From: an uncultured Granulosicoccaceae bacterium
GTDB taxonomy: Bacteria; Pseudomonadota; Gammaproteobacteria; Granulosicoccales; Granulosicoccaceae
Direction: 5' to 3'
Assembly (NCBI GenBank): GCA_937998875.1
Contig: CALLBO010000006.1
Location: forward strand, 28,098-92,097
DNA length: 64,000 nt
The notes beneath the pieces are model-generated. The model did not search any database. It saw nothing but the letters and a program-made list of their open reading frames with translations, and was not told the origin of the DNA. Shown in pieces: positions 1-64,000 of the stretch; the first letter of the stretch is position 1; each line of letters begins with the position of its first letter. Both the position numbers and the translations under genes were made by a program.

Positions 1-17
1 GAATTTTCCGATCATTA

Positions 18-395
18 CTAGTGAATGTCTTTTTCGGAGCCTTTGGTTTGCACCAGAACCCAGGGTGCCACAACCACACACCAGAATTGCGGATTGTCTT
101 TTGTCCACTGGCGTGCATCATCATCACTGGCACGACGAACAGTACCTTTATCAAGCCAGTTTTGCATGCAGGTTTTATCATCAATTGACATGCTGTGAGC
201 GACATCTACCAGGTCAAGCTCTGCATCAACCCGTACCACAACACCGCGGGCGAAGTGCTTAACCAGTTCCTGCCAGTCAATGACACCTGTCTGTTGGTTG
301 ATCTCCTGCGAGATCTCGTCTGAAATAGTCTGCCCGGAGCTCTGCGCTGATACTGGATCGGGAGATTGATTCTGTTTGTTATCTTTGCTGACCAA
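18..395 (-). CDS. DUF2288-like small protein
   Basis: Core 'IDWQELVKHFARGVVVRVDAELDLVDVAHSMSIDDKTCMQNWLDKGTVRRAS' resembles DUF2288 proteins as remembered; complete ORF. Confidence 0.7.
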   Translation of the reverse strand: MVSKDNKQNQSPDPVSAQSSGQTISDEISQEINQQTGVIDWQELVKHFARGVVVRVDAELDLVDVAHSMSIDDKTCMQNWLDKGTVRRASDDDARQWTKDNPQFWCVVVAPWVLVQTKGSEKDIH

Positions 396-406
396 TGGTC
401 CGGTCT

Positions 407-1825
407 CTATTGCGCGTGGTTTGCCAGTTGTTGAAGTCTGTTGATCGCGGTTTCTAATTGCAAGTCTTTTGCAGCAATATACTCAGCAGCTCTATCGGGA
501 TATTTCTTTCTGACATCCTTCTCCAGCAGCATTCGCTGAAATGCTCCTGCGTCTGCGTTTATATTCAGCGAGCCGACCCGGCGATACATAAAGTCGCTAT
601 CACTTTGTACGTATACATCCGGGACGATCCCGGTGGCGTGAATTAACTGATGGTCAGGTCTGCCGAACATGGCGATCGTGGTTCTGATCGCGCCGCCAAG
701 TGGTGCGGCCAAATTAAATACTTTTTGTACCAGACCCTTTCCGAAAGACGGGCTGCCAATTATGATACCGCGGCCAAAAGATTGAATCGCGCCGGCCACA
801 ATTTCCGATGAGGACATGCTGTCCCCATTGATAAGTACTGCCAGAGGCAGATCAGTCAGATGTTCGCCATGGCGCGGTAACAGTGTTGTTTTACCGGATT
901 TGTTTCTTTCACAATAGACCTCCTGCTCCGGGCTGAACATTGAGACTATCGCTCTGGCAGCGCGGGTTGAACCACCCGGGTTATCGCGTAAGTCGAGTAT
1001 GAAACTTGTCGCACCCTGCTCAAGTAGACCTTTGAGCAATTTTTCTGTGCGGGTATGTGTTTTGCTGCCAAAGCGACTGATCTTTATATAGCCGATATTT
1101 TGATCCAGTAATTCAGCGTCTGCGTAGTGTAGTTCTACAGGTGCACGTGTAATCTCAATTTGATGTTTAGTGTCATCACGCATTACTGTGATGACTGCGG
1201 TCGAGTCTGCGGGGCCCTTGAGCACACTGCCAATTTCACTTGCGCGCAAACCTTTTAGCGGCTTATCGTTAACGCTTATGAGTTTGTCGCCCGGCTGTAT
1301 GTCTGCGCCATCCATTGGTCCACCGATAAGCACCCCTATGGCAAGCGGGTAATCGTTTTTTATGGTTCTGAACTTTAGTCCAACGCCAACAAAATTACCG
1401 CTGCGTCGGGAGTTATATTTTTTTAAAGCATCGGGGGTAATGTAGTTGGCATACTGATCATTATAGAGATCAAGAGTTTCTGACAAAACTTCACGCATGA
1501 GGTCTATACGTTTTGCATTGACAACTGATTGATAGTCGGCGGAATTGTCGTCGAGTGTCTTTTCAATTATTGTGATTCTGGAATGATAGTCTTTGAGGAT
1601 TTCGTCATTTAATGGAGGTGGTTCATCGGTAAACATGGTCAGTTGAGTCTGACTGATAAGATTTAACGCCTTAACAAACTCTGTGTAGGCTGTAGGTTTT
1701 ACTGCGGCGGATGCAAACGGTGAAAAAATCACAAGTCCGAGTATGCTGACACAAAGCAGGGCTGTATGAGCCAGTCTGTGTAATTGAGCAACGGTCTGCG
1801 TACTTTTTTTATAATACGTCTTCAT
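407..1825 (-). CDS. S41-family C-terminal processing protease with PDZ domain
   Basis: Signal-like N-terminus after M at 1825 (MKTYYKK...ALLCVSILGLVIFSPFASAA); PDZ region 'IGVLIGGPMDGADIQPGDKLISVNDKPLKGL'; 'DLRDNPGG' and 'MSSSEIVAGA' S41 motifs. The track ORF extends to 1909. Confidence 0.9.
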   Translation of the reverse strand: MKTYYKKSTQTVAQLHRLAHTALLCVSILGLVIFSPFASAAVKPTAYTEFVKALNLISQTQLTMFTDEPPPLNDEILKDYHSRITIIEKTLDDNSADYQSVVNAKRIDLMREVLSETLDLYNDQYANYITPDALKKYNSRRSGNFVGVGLKFRTIKNDYPLAIGVLIGGPMDGADIQPGDKLISVNDKPLKGLRASEIGSVLKGPADSTAVITVMRDDTKHQIEITRAPVELHYADAELLDQNIGYIKISRFGSKTHTRTEKLLKGLLEQGATSFILDLRDNPGGSTRAARAIVSMFSPEQEVYCERNKSGKTTLLPRHGEHLTDLPLAVLINGDSMSSSEIVAGAIQSFGRGIIIGSPSFGKGLVQKVFNLAAPLGGAIRTTIAMFGRPDHQLIHATGIVPDVYVQSDSDFMYRRVGSLNINADAGAFQRMLLEKDVRKKYPDRAAEYIAAKDLQLETAINRLQQLANHAQ

Positions 1826-2032
1826 TCTTATTTGGTGTTGCTTCTGAAATGAACCTGGTTCAGCGGGTTGAGAACTTGTGACCGACGGTTTAGTCGATCG
1901 TTCATACACCGATGCAAATCGTGCACCTGGTCGTTGCCGCCTGCTATGGCGTAGGGAATTTAAGTAACTAGAGAATTTCGTGACGATTGATAGGGTGACT
2001 ATAGCCGTCGTCGGGGAATTTGTCGCAAAGTC

Positions 2033-2977
2033 CTACGACAACTGCAATATTCTTGGCGTACCACTGCGAACTACCTTGAAACCGGCCGCTTCCAACAGGT
2101 CCGCTTTGGTCAGGTCTTCAACCTTGCGGCTTAATGCCAGGCCCATATTATCCAGGAGCGCTGCAGTCTGGAACTGATGATCGTCTATGTGCTGGCCATT
2201 CGAGCTGTCTCTTGGCACCAGGATCGGACGTTTCCCCATACGTAGGGATGTGAGTGCTGTTCCGGTGCCTGCGTGTGCGATAACTACGTCAGCCTCTTGC
2301 ATGGCTTGCTCAAGTTCATGGGCTGGCACAACTTCTTTGCCATCAATATTTAAATCGCTGACGTCGGTAGAGCCGGTCTGCCAGAGTACGGATTCTGCAT
2401 CTGAGAGGTAGTCTGCGAGGCGAACGAAGAAATCGCGAAAGCTATAATCTTCCATCGTGCCGACAGACACCACCGCGCGGCGGATACCCGCTGGCTTCTG
2501 CGTTAGCGGTACGGATTCAAAACCATCAAACACAGAACCGAGGAATTTCCATTGTTCATTAGCCCAGGCTTCATGTTGGTTATAGAACTTGATGCCCGGT
2601 ACCCGGCTTAATGCTTTACCGGTGACGGAAGGCCCTTCTACCCGGGTAGCTGACTCGATGTAGTGAGTGGGTATTCCGCGAATGGCGCTGTAGGGTAGAT
2701 AGGCAAGCGCGATTGCAGAGCCGGTGCTGATTACCGAGTTTACGTTGTACTTTCTAATGAGTTTGAATGCCTGCGGTACATTGCGAAGCACCGAAGAGAG
2801 TCCGCGCGGCTTGATGTACGGCACATACTCTACCCGCTGATCCTTCAACATGGACCGGGTTTGCGGTGAGTCAAAAGTTACCCAGATGCAATCTTTACCA
2901 ACGCCTTCGATACGCGGCCACAGCTCGGCGAGTTGCGTAAAATGGCCCCCGCTCGATGCCACCAGCATGGTAGTCAT
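2033..2977 (-). CDS. Alg14-Alg13-like fused glycosyltransferase (PssD/PssE or EpsF-type)
   Basis: N-terminal 'MLVASSGGHFTQLAELWPRI' (Alg14-like); C-terminal 'ADVVIAHAGTGTALTSLRMGKRPILVPR' (Alg13/GT28-like). Confidence 0.75.
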   Translation of the reverse strand: MTTMLVASSGGHFTQLAELWPRIEGVGKDCIWVTFDSPQTRSMLKDQRVEYVPYIKPRGLSSVLRNVPQAFKLIRKYNVNSVISTGSAIALAYLPYSAIRGIPTHYIESATRVEGPSVTGKALSRVPGIKFYNQHEAWANEQWKFLGSVFDGFESVPLTQKPAGIRRAVVSVGTMEDYSFRDFFVRLADYLSDAESVLWQTGSTDVSDLNIDGKEVVPAHELEQAMQEADVVIAHAGTGTALTSLRMGKRPILVPRDSSNGQHIDDHQFQTAALLDNMGLALSRKVEDLTKADLLEAAGFKVVRSGTPRILQLS

Positions 2978-3120
2978 GCTGTCACGCCGTTTGTTTTTAT
3001 TGTGGTATCAGTGGTCAAACGATGAAAGGTCCGGGGACGCGTTAAACAAAACGGGTGGAATGATGCAGCGCCAGTGGTGCTGCGACGAATCGAGCGAGCA
3101 ATTATCCTACAAAAAGGTGA

Positions 3121-3140
3121 GGTAAGCATGCTTGCTTACC
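3121..3140. other. Intergenic hairpin
   Basis: GGTAAGCA-TGCT-TGCTTACC, perfect 8-bp stem; no U tract. Confidence 0.4.
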
Positions 3141-3228
3141 GAGCTGAAATAGCGAATTGCCAAAAAACCGTTGCGTGTGAGTTATGAGGCATGCTGTTGT
3201 CGCTATGATATTGTTTTTTTACGCTGTT

Positions 3229-4344
3229 CTATTTCGCTAAGATCTTTTTCAGGCTATCGGCATCCAGGCCGAACTCTTCTCCAATAGATACGAGCTGCCC
3301 GATTGTTTCATCGTCAACATCTATGCCGTTTTTTTCTCTATCGAGTCGATTACGCAATTCCGGCTCGCCGGGCATCAGTACAGTATCCTGATCCTGTACC
3401 GGCTTGCTGGATTTAATCGACTGATAAAACTCCATGACCCGTTCTTCAATCTGTTCCTGAGTGTCAAAGGCCAGCGGGTCGATTAAAATGGAAAACACAT
3501 TGTTAAACACGCCATTCGGGATGTGATTTCCAGTGGCAACCGTTTCTTTACCGGCTATCGCACCGGCGAGTAGTTCGACAAAAATCGCGAGACCGGAACC
3601 TTTGTGCTGACCGAATGGTGTCAGCGCACCAGACCGGTTTAACCAGATCGGCGATGGATCATCAGTAGGTGTGCCGGCGTCGTCGATAACCCAGCCCAGT
3701 GGAATTTTATTACCACGATTATGTGCAACTCGCACTTTGCCAAAAGCCACTGTGCTGGTGGCAAGGTCAAGCATTGGTTGGGCGTTACCATTCACGGGAA
3801 TCCCTATACTTATAGGGTTAGTGGAGAATGACGGCTGGCTGCTGCCATGTGCCGCAACCAACGGGGCGTGGCCCCAGACATTGACAAAGTGAAGTGAAAT
3901 TAAGCCTTGTTGCGCGCAATATTCCGAGTAATGCCCGGCTCTGGATACGTGGCCGGCGTTGCGCAAGCCAAGGACTGCAACTTTGTTGTCCCGACACGAT
4001 TTAATCGCTTCATCAAGCGCGAGCAAAGCCATTCGGTGACCAAAACCCCGTTTGGCGTCTACCACAGTCACAGCGCCTTTGTTTAGTATAACTTCAGGTG
4101 TTTGATTAGGGACCAGATTTCCATCGGCTACCTGTTTTCCGTAAACCGGCAACATGCCGATGCCATGAGAGTCGTGGCCGGAAAGATTTGCCTTCACCAG
4201 GTGTTCGGCAACAATATTTTGCTCGGTTTCGTCACAGCCGAATCCAGTCAGAATTGTGGTGGCCAGTCTGGTAAGGCTATCGGCAGAGTATCTCATCGTC
4301 TGATTTTGCGCGGCGCGCCATTTTCGTTGTGACACAGTGAACAT
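3229..4344 (-). CDS. Ldh-family (malate/L-lactate/ureidoglycolate-type) oxidoreductase
   Basis: 'HDSHGIGMLPVYGKQVADGNL', 'FGHRMALLALDEAI', 'FSTNPISIGIP', 'GQHKGSGLAIFVELLAGAI' are typical of the family. Confidence 0.88.
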   Translation of the reverse strand: MFTVSQRKWRAAQNQTMRYSADSLTRLATTILTGFGCDETEQNIVAEHLVKANLSGHDSHGIGMLPVYGKQVADGNLVPNQTPEVILNKGAVTVVDAKRGFGHRMALLALDEAIKSCRDNKVAVLGLRNAGHVSRAGHYSEYCAQQGLISLHFVNVWGHAPLVAAHGSSQPSFSTNPISIGIPVNGNAQPMLDLATSTVAFGKVRVAHNRGNKIPLGWVIDDAGTPTDDPSPIWLNRSGALTPFGQHKGSGLAIFVELLAGAIAGKETVATGNHIPNGVFNNVFSILIDPLAFDTQEQIEERVMEFYQSIKSSKPVQDQDTVLMPGEPELRNRLDREKNGIDVDDETIGQLVSIGEEFGLDADSLKKILAK

Positions 4345-4828
4345 AACAGATCAGCGGACACTTTGGCTGCTCGATTTGCGGGGGTGTTACGGTCCGGTTG
4401 TCGTCGTTGCAATGGAGGGTGGTTTACGAATGAGTTACGATAGGAAGTCGCGGTGTCTATCTCGGTAGTATGACTGGAGGCATGGCATCCCGAAGGGGTT
4501 TTCGAACGTCAATGGTTGGCAAATCCCGGCTGAAAACACGCAAGCTCTTACGGGTAACAGGAAAATACAGAGTTAATAATGTTTTACGTGAATGAATTTT
4601 CATGCACCGGAAGCCCAATATTGACGCGCTGTATTATGTGCAACTCGATGGGCTTGCAGGCGAATCGGTCTGTTAGCGCCTGCATCAACAAAACAGTTAG
4701 TGGCAGCTGATCACCGGTGAAGAGTTCGGAAATTACAATAGCATTGCGTTATTCGGATTGTTTGTTGGCACGTGCCAAAGGGTACCGATGTGAGTCTGGA
4801 AATTTTAGAAAAAGTACCGTTCGATACG

Positions 4829-5590
4829 ATGGATAGCACTAATAAGTTCAATGTGCTCGATATCGACTTCCTGAGTATCTCCAGAGAAGAAGCGCTGAGC
4901 CTGTTGCAGCAGGTAATTGATCGGGGCGAAAAAGAATCCGTATCGTTCATCAATGCAGACTGTCTTAACATAAGCTGTAAAGATGAAGAATATCGGGCAA
5001 TTTTGCAGTCGCAGAAAATTGTGTTGCCTGACGGTGCTGGAATTGAAATCGCGTGTCGGGTGATTGGTAAGCAGCTGGTTGCTAATCTGAATGGTACCGA
5101 CTTGATACCGCAGCTCTGGGAGATTGCTGCGCAAAAAGGTTACCGATTCTATTTACTGGGTGCCGCACCCGGAGTCACGCAGCGGATGAAGCTCAAGCTT
5201 GAAGAAACCTACCCGGGTATACAAGTGGCAGGGGAACACCATGGCTACTTTGACCATGACACCGAGTCTGATTCGGTAATTGATGAAATCAATGCAGCAG
5301 AATCTAATGTCGTGTTGGTTGCATTCGGCGCTCCGGTGCAGGAAAAGTGGATTCATCAATATCAGGGCAAGATCGACAGTAATCTAATTGTCGGCGTTGG
5401 TGGATTGTTTGATTTTTACTCTGGCGATAAAAAGCGTGCACCGTTATGGATGAGAAATAACGGTCTCGAGTGGATGTATCGGTTGTACCTGGAGCCCGGG
5501 CGACTATGGCGTCGCTATATCGTTGGTAATCCGTTGTTTGTTTTCCGTGTGTTCAAGTGGAAAAAGCGGGTGGCATCTGCTGGAAGCTGA
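4829..5590 (+). CDS. WecB/TagA/CpsF-family glycosyltransferase
   Basis: 'VLPDGAGIEIACRVIG', 'GYRFYLLGAAPGV', 'VLVAFGAPVQEKWIHQYQ', 'GVGGLFDFYSGDKKRAPLWMRNNGLEWMYRLYLEPGRLWRRYIVGNPLF'. The track start is GTG at 4772; M at 4829 is the more likely start. Confidence 0.9.
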   Translation: MDSTNKFNVLDIDFLSISREEALSLLQQVIDRGEKESVSFINADCLNISCKDEEYRAILQSQKIVLPDGAGIEIACRVIGKQLVANLNGTDLIPQLWEIAAQKGYRFYLLGAAPGVTQRMKLKLEETYPGIQVAGEHHGYFDHDTESDSVIDEINAAESNVVLVAFGAPVQEKWIHQYQGKIDSNLIVGVGGLFDFYSGDKKRAPLWMRNNGLEWMYRLYLEPGRLWRRYIVGNPLFVFRVFKWKKRVASAGS

Positions 5591-5709
5591 AAGCACGATT
5601 GATTTAATTTTTGGTCAGACTCATTATTGAGCGACATCCTCCTCACAACCGTAGGCGCCTGCATTCACGACAGCGGGAGGGTGCCTTCAGTTTTGCATTT
5701 TCGTAAACC

Positions 5710-6825
5710 TTAAGCAGTCGCACCAAGTGCCAATGCCCTTTCTCTGGACGCTGCCAGTACTACTTCGTTATTGATGTCTTCACGATTAGCTTCAGGCCAA
5801 CCCTGGCAGTGGCGTTCTATAAGCTTGCTGATCATATCGATATGCATAGCCTGATCATTGAGTGCAGGTATGTAGCTGAACTGCTCGCCACCGGCTTCGA
5901 TAAAGTACTCTCTATTTTCTTCATCGATTTCTTCGATGGTCTCGAGGCAGTCTGCGGAAAAACCCGGACAAATAACATGAATATGCTTAATACCTTTGGA
6001 TGGCAGTGCTTTAAGCGTTTCATCACAATAGGGTTGCAGCCATGGTTCTTTGCCAAAGCGGGATTGAAATACCACCTGGAACTGGTCTTCTGACAATTGC
6101 AGCCGGTCTGCCAGCAATCTTGAAGTTGCCTGACATTGGCAAAAATACGGGTCACCCTTGGTGCGATAGCGTTCTGGTATGCCGTGATACGAGAGAATCA
6201 ACTGTTGTGGTTTGCCGTGCTGCTGCCAGTGAGCTTCCACCGACTTTGCCAGTGCATCAATGTAGCCTGCATCATCAAAGTACTGGTTAATAAACCGGCA
6301 TTCCGGTATCCACCTGAGCTTGCTGAGTTGCGCGGTTACTTCATCAAAGACGGAGGCGACGGTGGAGCCTGAGTACTGCGGGTACATTGGCAGTACCACC
6401 AGTCTTCTGACATTTTTTTTACGTAATCGTGTTAATGCATCGGCGACTGACGGGTTGCCATATCGCATGGCGAGTTCAACTTCTGCGTTTATGCCTTCCG
6501 GGGATGTTTCAGCGTTAAGTGTTGCAGCCAAAGCAACGGCCTGTTTACGGCTGATGCTCATCAGCGGTGACCCGTCTTTTTCATCCCAGACGGACTTGTA
6601 GGCCTCAGCGGTTTTAGCTGGCCGAATTCTTAAAATCACGCCATTAAGAATTAGCCACCACAGAACTCTTGGTACTTCAACGATGCGCGGATCGCTTAGG
6701 AATTGTTTGAGATAACGTCGTACATCCTTTACTTGCGTAGAGTCTGGTGTGCCAAGATTGACCAGCAGTACTCCGAGTCGTGAGGGACTACCGTGCTGAT
6801 AGTCCGAATCTCCCAGATATTTCAT
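5710..6825 (-). CDS. hemH: Ferrochelatase
   Basis: 'GVLLVNLGTPDS', 'ILSYHGIPERYRTKGDPYFCQC', 'FQSRFGKEPWLQPYCDETL', 'VICPGFSADCLETIEEI'. Confidence 0.95.
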   Translation of the reverse strand: MKYLGDSDYQHGSPSRLGVLLVNLGTPDSTQVKDVRRYLKQFLSDPRIVEVPRVLWWLILNGVILRIRPAKTAEAYKSVWDEKDGSPLMSISRKQAVALAATLNAETSPEGINAEVELAMRYGNPSVADALTRLRKKNVRRLVVLPMYPQYSGSTVASVFDEVTAQLSKLRWIPECRFINQYFDDAGYIDALAKSVEAHWQQHGKPQQLILSYHGIPERYRTKGDPYFCQCQATSRLLADRLQLSEDQFQVVFQSRFGKEPWLQPYCDETLKALPSKGIKHIHVICPGFSADCLETIEEIDEENREYFIEAGGEQFSYIPALNDQAMHIDMISKLIERHCQGWPEANREDINNEVVLAASRERALALGATA

Positions 6826-7090
6826 TGTGTTCTCGAGCGTGGTTCTTTGATGGGCGACAGTTTACTGCAATGTCGAATTTTCGACCCGTTTATAGAGTTC
6901 AGCGAGTGCTATGCATAAAAAAAAACAAGTCAGCTTAATAAAAATTGGTCGGTCTAACGGTTAGCCGATAATTTGACGCACTTCACACTTACAGTTCGTC
7001 AGGCACCAGGTGAGGTGCGGCGTGATTTACCTGTTAGAACCTGAATAATACTGGTGGAATTCAAATAAAACGTTGTTTTCACACAACAGC

Positions 7091-7107
7091 AAAAGTGTTG
7101 CACTTTT
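7091..7107. promoter_or_regulatory. Short inverted repeat in the hemH-priA intergenic region
   Basis: AAAAGTG-TTG-CACTTTT, perfect 7-bp arms. Confidence 0.4.
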
Positions 7108-7325
7108 ATATCACTTGCTCGGACCAGGGGATCGACTTATTCACACCGGAATGGTTGTGCGGATTTGCTTATAGGAGTTTTAGAAACAAATCAATAGTGT
7201 AATGAGTGAAGTTGCTAAGTCACTGTATTTAAGAAATTTATTTCGCGGCGATTGGATAATCGTAAATCTAGTATCATGGCGTCGGCCACCCAACGTGGCC
7301 AGACACTACTTTTTTTTCCACAGAG

Positions 7326-7334
7326 TTATCCACA
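7326..7334 (+). promoter_or_regulatory. Consensus DnaA box upstream of priA
   Basis: TTATCCACA exact match; a second relaxed box TTATTCACA lies at 7137-7145 in the same intergenic region. Confidence 0.5.
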
Positions 7335-7349
7335 GGCAAAGTTCGCTCA

Positions 7350-9602
7350 ATGCAAGCCAATCTCGACGGCCTATCACCAGAAACACCGTATAGTGACGGA
7401 GTGAAGATAGTGAAGGTCGCCGTGGCGGTGCCATTGTCGAGGACTTTTGATTACCTCCCGCGCGGAGAACTGAAAAACTATCATCCTGGTTGCCGGGTTG
7501 TAGTCCCGTTCGGCAGGTCGACTCGCATCGGTGTGGTTACCGGCACTGGCAACACGACCCTTGTTAAGTCGAAACTGAAAGCCGTAACTGAATTACTCGA
7601 CCCGGTTCCCGTGTTGCCAGCAGACATCGTTGAGCTGATTACCTGGGCGGCTTCCTATTATCACCACCCTGTAGGTGAGGCATTTGCCACTGCACTGCCG
7701 GTACAGTTGCGCAAAGGTTCAAGCAATGAAGTCCAACGACCGGGTGCATATGTAGTAACCGACGCCGGGAAGGAAACCGCTGAGGTAAAACGCGCACCGG
7801 CGCAAACAGCGCTACTAAGGTTTATACAACAGAGTGTTGGTGCAGTAAGTGCGGCCGAGTGCAGATTATTTGATAACCGGTGGTCTACAACGATAAAGCC
7901 GCTTATAAAGAAAGGCCTGGTAGAGAAGATCGTTGCAGATTATCGGCCCGGCAGAGCGCCTGTTTCTATTACATTGAATGAAGAGCAGCGTCTTGCGAGT
8001 GAAAAAATACACGCCAACATTGATAAGTATTACTGCGCTTTGATTGACGGGATAACTGGCAGTGGTAAAACAGAAGTGTATCTCGATGTTGCTAGAACGG
8101 TTGTAAAGTCAGGAGGGCAGGTATTGGTATTGTTGCCCGAGATAGGGCTCACCCCGCAACTTGTCTCACGATTCAGAAATGCGCTTGCCTGTCAGGTTGA
8201 GGTATTGCACTCAGGGCTTAATGATACCGAGCGAATGCTCGCGTGGCACGCGGCAGCAGATGGTAGCGCACAAGTGTTAATCGGTACACGCTCAGCTGTT
8301 TTTACACCTATGCCCAGGCTCGAGTTTATAGTTGTAGATGAAGAACACGATGGATCTTTAAAGCAGCAGGATGGTTTCCGTTATCAGGCTCGTGATCTTG
8401 CGATGATGCGTGCCAGAAAGGCTGCTGTTCCAGTGGTACTAGGCTCTGCAACTCCCTCGCTGGAGTCACTTCATAATGCCTCAAAGGGACTTATCGATAC
8501 ACTTTATCTGCGCTCTCGTGCTGCGGGTGCGGTGTTACCGAAGATGGCACTTATTGATAGCCGTGGTGGGGATGTTGAACAGGGTTTGTCTAACAGACTT
8601 TTGCTACAGATGAAACAAGTGCTTGAACGCGGCGAACAGGTAATGGTTTTTATCAATCGGCGTGGTTATGCACCGGTATTGATGTGTGAAACCTGCACCA
8701 GTATCGAAGACTGTAGTCAATGTGATGCGCACATGACTGTTCATGCCAACTCCGGCAGGCTGCGTTGTCATCATTGTGGAGCCGAGCGTGCTATTCCTTT
8801 GCAGTGTGGATCCTGTGAAGCAAGTACCCTGATTAATGTGGGTATGGGCACTGAGCGTATTGATGAATACTTAAGTGAAAAGTTTCCTGATAATAAAGTG
8901 TTGCGCATTGATCGTGACAGCACACGACGTAAAGGTGAATTGCAAAAGCACCTGGCAATGGCGGCTAACGGAGAGGCGCAGATTTTAGTTGGTACGCAAA
9001 TGCTTGCTAAAGGGCACAATTTTCCACTCGTGACGCTGGTGGGAATATTGGATGCCGACAGAGGACTGTTCGGTGCAGACTTTCGCTCAGTAGAACAGAT
9101 GGGTCAGCTGATATTACAAGTTGCCGGCAGAGCCGGACGCGCGGAAAAACCAGGTACGGTTCTGGTGCAGTCCCGCAACCCCGAACATGAGCTTTTACAA
9201 CTGCTGCTGTCTGACGGATATAGTGAATTTGCAAAGCATTTACTCGCAGAGCGTGAGCTGACGGCATGGCCGCCTTATGTTTACATTGCGTTGTTACGCG
9301 CTGAGTCTGCAGAGAAAGCGGCGGCGAGTAAGTTTCTTGGTGAGATCAAGAATCTCATCGGCTCACAGCTTGCGCAAAATTCAGATCTCGCAGAAATCAA
9401 ATCACAACTGTCAGTCTTGGGGCCCGCACACGCACCAATGGAGCGTCTTGCTGGTCGCTATCGGTCACAACTGTTGATCTTGTCGAAAGACAGAAAACCG
9501 TTGCACACGGTGCTTGCGTGGCTTCGCCCGACACTGGAAATGCATCCTTCGGCGCGAAAGGTGCGTTGGTCTTTAGATGTTGACCCCTACGATATGTTGT
9601 AA
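7350..9602 (+). CDS. priA: Primosomal replication restart helicase PriA
   Basis: 'DGITGSGKTEVYL', 'VVDEEHDGSLKQQDGFRYQARDLAMMRA', 'LGSATPSLES', four-Cys zinc region 'CETCTSIEDCSQCDAHM...CHHCGAERAIPLQCGSC', 'GTQMLAKGHNFPLVTLVGILDADRGL'. Confidence 0.96.
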   Translation: MQANLDGLSPETPYSDGVKIVKVAVAVPLSRTFDYLPRGELKNYHPGCRVVVPFGRSTRIGVVTGTGNTTLVKSKLKAVTELLDPVPVLPADIVELITWAASYYHHPVGEAFATALPVQLRKGSSNEVQRPGAYVVTDAGKETAEVKRAPAQTALLRFIQQSVGAVSAAECRLFDNRWSTTIKPLIKKGLVEKIVADYRPGRAPVSITLNEEQRLASEKIHANIDKYYCALIDGITGSGKTEVYLDVARTVVKSGGQVLVLLPEIGLTPQLVSRFRNALACQVEVLHSGLNDTERMLAWHAAADGSAQVLIGTRSAVFTPMPRLEFIVVDEEHDGSLKQQDGFRYQARDLAMMRARKAAVPVVLGSATPSLESLHNASKGLIDTLYLRSRAAGAVLPKMALIDSRGGDVEQGLSNRLLLQMKQVLERGEQVMVFINRRGYAPVLMCETCTSIEDCSQCDAHMTVHANSGRLRCHHCGAERAIPLQCGSCEASTLINVGMGTERIDEYLSEKFPDNKVLRIDRDSTRRKGELQKHLAMAANGEAQILVGTQMLAKGHNFPLVTLVGILDADRGLFGADFRSVEQMGQLILQVAGRAGRAEKPGTVLVQSRNPEHELLQLLLSDGYSEFAKHLLAERELTAWPPYVYIALLRAESAEKAAASKFLGEIKNLIGSQLAQNSDLAEIKSQLSVLGPAHAPMERLAGRYRSQLLILSKDRKPLHTVLAWLRPTLEMHPSARKVRWSLDVDPYDML

Positions 9603-10000
9603 GTCGGTTACCGCTAGTATCTATATCTAGTGTTTTGAGCAGTTTGGCACCAGTCATGTCCAATTCTCTTTAGGGATTTTATCTGCTGACTTTTCCTTCA
9701 GAACCTAAAGCGTTAGAATAGGAAGTGCCAGTAAGCGATTGATAAAACAATTGAAAGTGAACGCAGATACGGATATTGTATCGGCTTGGAAAGGAGGCGG
9801 AAGTGCCCGAAATCCGTTGCCGGCGCGAACAAACCGGTCTGCGGCTTGCTGTAAAAACCTGGCGTAGCCCGTAGTTAGGGCTAAAGTTAACGTAATAGTC
9901 CGGTTTCTTGTTGTTTACTGCCAAGTTTGTTGCTGTTTACTGTTAGGAAAATGCGTCAACACCGAGCGCGGCCGTACTGTACTTTAATGAATAGAATCAC

Positions 10001-10801
10001 ATGATCTATCGACAATTACCGAAATTATCGCCGCATCTGTCGCAGAGCGGGGTATCGAAGCTCAGCGGTGCTAAGAGCCGCGGTTCCCAGCAGGGCATCG
10101 GGCAGTGGTGGATGGTGCTTACTATAGGCGTCATGGTCGGCTTTATCTTTGGCTTTATTCTGTTCCTGTCGCGCCTTCCCAATGATCACTATACGCTGGT
10201 AGAAACCGAACGCGGAATTGAACAAATAGATGGCGCTGATGCAGATCAGTTTGTTTTTTACGATAGCCTGTCTGACAGTGATAGCCTGGTACCAAACGCT
10301 GAAGCGAATGAAATGCCATCGTTTACGGTTCGTAGTAATAGTGAAGGTAAGTATGGCGCGGGTGTCAATGAGAGACCCGGTGCAGTTCAGATCGCCGATG
10401 AGCTGACTGTCGGTACTGACGTTGCACCCGTTGAAATTGCTGCTGCCAGTGGTGCGACGATAAGCGCTACCGGAGCCGCTGCGAGTACAGTCCCGAGAGC
10501 CCCGGGCTCTGCCAGTGCTAACAACGGTACTGGAGAAACTGTTGTCAGGCGTGATACAGCTTCCACTTTTTATTATCTGCAAGCCGGGGCGTTTGCAAGT
10601 GCCGATGATGCGAATCGACTGCAACGCAAGCTGGTGCAATCGGGTATGGATGCTTTCATCAATAAAGTTGCTATCGAAGGTAAACGGTGGCATCGCGTTC
10701 GGCTTGGGCCTTTTTATGATTCAGACAGTCTTTACTCTGCCCAGAACCGCCTTGGCCGCAGCGGTGTCAGTTACCTTGTAGTGAAGGTTCAAAAAGGGTA
10801 G
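10001..10801 (+). CDS. SPOR-domain cell-division protein (FtsN-like)
   Basis: Single N-terminal TM 'WWMVLTIGVMVGFIFGFILFL', linker, C-terminal 'FYYLQAGAFASADDANRLQRKL...RVRLGPFYDSDSLYSAQNRL' SPOR repeat. Confidence 0.85.
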   Translation: MIYRQLPKLSPHLSQSGVSKLSGAKSRGSQQGIGQWWMVLTIGVMVGFIFGFILFLSRLPNDHYTLVETERGIEQIDGADADQFVFYDSLSDSDSLVPNAEANEMPSFTVRSNSEGKYGAGVNERPGAVQIADELTVGTDVAPVEIAAASGATISATGAAASTVPRAPGSASANNGTGETVVRRDTASTFYYLQAGAFASADDANRLQRKLVQSGMDAFINKVAIEGKRWHRVRLGPFYDSDSLYSAQNRLGRSGVSYLVVKVQKG

Positions 10802-10861
10802 CAGCTAAGTTGGCTGGCTATCGCCGGCTAATGACAATACCGCTCACACCGACTGGCTATC

Positions 10862-13800
10862 ATGAGTGACAAAGCCATTGATGTAGTCGCACTTCGTCGT
10901 GAGATTAAAACGTGTATGGAGTGTGACCAGCACCGTCTGCGGAATCGTTTAAAGCGACTCTCTGATACTGCTGCAGGCAAAGCTACGGTTGATACCGACG
11001 CTTTGAATAAGCTCCGGCAGGCTATTAAAGAATCTGCATCCAGAAGAGCGACGAGGCTCTCCGTATTACCGCAGCCGGACTATCCTGCAGAGTTGCCGAT
11101 AGTTCAGCACCGTGATGCGATCATTGAGTCCATTCGCAAGCATCCTGTAACCATTATCTGTGGTGAAACCGGTTCTGGTAAAACAACACAGATTCCCAAG
11201 ATGTGTCTTGAAGCCGGCCGTGGAGTTAATGGTTTAATCGGTCATACCCAACCGCGCCGTCTTGCTGCGCGTAGCGTCTCCAGCCGGATAGCATCCGAGT
11301 TGAAATCTGAAGTCGGTAGTACTGTTGGATTTAAAGTTCGCTTTAGTGATCAGGTGTCTTCATCGAGTTACATCAAATTGATGACAGATGGAATTCTGCT
11401 GGCCGAGATTCAGTCTGATCCGTGGTTAAACCAGTATGACACGCTCATCATCGATGAAGCACATGAAAGATCACTGAATATTGATTTTATTCTCGGCTAC
11501 TTGAAACGCTTATTGCAAAAGCGCCGTGATTTAAGAGTCATTATTACCTCTGCCACAATTGATCCCGATACTTTCTCAAAACACTTTAATGATGCGCCGA
11601 TTGTTCTTGCGCAGGGACGCAGTTACCCGGTTGAAGTGCGTTATCGCCCCTGGGGAGAAAACGAAGAAGACGAGCGCGATCAACCGCAGGCGATATTTGA
11701 TGCCTGCGATGAGCTGGCATCTACCGGATCGGGCGACATACTGGTGTTTCTTCCCGGTGAAAGAGATATCAGAGAGGCTGCGGATCATGTAACTAAGGCA
11801 AGTAGTGGCAGTCGTCTGCTGCGTGGTGTTGAAGTTATTCCGTTGCTGGCAAGGTTGTCTGCAGCCGAGCAGGCAAAGATCTTTCAATCGCATAGTGGCA
11901 GGCGAATCGTGCTCGCCACCAATGTAGCTGAAACTTCGTTAACGGTGCCTGGTATACGCTTTGTGGTGGATACCGGTATGGCGCGGGTTTCCCGTTACAG
12001 TGTGCGCAGCAAGGTACAACGTCTGCCGATTGAAAAGGTCTCTCAGGCATCGGCAAATCAGCGCAAAGGTCGTTGTGGTCGTGAAGCTCCGGGGGTATGC
12101 ATCAGGCTATATGCGGAAGATGATTTTGATCAACGGCCTGAGTTTACAGAACCTGAAATTTTAAGAACCAACCTCGCCTCGGTTATTTTGCAGATGGAAG
12201 TTTCAAAGCTGGGTCGGGTCGAGGACTTTCCATTTGTGCAGGCACCGGATGCACGCCTTATCAACGATGGCTACCGGTTGTTACTCGAACTAGGTGCGGT
12301 AGATCACAAAAAGAAACTCACCAAAACGGGACGGCAACTGGCGCGCTTTCCTGTTGATCCACGCTTTGCCCGGATGGTGTTGGCAGCTAAAGAAGAGCAC
12401 TGTTTGTCGGAGGTGCTGACAGTGGTCAGCGCACTTTCTGTGCAGGATCCTCGTGAGCGACCGATGAACAAGCAGCAGGCAGCAGATGAGTTGCATGCGG
12501 AGTTCAATCATGAAAAGTCAGACTTTCTATCGATTGTGAATATGTGGGAGTTTTGCCGGGTACAAAGTGATCGTTTGTCTTCAAACCAGTTTCGTAAAAT
12601 GTGTAAGCAGCGGTTTTTGTCTTACATGCGAGTGCGGGAGTGGCGTGACATCAGAAGGCAGTTGCAACAAACATTAAAAACTATAAACGCTAAAGAGAAT
12701 ACCAAAGAAGCAAGTTATGACAGTGTTCACCGTGCATTACTAAGCGGATTGCTTGGCAATATAGCTATCAAGGAAGATCGCAACGAATACCACAGTACTC
12801 GTAATCGAAAGTTAATGTTGTTTCCGGGGTCCGGTTTGTTCGGTAAAGGCCCCAAGTGGATTATGGCAGCAGAGATTAGCGAAACAACGCGACTATATGC
12901 CAGATGTGTTGCCGGTATTGATCCGATGTGGGTGGAGTCTGCCGGTGAGTCGCTGTTAAAGCACAGCTATTCGGGTGCTGGCTGGGGTAGAAAAAGAGCG
13001 CAGGTCGGCGCGCTGCGTAAGTCTACGTTGTACGGATTGGTGGTAATTGAAAAGCGCCGTGTGAACTACGGCCCGATCAATCCGGTGGAATCACGGCAGA
13101 TATTCATTCGTGAAGGGCTGGTCGACGGTAACTACAACACACAGGCAAGTTTTTATAAACACAATTTAAAACTGATTGATGAGGTGGTTTCACTGGAGGA
13201 TAAAACCCGTCGCAAAGATATTCTTATTGAACCTGAAGAGTTGTTTCAGTTTTACGATGAAATTATTCCAGAAGGAATCTACTCGGGTCCGCAGTTTGAG
13301 AAGTGGCGTGAATCGTATGAAAGAGATGCGCCGCGAGGTTTGTATTTAAGTAAAGAATATCTGGTCAAAGATGAAGACCCGGATATTGATCAAAACGATT
13401 TTCCCGATCAAATGGAATTTTCAGGTCTGGTGCTGCCTCTGAAATATCACTTCAGACCTGGTGCCGGCGACGATGGCGTGACATTAGTGATACCGGCGAG
13501 TTTGTTGAACCGGGTCGAAGCCAAAAAGTGTCAATGGCTGGTGCCGGGTATGCTGGAGGATAAAGTGATTGCAATGATCAAATCGCTGCCAAAGCTTCTA
13601 CGGCGTAATTTTGTACCGGCGCCTGACTATGCAGCGCAATCATTGTCGATGATGCAGCAGGACACCAATCAATCACTACTCGATGCGCTATCCCGTGTGT
13701 TGCAGAAGATGACGGGTGTGCACTTAGCAGCGACTGATTGGCAGTTAGAGCAGTTACCGGTACACCTGCTGATGCGTTATGAAATTCTTGATGCCGATGG

Positions 13801-14743
13801 AAAAACCATAGACGAGGGTCGCGATATTGAACGCCTTCAGGCTAAATATGTTGATCAAATAGAAGAAAGCCTTGCCTCTGATTCAGGTAATTCTTTTGAG
13901 CGTACTGAATTAACAGATTGGAACTTTGGTGATCTGCCGGAATGGGTAGAGGTAAATACCCAGGGTGTCCAAATGAAAGGCTATCCCGCATTGGTTGAGG
14001 AGACTGGTACGGTCAGCCTGCGCCTGTTTGCGACAGAAGAGGCCGCCAACGGCGCTATGCACAATGGGCTGCGGTTGTTGTATAAAAAGCGCTTGTCAAA
14101 AGAGTTGAAATATTTGATTAAAAATCTACCCGGTATTGACGTGTTGTGCTTAAGGTTTGCATCTATCGGAAAAAGTGATGTGTTGAAGCATGACATTGTG
14201 GATGCTTGCGTTGACATGGCGTTAATCAATGACAGGCCCTATCCTCGTACCCGGGAAGATTTCATGGTTAATCTTGATCGACATAAAAATGATCTGGTCA
14301 CACACGCAAACACAATTTGCGAGCAACTCGCGAAGGCGTTTGAAACATACCGTGAAGTATCGAAACGTATGAGTGGTTCAGTATCACTCAGTTGGGTTGA
14401 GGCGGTCGCCGATATTAAAGACCAGATAGCACACCTGGTCTATCCGGGTTTTGTTGTCAAGACACCGGTGGAGAGATTGCGTCGACTGCCGGTTTATTTT
14501 AAAGCCATAGATAAACGTCTGGATGGTCTGGATCGTGAGCCTGATCGGGACCGGCGTCGACGTGCGGAAATTATCCCGGTGTGGGAACGCATTAAAGAGA
14601 CAGGGACGAATGCAGAAATCAGTCACATCCGGTGGCTTCTGGAAGAGTTGCGTGTCTCCATATATGCACAGGAACTAGGCACCAGCGATAAAGTGTCGGT
14701 GGGAAGGCTTGAGTCAATGCTGGAGAAAGCTACAAGGCAATAA
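10862..14743 (+). CDS. hrpA: ATP-dependent RNA helicase HrpA
   Basis: 1293 aa; 'ICGETGSGKTTQIPKMCLE', 'IIDEAHERSLNIDFILGYLK', 'SATIDPDTF', 'QRKGRCGREAPGVCIRLY'; long HrpA-type C-terminus. Confidence 0.95.
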   Translation: MSDKAIDVVALRREIKTCMECDQHRLRNRLKRLSDTAAGKATVDTDALNKLRQAIKESASRRATRLSVLPQPDYPAELPIVQHRDAIIESIRKHPVTIICGETGSGKTTQIPKMCLEAGRGVNGLIGHTQPRRLAARSVSSRIASELKSEVGSTVGFKVRFSDQVSSSSYIKLMTDGILLAEIQSDPWLNQYDTLIIDEAHERSLNIDFILGYLKRLLQKRRDLRVIITSATIDPDTFSKHFNDAPIVLAQGRSYPVEVRYRPWGENEEDERDQPQAIFDACDELASTGSGDILVFLPGERDIREAADHVTKASSGSRLLRGVEVIPLLARLSAAEQAKIFQSHSGRRIVLATNVAETSLTVPGIRFVVDTGMARVSRYSVRSKVQRLPIEKVSQASANQRKGRCGREAPGVCIRLYAEDDFDQRPEFTEPEILRTNLASVILQMEVSKLGRVEDFPFVQAPDARLINDGYRLLLELGAVDHKKKLTKTGRQLARFPVDPRFARMVLAAKEEHCLSEVLTVVSALSVQDPRERPMNKQQAADELHAEFNHEKSDFLSIVNMWEFCRVQSDRLSSNQFRKMCKQRFLSYMRVREWRDIRRQLQQTLKTINAKENTKEASYDSVHRALLSGLLGNIAIKEDRNEYHSTRNRKLMLFPGSGLFGKGPKWIMAAEISETTRLYARCVAGIDPMWVESAGESLLKHSYSGAGWGRKRAQVGALRKSTLYGLVVIEKRRVNYGPINPVESRQIFIREGLVDGNYNTQASFYKHNLKLIDEVVSLEDKTRRKDILIEPEELFQFYDEIIPEGIYSGPQFEKWRESYERDAPRGLYLSKEYLVKDEDPDIDQNDFPDQMEFSGLVLPLKYHFRPGAGDDGVTLVIPASLLNRVEAKKCQWLVPGMLEDKVIAMIKSLPKLLRRNFVPAPDYAAQSLSMMQQDTNQSLLDALSRVLQKMTGVHLAATDWQLEQLPVHLLMRYEILDADGKTIDEGRDIERLQAKYVDQIEESLASDSGNSFERTELTDWNFGDLPEWVEVNTQGVQMKGYPALVEETGTVSLRLFATEEAANGAMHNGLRLLYKKRLSKELKYLIKNLPGIDVLCLRFASIGKSDVLKHDIVDACVDMALINDRPYPRTREDFMVNLDRHKNDLVTHANTICEQLAKAFETYREVSKRMSGSVSLSWVEAVADIKDQIAHLVYPGFVVKTPVERLRRLPVYFKAIDKRLDGLDREPDRDRRRRAEIIPVWERIKETGTNAEISHIRWLLEELRVSIYAQELGTSDKVSVGRLESMLEKATRQ

Positions 14744-15022
14744 GGCGGCGGCAATCGCCAGAGCAACAAGGGTGTACAAGCCGACCGAATATTCTCTGGT
14801 GTCGAAGTAGCCCCGGTGATCACAGAAGCAACCATAGAAGTAACAATTAATGCTCGAGCGTCGCGGTCCTGGTCGCGTCTTTTATCTTAGCCGCATTCGT
14901 GACCGAATAGCTGTTTACTTTGCCAGTCCCGCCACCTATAGTTTTGCTGTAACCCCTCGTACACGGTATCCGGGTTTTCGCGCGAAATCTGGCAGACAGT
15001 CAGGAAGTGGCAACAAACTATA

Positions 15023-16816
15023 ATGAAATCCAGCAATTCTTCAGATCCCGATCACTTTCATCGGGTCGTCGATTGTCAGTGGGGTTGTCCAGCCCACACT
15101 GATGTCCCCCGCTACATCCGCCAGATCGCTCAAGGTGACTTCACCGGGGCGTACCTCGAAAATCGAAAGTCCAATGTGTTTCCGGGCGTTTTGGGGCGAG
15201 TATGCGACAGACCGTGTGAGCCTGCGTGCCGACGTGGCAGACTCGATGAGGCGCCGGTAGCAATATGCCGATTGAAGCGGGTAGCCGCAGATCTCTCTGA
15301 TGACATTCGCGATAAACTCCCCCCGAAGGGTAAATCGAACAACAAGCGAATCGCTTGTGTCGGTGCGGGTTGCGCGTCATTGACCGTTGCCAATGATCTT
15401 TTGCCATTAGGCTACGACATCACCATATTCGAGCAACACGATAAGCCTGGTGGCTTGATGCGTACCAACATTCCATCTTTCCGTCTGCCCGCAGAGGTGC
15501 TGGACGATGAAATTGATTTGATTGTGGAGCGTGGTGTTGATCTGAGACTTAACACCCAAATAGATAGCATGAAACAATTGCTTGAAGAAGGCTTTGATTC
15601 CGTCTTTGTCGGTACAGGTGCGCCGCGTGGTAAAGATCTGGATCTGCCGGGCCGTAACGACACTGATCGGATCCATATTGGTATTGACTGGCTCGAATCT
15701 GTGGCATTCGAACACAGAGATAGCATTGGTGAAAATGTACTCATCATCGGCGTAGGTAACACGGCGATGGACTGTTGCCGATCTGCGCTGCGGCTTGGTG
15801 GCAAAAATGTATCAGTAGTAGCGCGCAAGCCGCGCGGCTGGTTCAAGGCGAGTGCCTGGGAACTTGAGGATGCCGAAGAGGAAAATGTGAATATTCTGGT
15901 GAATCATTCACCCAAATCTTTTGTTGTTGAAGACGGTGTACTTAAAGGTATGACCTTCGACAAGATGCACTATGAAATTGATGACAAAGGTGAATTGGCG
16001 TCATCTGAAATTATAGAAGAAGTATTTTTACCTTGTGACGATGTGATACTCGCGATCGGACAGGACAACGCATTCCCGTGGATAGAACGTGATATCGGCT
16101 TGTCATTCAATAAGTGGGATGCACCCGATGTCAATGAGGTCACTCACGGTGTTGAGTTGCCGGGCGTGTTTTTTGGTGGTGACTCCGCCTTTGGACCAAA
16201 GAATATTATCTGGGCGGTTGAGCATGGCCATCGTGCGGCAATATCTATACACAAATATTGCAGCGGTGAAGATATTTCTGAGCGTCCGCCGCGCGGTATG
16301 AATCTGTTATCCACCAAAATGGGTATCCACGAGTGGAGTTATTCGAACGACTTTGATGATTCAGAAAGACGACAGATGCGTCATGTTGAACTAACCGAAC
16401 GTTTTAAGAATATTCGTATTGAAGTAGAGCTGGGGTTTGATCCGGAACAGACAGCAAAAGAAGTTGAGCGTTGTTTAAATTGCGATATACAAACTGTATT
16501 CACAGAGAAACTCTGTATTGAATGCGATGCATGTATGGACGTTTGTCCGGTTTACTGTCTGACAATTACCGAAGATGGTGAAGAGGATGATCTGCGTCAA
16601 CGATTGCGTGCCCCGGCGGATAACAAAGATCAGGTGCTGTATGTCTCTGATGCACTGCCGCAGACCGGTAAGGTAATGGTAAAAGATGAAAATCTCTGCA
16701 TTCATTGTGGCTTGTGTGCGGAACGATGTCCCACTGGCGCATGGGATATGCGTAAATCACAACTGAAGATTCCATACGCAAGTAAAACACTTGAAGAAGA
16801 AGTCAATGTCAGCTGA
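15023..16816 (+). CDS. GltD-like FAD/NAD(P) oxidoreductase with C-terminal 2x[4Fe-4S] domain; third subunit of a 2-oxoacid oxidoreductase
   Basis: 'CVGAGCASLTVANDLLPLGYDITIFEQHDKPGGLM' (FAD), 'VLIIGVGNTAMDCCRSALRLG' (NAD(P)), C-terminal 'CIECDACMDVCPVYC' and 'CIHCGLCAERCPTGAW'. Confidence 0.85.
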   Translation: MKSSNSSDPDHFHRVVDCQWGCPAHTDVPRYIRQIAQGDFTGAYLENRKSNVFPGVLGRVCDRPCEPACRRGRLDEAPVAICRLKRVAADLSDDIRDKLPPKGKSNNKRIACVGAGCASLTVANDLLPLGYDITIFEQHDKPGGLMRTNIPSFRLPAEVLDDEIDLIVERGVDLRLNTQIDSMKQLLEEGFDSVFVGTGAPRGKDLDLPGRNDTDRIHIGIDWLESVAFEHRDSIGENVLIIGVGNTAMDCCRSALRLGGKNVSVVARKPRGWFKASAWELEDAEEENVNILVNHSPKSFVVEDGVLKGMTFDKMHYEIDDKGELASSEIIEEVFLPCDDVILAIGQDNAFPWIERDIGLSFNKWDAPDVNEVTHGVELPGVFFGGDSAFGPKNIIWAVEHGHRAAISIHKYCSGEDISERPPRGMNLLSTKMGIHEWSYSNDFDDSERRQMRHVELTERFKNIRIEVELGFDPEQTAKEVERCLNCDIQTVFTEKLCIECDACMDVCPVYCLTITEDGEEDDLRQRLRAPADNKDQVLYVSDALPQTGKVMVKDENLCIHCGLCAERCPTGAWDMRKSQLKIPYASKTLEEEVNVS

Positions 16817-18647
16817 AGGTCGGGTAAACGATTTTGTTATCAAACTGGCGAATGTTAACGGAACAGGATCTGCCAGTTCAAACGGCCTGTTGATGAAGTC
16901 AATCTTCCGGATGGGTATTCCGGTTGTGGGTAAGAACTTCTTTCCATCGAATATACAGGGCCTACCTACCTGGTATGAGATTCGGGTAACCAAGGATGGA
17001 TACACCTGTCGCACTGGTACCACAGATTTGATGGTGGCAATGAACGCGGAAACCTATGCCGCAGATCTGGCAGAGCTAAGACCGGGTGGCGTGTTGCTAT
17101 ACGATTCAACCTGGCCGCGCAAAGATCTGCAGGAGCGCAATGATGTAACAGTGCTTGGGATTCCGTTGTCCGGTATGTGTAATGAAGCTTTTGATTCCGC
17201 CCGCGCCAAGGTATTAATGAAGAACGTAGCGTATGTGGGGGCGTTGGTAGCGTTGCTTAGTATTGAGATGGAAGTGGTTGAAAATCTCCTTAAGGAGACT
17301 TTTTCTACCAAACCGCATTTAATGGATGCCAATATGCAGGCAATTCGCATGGGTTACGACTATGCGATTGAGAATTTCAGCTGTCCGCTTGATATGCGAT
17401 TGGAAAGAATGGATAAGACCGACGGCTATGTGATGGTGGACGGAAATACCACAGCAGGCCTCGGGTCTGTTTATGCTGGTGCTACCGTGGTCAGCTGGTA
17501 CCCGATAACGCCGTCAACGTCATTGATTGATGCGTACAGTATTTTCTGCAAGCAACTTCGTGTCGAAGAAGACGAAGGGGGTAGTAAGGTAAACAACTAC
17601 TGCGTCATTCAGGCGGAAGATGAGCTTGCCGCAATTGGTATGGTGCTTGGTGCTAACTGGAATGGCGCACGAGCGTTTACTTCGACCAGTGGACCGGGAA
17701 TCTCTCTAATGAGCGAATTCTTAGGTCTTGCCTACTATGCGGAGATCCCGGCAGTAGTGTTTGATGTGCAAAGGGTTGGGCCCTCTACCGGCATGCCAAC
17801 TCGTACGCAGCAATGTGATATTACATCTGCCGCTTATGCATCACATGGTGACACGAGACACGTGTTGTTGTTCCCCGCTGATCCGACAGAGTGTTTTGAG
17901 ATGGCGCTCAATGCTTTTGATCTTGCTGAAAGGTTACAAACGCCGGTGATTGTTTTGTCTGATCTTGATATTGGTATGAACGACTGGATGATTCCGGAAA
18001 TTCAATGGGATGAAAGCTATCAGCCTGATCGCGGTAAGGTCTATGACGCAGATGCTTTGAAAGATATGGATAAGTTCTATCGTTATCTCGATGTCGATGG
18101 TGATGCAATACCATGGCGCACGTTACCGGGTGTGGATTCTAAAGGGGCGTACTTCGTACGTGGCTCCGGTCACAATCGCTACGGTGGCTACACCGAAAAA
18201 TCCGATGAGTACAAAGACGTGCTTGACAGATTGCGCCGTAAATCTGATACCGCGGCCACAATAGTGCCCGAGCCGGTGGTCGAGCACGGTGTGGATGTAG
18301 GTGCTGAAAAAAGCTGGGCGGTACTTTCTATAGGCAGTTGTCACGGTGCCATAGTTGAAGCGCGCGACCGTTTGGCGAATGAAAAAGTTTCATTCGACTA
18401 TATGCGGGTTAAGGGTTTTCCATTTCATTCAACGGTTGATGAATTTATCCAAAAATATGAGCGGGTATTTGTAGTTGAGCAGAATCGCGATGCGCAGCTC
18501 AGGCAACTTCTCGTGAATGAGTTCGATATTAACCCGGCGCAGCTCGTGCCGTTGTTGTCATATGATGGTATGCCGGTTGGTAGTGACTTTATCGTTGAAG
18601 CCATTAAGACCGAGTTGCAGATGCAGGGGGCGGCAGCAGCCGGTTAA
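16806..18647 (+). CDS. korA: 2-oxoacid:acceptor oxidoreductase, fused gamma-alpha subunit
   Basis: 'NVNGTGSASSNGLLMKSIFRMGIPV', 'WYPITPSTSLIDAY', 'QAEDELAAIGMVLGANWNGARAFTSTSGPGISLMSEFLGLAYYAEIPAVVFDVQRVGPSTGMPTRTQQCD'. Start 16806 overlaps the upstream stop by 11 bp; the track start is 16791. Confidence 0.9.
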   Translation: MSAEGRVNDFVIKLANVNGTGSASSNGLLMKSIFRMGIPVVGKNFFPSNIQGLPTWYEIRVTKDGYTCRTGTTDLMVAMNAETYAADLAELRPGGVLLYDSTWPRKDLQERNDVTVLGIPLSGMCNEAFDSARAKVLMKNVAYVGALVALLSIEMEVVENLLKETFSTKPHLMDANMQAIRMGYDYAIENFSCPLDMRLERMDKTDGYVMVDGNTTAGLGSVYAGATVVSWYPITPSTSLIDAYSIFCKQLRVEEDEGGSKVNNYCVIQAEDELAAIGMVLGANWNGARAFTSTSGPGISLMSEFLGLAYYAEIPAVVFDVQRVGPSTGMPTRTQQCDITSAAYASHGDTRHVLLFPADPTECFEMALNAFDLAERLQTPVIVLSDLDIGMNDWMIPEIQWDESYQPDRGKVYDADALKDMDKFYRYLDVDGDAIPWRTLPGVDSKGAYFVRGSGHNRYGGYTEKSDEYKDVLDRLRRKSDTAATIVPEPVVEHGVDVGAEKSWAVLSIGSCHGAIVEARDRLANEKVSFDYMRVKGFPFHSTVDEFIQKYERVFVVEQNRDAQLRQLLVNEFDINPAQLVPLLSYDGMPVGSDFIVEAIKTELQMQGAAAAG

Positions 18648-18653
18648 ACAACT

Positions 18654-19709
18654 ATGAGTTTTATTGCGAAACCTAAGATTACCCACCCCGGTCTGCCACG
18701 CAACGAAATCGGCTTAACGCTGCGCGACTATGAAGGCAGCATGTCGACGTTATGTGCAGGCTGCGGACATGACTCTGTATCAGCGGCAATTATGCAGGCC
18801 TACTTCGAGCTTTCTGTTGAGCCGCACCGTGTGGCCAAGGTGTCCGGTATTGGTTGCTCGAGCAAGACCCCGACTTATTTTCTTGGTGGTGCGCACGGAT
18901 TCAATTCGGTTCATGGACGAATGCCGTCTATTGCAACTGGTGCCAATGCGGCTAACCGTGAGCTGCAATACATTGGCGTGTCAGGTGATGGAGACTCATT
19001 GTCCATTGGGATGGGACAGTTTTCTCATGCCATAAGACGTAACGTAAATATGATGTATGTGCTCGAGAATAACGGTGTCTATGGTCTTACAAAAGGTCAG
19101 TTTTCCGCCAGCGCGGATAAAGGCAGCAAGGCAAAAAAGGGTGAGGCAAACGCCTATTCACCCATTGATCCTGTGTTACTGGCGATATCCCTGGGCTGTA
19201 CGTTTGTTGGGAGGAGCTTTTCGGGTGATAAAGACAACCTGGTGCCATTATTAAAAAGCGCTATCAGTCATTCTGGTTTTGCACTGATAGATGTTATTTC
19301 ACCGTGCGTAACGTTTAATGATCATGAGGGATCAACAAAAAGCTATGCACATACACGTGAGCATATGCTTGAGACGGTCTATGCGGATTATGTTGGGGCG
19401 CATGAGGAAATTATTGCCCAGGTGCAGCCTGGAGAATATCGTCAGGTGACGATGCATGACGGTAGTCGCGTAGGGTTGCGACATGTTGATAAAAGCTATG
19501 ATCCAACAGACCGAATTGCCGCAATCTCCTACATAGAAAAGCATCGTGCAGAAGGCGCTGTTGTTACCGGTTTGCTCTATGTTGAGGAAGGCAGTGCAGA
19601 GATGCATGTAACGCTGGGTAGTGCGCCAGGTGCGATGAGTGAAATACCTTACGAAAAACTGAATCCTGGTGCCGAGGCATTAAACCGTATTCAAGGCCGC
19701 TGGCGTTAG
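18654..19709 (+). CDS. korB: 2-oxoacid:acceptor oxidoreductase, beta (TPP-binding) subunit
   Basis: 'LCAGCGHDSVSAAIMQA', 'VSGIGCSSKTPTYFLGGAHGFNSVHGRMPSIATGANAAN', 'GVSGDGDSLSIGMGQFSHAIRRNVNMMYVLENNGVYGLTKGQFS'. Confidence 0.92.
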   Translation: MSFIAKPKITHPGLPRNEIGLTLRDYEGSMSTLCAGCGHDSVSAAIMQAYFELSVEPHRVAKVSGIGCSSKTPTYFLGGAHGFNSVHGRMPSIATGANAANRELQYIGVSGDGDSLSIGMGQFSHAIRRNVNMMYVLENNGVYGLTKGQFSASADKGSKAKKGEANAYSPIDPVLLAISLGCTFVGRSFSGDKDNLVPLLKSAISHSGFALIDVISPCVTFNDHEGSTKSYAHTREHMLETVYADYVGAHEEIIAQVQPGEYRQVTMHDGSRVGLRHVDKSYDPTDRIAAISYIEKHRAEGAVVTGLLYVEEGSAEMHVTLGSAPGAMSEIPYEKLNPGAEALNRIQGRWR

Positions 19710-19797
19710 TGCAATTACCCGCGCGGATGCAGCTTATCAGTAGCAAAGCTAAGCAGGTACAGCGATTATCGTAGTGGCTGTCTGGAAATTTATGTGC

Positions 19798-19822
19798 CGG
19801 GAAGTTCGTAACGAACTTCCCG
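19798..19822. terminator. Candidate bidirectional hairpin between convergent genes
   Basis: CGGGAAGTTCGT-A-ACGAACTTCCCG, perfect 12-bp arms, between korB (+) and the lipoprotein gene (-). No strong U tract, so the terminator role is tentative. Confidence 0.55.
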
Positions 19823-19833
19823 TATCAACCTCT

Positions 19834-20760
19834 TTATTCAGGTCGTACGCTGTTAGCGACAAACACCATTGCATCACCATCTGCTGCAACGTTGTAGGCG
19901 ATTCTCAATAGAGAAGTCCAGTCATCATCGTAGCCGGGGCTCATTTGCGCTTGTATGTCTTCAGGAAAGCCAAACAGTCCGTCGTCTACCAGAGCGCAGC
20001 TAATGAATATCGCCTCGTTGGAAGCAGTTGAAAAGCCACTGGTGTAAAGTTCTATGACTGAACCGGGTACATCGTTTGGTACCCATTGAAAAAATGTATC
20101 TACACTAACGTTTTCTCCATTGGCAGGTGATACCACCTGAAATGCAGGTACCGGTGGTACGGCAATGCCCGGGAATGCCGCAAACTGATCACCCGGAATA
20201 TTGATTGATAGGTTAGCACCGGCGCTTTGACTAAGTTCTGTCTCTGGCTGATAGACGGGACCGGACAGGCCGGTAGTTTGCTGTAGTGTTGCGTAAGTAC
20301 CGTTGTCATCGGTTAACACCAGTGATTCACCTGCGCTTACCAGAGTTGCAGTTTGATCAAGTATTAAGAACTCGTCGGTTGCTTCTGTGGCATTTTCATC
20401 TGCCGCGAGAGTGACGATACAGATGTCGGCAGGTGGCATATAAGAGTCTCTGACTTCCTGCTCTGTTAGTGTCTCGCTAAATTCCCCGAAAAGGCCGCGT
20501 GTTGAGTCTGCGGATACGCCGATTGGTTCGAGCTTAATAAGTCCCACTGAGTTGACGGTTCCATTGCTGGTCATGGATGTAGTAACACCGTCAAGACCAG
20601 TCGCTACCGCCGCGTCGTTGTCATTCTCTGAATCGTTGCCGTCGGTGTTGTTATCTGTGTTGTCACTACCGGTATTTGTTCCGTTACCGTCGATCGTCGC
20701 TGAATCACAAGCGATAAGAAAAGTGGAGATGAATATCAGGGAGAAAAGTTTTAATTTCAT
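19834..20760 (-). CDS. Predicted lipoprotein of unknown function
   Basis: 'MKLKLFSLIFISTFLIAC|DS' lipobox followed by an Asn/Asp/Gly-rich linker; no recognised domain. Confidence 0.75.
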   Translation of the reverse strand: MKLKLFSLIFISTFLIACDSATIDGNGTNTGSDNTDNNTDGNDSENDNDAAVATGLDGVTTSMTSNGTVNSVGLIKLEPIGVSADSTRGLFGEFSETLTEQEVRDSYMPPADICIVTLAADENATEATDEFLILDQTATLVSAGESLVLTDDNGTYATLQQTTGLSGPVYQPETELSQSAGANLSINIPGDQFAAFPGIAVPPVPAFQVVSPANGENVSVDTFFQWVPNDVPGSVIELYTSGFSTASNEAIFISCALVDDGLFGFPEDIQAQMSPGYDDDWTSLLRIAYNVAADGDAMVFVANSVRPE

Positions 20761-20848
20761 GGTGCAACCAGTACTTAATAAAGATAATGACGAGTGTAAG
20801 CCTGAAAAGGTAATTGAAACGAGTACTGACTAAGTGTTTGGAGGCTAA

Positions 20849-22648
20849 TTAGGCGGCTAAATTTGTAATTCCTGACTGTATTTCACAAAGTGAGTGATAT
20901 GCACCCTTGATTTTCAGCAATTCCTCGTGAGTTCCAACTTCAATAATTCTGCCTTCATCCAGTACGACAATACGATCCGCACTTTTGATTGTGGAAAGCC
21001 TGTGGGCGATGATAAACGAGGTGCGATTTTTTTTTAATCTGTCAAGTGCTTCAAAAAATAAAGCCTCAGTGGTGACGTCCAATGCAGATGTCGGCTCATC
21101 CAGAATCAGAATCGGCGCGTCTTTAAGGATTGCCCTGGCAATTGCCAGTCTTTGTCGTTGTCCGCCGGATAGGTCGCTGCCATGTTCGCTTAAAACTGTC
21201 TCATAACCCAGTGGCAGTTTTGACACAAATTCATGAGCATTAGATGCTTTGGCGGCGCTTATTATTGAGTCCATATCCGCATCCGGATTTCCATAAGCAA
21301 TATTTTCGGCAATTGTTAGTGGTAGCAGATACGCGTCCTGTAAAACCATTGAGATATTACTTCTCACACTTCTAAGAGTAGCTTCCTTTAAGTCGACACC
21401 ATTTATTTTTACCGTGCCATGCACTGGATCGTAGAATCTTGGTATCAATGACACCAGTGTCGACTTGCCAGATCCGGTTGTGCCGACAAATGCGATAGTT
21501 TCTCCGGTCGCCACAGACAGATTTACATTGTTAAGTGTCTGTTGGTCATCGGTATAGCCGAAGCAGATATCACTGAACTGCACAGCAGGAGTCGAGCTGT
21601 CGGTCATGGACGGGATTCGCGTTGTTCCAGAGTTAATTACAGACGGCACTTCATCCAGTACTTCAAATACCCGCTGCACTCTTGCAACGGCAGTTGCATA
21701 AGTCGAGGAAACGTAGGCGAGAACTTCAATAGGGCCATAAAGTGATGCGACGTAACTCAGGAATACCAACAACTCACCTAGTGTCAGTGTTCCTTTGAGT
21801 ACCGCGTATCCGCCAATCCACATCATCACGGCAGAGCCAATAGCGGTGGAGGAGCTAACACCGACGCTGAACTCCAGTTGTGCTTTGACTGATTTCAGAT
21901 AGTCCTTCTTACTGCGCTCACTTAGTTGTTTGAAATGATTGTGTTGTCGTTCCTCCTGACCAAATGCCTGTATCACTGGCAAACCGGTTAACGTTTGTTC
22001 CGCAAGTGACATCACTCGCCCTTCGCTTTGCTGATGGTCGTAGGTGTGTTTTGTCATGCGTGGCGACAATGCACGAATCAGAAACGGTATCGGTAACGCC
22101 GCGCACAATGCCACGAGTGTCAAAGTGGAATCTATCTGCCACATGATTAGAAACATCATCAGCAAGGTGACAGTAGAGGTGAGTACCGGCACAAATACAC
22201 CCAGAACAATTTCCTGCAAGCACTGCGTATCTGTGGTGACCCTGCGAATCAAATCTCCGCTTGGGTGTTTTCCATGATAAAACAGCGAGAGTTTCTGAAG
22301 CTTCCGCAGCATTTCCTCTCCGAGACTGTACAGGAGCTTTTCGCCAACACCGGTTTCAACCCAGCCTTGTAGCATTTGTACCCCGCGCTGTAAGATGTGC
22401 AACAGCAATCCGGCGACCGCCAGAATAGTCAGGGTGATGAATCCGCTGCTGAGAGAAGTTGTGTCTACGAGCTGGTTAAATTGCTCTGGCAATGTCTCGC
22501 CATGAAACACACTGTCGACGATCAATTTCATCGGCCATGGCAAAAGCGATGCGATAGCAGCACCGATAAATACCAAAACCATTACGAAGCTAATCTGGGT
22601 GTAGGAGGCTCCGAGGTGTGGCAGCAGGCGCTTCCAGATGATATTCAT
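20849..22648 (-). CDS. ABC exporter, fused permease/ATPase (MsbA/LapB-like half-transporter)
   Basis: TM region then 'GETIAFVGTTGSGKSTL', 'LSGGQRQRLAIARAILKDAPILILDEPTSALD', 'FIIAHRLSTI'. Confidence 0.93.
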   Translation of the reverse strand: MNIIWKRLLPHLGASYTQISFVMVLVFIGAAIASLLPWPMKLIVDSVFHGETLPEQFNQLVDTTSLSSGFITLTILAVAGLLLHILQRGVQMLQGWVETGVGEKLLYSLGEEMLRKLQKLSLFYHGKHPSGDLIRRVTTDTQCLQEIVLGVFVPVLTSTVTLLMMFLIMWQIDSTLTLVALCAALPIPFLIRALSPRMTKHTYDHQQSEGRVMSLAEQTLTGLPVIQAFGQEERQHNHFKQLSERSKKDYLKSVKAQLEFSVGVSSSTAIGSAVMMWIGGYAVLKGTLTLGELLVFLSYVASLYGPIEVLAYVSSTYATAVARVQRVFEVLDEVPSVINSGTTRIPSMTDSSTPAVQFSDICFGYTDDQQTLNNVNLSVATGETIAFVGTTGSGKSTLVSLIPRFYDPVHGTVKINGVDLKEATLRSVRSNISMVLQDAYLLPLTIAENIAYGNPDADMDSIISAAKASNAHEFVSKLPLGYETVLSEHGSDLSGGQRQRLAIARAILKDAPILILDEPTSALDVTTEALFFEALDRLKKNRTSFIIAHRLSTIKSADRIVVLDEGRIIEVGTHEELLKIKGAYHSLCEIQSGITNLAA

Positions 22649-24438
22649 GCGGCCTCCTTTTCAGGTGCTGTCGATTGCAATTGGATCATCTCGGCATAGA
22701 TGCCATTTATTTCCATTAACTCTGTATGATTCCCGGACTCTGCCACCTCGCCCTTTTCGATCACAATGATTCGGTCTGCATTACGTATAGTAGACAGACG
22801 ATGGGCAACGATAATTGTTGTGCGTCCCCGCATCAATTTACTGAGTGCTTCAAAAAACAGAGTCTCAGTACGGGCATCAAGGGCTGAAGTCGGCTCATCT
22901 AAAATCAGCACCGGGGCGTTTTTCAACATCGCTCTTGCTATAGCCAGTCGTTGACGTTGGCCGCCGGAGATATTCGCCCCCATTTCTCCAATCACGGTGT
23001 CGTAACCATTGGGGAGTTTACTGATAAATGCGGCGGCACTGGCGGTGGTTGCAGCACGGATGATTTCCTCCCGGGTTGCATCCGGTGTGCCATAGGCAAT
23101 GTTTTCAGCAACAGTCAGGGGTAACAAAAATGGATCTTGCAGGACAACTGATATTCTGTCTCTCAGACTTTTCAGATCGATGTCGTATATGTTTTCATCA
23201 CCGATGTAAATATTGCCGCTGTCCCAGTCAAAGAATCGCATGATGAGTGACGCAAGCGTAGATTTACCGCTGCCACTTTTTCCGACAAACGCAACTGTTT
23301 CCCCCGGTTTGATTTCGAGATTGATATTTCTTAATACCAGCCTGTTTGCCTCATAACCAAAGGAGACATTTTCAAAGCGTATACCAACTGGTTTGTGCAA
23401 GCTTGATTTAGATAATGCCCTTGCGCCCCAGTGATCGAATATTTCTTCATCCGCATCTAGTACTTCCAAAACGCGGTCGAGATTCGCTTCTGCGGATTTA
23501 ACATTTTTGTAGGTCAGTAGTAGAGACTCTGTTTCCCCCTGTAGCGTCTGCAGGTAACCCAGAAATACCAATAGGCTGCCGACTGTAATCGTGCCGTCGA
23601 GTACGCGTTGTCCACCGGCAACCAGTACTATTGTAAGACCTGCGCTGAGAGTAACGGCGTTTACGAAGGTAAAGCCGTTGTCAAACAATGAACTGACTTT
23701 GGCAGACTTTACAGCCTCACCGGATAAGCGCCTGAATTTTGCGCAGTTGGCCTGTTCTCTGCCGAAAGCCTGAACCAGCGGGATGGCAGTGATGGTCTGA
23801 TGGACAAACGACATGACTTTCGATTGCGCTTCTCTTTGGTGTTGCGCCCGTGCGCGTAGTCGCTCACCAAAAAAGATCGTTGAGGCGGCGAGGAGTGGTG
23901 ACAGCAGCAGCGACAGTATTGCTAAAAACGGATCTATCTGCCAGGCAACCAATCCGATGACCAGCAGGGTAATCAGATTCTGCACCGGTGTTATCAGGAG
24001 AGCCTGTGCTATTGTGAATACGCACCAGGAATCCACAGTGAGACGTCCAAGTGAGTCTGCAACGGGGTGCTTGGTATGGAATATCTTTGATAAACGCTGA
24101 AGCTTATTGAACATGAGCATCGAAAGATCGATCACCATTTGCTGACCAATCTTGCTCCACAACCAACTGCTTGCAACGCTGATCGCACTGGATAGCGCAA
24201 AAAACAATACGCTTGCACTCGCTGCTACAAAAATCAATACCGCCGGGCTCATGAAGTACAGATTGCTAGTGCTAACGATCGGTTGCTCGACAAGTGCGTA
24301 GTCCACCAATAGTTTGATTGGCCATGGCATTAATGCAGTAACACAAGCAGCCAGAAGTGCCAAAATCAAAAGCTGAACCAGGCCTTTCTTCTGTTGCCAG
24401 ATCACAGGGGTGATACTGCTGTAGCGATGAATATTCAC
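22645..24438 (-). CDS. ABC exporter, fused permease/ATPase; paralog of the downstream gene
   Basis: 'GETVAFVGKSGSGKSTLASLIMRFFD', 'ISGGQRQRLAIARAMLKNAPVLILDEPTSALD', 'IIVAHRLSTI'; overlaps the next gene by 4 bp. Confidence 0.93.
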   Translation of the reverse strand: MNIHRYSSITPVIWQQKKGLVQLLILALLAACVTALMPWPIKLLVDYALVEQPIVSTSNLYFMSPAVLIFVAASASVLFFALSSAISVASSWLWSKIGQQMVIDLSMLMFNKLQRLSKIFHTKHPVADSLGRLTVDSWCVFTIAQALLITPVQNLITLLVIGLVAWQIDPFLAILSLLLSPLLAASTIFFGERLRARAQHQREAQSKVMSFVHQTITAIPLVQAFGREQANCAKFRRLSGEAVKSAKVSSLFDNGFTFVNAVTLSAGLTIVLVAGGQRVLDGTITVGSLLVFLGYLQTLQGETESLLLTYKNVKSAEANLDRVLEVLDADEEIFDHWGARALSKSSLHKPVGIRFENVSFGYEANRLVLRNINLEIKPGETVAFVGKSGSGKSTLASLIMRFFDWDSGNIYIGDENIYDIDLKSLRDRISVVLQDPFLLPLTVAENIAYGTPDATREEIIRAATTASAAAFISKLPNGYDTVIGEMGANISGGQRQRLAIARAMLKNAPVLILDEPTSALDARTETLFFEALSKLMRGRTTIIVAHRLSTIRNADRIIVIEKGEVAESGNHTELMEINGIYAEMIQLQSTAPEKEAA

Positions 24439-25649
24439 GCGATGGCTACTTTGATTTCGGAATGGGATGCATAAAGATTTTCTAATAGCTTGTTCAGCAC
24501 TGGCTTGTAGTGGAAGTACTCATGAGTTATCTCCAGTGCAGCCTCGCAATGTGCTGTATAGTTCTGTTGCACCGCATCTAAAGCATGTAAAGCTTCCTCC
24601 GTATTGGAGAAAGGCAGCACTCCTCTATCAGAGTTCAGCCAGTTTTGAAATCCTGTGTCTTGTACAACAACAGGTTTTCCACAGGCGAGATAATTGATGC
24701 TTCGTTCGCTAAACCAGCCGCTGTGGCTCGAGACATAGCCATGCTTACTTATGCCAAACTCGGCACTTGAGTGCTGCAGGTAGTCGCGATAGCTTTGTAT
24801 AGTTTTGGTAACGTCCTGTGAGTCGCGCAATTTCCAGCCTATTGACTCGAGTTGTTCTCTTGGGGCAGAAGTACTGCCAAGCGCAATTTCGAGGTGATGA
24901 TTACATTGATCAGGTAACTCCATAAACTGTGCAAACGAAGCTGACTTCATTCCGTAGGTTTTGCCTTGGTACTCTCTCGCCGGGTAGCTGTCCCATTGTG
25001 CAATAGTGGTAAACTTGAATGTGTCTGTCTGGTTTTGATTACCGGACCAGCACTCGGGTACTACTGGCTGACGGGTTGCAATCCAGTTCAATCCATCAGT
25101 GGGAACTGTGCAGTCAGGTCGATTGATGTTCTCGCCGAAGCTCAAGTAGTGGGTGTGCAGCATTGCCTGTGCTGCAGCTTCGGAATTCTGTAGATGATTT
25201 AGTTGAGTAAATACCGGGTCGGTATCGATCAGTGCACGAATATCTATCTGTAACAGCCATTCCCTTAAGGGGTTGACCGCAGATAAATTCAATAGTAAAT
25301 CTGCGTTGCGGCAGTGGTCTATCGCATCTTCCGCTCTTGGGCCGTGCCATTTTTTGCTGTGAGCATCGTGGTAGGCCCAACAGTCGCCGATGCCAATTTC
25401 ATTAAAAGATCGACGCGCAAACTCCAGACCGTAAGTTGCATCACGACCAGTCGAACCTGTGGTGGGGTTGTAGCAGGAGTCGTAATCATCGCTGTCTTCT
25501 ATAAACGTCACTCTGTGCCCCAGTAATGACAATCCAAGTGCATACTGTAGATGATGCCAGGCGAGACCTCCCAATGGACCTCTAACAATATAGCCGAGTA
25601 CAACAATATTCAGTTCCTGTATAGGTGCTAATGATGCATTTACAGTCAT
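24435..25649 (-). CDS. Glycosyltransferase-like protein (CgeB/GT-B-like)
   Basis: 'VLGYIVRGPLGGLAWHHLQYALGLSLLGHRVTFIEDS' GT-B-like N-terminus; C-terminal 'GISKHGYVSSHSGWFSERSINYLACGKPVVVQDTGF' sugar-nucleotide-site-like motif. Confidence 0.7.
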   Translation of the reverse strand: MTVNASLAPIQELNIVVLGYIVRGPLGGLAWHHLQYALGLSLLGHRVTFIEDSDDYDSCYNPTTGSTGRDATYGLEFARRSFNEIGIGDCWAYHDAHSKKWHGPRAEDAIDHCRNADLLLNLSAVNPLREWLLQIDIRALIDTDPVFTQLNHLQNSEAAAQAMLHTHYLSFGENINRPDCTVPTDGLNWIATRQPVVPECWSGNQNQTDTFKFTTIAQWDSYPAREYQGKTYGMKSASFAQFMELPDQCNHHLEIALGSTSAPREQLESIGWKLRDSQDVTKTIQSYRDYLQHSSAEFGISKHGYVSSHSGWFSERSINYLACGKPVVVQDTGFQNWLNSDRGVLPFSNTEEALHALDAVQQNYTAHCEAALEITHEYFHYKPVLNKLLENLYASHSEIKVAIA

Positions 25650-26827
25650 GCTACTTGCACCTCACACACATTACTCGTCGCACGTTCGACCAAATTTGTC
25701 AGCACACTGGTGGAATTAAAATACGACTCTGCGATCTCTCTGGCTGCAGTGCTGTGCAACTTCGGGTTACTGCGAACGGACTCAATTCCGGCGAGCGCCT
25801 CGTCCGGATTATCAAACGCAATGACTCCATCCCCGCAAGGGATAACCTTTGAGAACCCGGTGTCCTGAACCACGACAGGGCGGGCAGAGGCCAGATAGCA
25901 TGCAGATCGACAACTGAACCACCCGGACCGGCCCTTGACATAACCTTGCTTGGCTACGCTCCACTCGGCGCGTGAGTGACGGATGTAATCTCGATAGCTG
26001 TGCATATCAGCACAGACTTCAGCGGGTGATACCAGTTTCCAGCCGGCAGCCTCCAGGCGTTCTCGCGGTGTTCTATTTGTTTTTCCCTCGTTTACTGCAA
26101 GCTCGAGTGTGCCTTCTGGCAATGAGGCTGGAAGATCTATGTAAGTCTTAAACTCTTCGTCTTTTTGTCCGTAAATTTCTTCGTTGTATTCTAGAGAGTC
26201 GTAGCTTGTCCAGTTCATCACAGTGGTAAAGCAATCTCTGTGGGATGTAGCAGGTTGCCATTCGTCCAATACAATCGGTTGCCTGGTAGGCAGCCAAGTG
26301 TCGCCGCTGCATGGAATGTTGTGGGATGGGTTTTCAGCAAAACTGAATAAGACATCATGCTGATCAATCTGAGCACGGAAACTTTCGTAGCCCAGCAATA
26401 GTTTGATCTGGGTAAACACCGGATCAGAATCAATAAATGCCAGTCGCTTGATACTCCGGTAGCGCTCTGGGTAAGCGAGACAGCCTGAAACGTTAATAAG
26501 CAGATCTGCGGTGGCTATTGCTTCCCTGCGTTCAGTTTCTTTCAGTCCGTACCATTGGTCGGTGTAGTCGTGTCTGAACATCCACCTGTCTTGCAGATTG
26601 AATTGCGCCATGACGGTATCCAGATACGCTACATTGTAGCTGCAACCGTCTTCGCTAAGTCCACCTGTCGTCGGGTTGTATGGCCAGAACCCGGTATCCT
26701 CAAGATAATAAACATCGTGGCCCATCCTTGAAAGGCCCAAAACATACTGAAGATAGTCCCAGGCGACCCCGCCCAGAGGATATTGGGCGATTAAACCGGT
26801 AACAATGATTCTAAGCCGTGAGTTCAC
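25646..26827 (-). CDS. Glycosyltransferase-like protein (CgeB/GT-B-like), paralog of the downstream gene
   Basis: 'VTGLIAQYPLGGVAWDYLQYVLGLSRMGHDVYYLEDTGFWPYNPTTGG'; 'VAKQGYVKGRSGWFSCRSACYLASARPVVVQDTGF'; clearly homologous to 24435-25649. Confidence 0.7.
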   Translation of the reverse strand: MNSRLRIIVTGLIAQYPLGGVAWDYLQYVLGLSRMGHDVYYLEDTGFWPYNPTTGGLSEDGCSYNVAYLDTVMAQFNLQDRWMFRHDYTDQWYGLKETERREAIATADLLINVSGCLAYPERYRSIKRLAFIDSDPVFTQIKLLLGYESFRAQIDQHDVLFSFAENPSHNIPCSGDTWLPTRQPIVLDEWQPATSHRDCFTTVMNWTSYDSLEYNEEIYGQKDEEFKTYIDLPASLPEGTLELAVNEGKTNRTPRERLEAAGWKLVSPAEVCADMHSYRDYIRHSRAEWSVAKQGYVKGRSGWFSCRSACYLASARPVVVQDTGFSKVIPCGDGVIAFDNPDEALAGIESVRSNPKLHSTAAREIAESYFNSTSVLTNLVERATSNVCEVQVA

Positions 26828-26869
26828 GAGCAGTACCTGTTTTTTGCCGGAGCATGTCTAAGTACATTA

Positions 26870-29557
26870 CTAGAACGTCCAGACAAACTTACCGGTGTAC
26901 TCGTCCTTGACTTCGGTTTGTTTTTGAAAAGATAAAAATACATCGATGCCTGAGCTTACTTTGCGTCTATAAGCCAACCGTAGTTGTTCAAAGCTGTCAC
27001 CCTTTGATAATCTGGCGATCACACCGTCAATGTTTGAAAAATCCCAACCCCCGCTCACGGTGGTTTGTTTAAATCGGCCAAAGCTGGTCAAATCTTCGGT
27101 AGAGATTTTCAGGTTGGTTGAGTTGGTCGGGTTGAACCAGGCGTAAGCTGACAGATATCGGTATTCGCCACCTCCAAGGGTTCCGTCTGCTGCAAATCCA
27201 CCGTAGCCGAAACGCGAGCTGTAAATATTAAAGTCGAAATTGGTAGACCAGAACCTGTCATTGTTAGCGGTATCCTGAAAGACACCGGGTGTACCTGTCA
27301 GCGGTCTGTAGTCGTAATCACTGTATGCAAACTGAAGGCGCGTTTTGCCGGATATTTCAAAATTCGCTGATAGATAGATTCCGTCAGATTGCTCTTCTCC
27401 AGCGAGAGTGTCTCGTTTTGTGTAAGTCACATCGCCGTTGATTTCTTTTATCTTACCATGGCCTTCTTTGTAGATACTGGCGTAAACTCCATTGGAACGA
27501 GTGCCGGGCAGATCGCTGTTTAAAAGTGCTGTAGGAGGATTATAGTCGGCGGTGTATTGATCATGATTAAAACCAATCTCCCATAAGTTTCTCGACAAGC
27601 CCAGTAACAACTTGCGACTTTTGGCTGTCCCTTCTGACTCGCCTAGATCGTTTTGAGACCATGCGTTTTTTACATCAAAGAAGATCCCCGAGCCGAATTT
27701 TTTATCTACTCCGGCGGCAAGCAGCGCGGCACTGGATTCTTCCTGATCACCCCTTACAGCGGATAGCGTTAAGCCTGCATTGCCAGGTAAATTTCTTCTA
27801 TATCGCGCATGAAAATCACGCCTGCCGTTATCTGAGTTGGTACTCAACAAGCCAAGAACGTTGCGATCATTTTGCATAAAGGTTTTCACTCCAACGTCGA
27901 AGTCTGGTATGCGCGGGCTATAAAAATACTCGCTGTCAGTTTCAAAGTTTGAATTACCTTCCTGAAAAAAGGTTCGAGTATCATCTACTTCTTTTTCGTT
28001 ATAGCTGAAATCAATATCTGATATCTGCGATTCAACCTGTGAAAAATCAGGAAACAATTCGACAAGACTGGTTAGATTGTTGAGCGGCTCGTAGCGTATC
28101 GTTACACCACCGTGTGCCGAGTGGTCTTTTGCTTGCCCTTCCCGGTTTATGGAGTTCTTAGCGGCAACAAGATAGGGCATCAAGGTCCATACACGGCTTG
28201 TCTTAGTCTGGGGTAGGGTAAAGCCTGCAAGGTAGCCTAGCGGATTAATTTGTTTCTTTGTTGTGGGTTTGACCCAGTGACTGGTTTCTTGAGTGCGATG
28301 TTGATACCTTGAGAAATTAATACCAAAGGAGTCAGCTTCTGGACTGAAGTTTAAAATTTCAAACGGAATGGCGATTTCGGCTGACCACCCATAGTCGGTT
28401 TTTTTTACAGCGCCGCGCCAGTCACCCTTCCATTGAATTTTCCTGTTGCCGCTTCCTGGAAGCTGATCATTTTTGGTGCCAATCGCATTCAGCGAGTAGA
28501 TGGCGGCAGTGCGATGATTCTTATAGGAATCTATACTTACCGACACTGCATCATCGGTACCTAGTCCACCATCCCGCAGCGTCTTTATAGCAGTCACCAG
28601 ATCGGGATTGTCATCAAAGCATCTGAATGCAAAGTATAAATATCTGTCGTCACTTAGCACCCTGACTTCCGTATCAGAAGACGGATGAATCCGCCGCTCA
28701 CTGACCCTGAAATCATTGGCGATCTCAGCGGAATGCCATGCTGCGTCGGTTATAGAGCCGTCAATTATTATTTCGTGTTTATTAGTTGCGCTGGTGGTGC
28801 GGAGGTTGAGTACCCTGCGCGCACCACCTCGACCAGGCAAAGCCGCAGCGATTTCTGGTTCGGTGCCTGCTAAAGCCTCGTTCGCCTTGTTTGGCTGTGG
28901 CTTAGAGACGTCTGGTTTTTCTGTGTATCCACTACCCTGTGTTATAAGATTGGAAGAAGGTGTTTTTGACTCTTCAGCGATAAGCTCGAAGTCAGATATC
29001 CCACCATCGCCTTTGATGAAAACAAAAGATATCGCTTTGATGCGATTTTTGGGTTCTATAAGTTTAAGAGCGTCGGTCAGGTTGCCTTTGATATGAACCC
29101 ACTTTCCGGCACTTGAGTTCGCGCCCAACCCAAAAGTGTAAATATTTCTGGTTGAGTCAATTTTGTTCTTTTGCGATGCAGTATAGGTGATCTGCCTTCT
29201 GCCATAGTCGGTATTGAGTATAAAACTAATTCTATAGTCAGATGATAGATTCATTCGCCAATTTGCAGTAAGGATATCTGACTCATTATCGACAGACATT
29301 ACGTCTTGCTTTGCGGACTTGGAAAATAACGTCGCTATACCATCGACACTAATCAGGCGAGTGCTTGCAGGAGTTTGGCGAACTATTTTTAACTTCCCGT
29401 CTGATCCCAATTTGCCGTGTTTCCAAACAGCATTTTCCAGCGCTGTCGAGCTTTGTGCAGTGTTGCGCTCGCGGCTATATACGTTGGTGTGGTATAAAAG
29501 CGCAGAGCTGATTAAAAGGCTGATAATAGCCATGCAAATTGATTTTCTAAGCAACAT
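26870..29557 (-). CDS. DUF5916-like outer-membrane protein with CBM9-like domain
   Basis: N-terminal signal; 'IIIDGSITDAAWHSAEIANDF...DDRYLYFAFRCFDDNPDLV' CBM9-like; long C-terminal region with barrel-like strands ending in 'GKFVWTF' (terminal Phe). Confidence 0.75.
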   Translation of the reverse strand: MLLRKSICMAIISLLISSALLYHTNVYSRERNTAQSSTALENAVWKHGKLGSDGKLKIVRQTPASTRLISVDGIATLFSKSAKQDVMSVDNESDILTANWRMNLSSDYRISFILNTDYGRRQITYTASQKNKIDSTRNIYTFGLGANSSAGKWVHIKGNLTDALKLIEPKNRIKAISFVFIKGDGGISDFELIAEESKTPSSNLITQGSGYTEKPDVSKPQPNKANEALAGTEPEIAAALPGRGGARRVLNLRTTSATNKHEIIIDGSITDAAWHSAEIANDFRVSERRIHPSSDTEVRVLSDDRYLYFAFRCFDDNPDLVTAIKTLRDGGLGTDDAVSVSIDSYKNHRTAAIYSLNAIGTKNDQLPGSGNRKIQWKGDWRGAVKKTDYGWSAEIAIPFEILNFSPEADSFGINFSRYQHRTQETSHWVKPTTKKQINPLGYLAGFTLPQTKTSRVWTLMPYLVAAKNSINREGQAKDHSAHGGVTIRYEPLNNLTSLVELFPDFSQVESQISDIDFSYNEKEVDDTRTFFQEGNSNFETDSEYFYSPRIPDFDVGVKTFMQNDRNVLGLLSTNSDNGRRDFHARYRRNLPGNAGLTLSAVRGDQEESSAALLAAGVDKKFGSGIFFDVKNAWSQNDLGESEGTAKSRKLLLGLSRNLWEIGFNHDQYTADYNPPTALLNSDLPGTRSNGVYASIYKEGHGKIKEINGDVTYTKRDTLAGEEQSDGIYLSANFEISGKTRLQFAYSDYDYRPLTGTPGVFQDTANNDRFWSTNFDFNIYSSRFGYGGFAADGTLGGGEYRYLSAYAWFNPTNSTNLKISTEDLTSFGRFKQTTVSGGWDFSNIDGVIARLSKGDSFEQLRLAYRRKVSSGIDVFLSFQKQTEVKDEYTGKFVWTF

Positions 29558-32141
29558 TCAGCACCTCCTCTGCAATTTCAGCGTCAGTGGTGGAAGCAGG
29601 ACTTATATTCATTGGGACCTCGGAGATATTTCTCTCGATCGAGAACTCTATTAGTCCTATTGCGTGAGCGCCTTCTTTAAAACAACGCCAACTGATCAGT
29701 GCAATCGCCAGCACGGAAAACACCGATGTAATATATGAGTCTGACGTAATTGAGAAAATTGTCGTCAGCGTCAACGTGCTCAGCAAGATGATGCTTAGCG
29801 GAGACCAGCACTGATTGGCTCGATATCTGACAAATTCGCTGTTTTCACCATGTTGCTCAACCATCAGGCGTAGCTTTGCAGACCCGAATAGACCACCGTA
29901 TACCTGCAAGTCCCAGTCGTCATAGTGATTTCCGGTGAGACAGCGGGTACGAGAGGAAACAAGCGTTTTGATGTAGTCAAGGCGCTCGATTGAGCTTTGA
30001 TATTTGCCATCCCAGAATCCACTGTTTCGGTATAAACTGCTTGTTTTGATTTTTTTTCGTAGAGTATTTTTTGTACCTAACGGATGTAGTCCGTTGCCAA
30101 TTCGACCTCTCAGCCGCATGACGGGTTGAGCCATGTGCAGCCCTGCAGTAAGCAGCAAGCGCTGAAGGTAGGCGATGGTCAGTTCAGGCTTAACCTGATA
30201 TTGCCCTTTGGCCGCGCTGTAGATTGCTTGCCCGATGTAGATTCCTGTGGCGAGTACGAGCGGTAACAGTGCCCAGAGCGTGCCTCCGAAAGTAGCCATG
30301 CCAAGTGCTCCAACAGCGAGCATCACAATGACGATTAGCCATTCGGGCATTAAAGGCAGACTTAATAGTTCGGGTGACTTTCTTTGATAGAGTCTCTGAA
30401 ATGGTGAGCATCCCCATACACCCTGGTATACGCGGCTGCGCATTTTAAGTAACTGTCGGGTCACTCCCTGCCCATAGAGTCTGCCGTGCCATATTACCTG
30501 ACCGTGATCGTTATATTTCTCTGGCCACTTTTTTTCGAGCATGGCTTCCGCTTTGCCATAACCGTATTGCTGCTTCAGGTAACCCTTTACCGTGCCTCGA
30601 CGGTGGTGCCAGTTGAAGGCTGCTGGCTGAAAACCAATGTCTCCGAGTTGTTGTACACGCCAGCAAATATCAACATCGTCACCCGCGCTTGTAAACTGCG
30701 TATCAAATCCACCAACGGTTTCCAGCGCGCTGCGTTTAAAAGACATATTGCAACCGGGAATATGTTCAGCTATCTCATCAGTTAGCATGACTTCCATTGG
30801 GCTACCCGGTGCGTTTGCCACACAATCGGCTACCAGTCCGTCGTCTGGGACCGGATAGTTCGGCCCGCCAACGGCAACAACGTCTTTTTGCATATACGTC
30901 AATGCTAGGTATCTGAGCCACTCACGTTCAGGATATGCATCGTCATCTATATAGGCAACTATATTGCCGGTGCCTGCTTGGTAACCTGTATTGCGCGCAC
31001 TTGATAACCCCATGTTTATGGTGCTGATTAGTTTTACCGGATAATTTTCTGCAATGACTGCAGTGTCATCGGTTGAACCGTCGTTGACGACAATAACCTC
31101 GAACGATGGATAGTCCAGTTTGGTCAGCGCGTTGAGCGTGGTGTCTATGGTTGCAGCACCGTTGTAGCTGCAAACAACAACAGTGATTGTTGGCCAGGGT
31201 AGTGACTCTCTGAAAGGCAATGAGGCAAACGCCTGCTTAACTCCATTAAGAGCAGGTTTAGCCAAACGATTGCAGGTTGTTATGCCGAACTTCCAGTCAG
31301 TGATGGTTCTTCCACCGACAAACCATTCATCTGTCCATGCATAGACAAAACAACCTGCCGCACCACATTCGTAAATCGCAGCTAACTGCCATTGTAAAGA
31401 TTGACTTTGTTGTAGTTCACCGTTTCGTAAACTATCCAGTCCAACTTCAGCAAGTACGAGAGGTTTGGTGGTAGAGAGGGTTTGAAGTCTTGCGAGATAT
31501 GCGCGCAGGTTTTCTTCATTCTCGAGATAAACGTTAAAGCTGTAGAAATCTACAAAATCTAAATTCAGAAATTCTGTGGTGGGGAAGTTGACATAGGTTA
31601 CCAGTGTGTTTGGATCTTCAGCTTTAACGATGTGATATAACGATTTCAGGAAATCTTCTATCTTTCTTCTGCCGTGCCATCGGACTACATTTGCCGGTAT
31701 TTCATTACCCAGCGAGTAACAAAGAATTGACGGATGGTTCTCGCAAGAGCGAACTGACTGTTTAAATCGATGCTTTATATCTTTCACCAGATCGGGATCT
31801 TCAAGGATAGCGATATGTTGTTCCCACGGTATTCCTACCATAAGGTAGAGACCGCATTCCAGCGCCAGATCCATTAACCAGACCGGTGGTACGGTGTAGA
31901 CTCTCACAGTATTGATACCAGCTGCCACCATCCGTTGAAAGTCTTCAGCAACGATTCTTGCAGATGGAAATTGATGACCGTCTAGATGACAGAACGTACC
32001 GTAGGTGACGCCTTTAATATAGAAAGTTTGATTGTTGAGCTGTAGTTGCTTACCGACAACGGCTGGCTTCCCTGCTGCAAATCCGAGTTTATTAAGCGTA
32101 CAACTGTTTGTATTACCGCGCAAAATACGAAAACCTGGCAA
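29547..32141 (-). CDS. Bifunctional protein: clan GH-A-like TIM-barrel glycosidase domain fused to a GT2 glycosyltransferase with TM segments
   Basis: N-terminal 'FYIKGVTYGTF...GINTVRVYTVPPVWLMDLALECGLYLMVGIPW', 'YSLGNEIPANVV' and 'LVLAEVGLDS'; then GT2 'ITVVVCSYNGAATIDTTLNALTKLDYPSFEVIVVNDGSTDDT', 'YIDDDAYPEREW', 'GDDVDICWR'; hydrophobic segments 'WLIVIVMLAVGALGMATFGGTLWALLPLVLA' and 'LSIILLSTLTLTTIFSI'. Confidence 0.85.
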   Translation of the reverse strand: MPGFRILRGNTNSCTLNKLGFAAGKPAVVGKQLQLNNQTFYIKGVTYGTFCHLDGHQFPSARIVAEDFQRMVAAGINTVRVYTVPPVWLMDLALECGLYLMVGIPWEQHIAILEDPDLVKDIKHRFKQSVRSCENHPSILCYSLGNEIPANVVRWHGRRKIEDFLKSLYHIVKAEDPNTLVTYVNFPTTEFLNLDFVDFYSFNVYLENEENLRAYLARLQTLSTTKPLVLAEVGLDSLRNGELQQSQSLQWQLAAIYECGAAGCFVYAWTDEWFVGGRTITDWKFGITTCNRLAKPALNGVKQAFASLPFRESLPWPTITVVVCSYNGAATIDTTLNALTKLDYPSFEVIVVNDGSTDDTAVIAENYPVKLISTINMGLSSARNTGYQAGTGNIVAYIDDDAYPEREWLRYLALTYMQKDVVAVGGPNYPVPDDGLVADCVANAPGSPMEVMLTDEIAEHIPGCNMSFKRSALETVGGFDTQFTSAGDDVDICWRVQQLGDIGFQPAAFNWHHRRGTVKGYLKQQYGYGKAEAMLEKKWPEKYNDHGQVIWHGRLYGQGVTRQLLKMRSRVYQGVWGCSPFQRLYQRKSPELLSLPLMPEWLIVIVMLAVGALGMATFGGTLWALLPLVLATGIYIGQAIYSAAKGQYQVKPELTIAYLQRLLLTAGLHMAQPVMRLRGRIGNGLHPLGTKNTLRKKIKTSSLYRNSGFWDGKYQSSIERLDYIKTLVSSRTRCLTGNHYDDWDLQVYGGLFGSAKLRLMVEQHGENSEFVRYRANQCWSPLSIILLSTLTLTTIFSITSDSYITSVFSVLAIALISWRCFKEGAHAIGLIEFSIERNISEVPMNISPASTTDAEIAEEVLNVA

Positions 32142-32479
32142 AAGCAGAGCGTCGTAGTTGCAATTTGTCTGCCGGAATGGAATCGAATGGTGCTTTTTAA
32201 GCGCTTAGTTCTATACCGCGGACTGACTTCCATGTAAAAAATTGTGCATGTTCAGGTCGTCCATTTTTATTGCAAGTGATTTGATTTCTGCCAAAGCTTT
32301 GACGATTTTAAAAAAGCACTACAGAATTTCATTCAATATGAAATGAATTGTCTGCTAAAAGAGGAAGGATTGTGGGATGTGACAATGGCTGCAATGTGTG
32401 TGCTCAGACCTCTTTTAGATAATGCGATGTAAGTATCGAGCAGCACAACGCTGCCCGACACGATTATCTTAGAACGTTT

Positions 32480-33400
32480 CTAAGTTAGGTTGGCTTGGAA
32501 GAGTTCAAGTGTGCGATCCCATGCGAGTTTTGCCGCTTCTTCGTTATAGCGTTTGGTAGAGTTGTTATGGAATCCGTGACCTGTGCCGGGATATAAATGG
32601 CGTGTGTACTCTACGTTGTTCGCTTGCAGTGCAGCCTCAAATTCAGGCCATTGAGCATTGATACGATCATCGTTTTCGGCTGCCTGTATCATCATTGGTG
32701 CTTTGATATTTGCAACACTGTCAGCAGGTGGTGCGCTGCCATAGAAAGGTACACCGGCGTGAAAATCTTCACCCATTTTAGTGGCCAGGAAATTCACCAC
32801 ACCTCCACCGAAGCAAAAACCTACCGCACCGATTTTGCCGGTTGAAAGTTCGTGTGATTTTAAAAACTCAGTGCCATTTGCCATGTCGACCATAATTTTT
32901 GCACGGTCAAGACTTTTTTGCAGTGCGCGACCGTCATCATCGTTACCAGGGTAACCACCCACCGGATATAAAGCGTCAGGTGCAAGTGCCAGAAAGCCTT
33001 CTACCGCCAGGCGGCGTGCAACATCTTCGATATACGGGTTTAGTCCGCGGTTCTCATGGACGACCAACACACTTGGGTAAGGGCCATCGGTGCTTGGCAC
33101 TGCAAGATAGCCCCGCATCTCACCTGAGTTGCCACCGGGAGAAGAGTAGGTGACATACTCTGCTTTCATACGTTCATCGGTGAAAGATATTGTTTGTGCC
33201 TGCGCGTAGCGCGGGAACAAAGCCTGGGCCATTGTTAAGCCCGACACCCCGGCCACGGTTATAGCGCCAGCACGCTTTAGAAACTCTCGACGACTGATGA
33301 AATCGTGGCAGTAGAGATCATATAAGTCATAGATGCGTTGATCAATTTCGAGGTCTTCAACATCTACTTCATGCTTTTCAGTGGTATTTGGTAGGTTCAT
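32480..33400 (-). CDS. Tat-exported dienelactone hydrolase-family protein
   Basis: 'SRREFLKRAGAITVAGVSGLTMAQALFPRYAQAQ' twin-arginine signal; 'VLVVHENRGLNPYIEDVARRLA', 'GAVGFCFGGG', 'YPGTGHGFHN'. Confidence 0.9.
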   Translation of the reverse strand: MNLPNTTEKHEVDVEDLEIDQRIYDLYDLYCHDFISRREFLKRAGAITVAGVSGLTMAQALFPRYAQAQTISFTDERMKAEYVTYSSPGGNSGEMRGYLAVPSTDGPYPSVLVVHENRGLNPYIEDVARRLAVEGFLALAPDALYPVGGYPGNDDDGRALQKSLDRAKIMVDMANGTEFLKSHELSTGKIGAVGFCFGGGVVNFLATKMGEDFHAGVPFYGSAPPADSVANIKAPMMIQAAENDDRINAQWPEFEAALQANNVEYTRHLYPGTGHGFHNNSTKRYNEEAAKLAWDRTLELFQANLT

Positions 33401-33559
33401 GCTTTGCTCCTTTGATGGTTGATGCGGTGTTAACTTACCATAGACAAACGTCTAAGAGCACATGGTCATTAATACGGTTGAGGCGTCCACAGGTGGGTTG
33501 TAAGCACGGTCTTAGCAGTAATTTTATAGCTGGCACTAATGTGCAAAAAATAAGGAATT

Positions 33560-34042
33560 TTACTTTCGAAAAGAAACCCAGTAGCTCGCTTTGTGATCAA
33601 GAATCACGGCGACTGTCTCAAGCGCATAAGGGTTAAGCGGTACTTCATCTCTGTTAACCCATCTAATATCTGATATTTCCAGATTATCAATGCTTGTTTG
33701 TGGTGTGTTTGAGAGTTGATGAGTGAAAAGCACTTGTGTGGTCTTCAGGGTCGGATTAAATATCACACTACACTGCTGCATATTGTCGACTTTTATGCCT
33801 GTCTCTTCCCACAGTTCACGGCTTGCTGCTTCGTCCGGGCTTTCTCCCGGGTCGCAATGGCCGCTGGGAATATCCCAGTCATCTGCATAAGTTGTTTTTA
33901 CAGCCAGAAATCTACCTTCGGGGTTAGTGATAAAAACTTTCGCCGCAACCACGTAGCCTGGATAAAGAGTTCGCACAATTTTTCGTTGTGCGAAAACCGG
34001 CAGTCTTTTATACAGTTTAAGAGCCAGTGTTTTTAGGAGCAT
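33560..34042 (-). CDS. NUDIX hydrolase
   Basis: Nudix box 'GHCDPGESPDEAASRELWEETGI'. Confidence 0.9.
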   Translation of the reverse strand: MLLKTLALKLYKRLPVFAQRKIVRTLYPGYVVAAKVFITNPEGRFLAVKTTYADDWDIPSGHCDPGESPDEAASRELWEETGIKVDNMQQCSVIFNPTLKTTQVLFTHQLSNTPQTSIDNLEISDIRWVNRDEVPLNPYALETVAVILDHKASYWVSFRK

Positions 34043-34120
34043 GCGATTCTAGGAACATGGAGTTATATCAGATTGGGAATACAAAGAGATGCTTCAATTG
34101 GTGTGCCACGCTGGTGAGGG

Positions 34121-34744
34121 TTAGCTGCCAGTTAAGTTATCAATTTGATCCTGGGTGAGAATACGGGGATTCAGGCCGCGTGTCAGCAAATGCAGTTTGG
34201 ATGTTTCCTCAAGTTCTTCGGTGGCATACACCGCAGCTTCTAGTGTTTTACCCGCCATTACCGGGCCGTGATTAGCCAGCAGTACCGAGGTGTATTTACC
34301 GGCAAGCCCTCTGATGGCGTCACCAATAAGAGGATCACCCGGTTTGTGATACGGCACCAATGCCGTCTTGCCAACCTTCATCACATAGTAGGCGGTCAGT
34401 GGTGGCAGTGCATCGTCCGGGTTGGTTTCCGGTAGCAATGAAACAGCAACTGAATGCACCGAGTGCAGATGCACAACAGCGCCGCAGTTGGGAACTGTTT
34501 CATACATTGCTGTGTGCAAGGGTACTTCTTTGGTGGGTTTATCACCGCTGAGCGTATTGCCTTGTGCATCTAGCATACTCAAGTTGTCAGGGCATAGGTT
34601 GCCAAGCGAGGCGTTGGTTGGGGTGACGATCCACCCATCGCCGTGTTTAACACTGATATTCCCGGTACTGCCGGTGGTCAGGCCACGATCAAACAGTGAC
34701 TTGCCAAAACGACAGATACTATCTCGCAGCTGTACTTCATTCAC
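34121..34744 (-). CDS. otnC: Class II aldolase/adducin-family protein, OtnC-like (3-oxo-tetronate 4-phosphate decarboxylase)
   Basis: 'RGLTTGSTGNISVKHGDGWIVTPTNASLG', 'KEVPLHTAMYETVPNCGAVVHLHSVHSVA', 'LLANHGPVMAGKTLEAAV'; adjacent to otnK. Confidence 0.85.
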   Translation of the reverse strand: MNEVQLRDSICRFGKSLFDRGLTTGSTGNISVKHGDGWIVTPTNASLGNLCPDNLSMLDAQGNTLSGDKPTKEVPLHTAMYETVPNCGAVVHLHSVHSVAVSLLPETNPDDALPPLTAYYVMKVGKTALVPYHKPGDPLIGDAIRGLAGKYTSVLLANHGPVMAGKTLEAAVYATEELEETSKLHLLTRGLNPRILTQDQIDNLTGS

Positions 34745-36003
34745 TATGCAGTCTCCAGTTGCTGTAGAGCTTTTGCAAAGAAGTCTCCGCTGCCGAAGTT
34801 GCCGGACTTGAGTGCCATGGCAATCGGGTTGTCGCCTTTCGTGCTAAGTGTTGGGACACCCGGGTCTATCTCGGCACCGATGTCGAAGGCGTTGATGTTT
34901 AGCGCACTGACAACCGCACCCGATGTTTCGCCGCCTGCAACAACCATTCTTTTATAGCCTCTTGCCACCAGTTGGCTGGCCAGAGTTGCAAAAAAGGATT
35001 CAATCTTTCCTGCAACTGTATCGGTCCCAAATTCTGATTGCAGTTCTTTTACGACTTCCGGTGTAGCAGAGGAATAAACCAGAGCGGCACTGTCATCTTC
35101 CGGTAGCGAGTTGATTATGGTGGCTTGCGATATTTTGTCTGCCATTAACGTGTGGATATCAATATTAATTTTTGGGCCCCCTGAGTAGTGTTCAATCTGT
35201 TCTCTGGTCGCAGTCGAACAGCTTCCGGCGAGGATCACTGCAGGTCCTGTTTGTGGTCTGAAACTCTGGCCTGATTCAGACAACAAACCCTGCTTTCGAA
35301 AGTTCTCCGGCAGGCCAAGTGCGATCCCTGAGCCACCGGTAATCAATTTTGCATCAAGGCAGGCGCTGCCAATTGTGATTAAGTCCTGATCTGCGGTGGC
35401 ATCTACGATAATCAGCGTTTGATTGTCAGTGGCAGATTGCGTCAGTGCGTTTTTAACGGCCCCTGTACCTTGCGTTACCGTTGCCTGTGCAATGTGGCCT
35501 ACCGGATTTTTACATTGTTGTTGTAACCAGCGCCGGATATCTGCATCGGTCATCGGGTTGAGCGGGTGGTTCTGTAACCCTGACTCATTCAGCAGTTGAT
35601 CGTTAACGAATAAGTGCCCCTGATAGACTGTACGGCCGGTTGTTGGAAATGCCGGGCAAACCACAACGCCTGCTGTGTCCAGTTCGGCGGCGAGCGCTTC
35701 TGCCACCGGCCCGATATTACCTTCAGGAGTTGAATCAAAAGTTGAGCAATACTTAAACAGGAACTGGGTCGCTCCCTGTGCACGTAGCCAGGCCAGTGCA
35801 TTGAGCGACTGACGAATAGCATAATCGGCATCAATTGACCGGCTTTTGAGCGAGATTATCGCGGCTTCACAATCAGCCAGCGCATCTGCATCCGGAGTAT
35901 CAATGTATTGGGTGGTGCGCATACCTTCGCGAGACAGGGTATTGGCCAGGTCACTGGCACCGGTAAAGTCGTCTGCAATACAGCCGAGGAGGAGCTTGTT
36001 CAT
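34744..36003 (-). CDS. otnK: 3-oxo-tetronate kinase OtnK (four-carbon acid sugar kinase family)
   Basis: 'MNKLLLGCIADDFTGASDLANTLSREGMRTTQYI', 'FKYCSTFDSTPEGNIGPVAEAL', 'VVAGGETSGAVVSAL'. Start refined to M at 36003; the track ORF runs to 36120. Confidence 0.9.
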   Translation of the reverse strand: MNKLLLGCIADDFTGASDLANTLSREGMRTTQYIDTPDADALADCEAAIISLKSRSIDADYAIRQSLNALAWLRAQGATQFLFKYCSTFDSTPEGNIGPVAEALAAELDTAGVVVCPAFPTTGRTVYQGHLFVNDQLLNESGLQNHPLNPMTDADIRRWLQQQCKNPVGHIAQATVTQGTGAVKNALTQSATDNQTLIIVDATADQDLITIGSACLDAKLITGGSGIALGLPENFRKQGLLSESGQSFRPQTGPAVILAGSCSTATREQIEHYSGGPKINIDIHTLMADKISQATIINSLPEDDSAALVYSSATPEVVKELQSEFGTDTVAGKIESFFATLASQLVARGYKRMVVAGGETSGAVVSALNINAFDIGAEIDPGVPTLSTKGDNPIAMALKSGNFGSGDFFAKALQQLETA

Positions 36004-36294
36004 TTTGTTTTTCAACTTCTTTTGTTCTGCGCTTGGAGTCTGTGCGGTAGAAATCCGTGTAGCGAGAATGTGCCATGTCGAGGATGTTTTTGCGATCATT
36101 TGAGGCGCATAGTTGTTCATACGTAACGAAAATGATCGATGACTATCGCTTCCTTGGGCACACCGTCAGGGGGCGTTCGCAGTAGCGGACGTTCTGCCGC
36201 GCAGACTCCTGAGGGGGGAGCCCATCATCTGACAGTTGTGCAGTTTAATCGGTGATAAAATGGCGGCATTGATGACCCGTGAGAGTGCACCTGA

Positions 36295-37278
36295 ATGAAA
36301 GCAATCAATCTGAAGCAGTTTGGCAGTGCAGACAATCTTTTTCTTGATGATATTGATACACCGGTTGCAGGTCAGGGTCAGGTGTTGATAAAAGTGCATG
36401 CCTGTTCGGTAAACCGCCCGGATATCGTGCAGCGCGAAGGGAACTATCCGCCACCGGCCGGTGATTCCGAGATTATCGGTCTTGAGGTTGCCGGCACCGT
36501 GGAATCTATCGGTGAAGGGGTTAGCCGCTACAAAGCCGGTGACAGAGTTTTTGCGCTGGTGGGTGGTGGAGGCTATGCGGAGTATGCAGTGGCCTATGAA
36601 AGCCACACGATGCCAATTCCCGAGGTGCTCGATTTCAGGCAGGCAGCTTGTATTTGTGAGACTTACATTACTGCCTGGCTGAACGCAATTGTGCTTGGCG
36701 AGGCAGAGGCAGGTGATATCTTTTTATTGCATGGTGGAGGTGGCGGAGTAAACACGGCGGCTATTCAATTGTGCGGTGCGTTGATTGCTGACTGCACGAC
36801 CATTGTGACTGCCTCGACCGGCAAGGTAGATCGTGTTAAGTCACTGGGCGCTGACCACGTGATTGACTACAAATCGCAATCGTTCGTAGAGGAAGTGAAA
36901 ACGATCACCGGCGGCAAGGGAGTGGACGTGATTCTTGATCACATCGGGGGTGCTTATTTTAAAGACAACATGAAGAGTCTGGCAGTAAGCGGCAGGCTGG
37001 TTATTATCGGTCTGATGGGTGGCATTAAGGCCGAGGTTAACCTTGCCACGATGATGGTTAAAAGACAGAAGGTAGTCGGCTCAGTGTTGCGTTCAAGGCC
37101 GGTATCGGAGAAAGCACAGATCATTGCGGACTTTGAAAAAACAGTGTTGCCGCTGTTCGCGAGTAAAACCATAGAGCCGTTGGTCTCTGATGTGTTTCCA
37201 CTCAGTGAAGCGGCAGATGCACACAAAGCAATGGAGCAGGGCAGTCACTTCGGCAAGATCGTTCTTGATGTTGTTTAG
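36295..37278 (+). CDS. NAD(P)H-quinone oxidoreductase, zinc-free MDR family (TP53I3/PIG3-like)
   Basis: 'MKAINLKQFGSADNLFLDDIDTPVAGQGQVLIKVHACSVNRPDIVQREGNYPPPAGDSEIIGLEVAGTV', 'LLHGGGGGVNTAAIQLC', 'GGKGVDVILDHIGG'. Confidence 0.92.
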   Translation: MKAINLKQFGSADNLFLDDIDTPVAGQGQVLIKVHACSVNRPDIVQREGNYPPPAGDSEIIGLEVAGTVESIGEGVSRYKAGDRVFALVGGGGYAEYAVAYESHTMPIPEVLDFRQAACICETYITAWLNAIVLGEAEAGDIFLLHGGGGGVNTAAIQLCGALIADCTTIVTASTGKVDRVKSLGADHVIDYKSQSFVEEVKTITGGKGVDVILDHIGGAYFKDNMKSLAVSGRLVIIGLMGGIKAEVNLATMMVKRQKVVGSVLRSRPVSEKAQIIADFEKTVLPLFASKTIEPLVSDVFPLSEAADAHKAMEQGSHFGKIVLDVV

Positions 37279-37295
37279 AGTAGCTAAAGCGTTGA

Positions 37296-38201
37296 GTGCA
37301 AGCTGACATGGATCGTTATCCGGAAATACGCGATCTACAGCTGCTACTTGCGTTGTCGCAAAGAAAGCACTTTACCCGTGCGGCAGCCGACTGCGGTATA
37401 TCACAGCCTGCATTTTCTGCGCGGATACATCATCTGGAAGAGATGCTTGACGTACCCATTGTTCGCCGAGGTAATAAGTTTCTCGGCTTTACCAGAGAAG
37501 GCGAGCTGGTATTAAAGTGGGCACGGAAGGTAGTTTCGGATGTTGAAGGTATGCGGCAGGATATAGAAATCGCGCGCGATGACCTGCAAGGTGTGATTGC
37601 AGTAGGAGTAGTACCAACTGCGCTACCCTATGCCGCTTCAATTTCTACTGCATTGCGTGCACGCTATGAACACCTGACCATTCAAATACAGTCGCTCACC
37701 TCGGTAGAGATAGCCCGTGCCTTACACGAATTTGCAATAGATGCGGGCATCACTTATCTCGATGAAAAAGATAACGGCACCCTGCGCTTTGATAGCATTT
37801 ATCAGGAGAGCTATGTCTTGTTATCGCCACCGCACCTCGCCCCGCGTAAGCGTGGCAGCGTCACCTGGAAGGAAGCGGCGCACCTGCCATTGTGTCTGCT
37901 GAGCAAAGATATGCGTTTCCGCCAGATTGTCGATGAGGTTTTTCAAGGTGTCGGGCTCGCACCTCAGCCGGTGATGGAAACCAACGCATTCACGGCTGCA
38001 ATGGTGCAGGTTAACAACGGTGCTGCAGCAACCATCGCACCGCAGAAGCTGGTTGACAGTTTGTTCCTGAATCAGAATTCGGTCAGTTTAAAGCTTGAAA
38101 ATCCGGTAGTTGAAAAAACCATTGGGCTGGCAACACTCGACCACGAGCCGGCGTTGCCCGCGATCGACGCGCTGCGTGAGGTGATCGCCACCTTCGGCTG
38201 A
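37296..38201 (+). CDS. LysR-family transcriptional regulator, likely FdsR-like
   Basis: N-terminal HTH 'LQLLLALSQRKHFTRAAADCGISQPAFSARIHHLEEMLDVPIVRRG'; directly upstream of formate dehydrogenase genes. Confidence 0.9.
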   Translation: MQADMDRYPEIRDLQLLLALSQRKHFTRAAADCGISQPAFSARIHHLEEMLDVPIVRRGNKFLGFTREGELVLKWARKVVSDVEGMRQDIEIARDDLQGVIAVGVVPTALPYAASISTALRARYEHLTIQIQSLTSVEIARALHEFAIDAGITYLDEKDNGTLRFDSIYQESYVLLSPPHLAPRKRGSVTWKEAAHLPLCLLSKDMRFRQIVDEVFQGVGLAPQPVMETNAFTAAMVQVNNGAAATIAPQKLVDSLFLNQNSVSLKLENPVVEKTIGLATLDHEPALPAIDALREVIATFG

Positions 38202-38243
38202 TCGTTCTCGCCTGTCTGGGTGCACCAGAATTCCATCATAGGC

Positions 38244-38280
38244 AAAACAAATCGTATCATTCAAAATAGCGATTTGTTTT
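38244..38280. promoter_or_regulatory. Inverted repeat between lysR and formate dehydrogenase genes
   Basis: AAAACAAATCG-N15-CGATTTGTTTT, perfect 11-bp arms; either a LysR operator or a lysR terminator (T run follows). Confidence 0.6.
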
Positions 38281-38339
38281 TATTACCGCTCTGCTGTCAA
38301 CTAGCGCTCAAACCTCTAAACCATACTTAGGAAGCAGGC

Positions 38340-40031
38340 ATGGCGGTAGCTGAACTCAAACCGGGTGTCTGGAAATCCGGCCGCGGAAAGGGCAGATCCA
38401 CCCCGAAAGGCAGGCAGCTCGATGATACTGCCCACACGCAGGTGCTGGAACTGCTGGCAGAGAGGCCCAGAAGTGCTGATCTGCTGATCGAGCACCTTCA
38501 TCTTATTCAGGACAAATTCGGTCATATTTCTGCAGCGCACTTGTATGCGCTTGCCCATGAGATGCGCTTGTCCCAGGCAGAGGTTCATGAAGTGGCGAGT
38601 TTCTATGCCCACTTTGATGTTGTCGGGGCAGATGAAGCGCCCCCGCCAGCCACCACCATTAGAGTGTGTGATTCTCTTGCCTGCGAACTTGCCGGGGCGC
38701 AGCAGTTGCTCAAGGCATTAAAAGACGGCACTGATCCTTCAGAGGTTCGCGTGTTGCGTGCGCCGTGTATGGGCCGTTGCGATACAGCGCCCACGCTTGA
38801 GATCGGCCATCGCCATATTGATCATGCCACTGTAGATCTGGTGACTGAGGCAATCGCAAAGAAAGACACGCACGCGGTGATGCCTGAGTTTGAAAACTTA
38901 AAAGCCTATCGTGATGCCGGTGGGTACAAAGAACTGGAAGCGCTGCGCAAAGGTAGTCACAGCGTTGATGAGCTGCAGGAAAAGATCAATGCTTCCGGTC
39001 TGCGTGGCCTGGGTGGTGCGGGATTTCCCTCCGGTAAAAAGTGGTCATTTGTGCGTGCTGAAAAAGGACCGCGTTACCTGGCAGTTAACGGCGATGAGGG
39101 TGAGCCCGGTACCTTTAAAGATCGTTACTATCTTGAACGTACGCCGCACTTGTTTTTAGAAGGCATGTTGATTGCCGCCTGGGCGGTAGAGGCCAGTCGT
39201 TGTTACATCTATATGCGTGATGAATATCCCGCGGTATTAAAAATATTGGCTGATGAAATTACAGCGCTGGAAGCAGCGGGAATCGTTGATGCGGGTTTTG
39301 TTGAATTAAGACGTGGTGCCGGCGCGTATATCTGTGGTGAAGAAAGTGCCATGATCGAATCGATTGAAGGCAAACGAGGCTTGCCTCGACACAGGCCGCC
39401 GTATGTTGCACAGGTCGGTGTATTTGGCAGGCCCACTCTGGTCCACAACATTGAAACTCTGCACTGGGTAGCTCGCATATGTCGTGAGGGGCCGGAGATT
39501 TTAAGCAGTGTTGAAAAGAATGGTCGAACCGGATTACGTTCATTTTCCATTTCCGGTCGGGTAAAGAACCCCGGTGTGCATCTGTTGCCGGCAGGATCAA
39601 CCATTGATGATTTAATTGAAGCGTCTGGCGGTATGCTCGACGGCCATTCATTCAAGGCGTATCAGCCGGGTGGGCCGTCTGCGGGTTTGCTGCCTGCAAC
39701 TATGAACGATACCCCGATGGACTTTGATACGTTGCAACCCCACGGTTCGTTTATTGGCTCAGCTGCCATTGTGGTTTTATCAGATAAAGACAGTGTCAAA
39801 GATGCAGCGTTGAATATGCTGCGTTTTTTTGAAGATGAAAGTTGTGGTCAGTGTACGCCGTGCAGAGTCGGGTGCGAGAAAGCTGTAAAACTGATGGAAA
39901 AAGATAAGTGGGACCAACCCCTGCTTGAAGATTTGTGCAACGTCATGGTTGATGCCTCTATCTGCGGTTTGGGACAGGCTGCACCTAACCCGATACTGTT
40001 AACCATGAAGCACTTTCCTAATGAAATATAG
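38340..40031 (+). CDS. NAD-dependent formate dehydrogenase beta subunit, NuoE-NuoF (FdsG-FdsB) fusion
   Basis: N-terminal thioredoxin-like [2Fe-2S] 'CDSLACELAG...APCMGRCDTAP'; C-terminal 'GLRGLGGAGFPSGKKWSFV', 'VNGDEGEPGTFKDRYYLE', 'GAGAYICGEESAMIESIEGKRG', 'ESCGQCTPCRVG'. Confidence 0.93.
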   Translation: MAVAELKPGVWKSGRGKGRSTPKGRQLDDTAHTQVLELLAERPRSADLLIEHLHLIQDKFGHISAAHLYALAHEMRLSQAEVHEVASFYAHFDVVGADEAPPPATTIRVCDSLACELAGAQQLLKALKDGTDPSEVRVLRAPCMGRCDTAPTLEIGHRHIDHATVDLVTEAIAKKDTHAVMPEFENLKAYRDAGGYKELEALRKGSHSVDELQEKINASGLRGLGGAGFPSGKKWSFVRAEKGPRYLAVNGDEGEPGTFKDRYYLERTPHLFLEGMLIAAWAVEASRCYIYMRDEYPAVLKILADEITALEAAGIVDAGFVELRRGAGAYICGEESAMIESIEGKRGLPRHRPPYVAQVGVFGRPTLVHNIETLHWVARICREGPEILSSVEKNGRTGLRSFSISGRVKNPGVHLLPAGSTIDDLIEASGGMLDGHSFKAYQPGGPSAGLLPATMNDTPMDFDTLQPHGSFIGSAAIVVLSDKDSVKDAALNMLRFFEDESCGQCTPCRVGCEKAVKLMEKDKWDQPLLEDLCNVMVDASICGLGQAAPNPILLTMKHFPNEI

Positions 40032-40072
40032 CCAAGCTAATTATAATCAGGCGAAATATAAAGGGTTCGGTC

Positions 40073-42847
40073 ATGAGTGATGCAATTAAGTTTACCCTTG
40101 ACGGGAATGAAGTCACCGCTGAACCGGGTGAGTCAATCTGGGAAGTGGCAAAAAGGCAGGGCACATTAATTCCGCATCTGTGTCATAAAGATGCTGAAGG
40201 TTATCGTTCCGATGGTAACTGTCGCGCCTGTATGGTTGAGATCGAAGGTGAACGCGTGCTTGCTGCATCCTGCATTCGTACACCGACCGAAGGCATGGTA
40301 GTGACATCGCAGAACGAACGCTCAATTAATGCCCGCAAAGTTGTTGTGGAAATGCTGCTTGCTGATCAGCCTGAACAAAAAACAGCGCACGATAAGTCTT
40401 CGCACTTCTGGAAAATGGCTGAAATGCAGAACATTTCTGAGAGCCGCTTTCCAAAAATAGAGATTGAAAGAGTCCCTCTGCTCGATGCGTCGCATCTGGC
40501 CATGAGTGTCAATCTAGACGCCTGCATTCACTGCAATCTTTGCGTTCGTGCTTGCCGTGAGGTGCAGGTGAATGATGTTATCGGGATGTCCGGTCGCGGC
40601 CATGATGCCAAAATTACTTTTGATTTCGATGATCCGATGGGTGCATCCACCTGTGTTGCGTGTGGTGAATGTGTACAAGCCTGCCCTACCGGTGCATTAA
40701 TGCCTGCCAACACACTTGATGAAAAAGGCGTGGGCGATAGTCAGGATTTTGATCGTGAAGTGAAAAGCGTCTGCCCTTATTGTGGAGTTGGATGTCAGCT
40801 GTCTTTTAAGGTTAAAGATGAAAAGATTGCCTGGGTGGATGGCATAGAAGGCCCCTCCAATGAAAACCGCTTGTGTGTGAAAGGTCGATTTGGCTTTGAT
40901 TACATAGAACACCCGCATCGTTTAACCAAACCGCTGATCCGTCGTGAAGACGCGCCGCCCAAAGGACTGAATGTTGATCCTGCTGATCCTTCTGAATTTT
41001 TTAGAGAAGCGAGCTGGGAAGAAGCACTTGAAGTTGCAGCCAGCGGGCTCACCGAGCTTCGAAATGATACCGGTAAGCGCGTTGCGGGTTTTGGCTCTGC
41101 CAAGTGCTCGAATGAAGAAGCGTATTTATTCCAGAAGTTTATCCGTCAGGGTTTTCAGCATAATAACGTAGACCACTGCACTCGCCTTTGCCACGCCTCT
41201 TCAGTGGCTGCACTGCTTGAGAATGTCGGTAGTGGAGCAGTAACAGCAACTTTCAATGAAATTGAAAATGCTGATGTGGCGATTGTTATTGGTGCCAACC
41301 CGACTGAAAATCATCCGGTCGCTGCAACTTACTTTAAACAGTTTTCAAAACGCGGTGGCAAGTTAATAGTGATGGATCCGCGTGGTCAGGGGCTTAAGCG
41401 TCATGCAACGCACATGTTGCAGTTTCGCCCCGGTACTGATGTCGCGATGCTCAATGCAATCATGAATGTGATCGTTGAAGAGCGTTTGTACGACGAACAG
41501 TACATACAGGGTTTTACTGAAAACTGGGATGAGATGAAGTCTCACCTGAAAGACTTCCCGCCGGAGAAAATGGCCGACCTTTGCGGCATAGATGCAGAAA
41601 CACTGCGTGAAGTTGCCAGAACTTTTGCCGGTGCGCAGGCCGGTATGATTTTCTGGGGCATGGGGATATCGCAGCATATTCACGGTACAGATAACTCGAG
41701 GTGTTTAATTTCACTTGCGCTCATGTGCGGACAGGTAGGGCGTCCCGGTTCCGGCTTACATCCGCTGCGTGGACAGAACAATGTACAGGGTGCATCCGAT
41801 GCCGGACTCATACCGATGTTTTTACCCGATTATCAATCAGTTTCTGATGAAGGTGTGCGTTCTGCATTTCATGATATCTGGGGAAGTGAAGTTATCGACA
41901 GTGAGCGTGGTCTGACGGTAGTAGAAATTATGGATGCCGTGCACGATGGCGACATTCGCGGTATGTATGTGCTGGGTGAAAACCCGGCGATGTCAGATCC
42001 TGATGTTGAACATGCACGCGATGCACTGGCCAAGCTCGAACATCTGGTCGTGCAGGATATTTTTCTGACTGAAACTGCAAACTATGCAGATGTAATTCTT
42101 CCGGCTTCTGCATGGCCTGAAAAGACTGGTACGGTGACCAATACCAACCGGCAGGTTCAGATGGGCCGGCCGGCCTTGTCACCACCGGGTGATGCTAAAG
42201 AAGACTGGTGGATATTGGTTGAACTCGCCAAGCGTATTGGTCTTGACTGGGCCTATACCCATCCAAAAGAAGTTTTTGCAGAGATGAAGATGTCCATGCA
42301 GTCTCTGGATAACATTACCTGGGAGCGGTTGGAGAAGAGCGCTGTCACTTATCCATCTTTGTCTGAAGATGATCCGGGGCAGCCAATTGTATTTGGTGAT
42401 GGTTTCCCGAGAGAGGACGGTCGGGCGCGTTTTACACCTGCCAAGATAACAGCTCCAGCGGAGATACCGGATGATGAGTATCCGATGATACTGACAACCG
42501 GTCGTCAGCTTGAGCATTGGCACACTGGTTCAATGACTCGTCGGGCAGCAGTACTTGACTGGGCCGAGCCTGAAGCCAATGCCTCCATGCATCCAAAAAC
42601 CCTGCGAAAGATGGGTGTAACCCCGGGTGAGTTGATTACCGTTGAGACGCGACGTGGTTCCATTAGTATCATGGCGCGCGCGGATCGGGCGGTATCAGAA
42701 GATATGATCTTCGTTCCTTTTGCTTATGTAGAAGCAGCGGCAAATGTATTAACTAATCCGAGCCTTGATCCATTTGGCAAGATACCGGAGTTTAAGTTTT
42801 CTGCGTGCCGCGTAAACAAGGCACAGACGATGGAGCAGGCGAGTTAG
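40073..42847 (+). CDS. NAD-dependent formate dehydrogenase alpha (catalytic, Mo/W-bisPGD) subunit, Cys-type
   Basis: N-terminal [2Fe-2S] domain, 'CIHCNLCVRACREVQ', 'CVACGECVQACPTGAL', 'VCPYCGVGCQL', active-site region 'VDHCTRLCHASSVAALL'. Confidence 0.93.
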   Translation: MSDAIKFTLDGNEVTAEPGESIWEVAKRQGTLIPHLCHKDAEGYRSDGNCRACMVEIEGERVLAASCIRTPTEGMVVTSQNERSINARKVVVEMLLADQPEQKTAHDKSSHFWKMAEMQNISESRFPKIEIERVPLLDASHLAMSVNLDACIHCNLCVRACREVQVNDVIGMSGRGHDAKITFDFDDPMGASTCVACGECVQACPTGALMPANTLDEKGVGDSQDFDREVKSVCPYCGVGCQLSFKVKDEKIAWVDGIEGPSNENRLCVKGRFGFDYIEHPHRLTKPLIRREDAPPKGLNVDPADPSEFFREASWEEALEVAASGLTELRNDTGKRVAGFGSAKCSNEEAYLFQKFIRQGFQHNNVDHCTRLCHASSVAALLENVGSGAVTATFNEIENADVAIVIGANPTENHPVAATYFKQFSKRGGKLIVMDPRGQGLKRHATHMLQFRPGTDVAMLNAIMNVIVEERLYDEQYIQGFTENWDEMKSHLKDFPPEKMADLCGIDAETLREVARTFAGAQAGMIFWGMGISQHIHGTDNSRCLISLALMCGQVGRPGSGLHPLRGQNNVQGASDAGLIPMFLPDYQSVSDEGVRSAFHDIWGSEVIDSERGLTVVEIMDAVHDGDIRGMYVLGENPAMSDPDVEHARDALAKLEHLVVQDIFLTETANYADVILPASAWPEKTGTVTNTNRQVQMGRPALSPPGDAKEDWWILVELAKRIGLDWAYTHPKEVFAEMKMSMQSLDNITWERLEKSAVTYPSLSEDDPGQPIVFGDGFPREDGRARFTPAKITAPAEIPDDEYPMILTTGRQLEHWHTGSMTRRAAVLDWAEPEANASMHPKTLRKMGVTPGELITVETRRGSISIMARADRAVSEDMIFVPFAYVEAAANVLTNPSLDPFGKIPEFKFSACRVNKAQTMEQAS

Positions 42848-42931
42848 CTTGCTTGTTATACATAAAACAAGTTAGCCCCATACGTTGGCTAGCAATGATA
42901 AATCACCACACACGAGACACAGGAAAATCCA

Positions 42932-44608
42932 ATGGCAGTTAAGACCGACATAGAAATAGCACGTGAAGCCAACAAAAAACCGATACTGGAAATTGGCGAT
43001 AAGCTGGGGATCCCTTCCGAGTCGTTGGTGCCCTACGGACACGATAAGGCGAAGGTCTCAGCTGAGTTTATCAAGGCGCAGCAATCTAAAAAAGACGGCA
43101 AGCTGATTCTGGTGACTGCTATCAACCCGACTCCTGCGGGTGAAGGTAAGACCACAACAACCGTAGGTCTTGGTGATGGCCTTAATGCGATTGGTAAGAA
43201 AGCGATGATTTGTATTCGTGAGGCATCGCTCGGTCCGTGTTTCGGGATGAAAGGTGGTGCTGCCGGCGGGGGTTATGCTCAGATTGTACCGATGGAAGAA
43301 ATGAATCTGCATTTCACCGGTGATTTTCACGCGATTACGTCCGCACACAATTTGTTGTCTGCAATGATTGACAATCATATCTATTGGGGCAACTCTCTGG
43401 AGATTGATTCACGCAGGGTAGTCTGGCGCCGTGTGCTGGATATGAATGATCGGGCACTGCGACAGATTACCACCAGTCTTGGAGGTGCAACCAACGGATT
43501 CCCTCGTGAAGCAGGCTTTGATATTACAGTTGCCTCGGAAGTGATGGCGATTCTGTGTCTTGCCAATGATCTTGATGATCTGGAGAAGAGACTCGGTGAC
43601 ATTATTGTTGCCTATCGTCGTGATAAATCACCCATCTATTGTCGTGATATCAAAGCCGACGGTGCTATGACTGTGCTGCTCAAAGATGCACTTCAGCCGA
43701 ACCTGGTGCAGACGCTTGAAAATAATCCGGCGTTTGTTCATGGTGGTCCGTTTGCGAATATCGCCCACGGTTGTAACACGGTTATCGCTACCAAGACCGC
43801 ATTGAAGCTGGCTGACTATGTGGTTACAGAGGCGGGCTTTGGTTCTGATCTCGGCGCCGAGAAGTTCCTTGATATTAAGTGCCGAAAAGCAGGCATTGCC
43901 CCTTCTGCAGTCGTGTTGGTCGCGACTATTCGGGCGATGAAGATGAATGGTGGTGTTGCCAAAGAAGATCTGAATGAAGAGAACGTCACGGCGGTGGAAG
44001 AAGGTTGTGCCAACCTTGGTCGTCATATAGAAAATCTGAACCGGTTTGGTGTGCCTGTTGTGGTTGCGATCAATCATTTCACGCTTGATACTGATGCCGA
44101 GATTGCCGCTTGTCAGAAGTATGTGGAATCACAAGGTGCGGAAGCCATCGTTTGTAAGCACTGGGCCAATGGCTCTGATGGCACGAAAGATCTTGCTAAC
44201 AAAGTGGTTAGTATTATCGATGAAGGCAAGGCTGACTTTAAGACACTTTACCCGGATGAAATGCCGCTGCTTGAGAAGATTGAAACCATTGCCAAGAAGA
44301 TCTACCGTGCAGATGAGGTGATTGCGGACACTACCGTCATAGATCAATTGAAAGCCTGGGAAGACGCAGGCTACGGCAACTTGCCGGTGTGTATTGCTAA
44401 AACACAGTACTCGTTCAGTACGGATCCGAATTTGCGCGGTGCGCCAACAGGCCACTCCATTCCGATTCGCGAAGTGCGATTGTCAGCGGGTGCCGGATTT
44501 ATTGTTGCTGTTTGTGGTGCGATTATGACTATGCCGGGGCTACCACGTGCACCTGCGGCTGAAGTGATTAAGTTGAATGATGCGGGTGAGATTGAGGGAT
44601 TGTTTTAG
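42932..44608 (+). CDS. fhs: Formate-tetrahydrofolate ligase
   Basis: '[26 protein letters not shown]', '[39 protein letters not shown]', '[17 protein letters not shown]'. Confidence 0.97.
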
Positions 44609-44649
44609 GCTTTTGAGTGCATGCAGCGCTCACCTGGCGCTTAACGCCA

Positions 44650-44671
44650 ACCCTCCCACATGCGGGAGGGT
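44650..44671. terminator. GC-rich hairpin after fhs
   Basis: ACCCTCCC-ACATGC-GGGAGGGT, perfect 8-bp stem; no U tract. Confidence 0.4.
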
Positions 44672-44765
44672 AAACTGGATCACTCTCTGAATTTCCAGCG
44701 AACACCTGAGAGAGACCTTCCACACTTATTCCTAAAACCCGAACTATCATGGATAAATCTGATTA

Positions 44766-46358
44766 ATGTGGTTTGGAGAACTCCCGGTATCTGAGTGCGT
44801 CGGATGCACGCTTGCGCATAGCCAGACAATTGGTAAGGAGCGGGTCTCAAAGGGGACGCTGCTCGATGCACCACTCCTCGAAAAATTCCATAGTGATGGC
44901 TATGAAACTTTAACGGTCGCCCGGCTTGATGCTGACGATATTGAAGAAAATAGCGCGGCTGAAAAACTTGCGCTCGCTTTCCTCGGTAGCGGTGTTCATG
45001 TAGAGAGAGCACATACCGGTCGGGTAAATATCTACGCATCCAATGACGGACTACTTGGCTACGATACCGCCTCAGTGATTGCCACCAACAGTGTGAGTTC
45101 TGATATCACTATTGCAGTGGTGGCACCGGATCAATGGGTGTTGGCTGGTCGTATGATCGCGTCGGCAAAAATTATTCCATATGCTGTGCCGTCTGTTGAT
45201 TTGGCGAGAGCAATTAGTGTGGCAACCGCGCTAAATGTGCAATCCCCGGTGCCTAAAACTGCGGCGTTAATACAAACAGTACTCCCATCTGTTAAGGGTA
45301 AAGTGCTCGATAAAACAGAGAAAGTCACCCGACAGCGGCTGGAAATAAGAAACTCGAGCCTGATATCGACGATACGGTGTGAACATAAAATTGCTGATCT
45401 GGGCCAGGCATTGGCAAAGATCTGTGAGAGCGAACCGGATGTTATTTTAATCGTTGGCGCGTCGGCCATCAGTGATCAGTCCGATGTGATTCCAGCTGCA
45501 GTTGAACAGCAGGGCGGGCAGGTTAAGCGTGTTGGCCTGCCGGTAGATCCAGGGAACCTTTTAATGTTGGCAGAACTTAACGGCGTGCCACTACTTGGGT
45601 TGCCCGGGTGTGCAAGATCAATAAAGCATAATGGTTTTGATCTATTGCTCGATAGAATCGTTTGCGATGTAGAAATCACGAATGAATGGCTCAATGGTCT
45701 CTGTATTGGAGGCTTGCTCAGTGAGGCGCATGACCGGCCACAGCCGCGTGTTACTGCTAAAAGTGGTACGTCAACCCGCGTTGCTGCAATGGTGCTTGCC
45801 GCAGGGTCTTCACGACGGACGGGAACCGAAAATAAGCTATTGCATATTTACAACAATAAACCAATGATTTGTTCGGTAGTTGAATCAGCACAGGCAAGTA
45901 ATGTGGCTGAGTGTCTTGTTGTGACGGGTCATGAATCTGATCAGGTAATGAAAGCCATTGAAAGCTACGACGTACAGGTTTGTCACTGCCCGCGGCATGC
46001 CGAAGGCATGGCTCACTCGATCGCTGCCGGTCTGTCACGATTACAGAGTTTTGATGCAGTGATCGTTTGTCTGGCTGATATGCCGCATATCGGTGCGGAA
46101 ACTATTAACAAAATTATCTCGTCGCATAAAAACATTGCTGACAAAATAGTAGTTCCGGTACATGGTGGTGTAAGGGGTAATCCGGTAATGATCGGGTGTA
46201 CGTTTTATGATTCTCTGTTGCGCCATGAGGGTGACAGCGGCGCGCGTTTTTTAATTAAACAGTATCCGGAAAAAGTGGTTGAGATTGAACTTGGTGATGA
46301 GTCAGTTCTGAAAGACTACGATACACCGCAAGCACTTCAACAGCTCACTGCGAAGTAA
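44766..46358 (+). CDS. Molybdopterin-binding (MoeA/MogA-like) + MobA/MocA-like NTP-transferase fusion protein
   Basis: N-terminal 'RVNIYASNDGLLGYDTASV...VAPDQWVLAGRMIASAKIIPYAV', middle 'VILIVGASAISDQSDVIPAAVEQQGG', C-terminal 'VAAMVLAAGSSRRTGTENKLLHIYNNKPMI...VCLADMPHI'. Confidence 0.85.
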   Translation: MWFGELPVSECVGCTLAHSQTIGKERVSKGTLLDAPLLEKFHSDGYETLTVARLDADDIEENSAAEKLALAFLGSGVHVERAHTGRVNIYASNDGLLGYDTASVIATNSVSSDITIAVVAPDQWVLAGRMIASAKIIPYAVPSVDLARAISVATALNVQSPVPKTAALIQTVLPSVKGKVLDKTEKVTRQRLEIRNSSLISTIRCEHKIADLGQALAKICESEPDVILIVGASAISDQSDVIPAAVEQQGGQVKRVGLPVDPGNLLMLAELNGVPLLGLPGCARSIKHNGFDLLLDRIVCDVEITNEWLNGLCIGGLLSEAHDRPQPRVTAKSGTSTRVAAMVLAAGSSRRTGTENKLLHIYNNKPMICSVVESAQASNVAECLVVTGHESDQVMKAIESYDVQVCHCPRHAEGMAHSIAAGLSRLQSFDAVIVCLADMPHIGAETINKIISSHKNIADKIVVPVHGGVRGNPVMIGCTFYDSLLRHEGDSGARFLIKQYPEKVVEIELGDESVLKDYDTPQALQQLTAK

Positions 46359-46366
46359 ATCGCGCG

Positions 46367-47131
46367 ATGTCCGGGATGCTATTCGGCCGAATTCTGATAG
46401 TACTTGGTCTGCTGATGACACCATTTGCATTGCGAGCAGATACATTCAGAATTGCCGCATCATCGTCGCTTCAGTTTGCTTTGAATGAAGTGATAGCCTC
46501 TTATGTAGAGCAATCGGGAAAACAGGCACCGCAGATTGTCTATGGCTCTTCTGGCAATCTGTATCGCCAGATTGTGCAAGGTGCGCCGTTTGAATTGTTT
46601 TTTTCGGCGCGCGGTGAATTGCCGCGCTTGTTATTCGAACGAGGCGTAAGCATTGATGCGGGTGACTTGTTCGGCAGCGGAAGATTGGCTTTTATATCTG
46701 CAAAGCCAATTAACGTTGACCTGGGGCTGGCTGAAACTATTCGTTCACAAGTAGTGGCCGGGAATCAGAAACTTGCTATTGCCAATCCGGCCCATGCCCC
46801 TTATGGACGGGCGGCCAAAGAAGTATTGCAGTCGCTTGGCGTATGGCAGGAAGTTCAGCAGAATCTAGTCAATGCCGAGCAGGTATCTCAAGCAACCCGT
46901 TTTGTTGCCAGTGGTGCGTCATCGTTCGGATTGGTATCGCTGTCATTGGCGTTGTCACCGCCAATAGCTGAGATTACCCACTACGAACTGGTAGATGAGG
47001 GGTTGCATGATTCTGTATCGCACAAAATGGTGCGATTAAATGCCGCATCCGCTGACGCTGTGCACTTTTATCGGTACGTGAAGGGTGAAGGGAAAGCTAT
47101 TGAGATATTCAGTCGCTACGGACTGCGTTAA
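46367..47131 (+). CDS. modA: Molybdate (or tungstate) ABC transporter substrate-binding protein
   Basis: Signal peptide; 'TFRIAASSSLQFALNEVIASYVEQSGKQAPQIVYGSSGNLYRQIVQGAPFELFFSA'. Confidence 0.9.
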   Translation: MSGMLFGRILIVLGLLMTPFALRADTFRIAASSSLQFALNEVIASYVEQSGKQAPQIVYGSSGNLYRQIVQGAPFELFFSARGELPRLLFERGVSIDAGDLFGSGRLAFISAKPINVDLGLAETIRSQVVAGNQKLAIANPAHAPYGRAAKEVLQSLGVWQEVQQNLVNAEQVSQATRFVASGASSFGLVSLSLALSPPIAEITHYELVDEGLHDSVSHKMVRLNAASADAVHFYRYVKGEGKAIEIFSRYGLR

Positions 47132-47215
47132 TCAAATATGGCCCTGCTTGTTGTCATTGTAGTCTTCCTGCGAGACAATTGTGACAACTTACCTGACTAC
47201 TGTTGGCAGAGATTT

Positions 47216-48511
47216 ATGACAGACTTTTTTAATAACCTGCAACCACTACGCTACGACCCTGAAAGTACTGATCTATGCTTTCGTCACTACAACCCTGATG
47301 AAATATTAATGGGTAAGCGTATGGAAGATCATCTGCGGTTTGCAGCTGCATACTGGCATTCTTTTGCATGGCCCGGTGGTGATCCGTTTGGCGGGCAAAC
47401 CTTTGATCGACCGTGGTTTGGCGAAACAATGGAGCTGGCCCGTCTAAAAGCCGATGTTGCGTTTGAGATGTTCGAGATCTTAAATGTGCCGTACTTTTGC
47501 TGGCACGACGCAGACATACGGCCGGAAGGTAGTACGTTTGCCGAGAGTCGTCGCAATTTTGAAGAGATGATTGATTACCTGCAAAGCAAAATGGAGTCTG
47601 GTAAGACCCGCCTGCTTTGGGGCACGGCCAATATGTTCAGTCACAGGCGGTTTATGTCCGGTGCTGCAACAAACCCTGACCCGGATATCTTTGCCTGGAG
47701 TGCGGCAACGGTAAAGCTCTGCCTTGATGCAACGCATAAACTTGGCGGGCAAAATTACGTGTTGTGGGGTGGCCGTGAAGGTTATGAGACCTTATTGAAT
47801 ACCGATCTAAAACGCGAGCGGCAGCAGGCAGGTCGCTTTCTACAAATGGTTGTTGAATATAAACACAAGATTGGTTTTGAGGGGGCGATTCTGGTGGAGC
47901 CCAAACCACAGGAACCCTCCAAACATCAGTATGATTATGATGTTGCAACTGTCTATGGCTTTTTAAAGGAGTTTGGTCTGGAAGGTGAAGTAGGGATGAA
48001 TATAGAGCAGGGCCACGCGATTCTTGCCGGTCACTCTTTTGAGCATGAGTTAGCACTGGCTTCATCTCTTGGCATACTGGGTTCCATTGATATGAATCGA
48101 AATGATTATCAATCGGGTTGGGATACCGATCAGTTCCCCAATAACGTACCCGAGGTTGCACTTGCCTATTATGAAGTCCTAAAAGCAGGTGGTTTTACAA
48201 CGGGTGGTACAAACTTCGATGCCAAGCTTCGTCGCCAATCGCTTGATCCGGTCGATTTAATTGCCGGTCATGCAGGCGCGATGGATATCTGTGCACGCGG
48301 GTTGAAAGCCGCCGCCGCCATGCTTGAAGACGGCGCAATTGAGTCGATGCGTGAAGAGAGATATGCCGGATGGAACTCACCTGCAGCAACTAAGATGCTC
48401 GATGGTGATCTTGCGAGTGCGGCAGCGCGGGTTGAAGATGAAGCACTGGATCCGCAGCCACGCTCCGGTCGACAGGAGATACTGGAAAATATTGTTAACC
48501 GGTTTGTGTAG
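47216..48511 (+). CDS. xylA: Xylose isomerase-family protein
   Basis: '[29 protein letters not shown]', '[22 protein letters not shown]', '[15 protein letters not shown]', 'WDTDQFP'. Start refined to ATG 47216; the track start is 47138. Confidence 0.92.
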
Positions 48512-48519
48512 GGTTAGCG

Positions 48520-49197
48520 CTATTGGTTTTGAACGCTAAGTCGATCTGATTTATCGGAAAGAAAATAGACTGAGGTAATCGCCAGTAATGAAATCACCAG
48601 CAATACCGCAGACATAATGGCTGCGGAGTGATTATCAAATGCCTGTACACTGTCATAGATCGAAATTGCCACTGTACGCGTCTCGTTCGGAATGTTGCCA
48701 CCGACCATCAGTACAACACCGAACTCCCCGAGTGTATGAGCAAACACAAGTACTGCGGCTCCGAGTAAACCGGGCCATATCAGCGGCAGTTCAATGGTAG
48801 TGAATTGTTGCCATCGATTCAGACCACAACAGGCAGCGGCGTCCTGTACGTCACGACCTATCTGTTCGAAAGCCCGCTTTAGAGGCTGTACCGCGAACGG
48901 CAGGTTAAAGATCACAGAGGCTATTAACAAGCCTTCAAAACTGAAAGCCAGGCTCTTACCGGTAATTGATTGATACCACTCGCCGGTTGTTGAGGACTGA
49001 CTGAAAATAGATAACAGATAAAAGCCGAGTACGGTCGGCGGCAGAACCAGTGGCAGCGCGAGTACCGCTTGTAACAGTGTGCGGCCTTTAAACTCGGACC
49101 AGGCGAGCCATCTGCCAAGCAGGACGCCTAGTGGCATCAACAACACGAGTGTCCATAGTGAAAGTTTGAATGAGAGTGTTAGTGCTGACCAGTCCAC
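48520..49197 (-). CDS. modB: Molybdate ABC transporter permease
   Basis: 'ALTLSFKLSLWTLVLLMPLGVLLGRWLA', 'LPLVLPPTVLGFYLL', 'HTLGEFGVVLMVGGNIPNETRTVAISIYD' (ModB EAA-type loop). GTG start overlaps the upstream stop. Confidence 0.93.
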   Translation of the reverse strand: MDWSALTLSFKLSLWTLVLLMPLGVLLGRWLAWSEFKGRTLLQAVLALPLVLPPTVLGFYLLSIFSQSSTTGEWYQSITGKSLAFSFEGLLIASVIFNLPFAVQPLKRAFEQIGRDVQDAAACCGLNRWQQFTTIELPLIWPGLLGAAVLVFAHTLGEFGVVLMVGGNIPNETRTVAISIYDSVQAFDNHSAAIMSAVLLVISLLAITSVYFLSDKSDRLSVQNQ

Positions 49198-50363
49198 TAG
49201 TTTTCCATCCGGCTGATCTCTGCCCTTATAAGATTGCCGTGTTGGTCAAGTGATGGTACCGCATTCACAGTGTCTGCATCGAACTCGGTTCCGTCGGGCG
49301 CCAGTAGCTCTACCGGCCCGTGTTCGCTGTTGATAGTGAGGTATTTATTCTGAGGATGGTTTATAAGATCATCCAGTTCAGATAACCGACCGTAGGCAAT
49401 ACCTGCTTTTTCCAGCCGAATGATATTGTCGTCCCGACTGTGTTTGGCAAACTCATCGGCAACGATGCTGTCTACAGTTTCCCGGTTGGAAACCCGTGAT
49501 GTGTTGTCTGCGAATCCATCAGTCGTCGCAAGTTCCGGTTTACCCAATACAACGGTGCATAGGTTCTTCCACTCCCGCTCGTTTTGTATTGAAATGAGTA
49601 TAAATTTACTATCTGCGCAAGGGTAGGCGCCATAAGGTGCAATGGTGGGGTGCTTAAGACCATGCCTGCCGGGGTTCTTTTTCCCATAGCGATACTGAAG
49701 ATAAGGTACATTCATCCAGTCTGCCAACGCGTGATAGAGCGATACGTTGATGATGCGCCCTTTCCGTTCGTTGTCTCTTTCACGTGCGAATAACGCCTGG
49801 AGTATTGACTGATATGCCGTCATGCCTGCGGCGATATCGCAAACTGACACACCAACCCGTGCTGGACCATCAGTGGTACCGTTGATAGCACATAGACCGG
49901 ACTCCGCCTGAATCAGTAAATCGTAAGCTTTCTGATGGGCATACGCGCCGGTTTCTCCAAAGCCGGAAATATTGCAGATAATAAGAGACGGGTGTGCATC
50001 GTTGAGTGACTCGGCACCCACACCCAGACGTGCCGCAGCTCCCGGGGCAAGGTTTTGGATAAAGACATCAGCTGATGCGATCATTTTTTGTAACAGTGCC
50101 TTTTCGGAATCCTGTTTAAGATCAAGGCAGATTGATTCCTTGCCGTGGTTCAGCCAGACAAAATAGGCACTGTCGCCATTCACCAGCGTGTCGTAGCGGC
50201 GTGCAAAATCACCCTCGGGTCGTTCAACCTTAATGACACGCGCGCCGGCTTGTGCCATGCGTCCTGAGGCGTAAGGTGCGGCAACTGCCTGTTCGACACT
50301 GACAACGGTAATACCTTCAAGGTCATGCATCAGGTGGAGTTTTTTGACTGATTGATGCTGCAT
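49197..50363 (-). CDS. CaiB/BaiF-family (type III) CoA-transferase
   Basis: 'ARVIKVERPEGDFARRYDTLVNGDSAYFVWLNHGKESICLDLKQ', 'NISGFGETGAYAHQKAYDLLIQAESGLCAINGTTDGPARVGVSVCDIAAGMTAYQSIL'. Start refined; the track ORF runs to 50408. Confidence 0.93.
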   Translation of the reverse strand: MQHQSVKKLHLMHDLEGITVVSVEQAVAAPYASGRMAQAGARVIKVERPEGDFARRYDTLVNGDSAYFVWLNHGKESICLDLKQDSEKALLQKMIASADVFIQNLAPGAAARLGVGAESLNDAHPSLIICNISGFGETGAYAHQKAYDLLIQAESGLCAINGTTDGPARVGVSVCDIAAGMTAYQSILQALFARERDNERKGRIINVSLYHALADWMNVPYLQYRYGKKNPGRHGLKHPTIAPYGAYPCADSKFILISIQNEREWKNLCTVVLGKPELATTDGFADNTSRVSNRETVDSIVADEFAKHSRDDNIIRLEKAGIAYGRLSELDDLINHPQNKYLTINSEHGPVELLAPDGTEFDADTVNAVPSLDQHGNLIRAEISRMEN

Positions 50364-50486
50364 GGTACGGCGCTTATGGTGGAGTTGTCTAACCTCGTGC
50401 GGCACCAATGAAGAATTTGAATAAAATTGCCGGTTGCAGTTATGCTGGAGGTATTCGACTCGGTATCGAGCCTACACGGACAGATA

Positions 50487-51284
50487 ATGTACGAATTTAC
50501 CTATAGAAAAAGTGACTCTGTGGATGAGGCGGCCTTAATGTTTGGTGCTGCAGCGGATCCGCAGTATCTGGCCGGCGGGATGACAATACTGCCAACCATG
50601 AAGCAGCGCCTGGCATCACCGGATGTGTTAATCGATTTAAGTGATATTTCTGCGCTCAAGGGAATAGAAAGGCACGATAACAACATTGTGATAGGAGCGT
50701 TAACCACGCATGCGCAGGTGGCCGCCTCTGTTTTGACCCGCAGTTACCTGCCGGCGCTTGCTGAGCTTGCCTCTGTCATCGGTGATCCCCAGGTAAGAAA
50801 TCGTGGAACTCTGGGCGGATCGATCGCCAATGCTGATCCCGCATCTGATTATCCGGCAGCGGTGCTTGGTCTCGGTGCGACGATACATACCAACCAGAGA
50901 GCAATTACCGCAGACGATTTTTTCATAGATATTTTTGAGACAGCGCTTGACGAGGGAGAGCTTGTCACCCATGTCTCTTTCCCGGTGCCGGAAATGGCGG
51001 CCTACAGAAAGTTTCCTAATCCGGCTTCCGGGTATGCAGTAGTAGGCGTGTTTGTAGTGCGGATGAATGGATCATCGCGGGTGGCGGTAACTGGTGCTGC
51101 CGGTAGTGTGTTTCGTGCAGAATCAATGGAAGCTGCACTGGATAAAAGTTTTACGTCATCGAGCCTTAAAGATATTGAGGTTAACGCTGACGAATTTAAC
51201 GAAGACATTCACGCCAGTGCTGAATATCGCGCGCATCTGGTCGGAGTGATGGCAACGCGTGCTGTCGAGTCACTTACAAGATAG
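50487..51284 (+). CDS. FAD-binding (medium/CoxM-like) subunit of a xanthine dehydrogenase/CO dehydrogenase-family enzyme
   Basis: 'YLAGGMTILPTMKQRLASPDVLIDLSDI', 'LASVIGDPQVRNRGTLGGSIANADPASDYPAAVLGLGA'. Start refined from track start 50427. Confidence 0.9.
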   Translation: MYEFTYRKSDSVDEAALMFGAAADPQYLAGGMTILPTMKQRLASPDVLIDLSDISALKGIERHDNNIVIGALTTHAQVAASVLTRSYLPALAELASVIGDPQVRNRGTLGGSIANADPASDYPAAVLGLGATIHTNQRAITADDFFIDIFETALDEGELVTHVSFPVPEMAAYRKFPNPASGYAVVGVFVVRMNGSSRVAVTGAAGSVFRAESMEAALDKSFTSSSLKDIEVNADEFNEDIHASAEYRAHLVGVMATRAVESLTR

Positions 51285-52476
51285 GATTTTAACCAGTGGG
51301 TTGTCCCGTGAGGTTGGCACAATAGTGAGCGGCGCATCGGCCACCTTACCGGGCACGATATCAGCTCTGCAGGTTAGTATGATGCAGGAGCTGCCGGTGT
51401 CTATTGATGCTGAACTAAGTTGCGAAGCAGGAGAGCTGTTGTCACTGGTCGGGCCGTCCGGTGCCGGTAAAACCACTGTGCTGCGCGCCATTGCCGGTTT
51501 AAGCAAACCTGCTACCGGTTCAATTCGTTGTAACGGTGAGGTCTGGTTTGATTCATCCAGTCGCACGTTTGTTAAAGCGCAACAACGCCGTGTAGGTTAT
51601 GTATTTCAGCAGCATGCTTTGTTTCCGCATCTTACTGCCAGACAGAATGTTGAACAGTCTCTGCGACAGCATAAGCCATCTGAAAGGCGGCTATTGTCAG
51701 ACCGTTGGCTGAGACGGGTCAACCTTGAAGGGCTTGAGCACAGACGACCGGCGCAGTTATCCGGTGGCCAAAAGCAACGGGTCGGACTCGCCCGGGCGCT
51801 GGCAAGGGAGCCTTCTGTGCTGCTACTGGATGAACCGTTTTCATCGGTAGACAGCGCTACACGCGATCGCCTGTACACAGAACTCGCCGCACTCAGGCGT
51901 GACCTTAAGATTCCTGCAGTACTCGTCACTCATGATTTGCATGAAGCGACCATTCTTTCGGATCATCTGTGTATGCTTTCAAAGGGCACTACGCTGCAGA
52001 CCGGTACGGTGCAGGAGGTGACAACCAGACCCGCCTCTGTACTAGTGGCAAGGCTGGTCGGGTTTAAAAATGTATTTCGAGCTACTGTGGTTGAGGTGTT
52101 TAATGGTCAGGCGCTTATTGAATGGCGCGGTCAGAAGCTTGAGGTGGCATCCGCCGCGCACTTTAAAAAGGCAGATGCAGTGCACTGGTGTATCCCCCAA
52201 TCACATGTTGTTCTGCATCGTCAATCAAGACCTTCAAGAGGTGAGCGGGAAAACCCGCTTACCGGTCGTGTGACTGAAGTGTTGCGCATGGGTGACAGCG
52301 CTCTGGTAGGTGTGCATGTAGGTAACCCGGACAGGCCGCCGGTGTACTTATCAGTACCATTACATGTCGCAGAACGAAACCAGGTAGTGGTTGGTGCAGA
52401 CATTGGTTTTTCACTGTTGGCTGAAAGCATTCATCTGATGCAGCCGGATCGGCTCGGTCGCAGCAGAAGTATGTAG
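51259..52476 (+). CDS. modC: Molybdate ABC transporter ATP-binding protein
   Basis: 'LVGPSGAGKTTVLRAIAGL', 'QHALFPHLTARQNV', 'LSGGQKQRVGLARALAREPSVLLLDEPFSSVD', C-terminal TOBE-like domain. The exact start is uncertain (GTG 51259 in the track). Confidence 0.88.
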   Translation: MLSSHLQDRILTSGLSREVGTIVSGASATLPGTISALQVSMMQELPVSIDAELSCEAGELLSLVGPSGAGKTTVLRAIAGLSKPATGSIRCNGEVWFDSSSRTFVKAQQRRVGYVFQQHALFPHLTARQNVEQSLRQHKPSERRLLSDRWLRRVNLEGLEHRRPAQLSGGQKQRVGLARALAREPSVLLLDEPFSSVDSATRDRLYTELAALRRDLKIPAVLVTHDLHEATILSDHLCMLSKGTTLQTGTVQEVTTRPASVLVARLVGFKNVFRATVVEVFNGQALIEWRGQKLEVASAAHFKKADAVHWCIPQSHVVLHRQSRPSRGERENPLTGRVTEVLRMGDSALVGVHVGNPDRPPVYLSVPLHVAERNQVVVGADIGFSLLAESIHLMQPDRLGRSRSM

Positions 52477-52500
52477 AGTACGGCGATGTTGGTAATCAAA

Positions 52501-52526
52501 AAAAACCCCGCATCAGCGGGGTTTTT
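52501..52526. terminator. Bidirectional rho-independent terminator between modC and sodB
   Basis: AAAAACCCCGC-ATCA-GCGGGGTTTTT with A and T tracts on both sides, between convergent genes. Confidence 0.92.
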
Positions 52527-52567
52527 GTTACTGCTTTGTTGCTTCAGACTTTAAGTTGAGGCCGGTT

Positions 52568-53176
52568 TTAAGTTGAAGCCAGTCTTGATGCAACGTTTTC
52601 CCAGTTAACCAGGTTATCGAGGAAGTTAGTCAGGTAATCAGGTCGCTTGTTGCGGTAGTCAATGTAGTAGGAATGTTCCCATACATCACAGCCGAGCAGA
52701 GCAGTCTGGTTGAAGCAAAGCGGGTTAACGCCGTTTTCAGTTTTGGTGACTTTGAGCGTGCCATCGGTGTCTACTACCAGCCAGCACCAGCCGGAACCGA
52801 ATTGTCCGGCACCAGCCGCACTGAAGTCTGCTTTAAACTGATCAACCGATCCGAACGCGTCAGCAATTCGTGATTCCAGCTCTGAAGGCATCTTCTGGCC
52901 GTTCGGGCCCATCATTTCCCAGAACTGCGTATGGTTCCAGTGCTGCGAGGCATTGTTGAAGATGCCGTTCTGAGCGACAGCCTTGCTATCGTATGTGCCG
53001 GTGATGATGTCTTCCAGCGATTTGTTTTCCCACTCGGTGCCGGCAACCAGTTTATTGCCGTTAACCACGTAGGCGTTGTGGTGCAGGTCGTGGTGAAACT
53101 CGAGAGTTTCCTTGGACATGCCATTGGATGCCAGCGCGTCATGCGCGTAGGGGAGATCGGGTAGTTCGAAAGCCAT
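52568..53176 (-). CDS. sodB: Fe/Mn superoxide dismutase (Fe-type likely)
   Basis: 'MAFELPDLPYAHDALASNGMSKETLEFHHDLHHNAYV', 'QHWNHTQFWEMM', 'DVWEHSYYIDYRNKRPDYL'. Confidence 0.96.
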   Translation of the reverse strand: MAFELPDLPYAHDALASNGMSKETLEFHHDLHHNAYVVNGNKLVAGTEWENKSLEDIITGTYDSKAVAQNGIFNNASQHWNHTQFWEMMGPNGQKMPSELESRIADAFGSVDQFKADFSAAGAGQFGSGWCWLVVDTDGTLKVTKTENGVNPLCFNQTALLGCDVWEHSYYIDYRNKRPDYLTNFLDNLVNWENVASRLAST

Positions 53177-53318
53177 GTGTTTACTCTCTTTATTTGATTG
53201 GAATGCAGATGGATTTTAAACGATTTGGCGGTGGCTGGATACGACTTCAGTGTTAGCCCCAGCGTGTGTCTGGCGATCCGGCCTGCGGTAGACTCTGTTC
53301 TATTTGGATGCATTCCTG

Positions 53319-53837
53319 ATGACATCGTCGATATGGCTGTTTGGCTACGGTTCGTTAATCTGGCGGCCTGACTTTGCCTTTCTCTCAAACCGTGTAGCGT
53401 GGGTAGACGGGTGGTCGCGTCGATTCTGGCAGGGTTCGCACGATCATCGTGGTGTTCCGGACGCACCCGGCAGAGTGGTAACCCTGATACCGGCACCGGG
53501 TGATCGCTGCGGTGGAATGGCCTTTGAAATTGATGCCGACGTCGCTACCGGTATTTTTGAACAACTGGATTATCGTGAAAAAAACGGTTACGAACGCTAT
53601 CAGTCGCCACTGGTTTTTGATGATGGATCCTGTATTGACGGGATCTTTTACGTTGCCGGTGAAGACAATCCGGCCTACCTTGGAGCGGCCTCGATAACCC
53701 GCATCGCCGAGCAGATAAAACGCTCATCCGGTCCGAGTGGTTCAAACGAGGAATACCTGCGTAATCTGGCTGATGCATTAAGACAGCACGCCATCGACGA
53801 TGAACATGTATTCTCGATAGAGCGGTCACTGCAGTAA
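53319..53837 (+). CDS. ChaC-like gamma-glutamylcyclotransferase
   Basis: 'WLFGYGSLIWRPDF', 'RVAWVDGWSRRFWQGSHDHRGVPDAPGRVVTLIP', 'YREKNGYER'. Confidence 0.92.
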   Translation: MTSSIWLFGYGSLIWRPDFAFLSNRVAWVDGWSRRFWQGSHDHRGVPDAPGRVVTLIPAPGDRCGGMAFEIDADVATGIFEQLDYREKNGYERYQSPLVFDDGSCIDGIFYVAGEDNPAYLGAASITRIAEQIKRSSGPSGSNEEYLRNLADALRQHAIDDEHVFSIERSLQ

Positions 53838-53864
53838 CTTGCAGTTTAAAAGTGGAATGTAGAC

Positions 53865-55106
53865 ATGAAACTGACTTCAAAAGCACAGGCACTGGCAGCG
53901 GGTGAATTCGGCCCGGCTCGACAATGGGCAATAGAACATCAACAACAGATCGGTCGCATGTTTGATGCGGCAGATATGGTTGAAGTCAGTCAGGCCCACA
54001 TGATGGCTGATCCGGAATCTATCGGGCTGGCGGGTGTTGAACTGGTGGAAGGATTTGCCGCATTGCCTGAAGCAGAGCGACGGGTGGTAGTGCCGATGAT
54101 TACGGATCCGCGTGGAGTCGATCTTAATTACTACGACCCACTCGGACAGACAGAAGCCATGGCTGATCTTGAAAGGCGTTTTATCTTTGCCTGTCGGGCC
54201 ATGGGTATTGTGATGACCAACACGTGTATTAACTATCAAACCGTGATGCCACCGGTGCGTGGTGAGCATGTAGCTTATGGGGATACCGGGGTGGTTATCT
54301 ATTCAAACAGCTTCTGTGGAGCGCGGTCTAATTTTGAAGGTGGTCCGTCAGCATTGGCAGCAGGCTTAACCGGCTTAACTCCACGCTACGGATTGCACCT
54401 TGATGAAAACCGGGTGGCCACTAAACGCTTTGTTGTTGAAAAGCAGCCGGAAGAACTTACCGAGTGGGGTGTGCTTGGTGCAGTCATCGGCAAGCGCGCA
54501 GGCTCTTACTGGGAAGTACCGGTCGTTGAAGGCATTGAACGCGTACCAACCTCTGATGAGGCAAAGCACATGGGGGCTGCCATGGCGAGCTACGGGTCAA
54601 CGCCATTGTTTCACATTGTTGGTGTGACTCCCGAGTGCGACAGTCTGGCAGATGTAGAAGGCGGGGATTTGCCCGTAGAAAGCATCACTGGTAGAGAACT
54701 GGCTGAGTTACGTGGTTCATTCGGGGCAGTTGGTGAAAAAGTGGATGTTGTCGTTTTTGCAGCCCCGCAGCTGTCACTGGTTGAAATGCAAAGTGTTGCC
54801 GCGCTTTGCCGTGGCAGAACCAAACATAAAGATACATCGATGCTGGTGTGTACGCCCGCCAGTGTTTATGTTGACGCCGAGGCGGCCGGTTATATCGAGG
54901 ATATCGAAAACTTCGGCGCACGTGTATTGCAAGGCACTTGCTTCTACCAGCAATACGCACGTGAAATAGGCGAGGCTAATGGCTGGATCCGTTTGCTTTC
55001 AAACTCTACAAAAATAGTAAATATACTTGGAGGTTATGGCTACAAGCCTGCGTTGGCTTCAATGACTGAGTGTGTTGATTCAGCAGTTGCCGGAAAGATT
55101 GTCTAA
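53865..55106 (+). CDS. Aconitase X catalytic (large) subunit
   Basis: 'RRVVVPMITDPRGVDLNYYDP', 'TNTCINYQTVMPPVRGEHVAYGDTGVVIYSNSFCGARSNFEGGPSALAAGLTGLTPRYGLHLDENR'. Confidence 0.88.
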   Translation: MKLTSKAQALAAGEFGPARQWAIEHQQQIGRMFDAADMVEVSQAHMMADPESIGLAGVELVEGFAALPEAERRVVVPMITDPRGVDLNYYDPLGQTEAMADLERRFIFACRAMGIVMTNTCINYQTVMPPVRGEHVAYGDTGVVIYSNSFCGARSNFEGGPSALAAGLTGLTPRYGLHLDENRVATKRFVVEKQPEELTEWGVLGAVIGKRAGSYWEVPVVEGIERVPTSDEAKHMGAAMASYGSTPLFHIVGVTPECDSLADVEGGDLPVESITGRELAELRGSFGAVGEKVDVVVFAAPQLSLVEMQSVAALCRGRTKHKDTSMLVCTPASVYVDAEAAGYIEDIENFGARVLQGTCFYQQYAREIGEANGWIRLLSNSTKIVNILGGYGYKPALASMTECVDSAVAGKIV

Positions 55107-55130
55107 TTCAGATTGTATGGTGGAGATTTT

Positions 55131-55547
55131 ATGATGTCTCGTGTGCTCAAATGTCACGTGGGGATAGGTTCTAAAGTCGAGGGCGTGGCCCTGGTCGCTG
55201 ATGATAATTTTTCAGCGCGATACGATCTTGATCGACTCTCGGGAGTGTTTTCCCGACCTCAACATGCGTTGGCGGGTGAGAGCTATGTCGATAAGATTTT
55301 GGTTCTAAATACCGCCAAAGGGGGTGTCGCAACAGCGTGGATGCTTTATGAAATGGTGTCCCGCGGGATGGCTCCCAAGGCGCTGTTGCTAAATTCTGCG
55401 AATACTATATTGGCTCAGGGAGCAGCACTTGCTGAGCTGCCGCTGTGTGATCGCTTTGAAGATGGAGATGTAACCGGTCTGATAAATACTGGTGATCAAT
55501 TGATCGTTGATCCTGAGATCGGGCAGGTGAGTCTGATGAATGGTTAG
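55131..55547 (+). CDS. Aconitase X swivel domain / small subunit (DUF126)
   Basis: 'FSRPQHALAGESYVDKILVLNTAKGGVATAWMLYEMVSRGMAPKALLLNSANTILAQGAALAELPL'; immediately follows the large subunit. Confidence 0.88.
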   Translation: MMSRVLKCHVGIGSKVEGVALVADDNFSARYDLDRLSGVFSRPQHALAGESYVDKILVLNTAKGGVATAWMLYEMVSRGMAPKALLLNSANTILAQGAALAELPLCDRFEDGDVTGLINTGDQLIVDPEIGQVSLMNG

Positions 55548-55643
55548 CTGTTGGGCTGTGCGGAAAGTTCGGTAACAAACTTTTCACAGCCACTGTCGGC
55601 TGAGCTTGCGCGAAAAAATGCAGGCATAGCAGATGCAGATTAT

Positions 55644-56705
55644 TCAGCCGCGGCGGTTGGCGCTGCGTTTTGCGACTTCATAGCGACGTTGTTGTGTGGC
55701 TGAAAGCTGCATACTTCCTAACGCTCTAAGTGCGGCAAATCGGGTTGGTTTTATTTCGGTTGTATTTTCAGCGATGCTTAACAGCCCGGCTATCATGTCG
55801 TCATCCGGGTTGCTGATGTTATTGATGGCGAATGCCGCGCTTGATCGCACTGCCGGGTCCGGATCATTCAGGCCGCGTGAGAGTGCTTCTCTGGCCACCA
55901 TTGAATTTTTATCCCAACGCCCCAGTAGTGCCATGCTCTGGGAACGCACTGTAGCATCGTAGTGATTTGACAGGTTGTTGAGGTTGTCGTTCAGGCTTTG
56001 CAGTTGAGCATCGTTCGCTCTGCGCGATGGAGGAGTGGCAAGTACGTTCATGGTCGCTACAAGCATCTGCGTGTCATCGCCACTGCTCAACAGTTCTATC
56101 GCAATGTTTCTGGCTTCATCGCTTCTTGGTTGTATGCGTCTTAACAGATCAAGGCCTGCAATTCGGGATTGCAGATCACCTGAGTACGCCAATTCTGAGG
56201 CAACCTGCAGTATTTCCGGGTCGTTGTATGGGCCGAGGAGGGCGGCGAGTTGTTTGGCTCGTGCTGGATCTATCGTGTAACGGAATTCTTCCAGCAGACT
56301 TAATCGTAGTTGTCTGTCGGTTTTGAGTTGCTCCTCGAGACGAATAAATTCTTCATCCGTGAGCGGTTCAACTGCTACTGATGACGGCTCAATATTATCT
56401 GCCGCGCTAAGGCTGGTATTTGCGTTGTTTAGTTGCTCTGATTCCAGTTGACTCGCTGATGTATCGGTCGAATCGCTTTCTATTGATTCGGCGATTAGCG
56501 CTGCGTCATCTTTTTTGGTTTCAAGCGGATTGTTTGCAGCCGTAGCCTCGTTGGAGGTTGTATGGTCATTGCCGCTGTTAGATAAGGTAGGTGATGATTC
56601 GGTCGGAATTAACTCGTGCGAATCTGAATTTTCATGCAGGCCAAAATACCAACCGCCCGCCAGAATGGCGAGCGGCAGTAACACTAATAGTGTTTTCTTA
56701 AACAA
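55644..56705 (-). CDS. Exported HEAT-repeat protein
   Basis: N-terminal TM 'TLLVLLPLAILAGGWYFGL', acidic low-complexity linker, C-terminal HEAT-like repeats 'ALLGRWDKNSMVAREALSRGLNDPDPAVRSSAAFAINNI'. Confidence 0.75.
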   Translation of the reverse strand: MFKKTLLVLLPLAILAGGWYFGLHENSDSHELIPTESSPTLSNSGNDHTTSNEATAANNPLETKKDDAALIAESIESDSTDTSASQLESEQLNNANTSLSAADNIEPSSVAVEPLTDEEFIRLEEQLKTDRQLRLSLLEEFRYTIDPARAKQLAALLGPYNDPEILQVASELAYSGDLQSRIAGLDLLRRIQPRSDEARNIAIELLSSGDDTQMLVATMNVLATPPSRRANDAQLQSLNDNLNNLSNHYDATVRSQSMALLGRWDKNSMVAREALSRGLNDPDPAVRSSAAFAINNISNPDDDMIAGLLSIAENTTEIKPTRFAALRALGSMQLSATQQRRYEVAKRSANRRG

Positions 56706-56720
56706 CTGGATGAATCCAGA

Positions 56721-57689
56721 CTAGTTTGGTGCACCGGTAGAGAAATCTGCGAGCTCTGATGTGCCTGGTGTGGCAGCCATCTTCCAGCCGAATTCCTCAA
56801 ACCCTGAAACTTCCTGGTAGAACTGTGCGATTGTCGGGCTGCAACCGAAGATGTAATACGGTGCGTACGTAACGCCGTCAATAACGACATCGCCACCGGC
56901 AACAGGTGCGAGTTTTGTTTGTAGTGAACCCCAGGTTTCCGGTCCGACAATACCATCAATGAGAAGGTTGTTTTCGGTTTGGAATTCTGTCACTGCACGA
57001 TTTGTATTCGGGCCGAAAATACCGTCAGCAAAACCGTCGAATGAGGAGGTACCCCCGTTGCCCTGGCACCAAAGGATACGTTGCACACCTTGTACGTATG
57101 AGCTTGTTGCAAAATCGCTGCTGGTGCTCAGCTGACAATTGTCGCCCCAATCGCTGTTGCTTGAGTCAGGATCATCGCAGGTGTTTGCGATCGGTGTGGT
57201 GTTACCTGCGTCGGCAAAGCTGCTGACATCATTCGGGTTTGTGCCGTCAAGGATTTCCTGAAAATTGCTCACACCGTCACCATCTAGATCGCCTTCGGCG
57301 TCGGTTGCATCGAGTGGGTCTGTGCCTATGTCTAATTCTTCGTTGTCAAAAATACCGTCCTCATCAGAATCCTGCGACGCGGGATCAGTTCCAAAAGTAG
57401 CAAACTCGTCAACGTTGCTCAGGGTATCTCCGTCTATATCACCGGTAGCGTCACTCGCATCGTTCGGGTCAGTGCCGATGCGTGTTTCCTCTGCATCGGT
57501 GATGCCGTCGCCGTCGGTATCAGTGCTATCTGTGAAAAGATCCTGAGGATCACTACCACCATCGGCAGTACCACCACCTGAACTACCTCCGCAGGCAGCC
57601 AGTGCAGCTGACACTACACAGATTGCAGTCAGGTTGATCGCTCGTTGTGGCAGTGTGAATGGGAAAGTGTATTTTGAAATTGGTTTCAT
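56721..57689 (-). CDS. Exported protein with thrombospondin type-3-like Ca-binding repeats and a peptidoglycan-binding domain
   Basis: Signal plus 'AACGGSSGGG' lipobox-like; 'DTDGDGITDAEETRIGTDPNDASD...SDEDGIFDNEELDIGTDPLD'; C-terminal 'GIFGPNTNRAVTEFQTENNLLIDGIVGPETWGSLQ'. Confidence 0.85.
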   Translation of the reverse strand: MKPISKYTFPFTLPQRAINLTAICVVSAALAACGGSSGGGTADGGSDPQDLFTDSTDTDGDGITDAEETRIGTDPNDASDATGDIDGDTLSNVDEFATFGTDPASQDSDEDGIFDNEELDIGTDPLDATDAEGDLDGDGVSNFQEILDGTNPNDVSSFADAGNTTPIANTCDDPDSSNSDWGDNCQLSTSSDFATSSYVQGVQRILWCQGNGGTSSFDGFADGIFGPNTNRAVTEFQTENNLLIDGIVGPETWGSLQTKLAPVAGGDVVIDGVTYAPYYIFGCSPTIAQFYQEVSGFEEFGWKMAATPGTSELADFSTGAPN

Positions 57690-58099
57690 TGATGTTTGGC
57701 TCCTGAAAGATAAAGCACCGTTAATCGAATATTCCGGGATTCAAGATATCTCTAAGTCGAAGCCCGTGCTGTTGTATTTTTATTGGTTACTATGTTTGCT
57801 GCGTGTGGGAGTACTTATAGTGCAATTCTGACAGCTTCGAACGTAAATTATCGCTACTTCTCCTGAACGTAAGCCGAAGATTGTCAGTTTCTTGACTGTG
57901 AGGTAAGCAGTTACCGTGAACCTGCGGTAAACAAAGTTGTACTTGTAACCAGTGTGGTGCAACATCCCAAGGCACCAATGAGCGATCGACAAAAGTGCTT
58001 TAATTCTATGGGAAATTGCAGTTGATTCATTTACATCGTTTTTTATGAATATTGAGTGGACCAGGCAAATGAAAAACTCTCATTGGTAGCGCTTGAACG

Positions 58100-58139
58100 T
58101 TTCACCACACTGGTAATACTTTCACTACACCGGCAATAC
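58100..58139. repeat. Tandem 20-bp imperfect direct repeat
   Basis: TTTCACCACACTGGTAATAC / TTTCACTACACCGGCAATAC, three mismatches, adjacent. Confidence 0.7.
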
Positions 58140-59525
58140 TTAATTGGAGGCGAGTGTATCCAGAATTCTCGCCCAACTTCTGATTCCCTTATGAAAACTG
58201 TGCAGGCTGTATTTCTCATTGGGCGAATGTATCTGATCGTCGTCCAGACCGAATCCCACCAGCAGACTTTCCATGCCGAGTAACTCGCTGAAGTATCCGA
58301 CCACCGGAATAGAACCACCGCACCCGGCGTACACGGCATCATGTTGCCATTCATCAGTGAGTACCTTGCGAGTGTTTTCAAAGGCGGTGTTGGCAAGCGA
58401 CATGGTAGTTGCCGGGGATGCACCGTGATCTTCAAACTCTACTGAGCAGTCCGCTGGCAATTGATCGCGTACGTATTGGCGAAAATTCTCTCTGATCCTG
58501 AGCGGGTCCTGGTTACCTACCAGCCTGAAGCTGATTTTTGCTGAGGCCTTGGCTGGCAAGACTGTCTTGAAGCCTTCACCGGTATAGCCGCTGACAATAC
58601 CGTTAATCTCGCAGGTAGGTCGACTCCACAGATGCTCAAGTGCTGAATATCCTTCTTCGCCTGCATTGACTGACAGATCAACCGCACCGAGAAAATCACC
58701 GACGTTGAAGTTGAGTGAGTCCCATTGCTGTTTAACCTGCGATGGCAGAGGCTCTACACCGTCATAGAAATCAGGGAGTGTGACACGTCCGTTGTCATCG
58801 TGAAGACCAGCTAATATCTTTGCTAGTATTCTGATCGGATTTGCCGCGGGACCGCCATACATACCAGAGTGAAGGTCTTTGTCTGCGGCGGTAATGGTAA
58901 TCTCTTCGCCCAGCATGCCGCGAAGCATCGTGCAGATAGCAGGTGTGTTCGCATCCCACATGCCTGTATCGCATACAAGCGCCAGGTCAACGCTGAGTTC
59001 GTCTTTATTGGTTTGCAGAAACGGCACCAGTGACGGGGAGCCGGATTCCTCCTCGCCTTCAAATAGGAAAGTAACGTTAACCGGCAAGGCACCGTTTACG
59101 GTGATCCAGGCACGGCACGCTTCGACAAAGGTCATTAGCTGACCTTTATCGTCCGCCGAACCGCGTGCTCTTATCACATCACCCTCAGCGGTATTTTCAA
59201 TCGCTGGATCAAACGGATCTCGATGCCAGAGTTCCAATGGATCGACTGGCTGTACATCATAGTGGCCGTAGAACAATACGTGGGGGCGGCCTTCGACTTT
59301 TTCGCTGTGACCCACTACCATCGGGTGCCCCGGTGTGTCGCGTCTGCTTGCAGCAATGCCGAGGTCGTTGAGTTCAGCCACAAGCCAGTCTGCGCCGCTT
59401 ATACAGTCGCTTGCATAGGCAGGATCGGTTGAAATGGTTTTTATTTTAAGCAGATCAAACAAGCGATCTGTGGCCGCGTCAGTATCGCTATCTATCTGTT
59501 GTAGTACCGTGGCAAGTGTCGTCAT
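58140..59525 (-). CDS. M20-family dipeptidase/metallopeptidase
   Basis: 'HVLFYGHYDVQPVDPLELWHRDPFDP', 'RGSADDKGQLMTF', 'FLFEGEEESGSPSL', 'GGSIPVVGYF'. Confidence 0.93.
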   Translation of the reverse strand: MTTLATVLQQIDSDTDAATDRLFDLLKIKTISTDPAYASDCISGADWLVAELNDLGIAASRRDTPGHPMVVGHSEKVEGRPHVLFYGHYDVQPVDPLELWHRDPFDPAIENTAEGDVIRARGSADDKGQLMTFVEACRAWITVNGALPVNVTFLFEGEEESGSPSLVPFLQTNKDELSVDLALVCDTGMWDANTPAICTMLRGMLGEEITITAADKDLHSGMYGGPAANPIRILAKILAGLHDDNGRVTLPDFYDGVEPLPSQVKQQWDSLNFNVGDFLGAVDLSVNAGEEGYSALEHLWSRPTCEINGIVSGYTGEGFKTVLPAKASAKISFRLVGNQDPLRIRENFRQYVRDQLPADCSVEFEDHGASPATTMSLANTAFENTRKVLTDEWQHDAVYAGCGGSIPVVGYFSELLGMESLLVGFGLDDDQIHSPNEKYSLHSFHKGIRSWARILDTLASN

Positions 59526-59593
59526 AGTCTTTCCGGCAAAGGGTGAAGACTACAGTATAGATTCTTAAGAAAATTCTAGCAGCGATTGTGAAG

Positions 59594-61813
59594 CTACGCG
59601 GCTTTGTCGATCCTGCGGCTTTGAACTTCCATGAGTGTGGTCAACTGTGCAGCCGATAAGGGTTCAGAAAAATAGTAACCTTGTCCGAGTTTGCAGTGCA
59701 TATTTGTTAACACCTGTACCTGGGCTTCGCTTTCAATACCTTCGGCACACACTGCAACATCCAGGCTGGCCGCCAGATCAATCAGCGAGTCTACAATGAC
59801 GCGTGATCTGGCGTCAGTTTCAATCTGGCGGGTAACTTCTTTATCGATTTTTAAAGTATCAATCGGGCAACGTGTGAGTAGTGTCAGAGAGGAATGACCG
59901 GCACCGAAATCATCCATTGCGATTTTGATCCCTCTTTGTTTGAGCTCGAGAATATTTTCTTCAACAACCGAGATGTTTTCAATCGCAGAGGTCTCTGTAA
60001 TTTCAATTTCAACCTGCTTCAGCAAGTGCTGCTTATCACCGGCAATGCCTGCCATAGCTTCTGCAAGCCCGCGTCGACTCGCCTGTAAGGCGGAAAAGTT
60101 CAGAGAAATCTCAATGGGTGCGATATTGCGCTGTTCCCAGTCTGCGAATTGATCAATGACACTACTCATGACCCAGTCATCGATATCGCAAATGGTACCG
60201 TTAGCTTCGGCTATCGAGATAAACTCGGCAGGTGTGAATGCACCCAGCTCTTCACTTTTCCAGCGAAGCAGCGCTTCGGCACTGACAAGCTGACCGCTTT
60301 TGAGATGAAAAATCGGCTGGTATAAAAGACACAGCTCATCGTTTGCTATTGCCGCTTTGATGGCTGTGCTCAGTTTGGATTTAAGGTCTGAGGTTTCTCT
60401 GAGCCTGGTGTCGTAAAAACGGAATCTGTTTTTACCGCTGTGCTTGGCATCATACATTGCGGTGTCTGCACGACTGATCAGAGCGTCTGCACTATCAGCG
60501 AATTCCGGATACATGCAGATACCGATGCTAACACCCACGCTACATTCGGTACCGTTTATAGAAACCGGTTGCATTGTCGCTTCGCGGATTCGCTGTGCGA
60601 TCGTTTCCGCCTGCCGGTTGTTGTCCAGGTTACTAATGACCAGCATGAACTCATCACCGGCGAGTCTGGCCACCACCGAATCTCCCGGCTTGTGCTCCAG
60701 TAGCACTTCGATTTGTTCGTTTGCTACCGTATCTGTCGTTCTTACACAATCCAGTAGTCTCATGGATATCACGCGCAGCAGTTCATCCCCTGCGTCGTGG
60801 CCGAGCTGATCGTTAATGGGTTTGAAATTATCCAGGTCCAGAAACATGACTGCCAGAGACTTGTTGTTAGCGGCGTTGTTGATATGGTTGATCTCATTGT
60901 CTAAGCAATGCAGAAACATCCGGCGGTTTGGGAGGTTGGTTAGTGTATCTGTGTAGGCGAGTCTTTTTATCTCTGCGGTCGATTCAGTTGTGACGCGTTG
61001 TAGTTTTTCGATGAATGTATTAAACCAGTAGGCAAGTTCTGTCATCTCGTCAGAGCCGGTTAACGGTATTCTGACAGCCATGTCACCATCGCCGATTGCA
61101 ATCTGCCGCAGTGACCTAACCATATTGTTTATACGTTGCAGGATACTGCGAGCTGTGAATACACCTATTAAAAACAACAACAGTGCGGTTAATATACCAG
61201 TGGTTACACCAACGCGGAGTGATTCACTCGCCCTTAGTGTCGCAGTATCTACGCTGGATACCAAAACCTCTGTCTGTTCATTTTTCAATGCACCCAGGGC
61301 TTCAATCACGTTGTTATACATGTTCGCTGCTTTCTGCTTTTCCTGTGGTGCCGATATCGATATCCGGTTGTTGGAAATAGCTGTTTGTGCGAGTAGGTGT
61401 GAGTGTTGGTAGTATTCATCGAAGCTCGATAAAATATTTCTCAGATCACCGACCCGTGCCATTTCAAGCTCCATCGCACTGTGTAGATTTGCGCGAAACT
61501 CACTGGCGAGTGTCATGGTGTGATCAAGCAGATTTGCATTAGATGTTGCAATCGCATGCTCAATATTGCTGTCGATAAATTCGAGGCTGTGATGTGCCGC
61601 CAGTAATTTTTCCTGAGTCGGATACCGGACGTCTCGAATATTTTTAAGTAGATCAGCACGGTCTTTGGATTCTGCAAGCATGATTGCCAGGAACGCGAAA
61701 AATCCCAACGTACCTATTACTGCGATAGACATGATCTGCCAGCGTAACGAATGTCTTCGTCTACGCGGATTATCTGATCGAATAGTGTGCTTGTCAGCGT
61801 CTAATGATGACAT
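59594..61813 (-). CDS. Membrane HAMP-GGDEF-EAL cyclic-di-GMP protein
   Basis: Two TM segments flanking a helical sensor region; HAMP 'FTARSILQRINNMVRSLRQIAIGDGDMAVRIPLTGSDEMTELAYWFN'; 'VARLAGDEFMLV'; 'SAEALLRWKSEELGAFTPAEFI'; 'IKIAMDDFGAGHSSL'. Confidence 0.95.
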   Translation of the reverse strand: MSSLDADKHTIRSDNPRRRRHSLRWQIMSIAVIGTLGFFAFLAIMLAESKDRADLLKNIRDVRYPTQEKLLAAHHSLEFIDSNIEHAIATSNANLLDHTMTLASEFRANLHSAMELEMARVGDLRNILSSFDEYYQHSHLLAQTAISNNRISISAPQEKQKAANMYNNVIEALGALKNEQTEVLVSSVDTATLRASESLRVGVTTGILTALLLFLIGVFTARSILQRINNMVRSLRQIAIGDGDMAVRIPLTGSDEMTELAYWFNTFIEKLQRVTTESTAEIKRLAYTDTLTNLPNRRMFLHCLDNEINHINNAANNKSLAVMFLDLDNFKPINDQLGHDAGDELLRVISMRLLDCVRTTDTVANEQIEVLLEHKPGDSVVARLAGDEFMLVISNLDNNRQAETIAQRIREATMQPVSINGTECSVGVSIGICMYPEFADSADALISRADTAMYDAKHSGKNRFRFYDTRLRETSDLKSKLSTAIKAAIANDELCLLYQPIFHLKSGQLVSAEALLRWKSEELGAFTPAEFISIAEANGTICDIDDWVMSSVIDQFADWEQRNIAPIEISLNFSALQASRRGLAEAMAGIAGDKQHLLKQVEIEITETSAIENISVVEENILELKQRGIKIAMDDFGAGHSSLTLLTRCPIDTLKIDKEVTRQIETDARSRVIVDSLIDLAASLDVAVCAEGIESEAQVQVLTNMHCKLGQGYYFSEPLSAAQLTTLMEVQSRRIDKAA

Positions 61814-62210
61814 AGGGACTTCTGGCTGCTTGAACCCGTTTAGTATTGTTATTTTGATTCAATCCGCTAAGACTGACTTTTCAGTATGTCTATGGAATAT
61901 GGAGCTCGTAAGGATATCGGCGGATTTTTATAAGACTTAAAGTCAGAGTAAGACACGCCGGGAGAGCACAGGCCAACGGGTTCTGCTTGATTGGAAGACA
62001 AGCTGAAAAAGTGCGAGCATTGTTGTTGGTGTTGCGTTAACTGAATCTGCAGAGTCTATTTATGTGAACTGCATCGAGGTTGAATTTGGTAACAGCCGAT
62101 GCTTCCTTGGTCTCAGACATTGAACGCGAGGAGAGCTTGCATGATTCTCAATTTCTTCCCGATCTGACCGACAATACTGAGATAGATAGCGGTCCCGCCG
62201 GGGAATATTC

Positions 62211-64000
62211 ATGTCAGTGTCCAATGCACCAGAAGATGATTTTGAGTTTGAAGATTCAACTTTTGAAATCAACAGCCCGGTTGTCGCCAATGATGAGGTA
62301 ATAGAAGAAAGTGAGCCCGCCAGGCCTGCCGTTAGAGGTCAGGCTCCAATGTGCGTTGAAGATGAGTTGGAGTATTATCGCAAAAAAGCCATCCATCAGG
62401 ATATTCTGATCTTTGAGATGCGAGCGCTGCTGCAGTCTGGTAAAGGCTTCGGCGATATTCTCAACTTGAATGAACTGCTTGATAACTTCATGGGTGTTGT
62501 TCGCGAAAAGTACGGTGCAATCAACAGCGCTGTGATTCTGCGTGATGATCTCGATCCCGGTCGTAACTACTACCGTGTTAGAGCCTACTCCGGGCTGGAT
62601 GATGAATACCTGTTGAATGATGCGTCGTCTGAATCGATGTATATGTTCAAGTTTACCCAGGATGATGGATTGTTATGGCAGATTATCCGTCAAGGTAATG
62701 TATTCAGTGTGCGTGATCTGCAACGTGATCCGAGATTTGATACGGCGTGGCGTAAGTGGCACTTGGGGATTTTAAACTCAGACCTCTGGTGCCCGCTGAT
62801 AAAGAACGGCGAGGTATTGGGAATACTGACTCTGGGTGAGAAGTATGATGGCAGTCAGATTAGCGAGGATGAATATCCGTTTTTGCAGGAGCTTGCGTCA
62901 ATCGCCACAACCAACATTGATTCAACGCTGAAGTATGAAAAGAATCAACGGATTCTTAAAAACATACAAACACTTTATGATGTGAATCAGCAACTGGCAC
63001 ACGTCAACGACTTTAAGCGGCTGTGTGTTGAAACGCTTTCCACTGCGGTTGATTCGATCAGTGCTCAGAAAGGTAATTTGATGTTGCTGAACAAGCAAAC
63101 AGGGGAGCTCGAAATAAAGGTTGTCTGGGGAAATATCCCAAGACATGTTCGCGATGATATTAATAACGGTATTCAGCAGACTAAAACCTTTAGCCTTGGT
63201 GAAGGCATAGCTGGTCAGTGCGCTGTTGAACGACGCCCTATCAGGCGCAATGATAGAAAGTATATTGAACAGGTTGGTATGAATGTCGTGTATTGTATTT
63301 GCTGTGTGCCGCTGATGCGCGGAGACAGCGTTGAAGGCGTTATTGCGCTTACCAATAAAGTAAGAACAGATGCAGATGGTAATCGTGAACTAGACGATAT
63401 TGGGCGCTTCACTGAGGAAGACGTTAGTCTTTGTCAGGGTCTTGCAGATCAGGCAGCCGTGAATCTGCATAAAAGCCGCCTGTACAACAAATCAATTACT
63501 GATGAAATGACCGGCTTGTACAACACCCGACACTTTGAGGACAGTCTGGTTTCCCTGCTGGATCAGGCGACCCATACCGGCAAGTCACTCTGCCTGGCAG
63601 TCTCTGATATAGATCACTTTAAAAAATTCAACGACACACATGGCCACAAAGCCGGGGATGCTGTGTTGCAAAAAGTAGCGCGTGTGATGCAAAGTTGTAT
63701 ACGTCCGGACAGTGGAGACATGGTTTTTCGTTATGGTGGGGAAGAGTTCTGTATGCTCTTGCCCGATACCGAACCAGAAGAAGCCGCCGAGTTGATGGAA
63801 CAGTATCGGCAGCGTATCGAGTCACACCTGGTTGTACACGACGGGAAAGAAATGTCTGTCACAGTATCTGTGGGAATTTGTTGCGCCCCAAAAGACACGC
63901 GTGATGAAAAGAAGATGTTTGAATTGGCCGATGAGTGTCTGTACGTTGCTAAAGAAAGCGGCCGTAATCTGGTCAATACCTACTTTCAGGGCTTGAAACT
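62211..64000 (+). CDS. GAF-domain diguanylate cyclase (GGEEF), 3' truncated by window end
   Basis: Open frame from ATG 62211 with no stop to 64000 (missing from the ORF track because no stop is reached); GAF-like regions; 'DHFKKFNDTHGHKAGD' and 'RYGGEEFCMLLPDTEPEEAAELM' in the same frame. Confidence 0.9.
   Translation, partial: MSVSNAPEDDFEFEDSTFEINSPVVANDEVIEESEPARPAVRGQAPMCVEDELEYYRKKAIHQDILIFEMRALLQSGKGFGDILNLNELLDNFMGVVREKYGAINSAVILRDDLDPGRNYYRVRAYSGLDDEYLLNDASSESMYMFKFTQDDGLLWQIIRQGNVFSVRDLQRDPRFDTAWRKWHLGILNSDLWCPLIKNGEVLGILTLGEKYDGSQISEDEYPFLQELASIATTNIDSTLKYEKNQRILKNIQTLYDVNQQLAHVNDFKRLCVETLSTAVDSISAQKGNLMLLNKQTGELEIKVVWGNIPRHVRDDINNGIQQTKTFSLGEGIAGQCAVERRPIRRNDRKYIEQVGMNVVYCICCVPLMRGDSVEGVIALTNKVRTDADGNRELDDIGRFTEEDVSLCQGLADQAAVNLHKSRLYNKSITDEMTGLYNTRHFEDSLVSLLDQATHTGKSLCLAVSDIDHFKKFNDTHGHKAGDAVLQKVARVMQSCIRPDSGDMVFRYGGEEFCMLLPDTEPEEAAELMEQYRQRIESHLVVHDGKEMSVTVSVGICCAPKDTRDEKKMFELADECLYVAKESGRNLVNTYFQGLK

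Follow-up and report, generated by a model that had tools for sequence, protein, structure and literature searches.

ChvA/NdvA, the ABC exporter of the cyclic β-1,2-glucan system (also Cgt), is MsbA-like. The synthase of this system, Cgs (ChvB), is a single membrane protein in which a GT2-like synthase is joined to domains that process the chain; all of its soluble domains are cytosolic, and it passes its product to a dedicated transporter (PMC10901819). For NdvB and the pseudomonad Orphan cyclic glucan synthases, modelling put the GH17 domain in the periplasm, preceded by a signal peptide and TM helices (PMC10237404). The locus analyzed here resembles Cgs/ChvA in joining a synthase and chain processing in one membrane protein, with both activities predicted to be cytosolic in our case, and in having a dedicated ABC exporter. 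It differs in that a GT2 and a GH2-type barrel take the place of the GT84, cyclase, and GH94 domains of Cgs, in that its exporters score at about half the ChvA cut-off, and in that two GT-B enzymes and a probable outer-membrane protein are added. Like the NdvB/Orphan GH17-GT2 synthases, it carries the TIM barrel of a glycoside hydrolase N-terminal to a GT2 in one polypeptide, but the hydrolase is not GH17 and no TM helix lies ahead of the GT2.

The six-gene cassette in Granulosicoccaceae

The cassette consists of six tightly packed minus-strand ORFs at 20849-32141 of the window, which is the whole 64,000-nt stretch of DNA analyzed. From the 5' gene on, the genes are as follows.

29547..32141, minus strand: GH-GT2 fusion, 864 aa, TTG start; GH clan A GH2-type TIM barrel, GT2, and four C-terminal TM helices
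26870..29557, minus strand: DUF5916-related protein, 895 aa; signal peptide, N-terminal β-sandwich, CBM9, strand-rich C-terminus
25646..26827, minus strand: GT-B glycosyltransferase 1 (GTB1), 393 aa, GTG start; own multi-phylum clade
24435..25649, minus strand: GT-B glycosyltransferase 2 (GTB2), 404 aa; own multi-phylum clade
22645..24438, minus strand: MsbA-type ABC exporter 1, 597 aa, GTG start; ABC_membrane and ABC_tran
20849..22648, minus strand: MsbA-type ABC exporter 2, 599 aa; ABC_membrane and ABC_tran; sister of exporter 1

The junctions are an overlap of 11 bases, a gap of 42, and three overlaps of 4 bases each; the 11-base overlap depends on the start codon picked for the second gene. 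No ribosome-binding site is evident for the TTG start of the fusion gene, and this start may be wrongly placed. Coordinates, strand, and junctions were exactly those given by a sequence-only reading of this DNA, and its domain calls (GH with GT2, CBM9/DUF5916, two GT-B enzymes, and two ABC exporters) were confirmed.

Four further genomes of Granulosicoccaceae carry all six genes in identical order between flanks that are unrelated, and this gene-for-gene conservation of the block is far beyond chance. Because the order is kept between unrelated flanks and the dN/dS values of the genes against the nearest relative are 0.04-0.09, the six genes form one cassette. It was present in 6/48 genomes of the family, a patchy distribution compatible with loss or transfer. 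The GC content of the block (0.46-0.49) equals that of its surroundings, and a horizontal island was therefore not supported by composition. In plasmids, tblastn of the fusion returned only partial matches to the GT2 domain, with no record reaching 80% coverage, and tblastn of GTB1 returned no match. Two further genes, for a lipoprotein (19834-20760) and a hydrolase (32480-33400), were rejected as members since neither has a homologue in the four conserved relatives. No Rfam match to a regulatory RNA was found at the locus, and promoter and terminator scans performed no better there than on shuffles. Neither a sugar-phosphate transferase for initiation nor a lipid-carrier enzyme was present in the locus.

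The GH-GT2 fusion

In the fusion, Pfam matches placed the GH2-type TIM barrel at residues 28-258 and the GT2 at 320-476, within domains extending over about 28-300 and 315-545, respectively. The four TM helices lie in about 602-640 and 782-821, and none precedes residue ~600. The hydrolase domain carries the signature of clan GH-A retaining glycosidases: in its TIM barrel, the acid/base Glu follows an Asn, and the nucleophile Glu lies on a strand further along. Its catalytic pair, E147 and E232, was invariant in 15/15 sequences; in alignments with GH2-type structures, NE147 falls on the NE position and E232 on the E-x-G position. The profile matched structures of β-glucuronidase, galacturonidase, and 1,3-β-glucanosyltransferase. 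These features point to a putative retaining clan-A hydrolase or transglycosylase. Given the invariant E147 and E232 and the lack of any membrane span ahead of the GT2, synthesis and editing are predicted to take place together on the cytosolic side. With this placement, the proposed trimming or transglycosylation by the GH would come before export and would not act on an exported chain.

The locus had also been placed outside the standard exopolysaccharide routes. The fusion gave only GT2-type, Glyco_hydro_2_C, and weak GH72 matches in Pfam, not the GT84 synthase with GH94 phosphorylase domain that defines Cgs, and the GH2-type match without a TM helix before ~600 differed from the periplasmic GH17 and intervening TM region of NdvB/Orphan. 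In its logic, however, the cassette does not stand apart from everything known: cyclic β-1,2-glucan, too, is made and processed in the cytosol and then exported by an ABC transporter, though none of the families of that system occurs in the cassette.

This analogy raises the possibility of a cyclic or linear β-glucan system, in which the GT2 would make a homopolymer, the GH would cyclise or cut it by transglycosylation, the ABC exporter would release an osmoprotective glucan to the periplasm, and the GT-B enzymes would decorate it. The weak GH72 glucanosyltransferase match, the exporters' below-cut-off matches to glucan ABC models, the Cgs-like domain logic and cytosolic placement with an exporter (PMC10901819), and the resemblance to GH17-GT2 Orphan/NdvB synthases (PMC10237404) are in its favor. 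However, the best matches of the GH domain belonged to GH2 (glucuronidases, galactosidases), not to GH72 or GH17, and the multiple GT-B paralogues and the UDP-glucose dehydrogenase or pyruvylation genes of other loci suggest a heteroglycan, which makes a β-glucan product improbable.

The GT-B enzymes and the core across phyla

GTB1 and GTB2 share 39% identity and belong to separate, ancient clades. Both matched PF13524 (Glyco_trans_1_2) weakly, with scores of 18.2 for GTB1 and 27.5 for GTB2 against a gathering cut-off of 25. The GT-B fold claimed for GTB1 was supported by its AlphaFold model (pLDDT 93), whose top PDB matches were GT-B, GT4-like glycosyltransferases (E 5.5e-10), including PimA and MshA types, and the same fold is predicted for GTB2 through its identity to GTB1. 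The nearest PDB relative was 9fz9.

A core made up of the GH-GT2 fusion, one MsbA-type ABC exporter, and GT-B paralogues recurs in at least 12 phyla. The full fusion was found in 39/40 genomes having the GT-B family, and of 274 genomes from the class of the window, 2 carried the GT-B family and these 2 also carried the fusion (Fisher p 2.7e-5). Of the 26 loci where the fusion was in reach, 23 had the ABC gene, mostly arranged as fusion-ABC-GT-B on a single strand, and three further Nitrospirota loci, reached via the fusion alone, all showed this order (3/3). Other loci contained up to five GT-B paralogues, and their recurrent neighbours were glycan enzymes: UDP-glucose dehydrogenase, NAD epimerase, pyruvyl-transferase-like protein, YdjC deacetylase, GT4, GT2, and methyltransferase. 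Judged by gene content, the broad unit is thus one of four gene types (fusion, ABC, GTB1, and GTB2), whereas co-occurrence of all six families, as originally envisaged, was confined to Granulosicoccaceae. The idea that the unit is dedicated to assembling and exporting a glycan was well supported by the cross-phylum co-occurrence and the sugar-modifying neighbours elsewhere. ABC exporters and glycosyltransferases are abundant, and a chance cluster of such common genes with no joint function might be considered, but it is very improbable, being already contradicted by the strict co-occurrence and order across phyla and by gene-for-gene conservation in five genomes with unrelated flanks. In the literature on DUF5916, GH-GT2 fusions, and such clusters, no description of the core as a pathway was found.

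Export, a probable outer-membrane protein, and a proposed route

The ATPase motifs of both exporters are intact. The two share one clade, outside of which nine further ABC exporters of the same genome fall, and every other locus seen carries a single ABC exporter gene; by this distribution, the pair is a lineage-specific duplication of the core exporter. The proposed paired transporter therefore stands as two intact genes that may form a heterodimer or two homodimers, but pairing is local and not general to the core. In architecture the exporters are like MsbA, PglK, and HepA, but they fell under all the curated cut-offs of these and have other gene partners: exporters 1 and 2 scored 405 and 448 bits against TIGR02203 (MsbA; cut-off 602), 207 and 202 against NF050066 (PglK; 1000), and 276 and 304 against TIGR01192 (ChvA family; 585). 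Among curated models, the highest scores, though below cut-off, were to MsbA and MsbA-related models. ABC exporters of MsbA type can also transport lipids, drugs, or peptides.

These scores bear on a glycolipid pathway, in which the GT2 would attach the first sugar to a membrane lipid (diacylglycerol, hopanoid, or polyprenyl phosphate), the head group would be extended by the two GT-B enzymes, and the ABC exporter would flip the lipid like MsbA/PglK, with the GH only editing or recycling failed products and no free or long polysaccharide being made. The MsbA-leaning scores, the membrane-anchored GT2 domain, the PimA and MshA types among the GT-B matches, and the lack of a polymerase or chain-length gene in a Pfam domain search of the locus fit such a pathway. 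Against it are the exporter scores below the curated MsbA and PglK cut-offs, the polysaccharide-type modifiers recurring at other loci, and the CBM9 outer-membrane protein of this lineage, which suits a glycan better than a lipid head group. We regard this pathway as unlikely, though a stronger contender than a β-glucan.

DUF5916/CBM9 proteins are common in Bacteroidota. The DUF5916-related protein is like them in having CBM9 (CBM9_1, residues 265-435) followed by a stretch that matches the start of DUF5916 and by a long C-terminus rich in strands, but it has an extra N-terminal β-sandwich and its DUF5916 match (score 33.8, cut-off 22.6) covers only positions 6-99 of 572 (~94 positions), with the barrel modelled at low confidence. 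It has a hydrophobic signal-peptide stretch and about 20 long strands, and ends in KFVWTF with a C-terminal Phe. Its AlphaFold model was of low confidence (pLDDT 54); Foldseek of this model matched LptD, TonB-dependent receptors, and ushers. The same low-confidence model also gave weak Foldseek matches to glucuronyl C5-epimerase domains. The proposed outer-membrane barrel was thus favored by signal peptide, strands, terminal Phe, and Foldseek and weakened by the low pLDDT and partial DUF5916 match; the protein is probably an outer-membrane protein with a predicted barrel. A DUF5916-type gene was found in 6/26 loci, which marks it, by distribution, as an optional, lineage-specific addition. Since it is missing from most relatives, its coupling to export would be only local.

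We favor, with a probability of about 60%, a cytosol-first pathway in which a glycan or glycolipid is finished in the cytosol before dedicated ABC export. The membrane-anchored GT2 domain would start or extend the chain at the cytosolic face of the inner membrane, where the GH barrel fused to it would trim or transfer the chain for length control or branching, and the two soluble GT-B enzymes would attach further sugars; this sequence of enzymatic steps is a proposed one. The finished oligosaccharide, free or lipid-anchored, would cross the inner membrane via the MsbA-type exporter, and gene linkage suggests that the glycan is its substrate. In this lineage, the CBM9/β-barrel-like protein may bind, pass, or display the oligosaccharide at the outer membrane. 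Against this pathway stand the missing initiating transferase and lipid-carrier enzyme, the low confidence of the outer-membrane model, the lack of that protein's gene in most relatives, and the other substrates that such exporters can carry. More tentatively, and somewhat short of an even chance, the fusion, ABC exporter, GTB1, and GTB2 may constitute an undescribed phylum-crossing glycan route of cytosolic making and editing with MsbA-type ABC export, distinct from the Wzx/Wzy, KpsMT-type ABC, synthase-dependent, and cyclic-glucan systems. To this route the present lineage would have added an outer-membrane partner of its own and a duplicate of the exporter.

As a defined and portable set of genes, the core would serve a surface or secreted glycan that apparently has no name and is shared by many mostly uncultivated phyla, and isolate genomes that carry it (Pleomorphovibrio, Terrimonas, Microcoleus, and Desulfoferrobacter) offer handles on it. 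With the invariant hydrolase site and the synthase joined in one protein and both apparently facing the cytosol, the question arises why a chain would be edited before export. The findings also hint at what a so far anonymous GT-B family and a DUF5916-type outer-membrane protein may do.

Gene content and boundaries of the cassette

All six open reading frames lay where the sequence-only reading had placed them, head-to-tail with the junctions it gave (overlaps of 11, 4, 4 and 4 bp, one gap of 42 bp), and Pfam assigned their domains as follows.

29547-32141, minus strand: gene 1, the fusion, GH2-type TIM barrel (residues 28-258) and GT2 (320-476)
26870-29557, minus strand: gene 2, DUF5916-type protein, CBM9_1 and about the first 94 of 572 positions of DUF5916
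25646-26827, minus strand: gene 3, GTB1, weak GT-B match
24435-25649, minus strand: gene 4, GTB2, weak GT-B match
22645-24438, minus strand: gene 5, ABC exporter
20849-22648, minus strand: gene 6, ABC exporter

In the genome collection, loci of the same kind were present in the window's own family, and the nearest relatives of the locus belonged to bins titled Granulosicoccaceae. Four other Granulosicoccaceae loci (L011, L012, L013 and L015) contained all six genes in unchanged order with similarly tight junctions, and nothing in their flanks matched a gene of the 64 kb window. The cassette genes were 73% to 91% identical to those of L011, with dN/dS of 0.04-0.09, a rough ratio because dS was near saturation. 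By their conserved order between unrelated flanks and their low dN/dS, the six genes are one selected cassette. The lipoprotein gene at 19834-20760 and the dienelactone-hydrolase-like gene at 32480-33400 were ruled out as members, since the flanks differ in the four relatives. L015 departed twice, with a DUF5916-type protein lacking the CBM9 stretch and a GTB2 broken into three ORFs (L015:3704-8416), which would reflect either decay or assembly error. The same strand carries, at 33560-36120 upstream of the cassette, Nudix-like, class II aldolase-like and acid-sugar-kinase-like genes whose sequences suggest a separate group for acid-sugar catabolism. At 38340-48511, formate-dehydrogenase-like FMN/Fe-S and molybdopterin subunits were grouped with formate-tetrahydrofolate ligase and a MobA-like NTP-transferase protein.

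A smaller core in other phyla

Co-occurrence of all six gene types held in the four other Granulosicoccaceae loci, whereas other phyla shared a smaller core of fusion, one MsbA-type ABC exporter and GT-B paralogues. An alignment scan with the GT-B proteins, using one genome per species (84,980 species), yielded 44 loci in 40 genomes. The fusion was within reach in 26 of the 44, 23 of which also had the ABC gene, usually in the order fusion, ABC and one to five GT-B genes on a single strand; many of the loci without a fusion in reach sat on short contigs, and 39 of the 40 carriers encoded a strong fusion match genome-wide. Among 274 genomes of the window's class, both families occurred in the same two genomes and neither in the rest (Fisher p 2.7e-5), and in a separate sample (n=399) either family was found in the window's own genome only. 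A fusion-only search of Nitrospirota, a carrier's phylum, chosen to avoid GT-B query bias, found the fusion in 5 of 246 genomes, and all three previously unseen loci were fusion-ABC-GT-B. Carrier phyla also included Bacteroidota, Verrucomicrobiota, Planctomycetota, Cyanobacteriota, Gemmatimonadota, Acidobacteriota, Actinomycetota, Chloroflexota, Myxococcota, Omnitrophota and Binatota, although single assignments may be wrong because carriers are mostly metagenome bins; isolates (Pleomorphovibrio, Terrimonas, Microcoleus and Desulfoferrobacter) also occur among the carriers.

In the tree, GTB1 (support 100/100) and GTB2 (100/97) formed separate clades, each with many phyla, so the pairing is either old or was acquired jointly by transfer. 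The GTB1 model was a confident GT-B fold (pLDDT 93), nearest to GT4-type retaining enzymes. The core ABC genes from all loci formed one clade (100/99) excluding nine other exporters of the window's genome, and the two Granulosicoccaceae copies were sisters inside it (97/96), which marks them as a local duplicate pair derived from one core exporter. Read from their sequences, both retained Walker A, signature, Walker B glutamate and H-loop, so neither is obviously a dead subunit.

Core neighbours in other phyla were UDP-glucose dehydrogenase, epimerases, a pyruvyl-transferase-like family, an APH-like kinase family, YdjC deacetylase, methyltransferases and GT4, companions that suggest a heteroglycan with decorations and not a simple glucan. 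In loci from Actinomycetota and Chloroflexota (L042:135-3297, L050:3892-8751), APH-like kinase genes stood in runs beside the core. Another companion, located downstream of the core in eight loci, was a family of ~590 residues with many invariant Asp, His and Trp (L026:18917-20671, L017:13654-15432, L019:13935-15710 and relatives), which matched no Pfam family above cut-off and had no PDB relative in the profile search.

The fusion and the putative outer-membrane protein

All 15 fusion sequences compared kept E147 (NE motif) and E232, together with the key GT2-motif residues D354, D399, D401, D488-D489-V490-D491, R515 and Q524-Q525. The nearest GH profile matches were two PDB sequences annotated as GH2 catalytic-domain proteins, followed by glucuronidases, a galacturonidase and galactosidases, and weakly by 1,3-beta-glucanosyltransferases. 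A crude hydropathy scan of the window's fusion gave no span ahead of residue ~600 and four after GT2, from which we infer that GH and GT2 share the cytosolic side.

The DUF5916-type protein was present in 6 of the 26 loci (four Granulosicoccaceae, one other gammaproteobacterium and one Omnitrophota) and was absent genome-wide from those Nitrospirota and cyanobacterial carriers that were tested. The putative assignment of gene 2 to the outer membrane draws on an N-terminus resembling a signal peptide, a Phe at the C-terminus, some twenty long strands and Foldseek matches to LptD, TonB-dependent receptors and ushers, although its structural model is poor (pLDDT 54). Its N-terminal beta-sandwich (residues 37-196, window 28970-29449) occurred in Granulosicoccaceae copies only, had no Pfam match and may be a further carbohydrate-binding module.

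Relation to known glycan systems

The proposed logic of the cassette resembles that of cyclic beta-1,2-glucan synthase with its exporter, in which one membrane protein carries out synthesis and processing in the cytosol before transport (PMC10901819), and the domain pair of the fusion resembles GH17-GT2 Orphan/NdvB proteins, whose GH domain was modelled as periplasmic (PMC10237404). By the membership tests applied, the cassette fell outside the former system, the fusion outside the latter, and the exporters outside the MsbA and PglK families. The glycan unit sensed in the sequence-only reading is real and conserved, with its extent corrected; we rate it as a variant among ABC-exported glycan pathways, and the core stands a fair chance of meriting a separate name.
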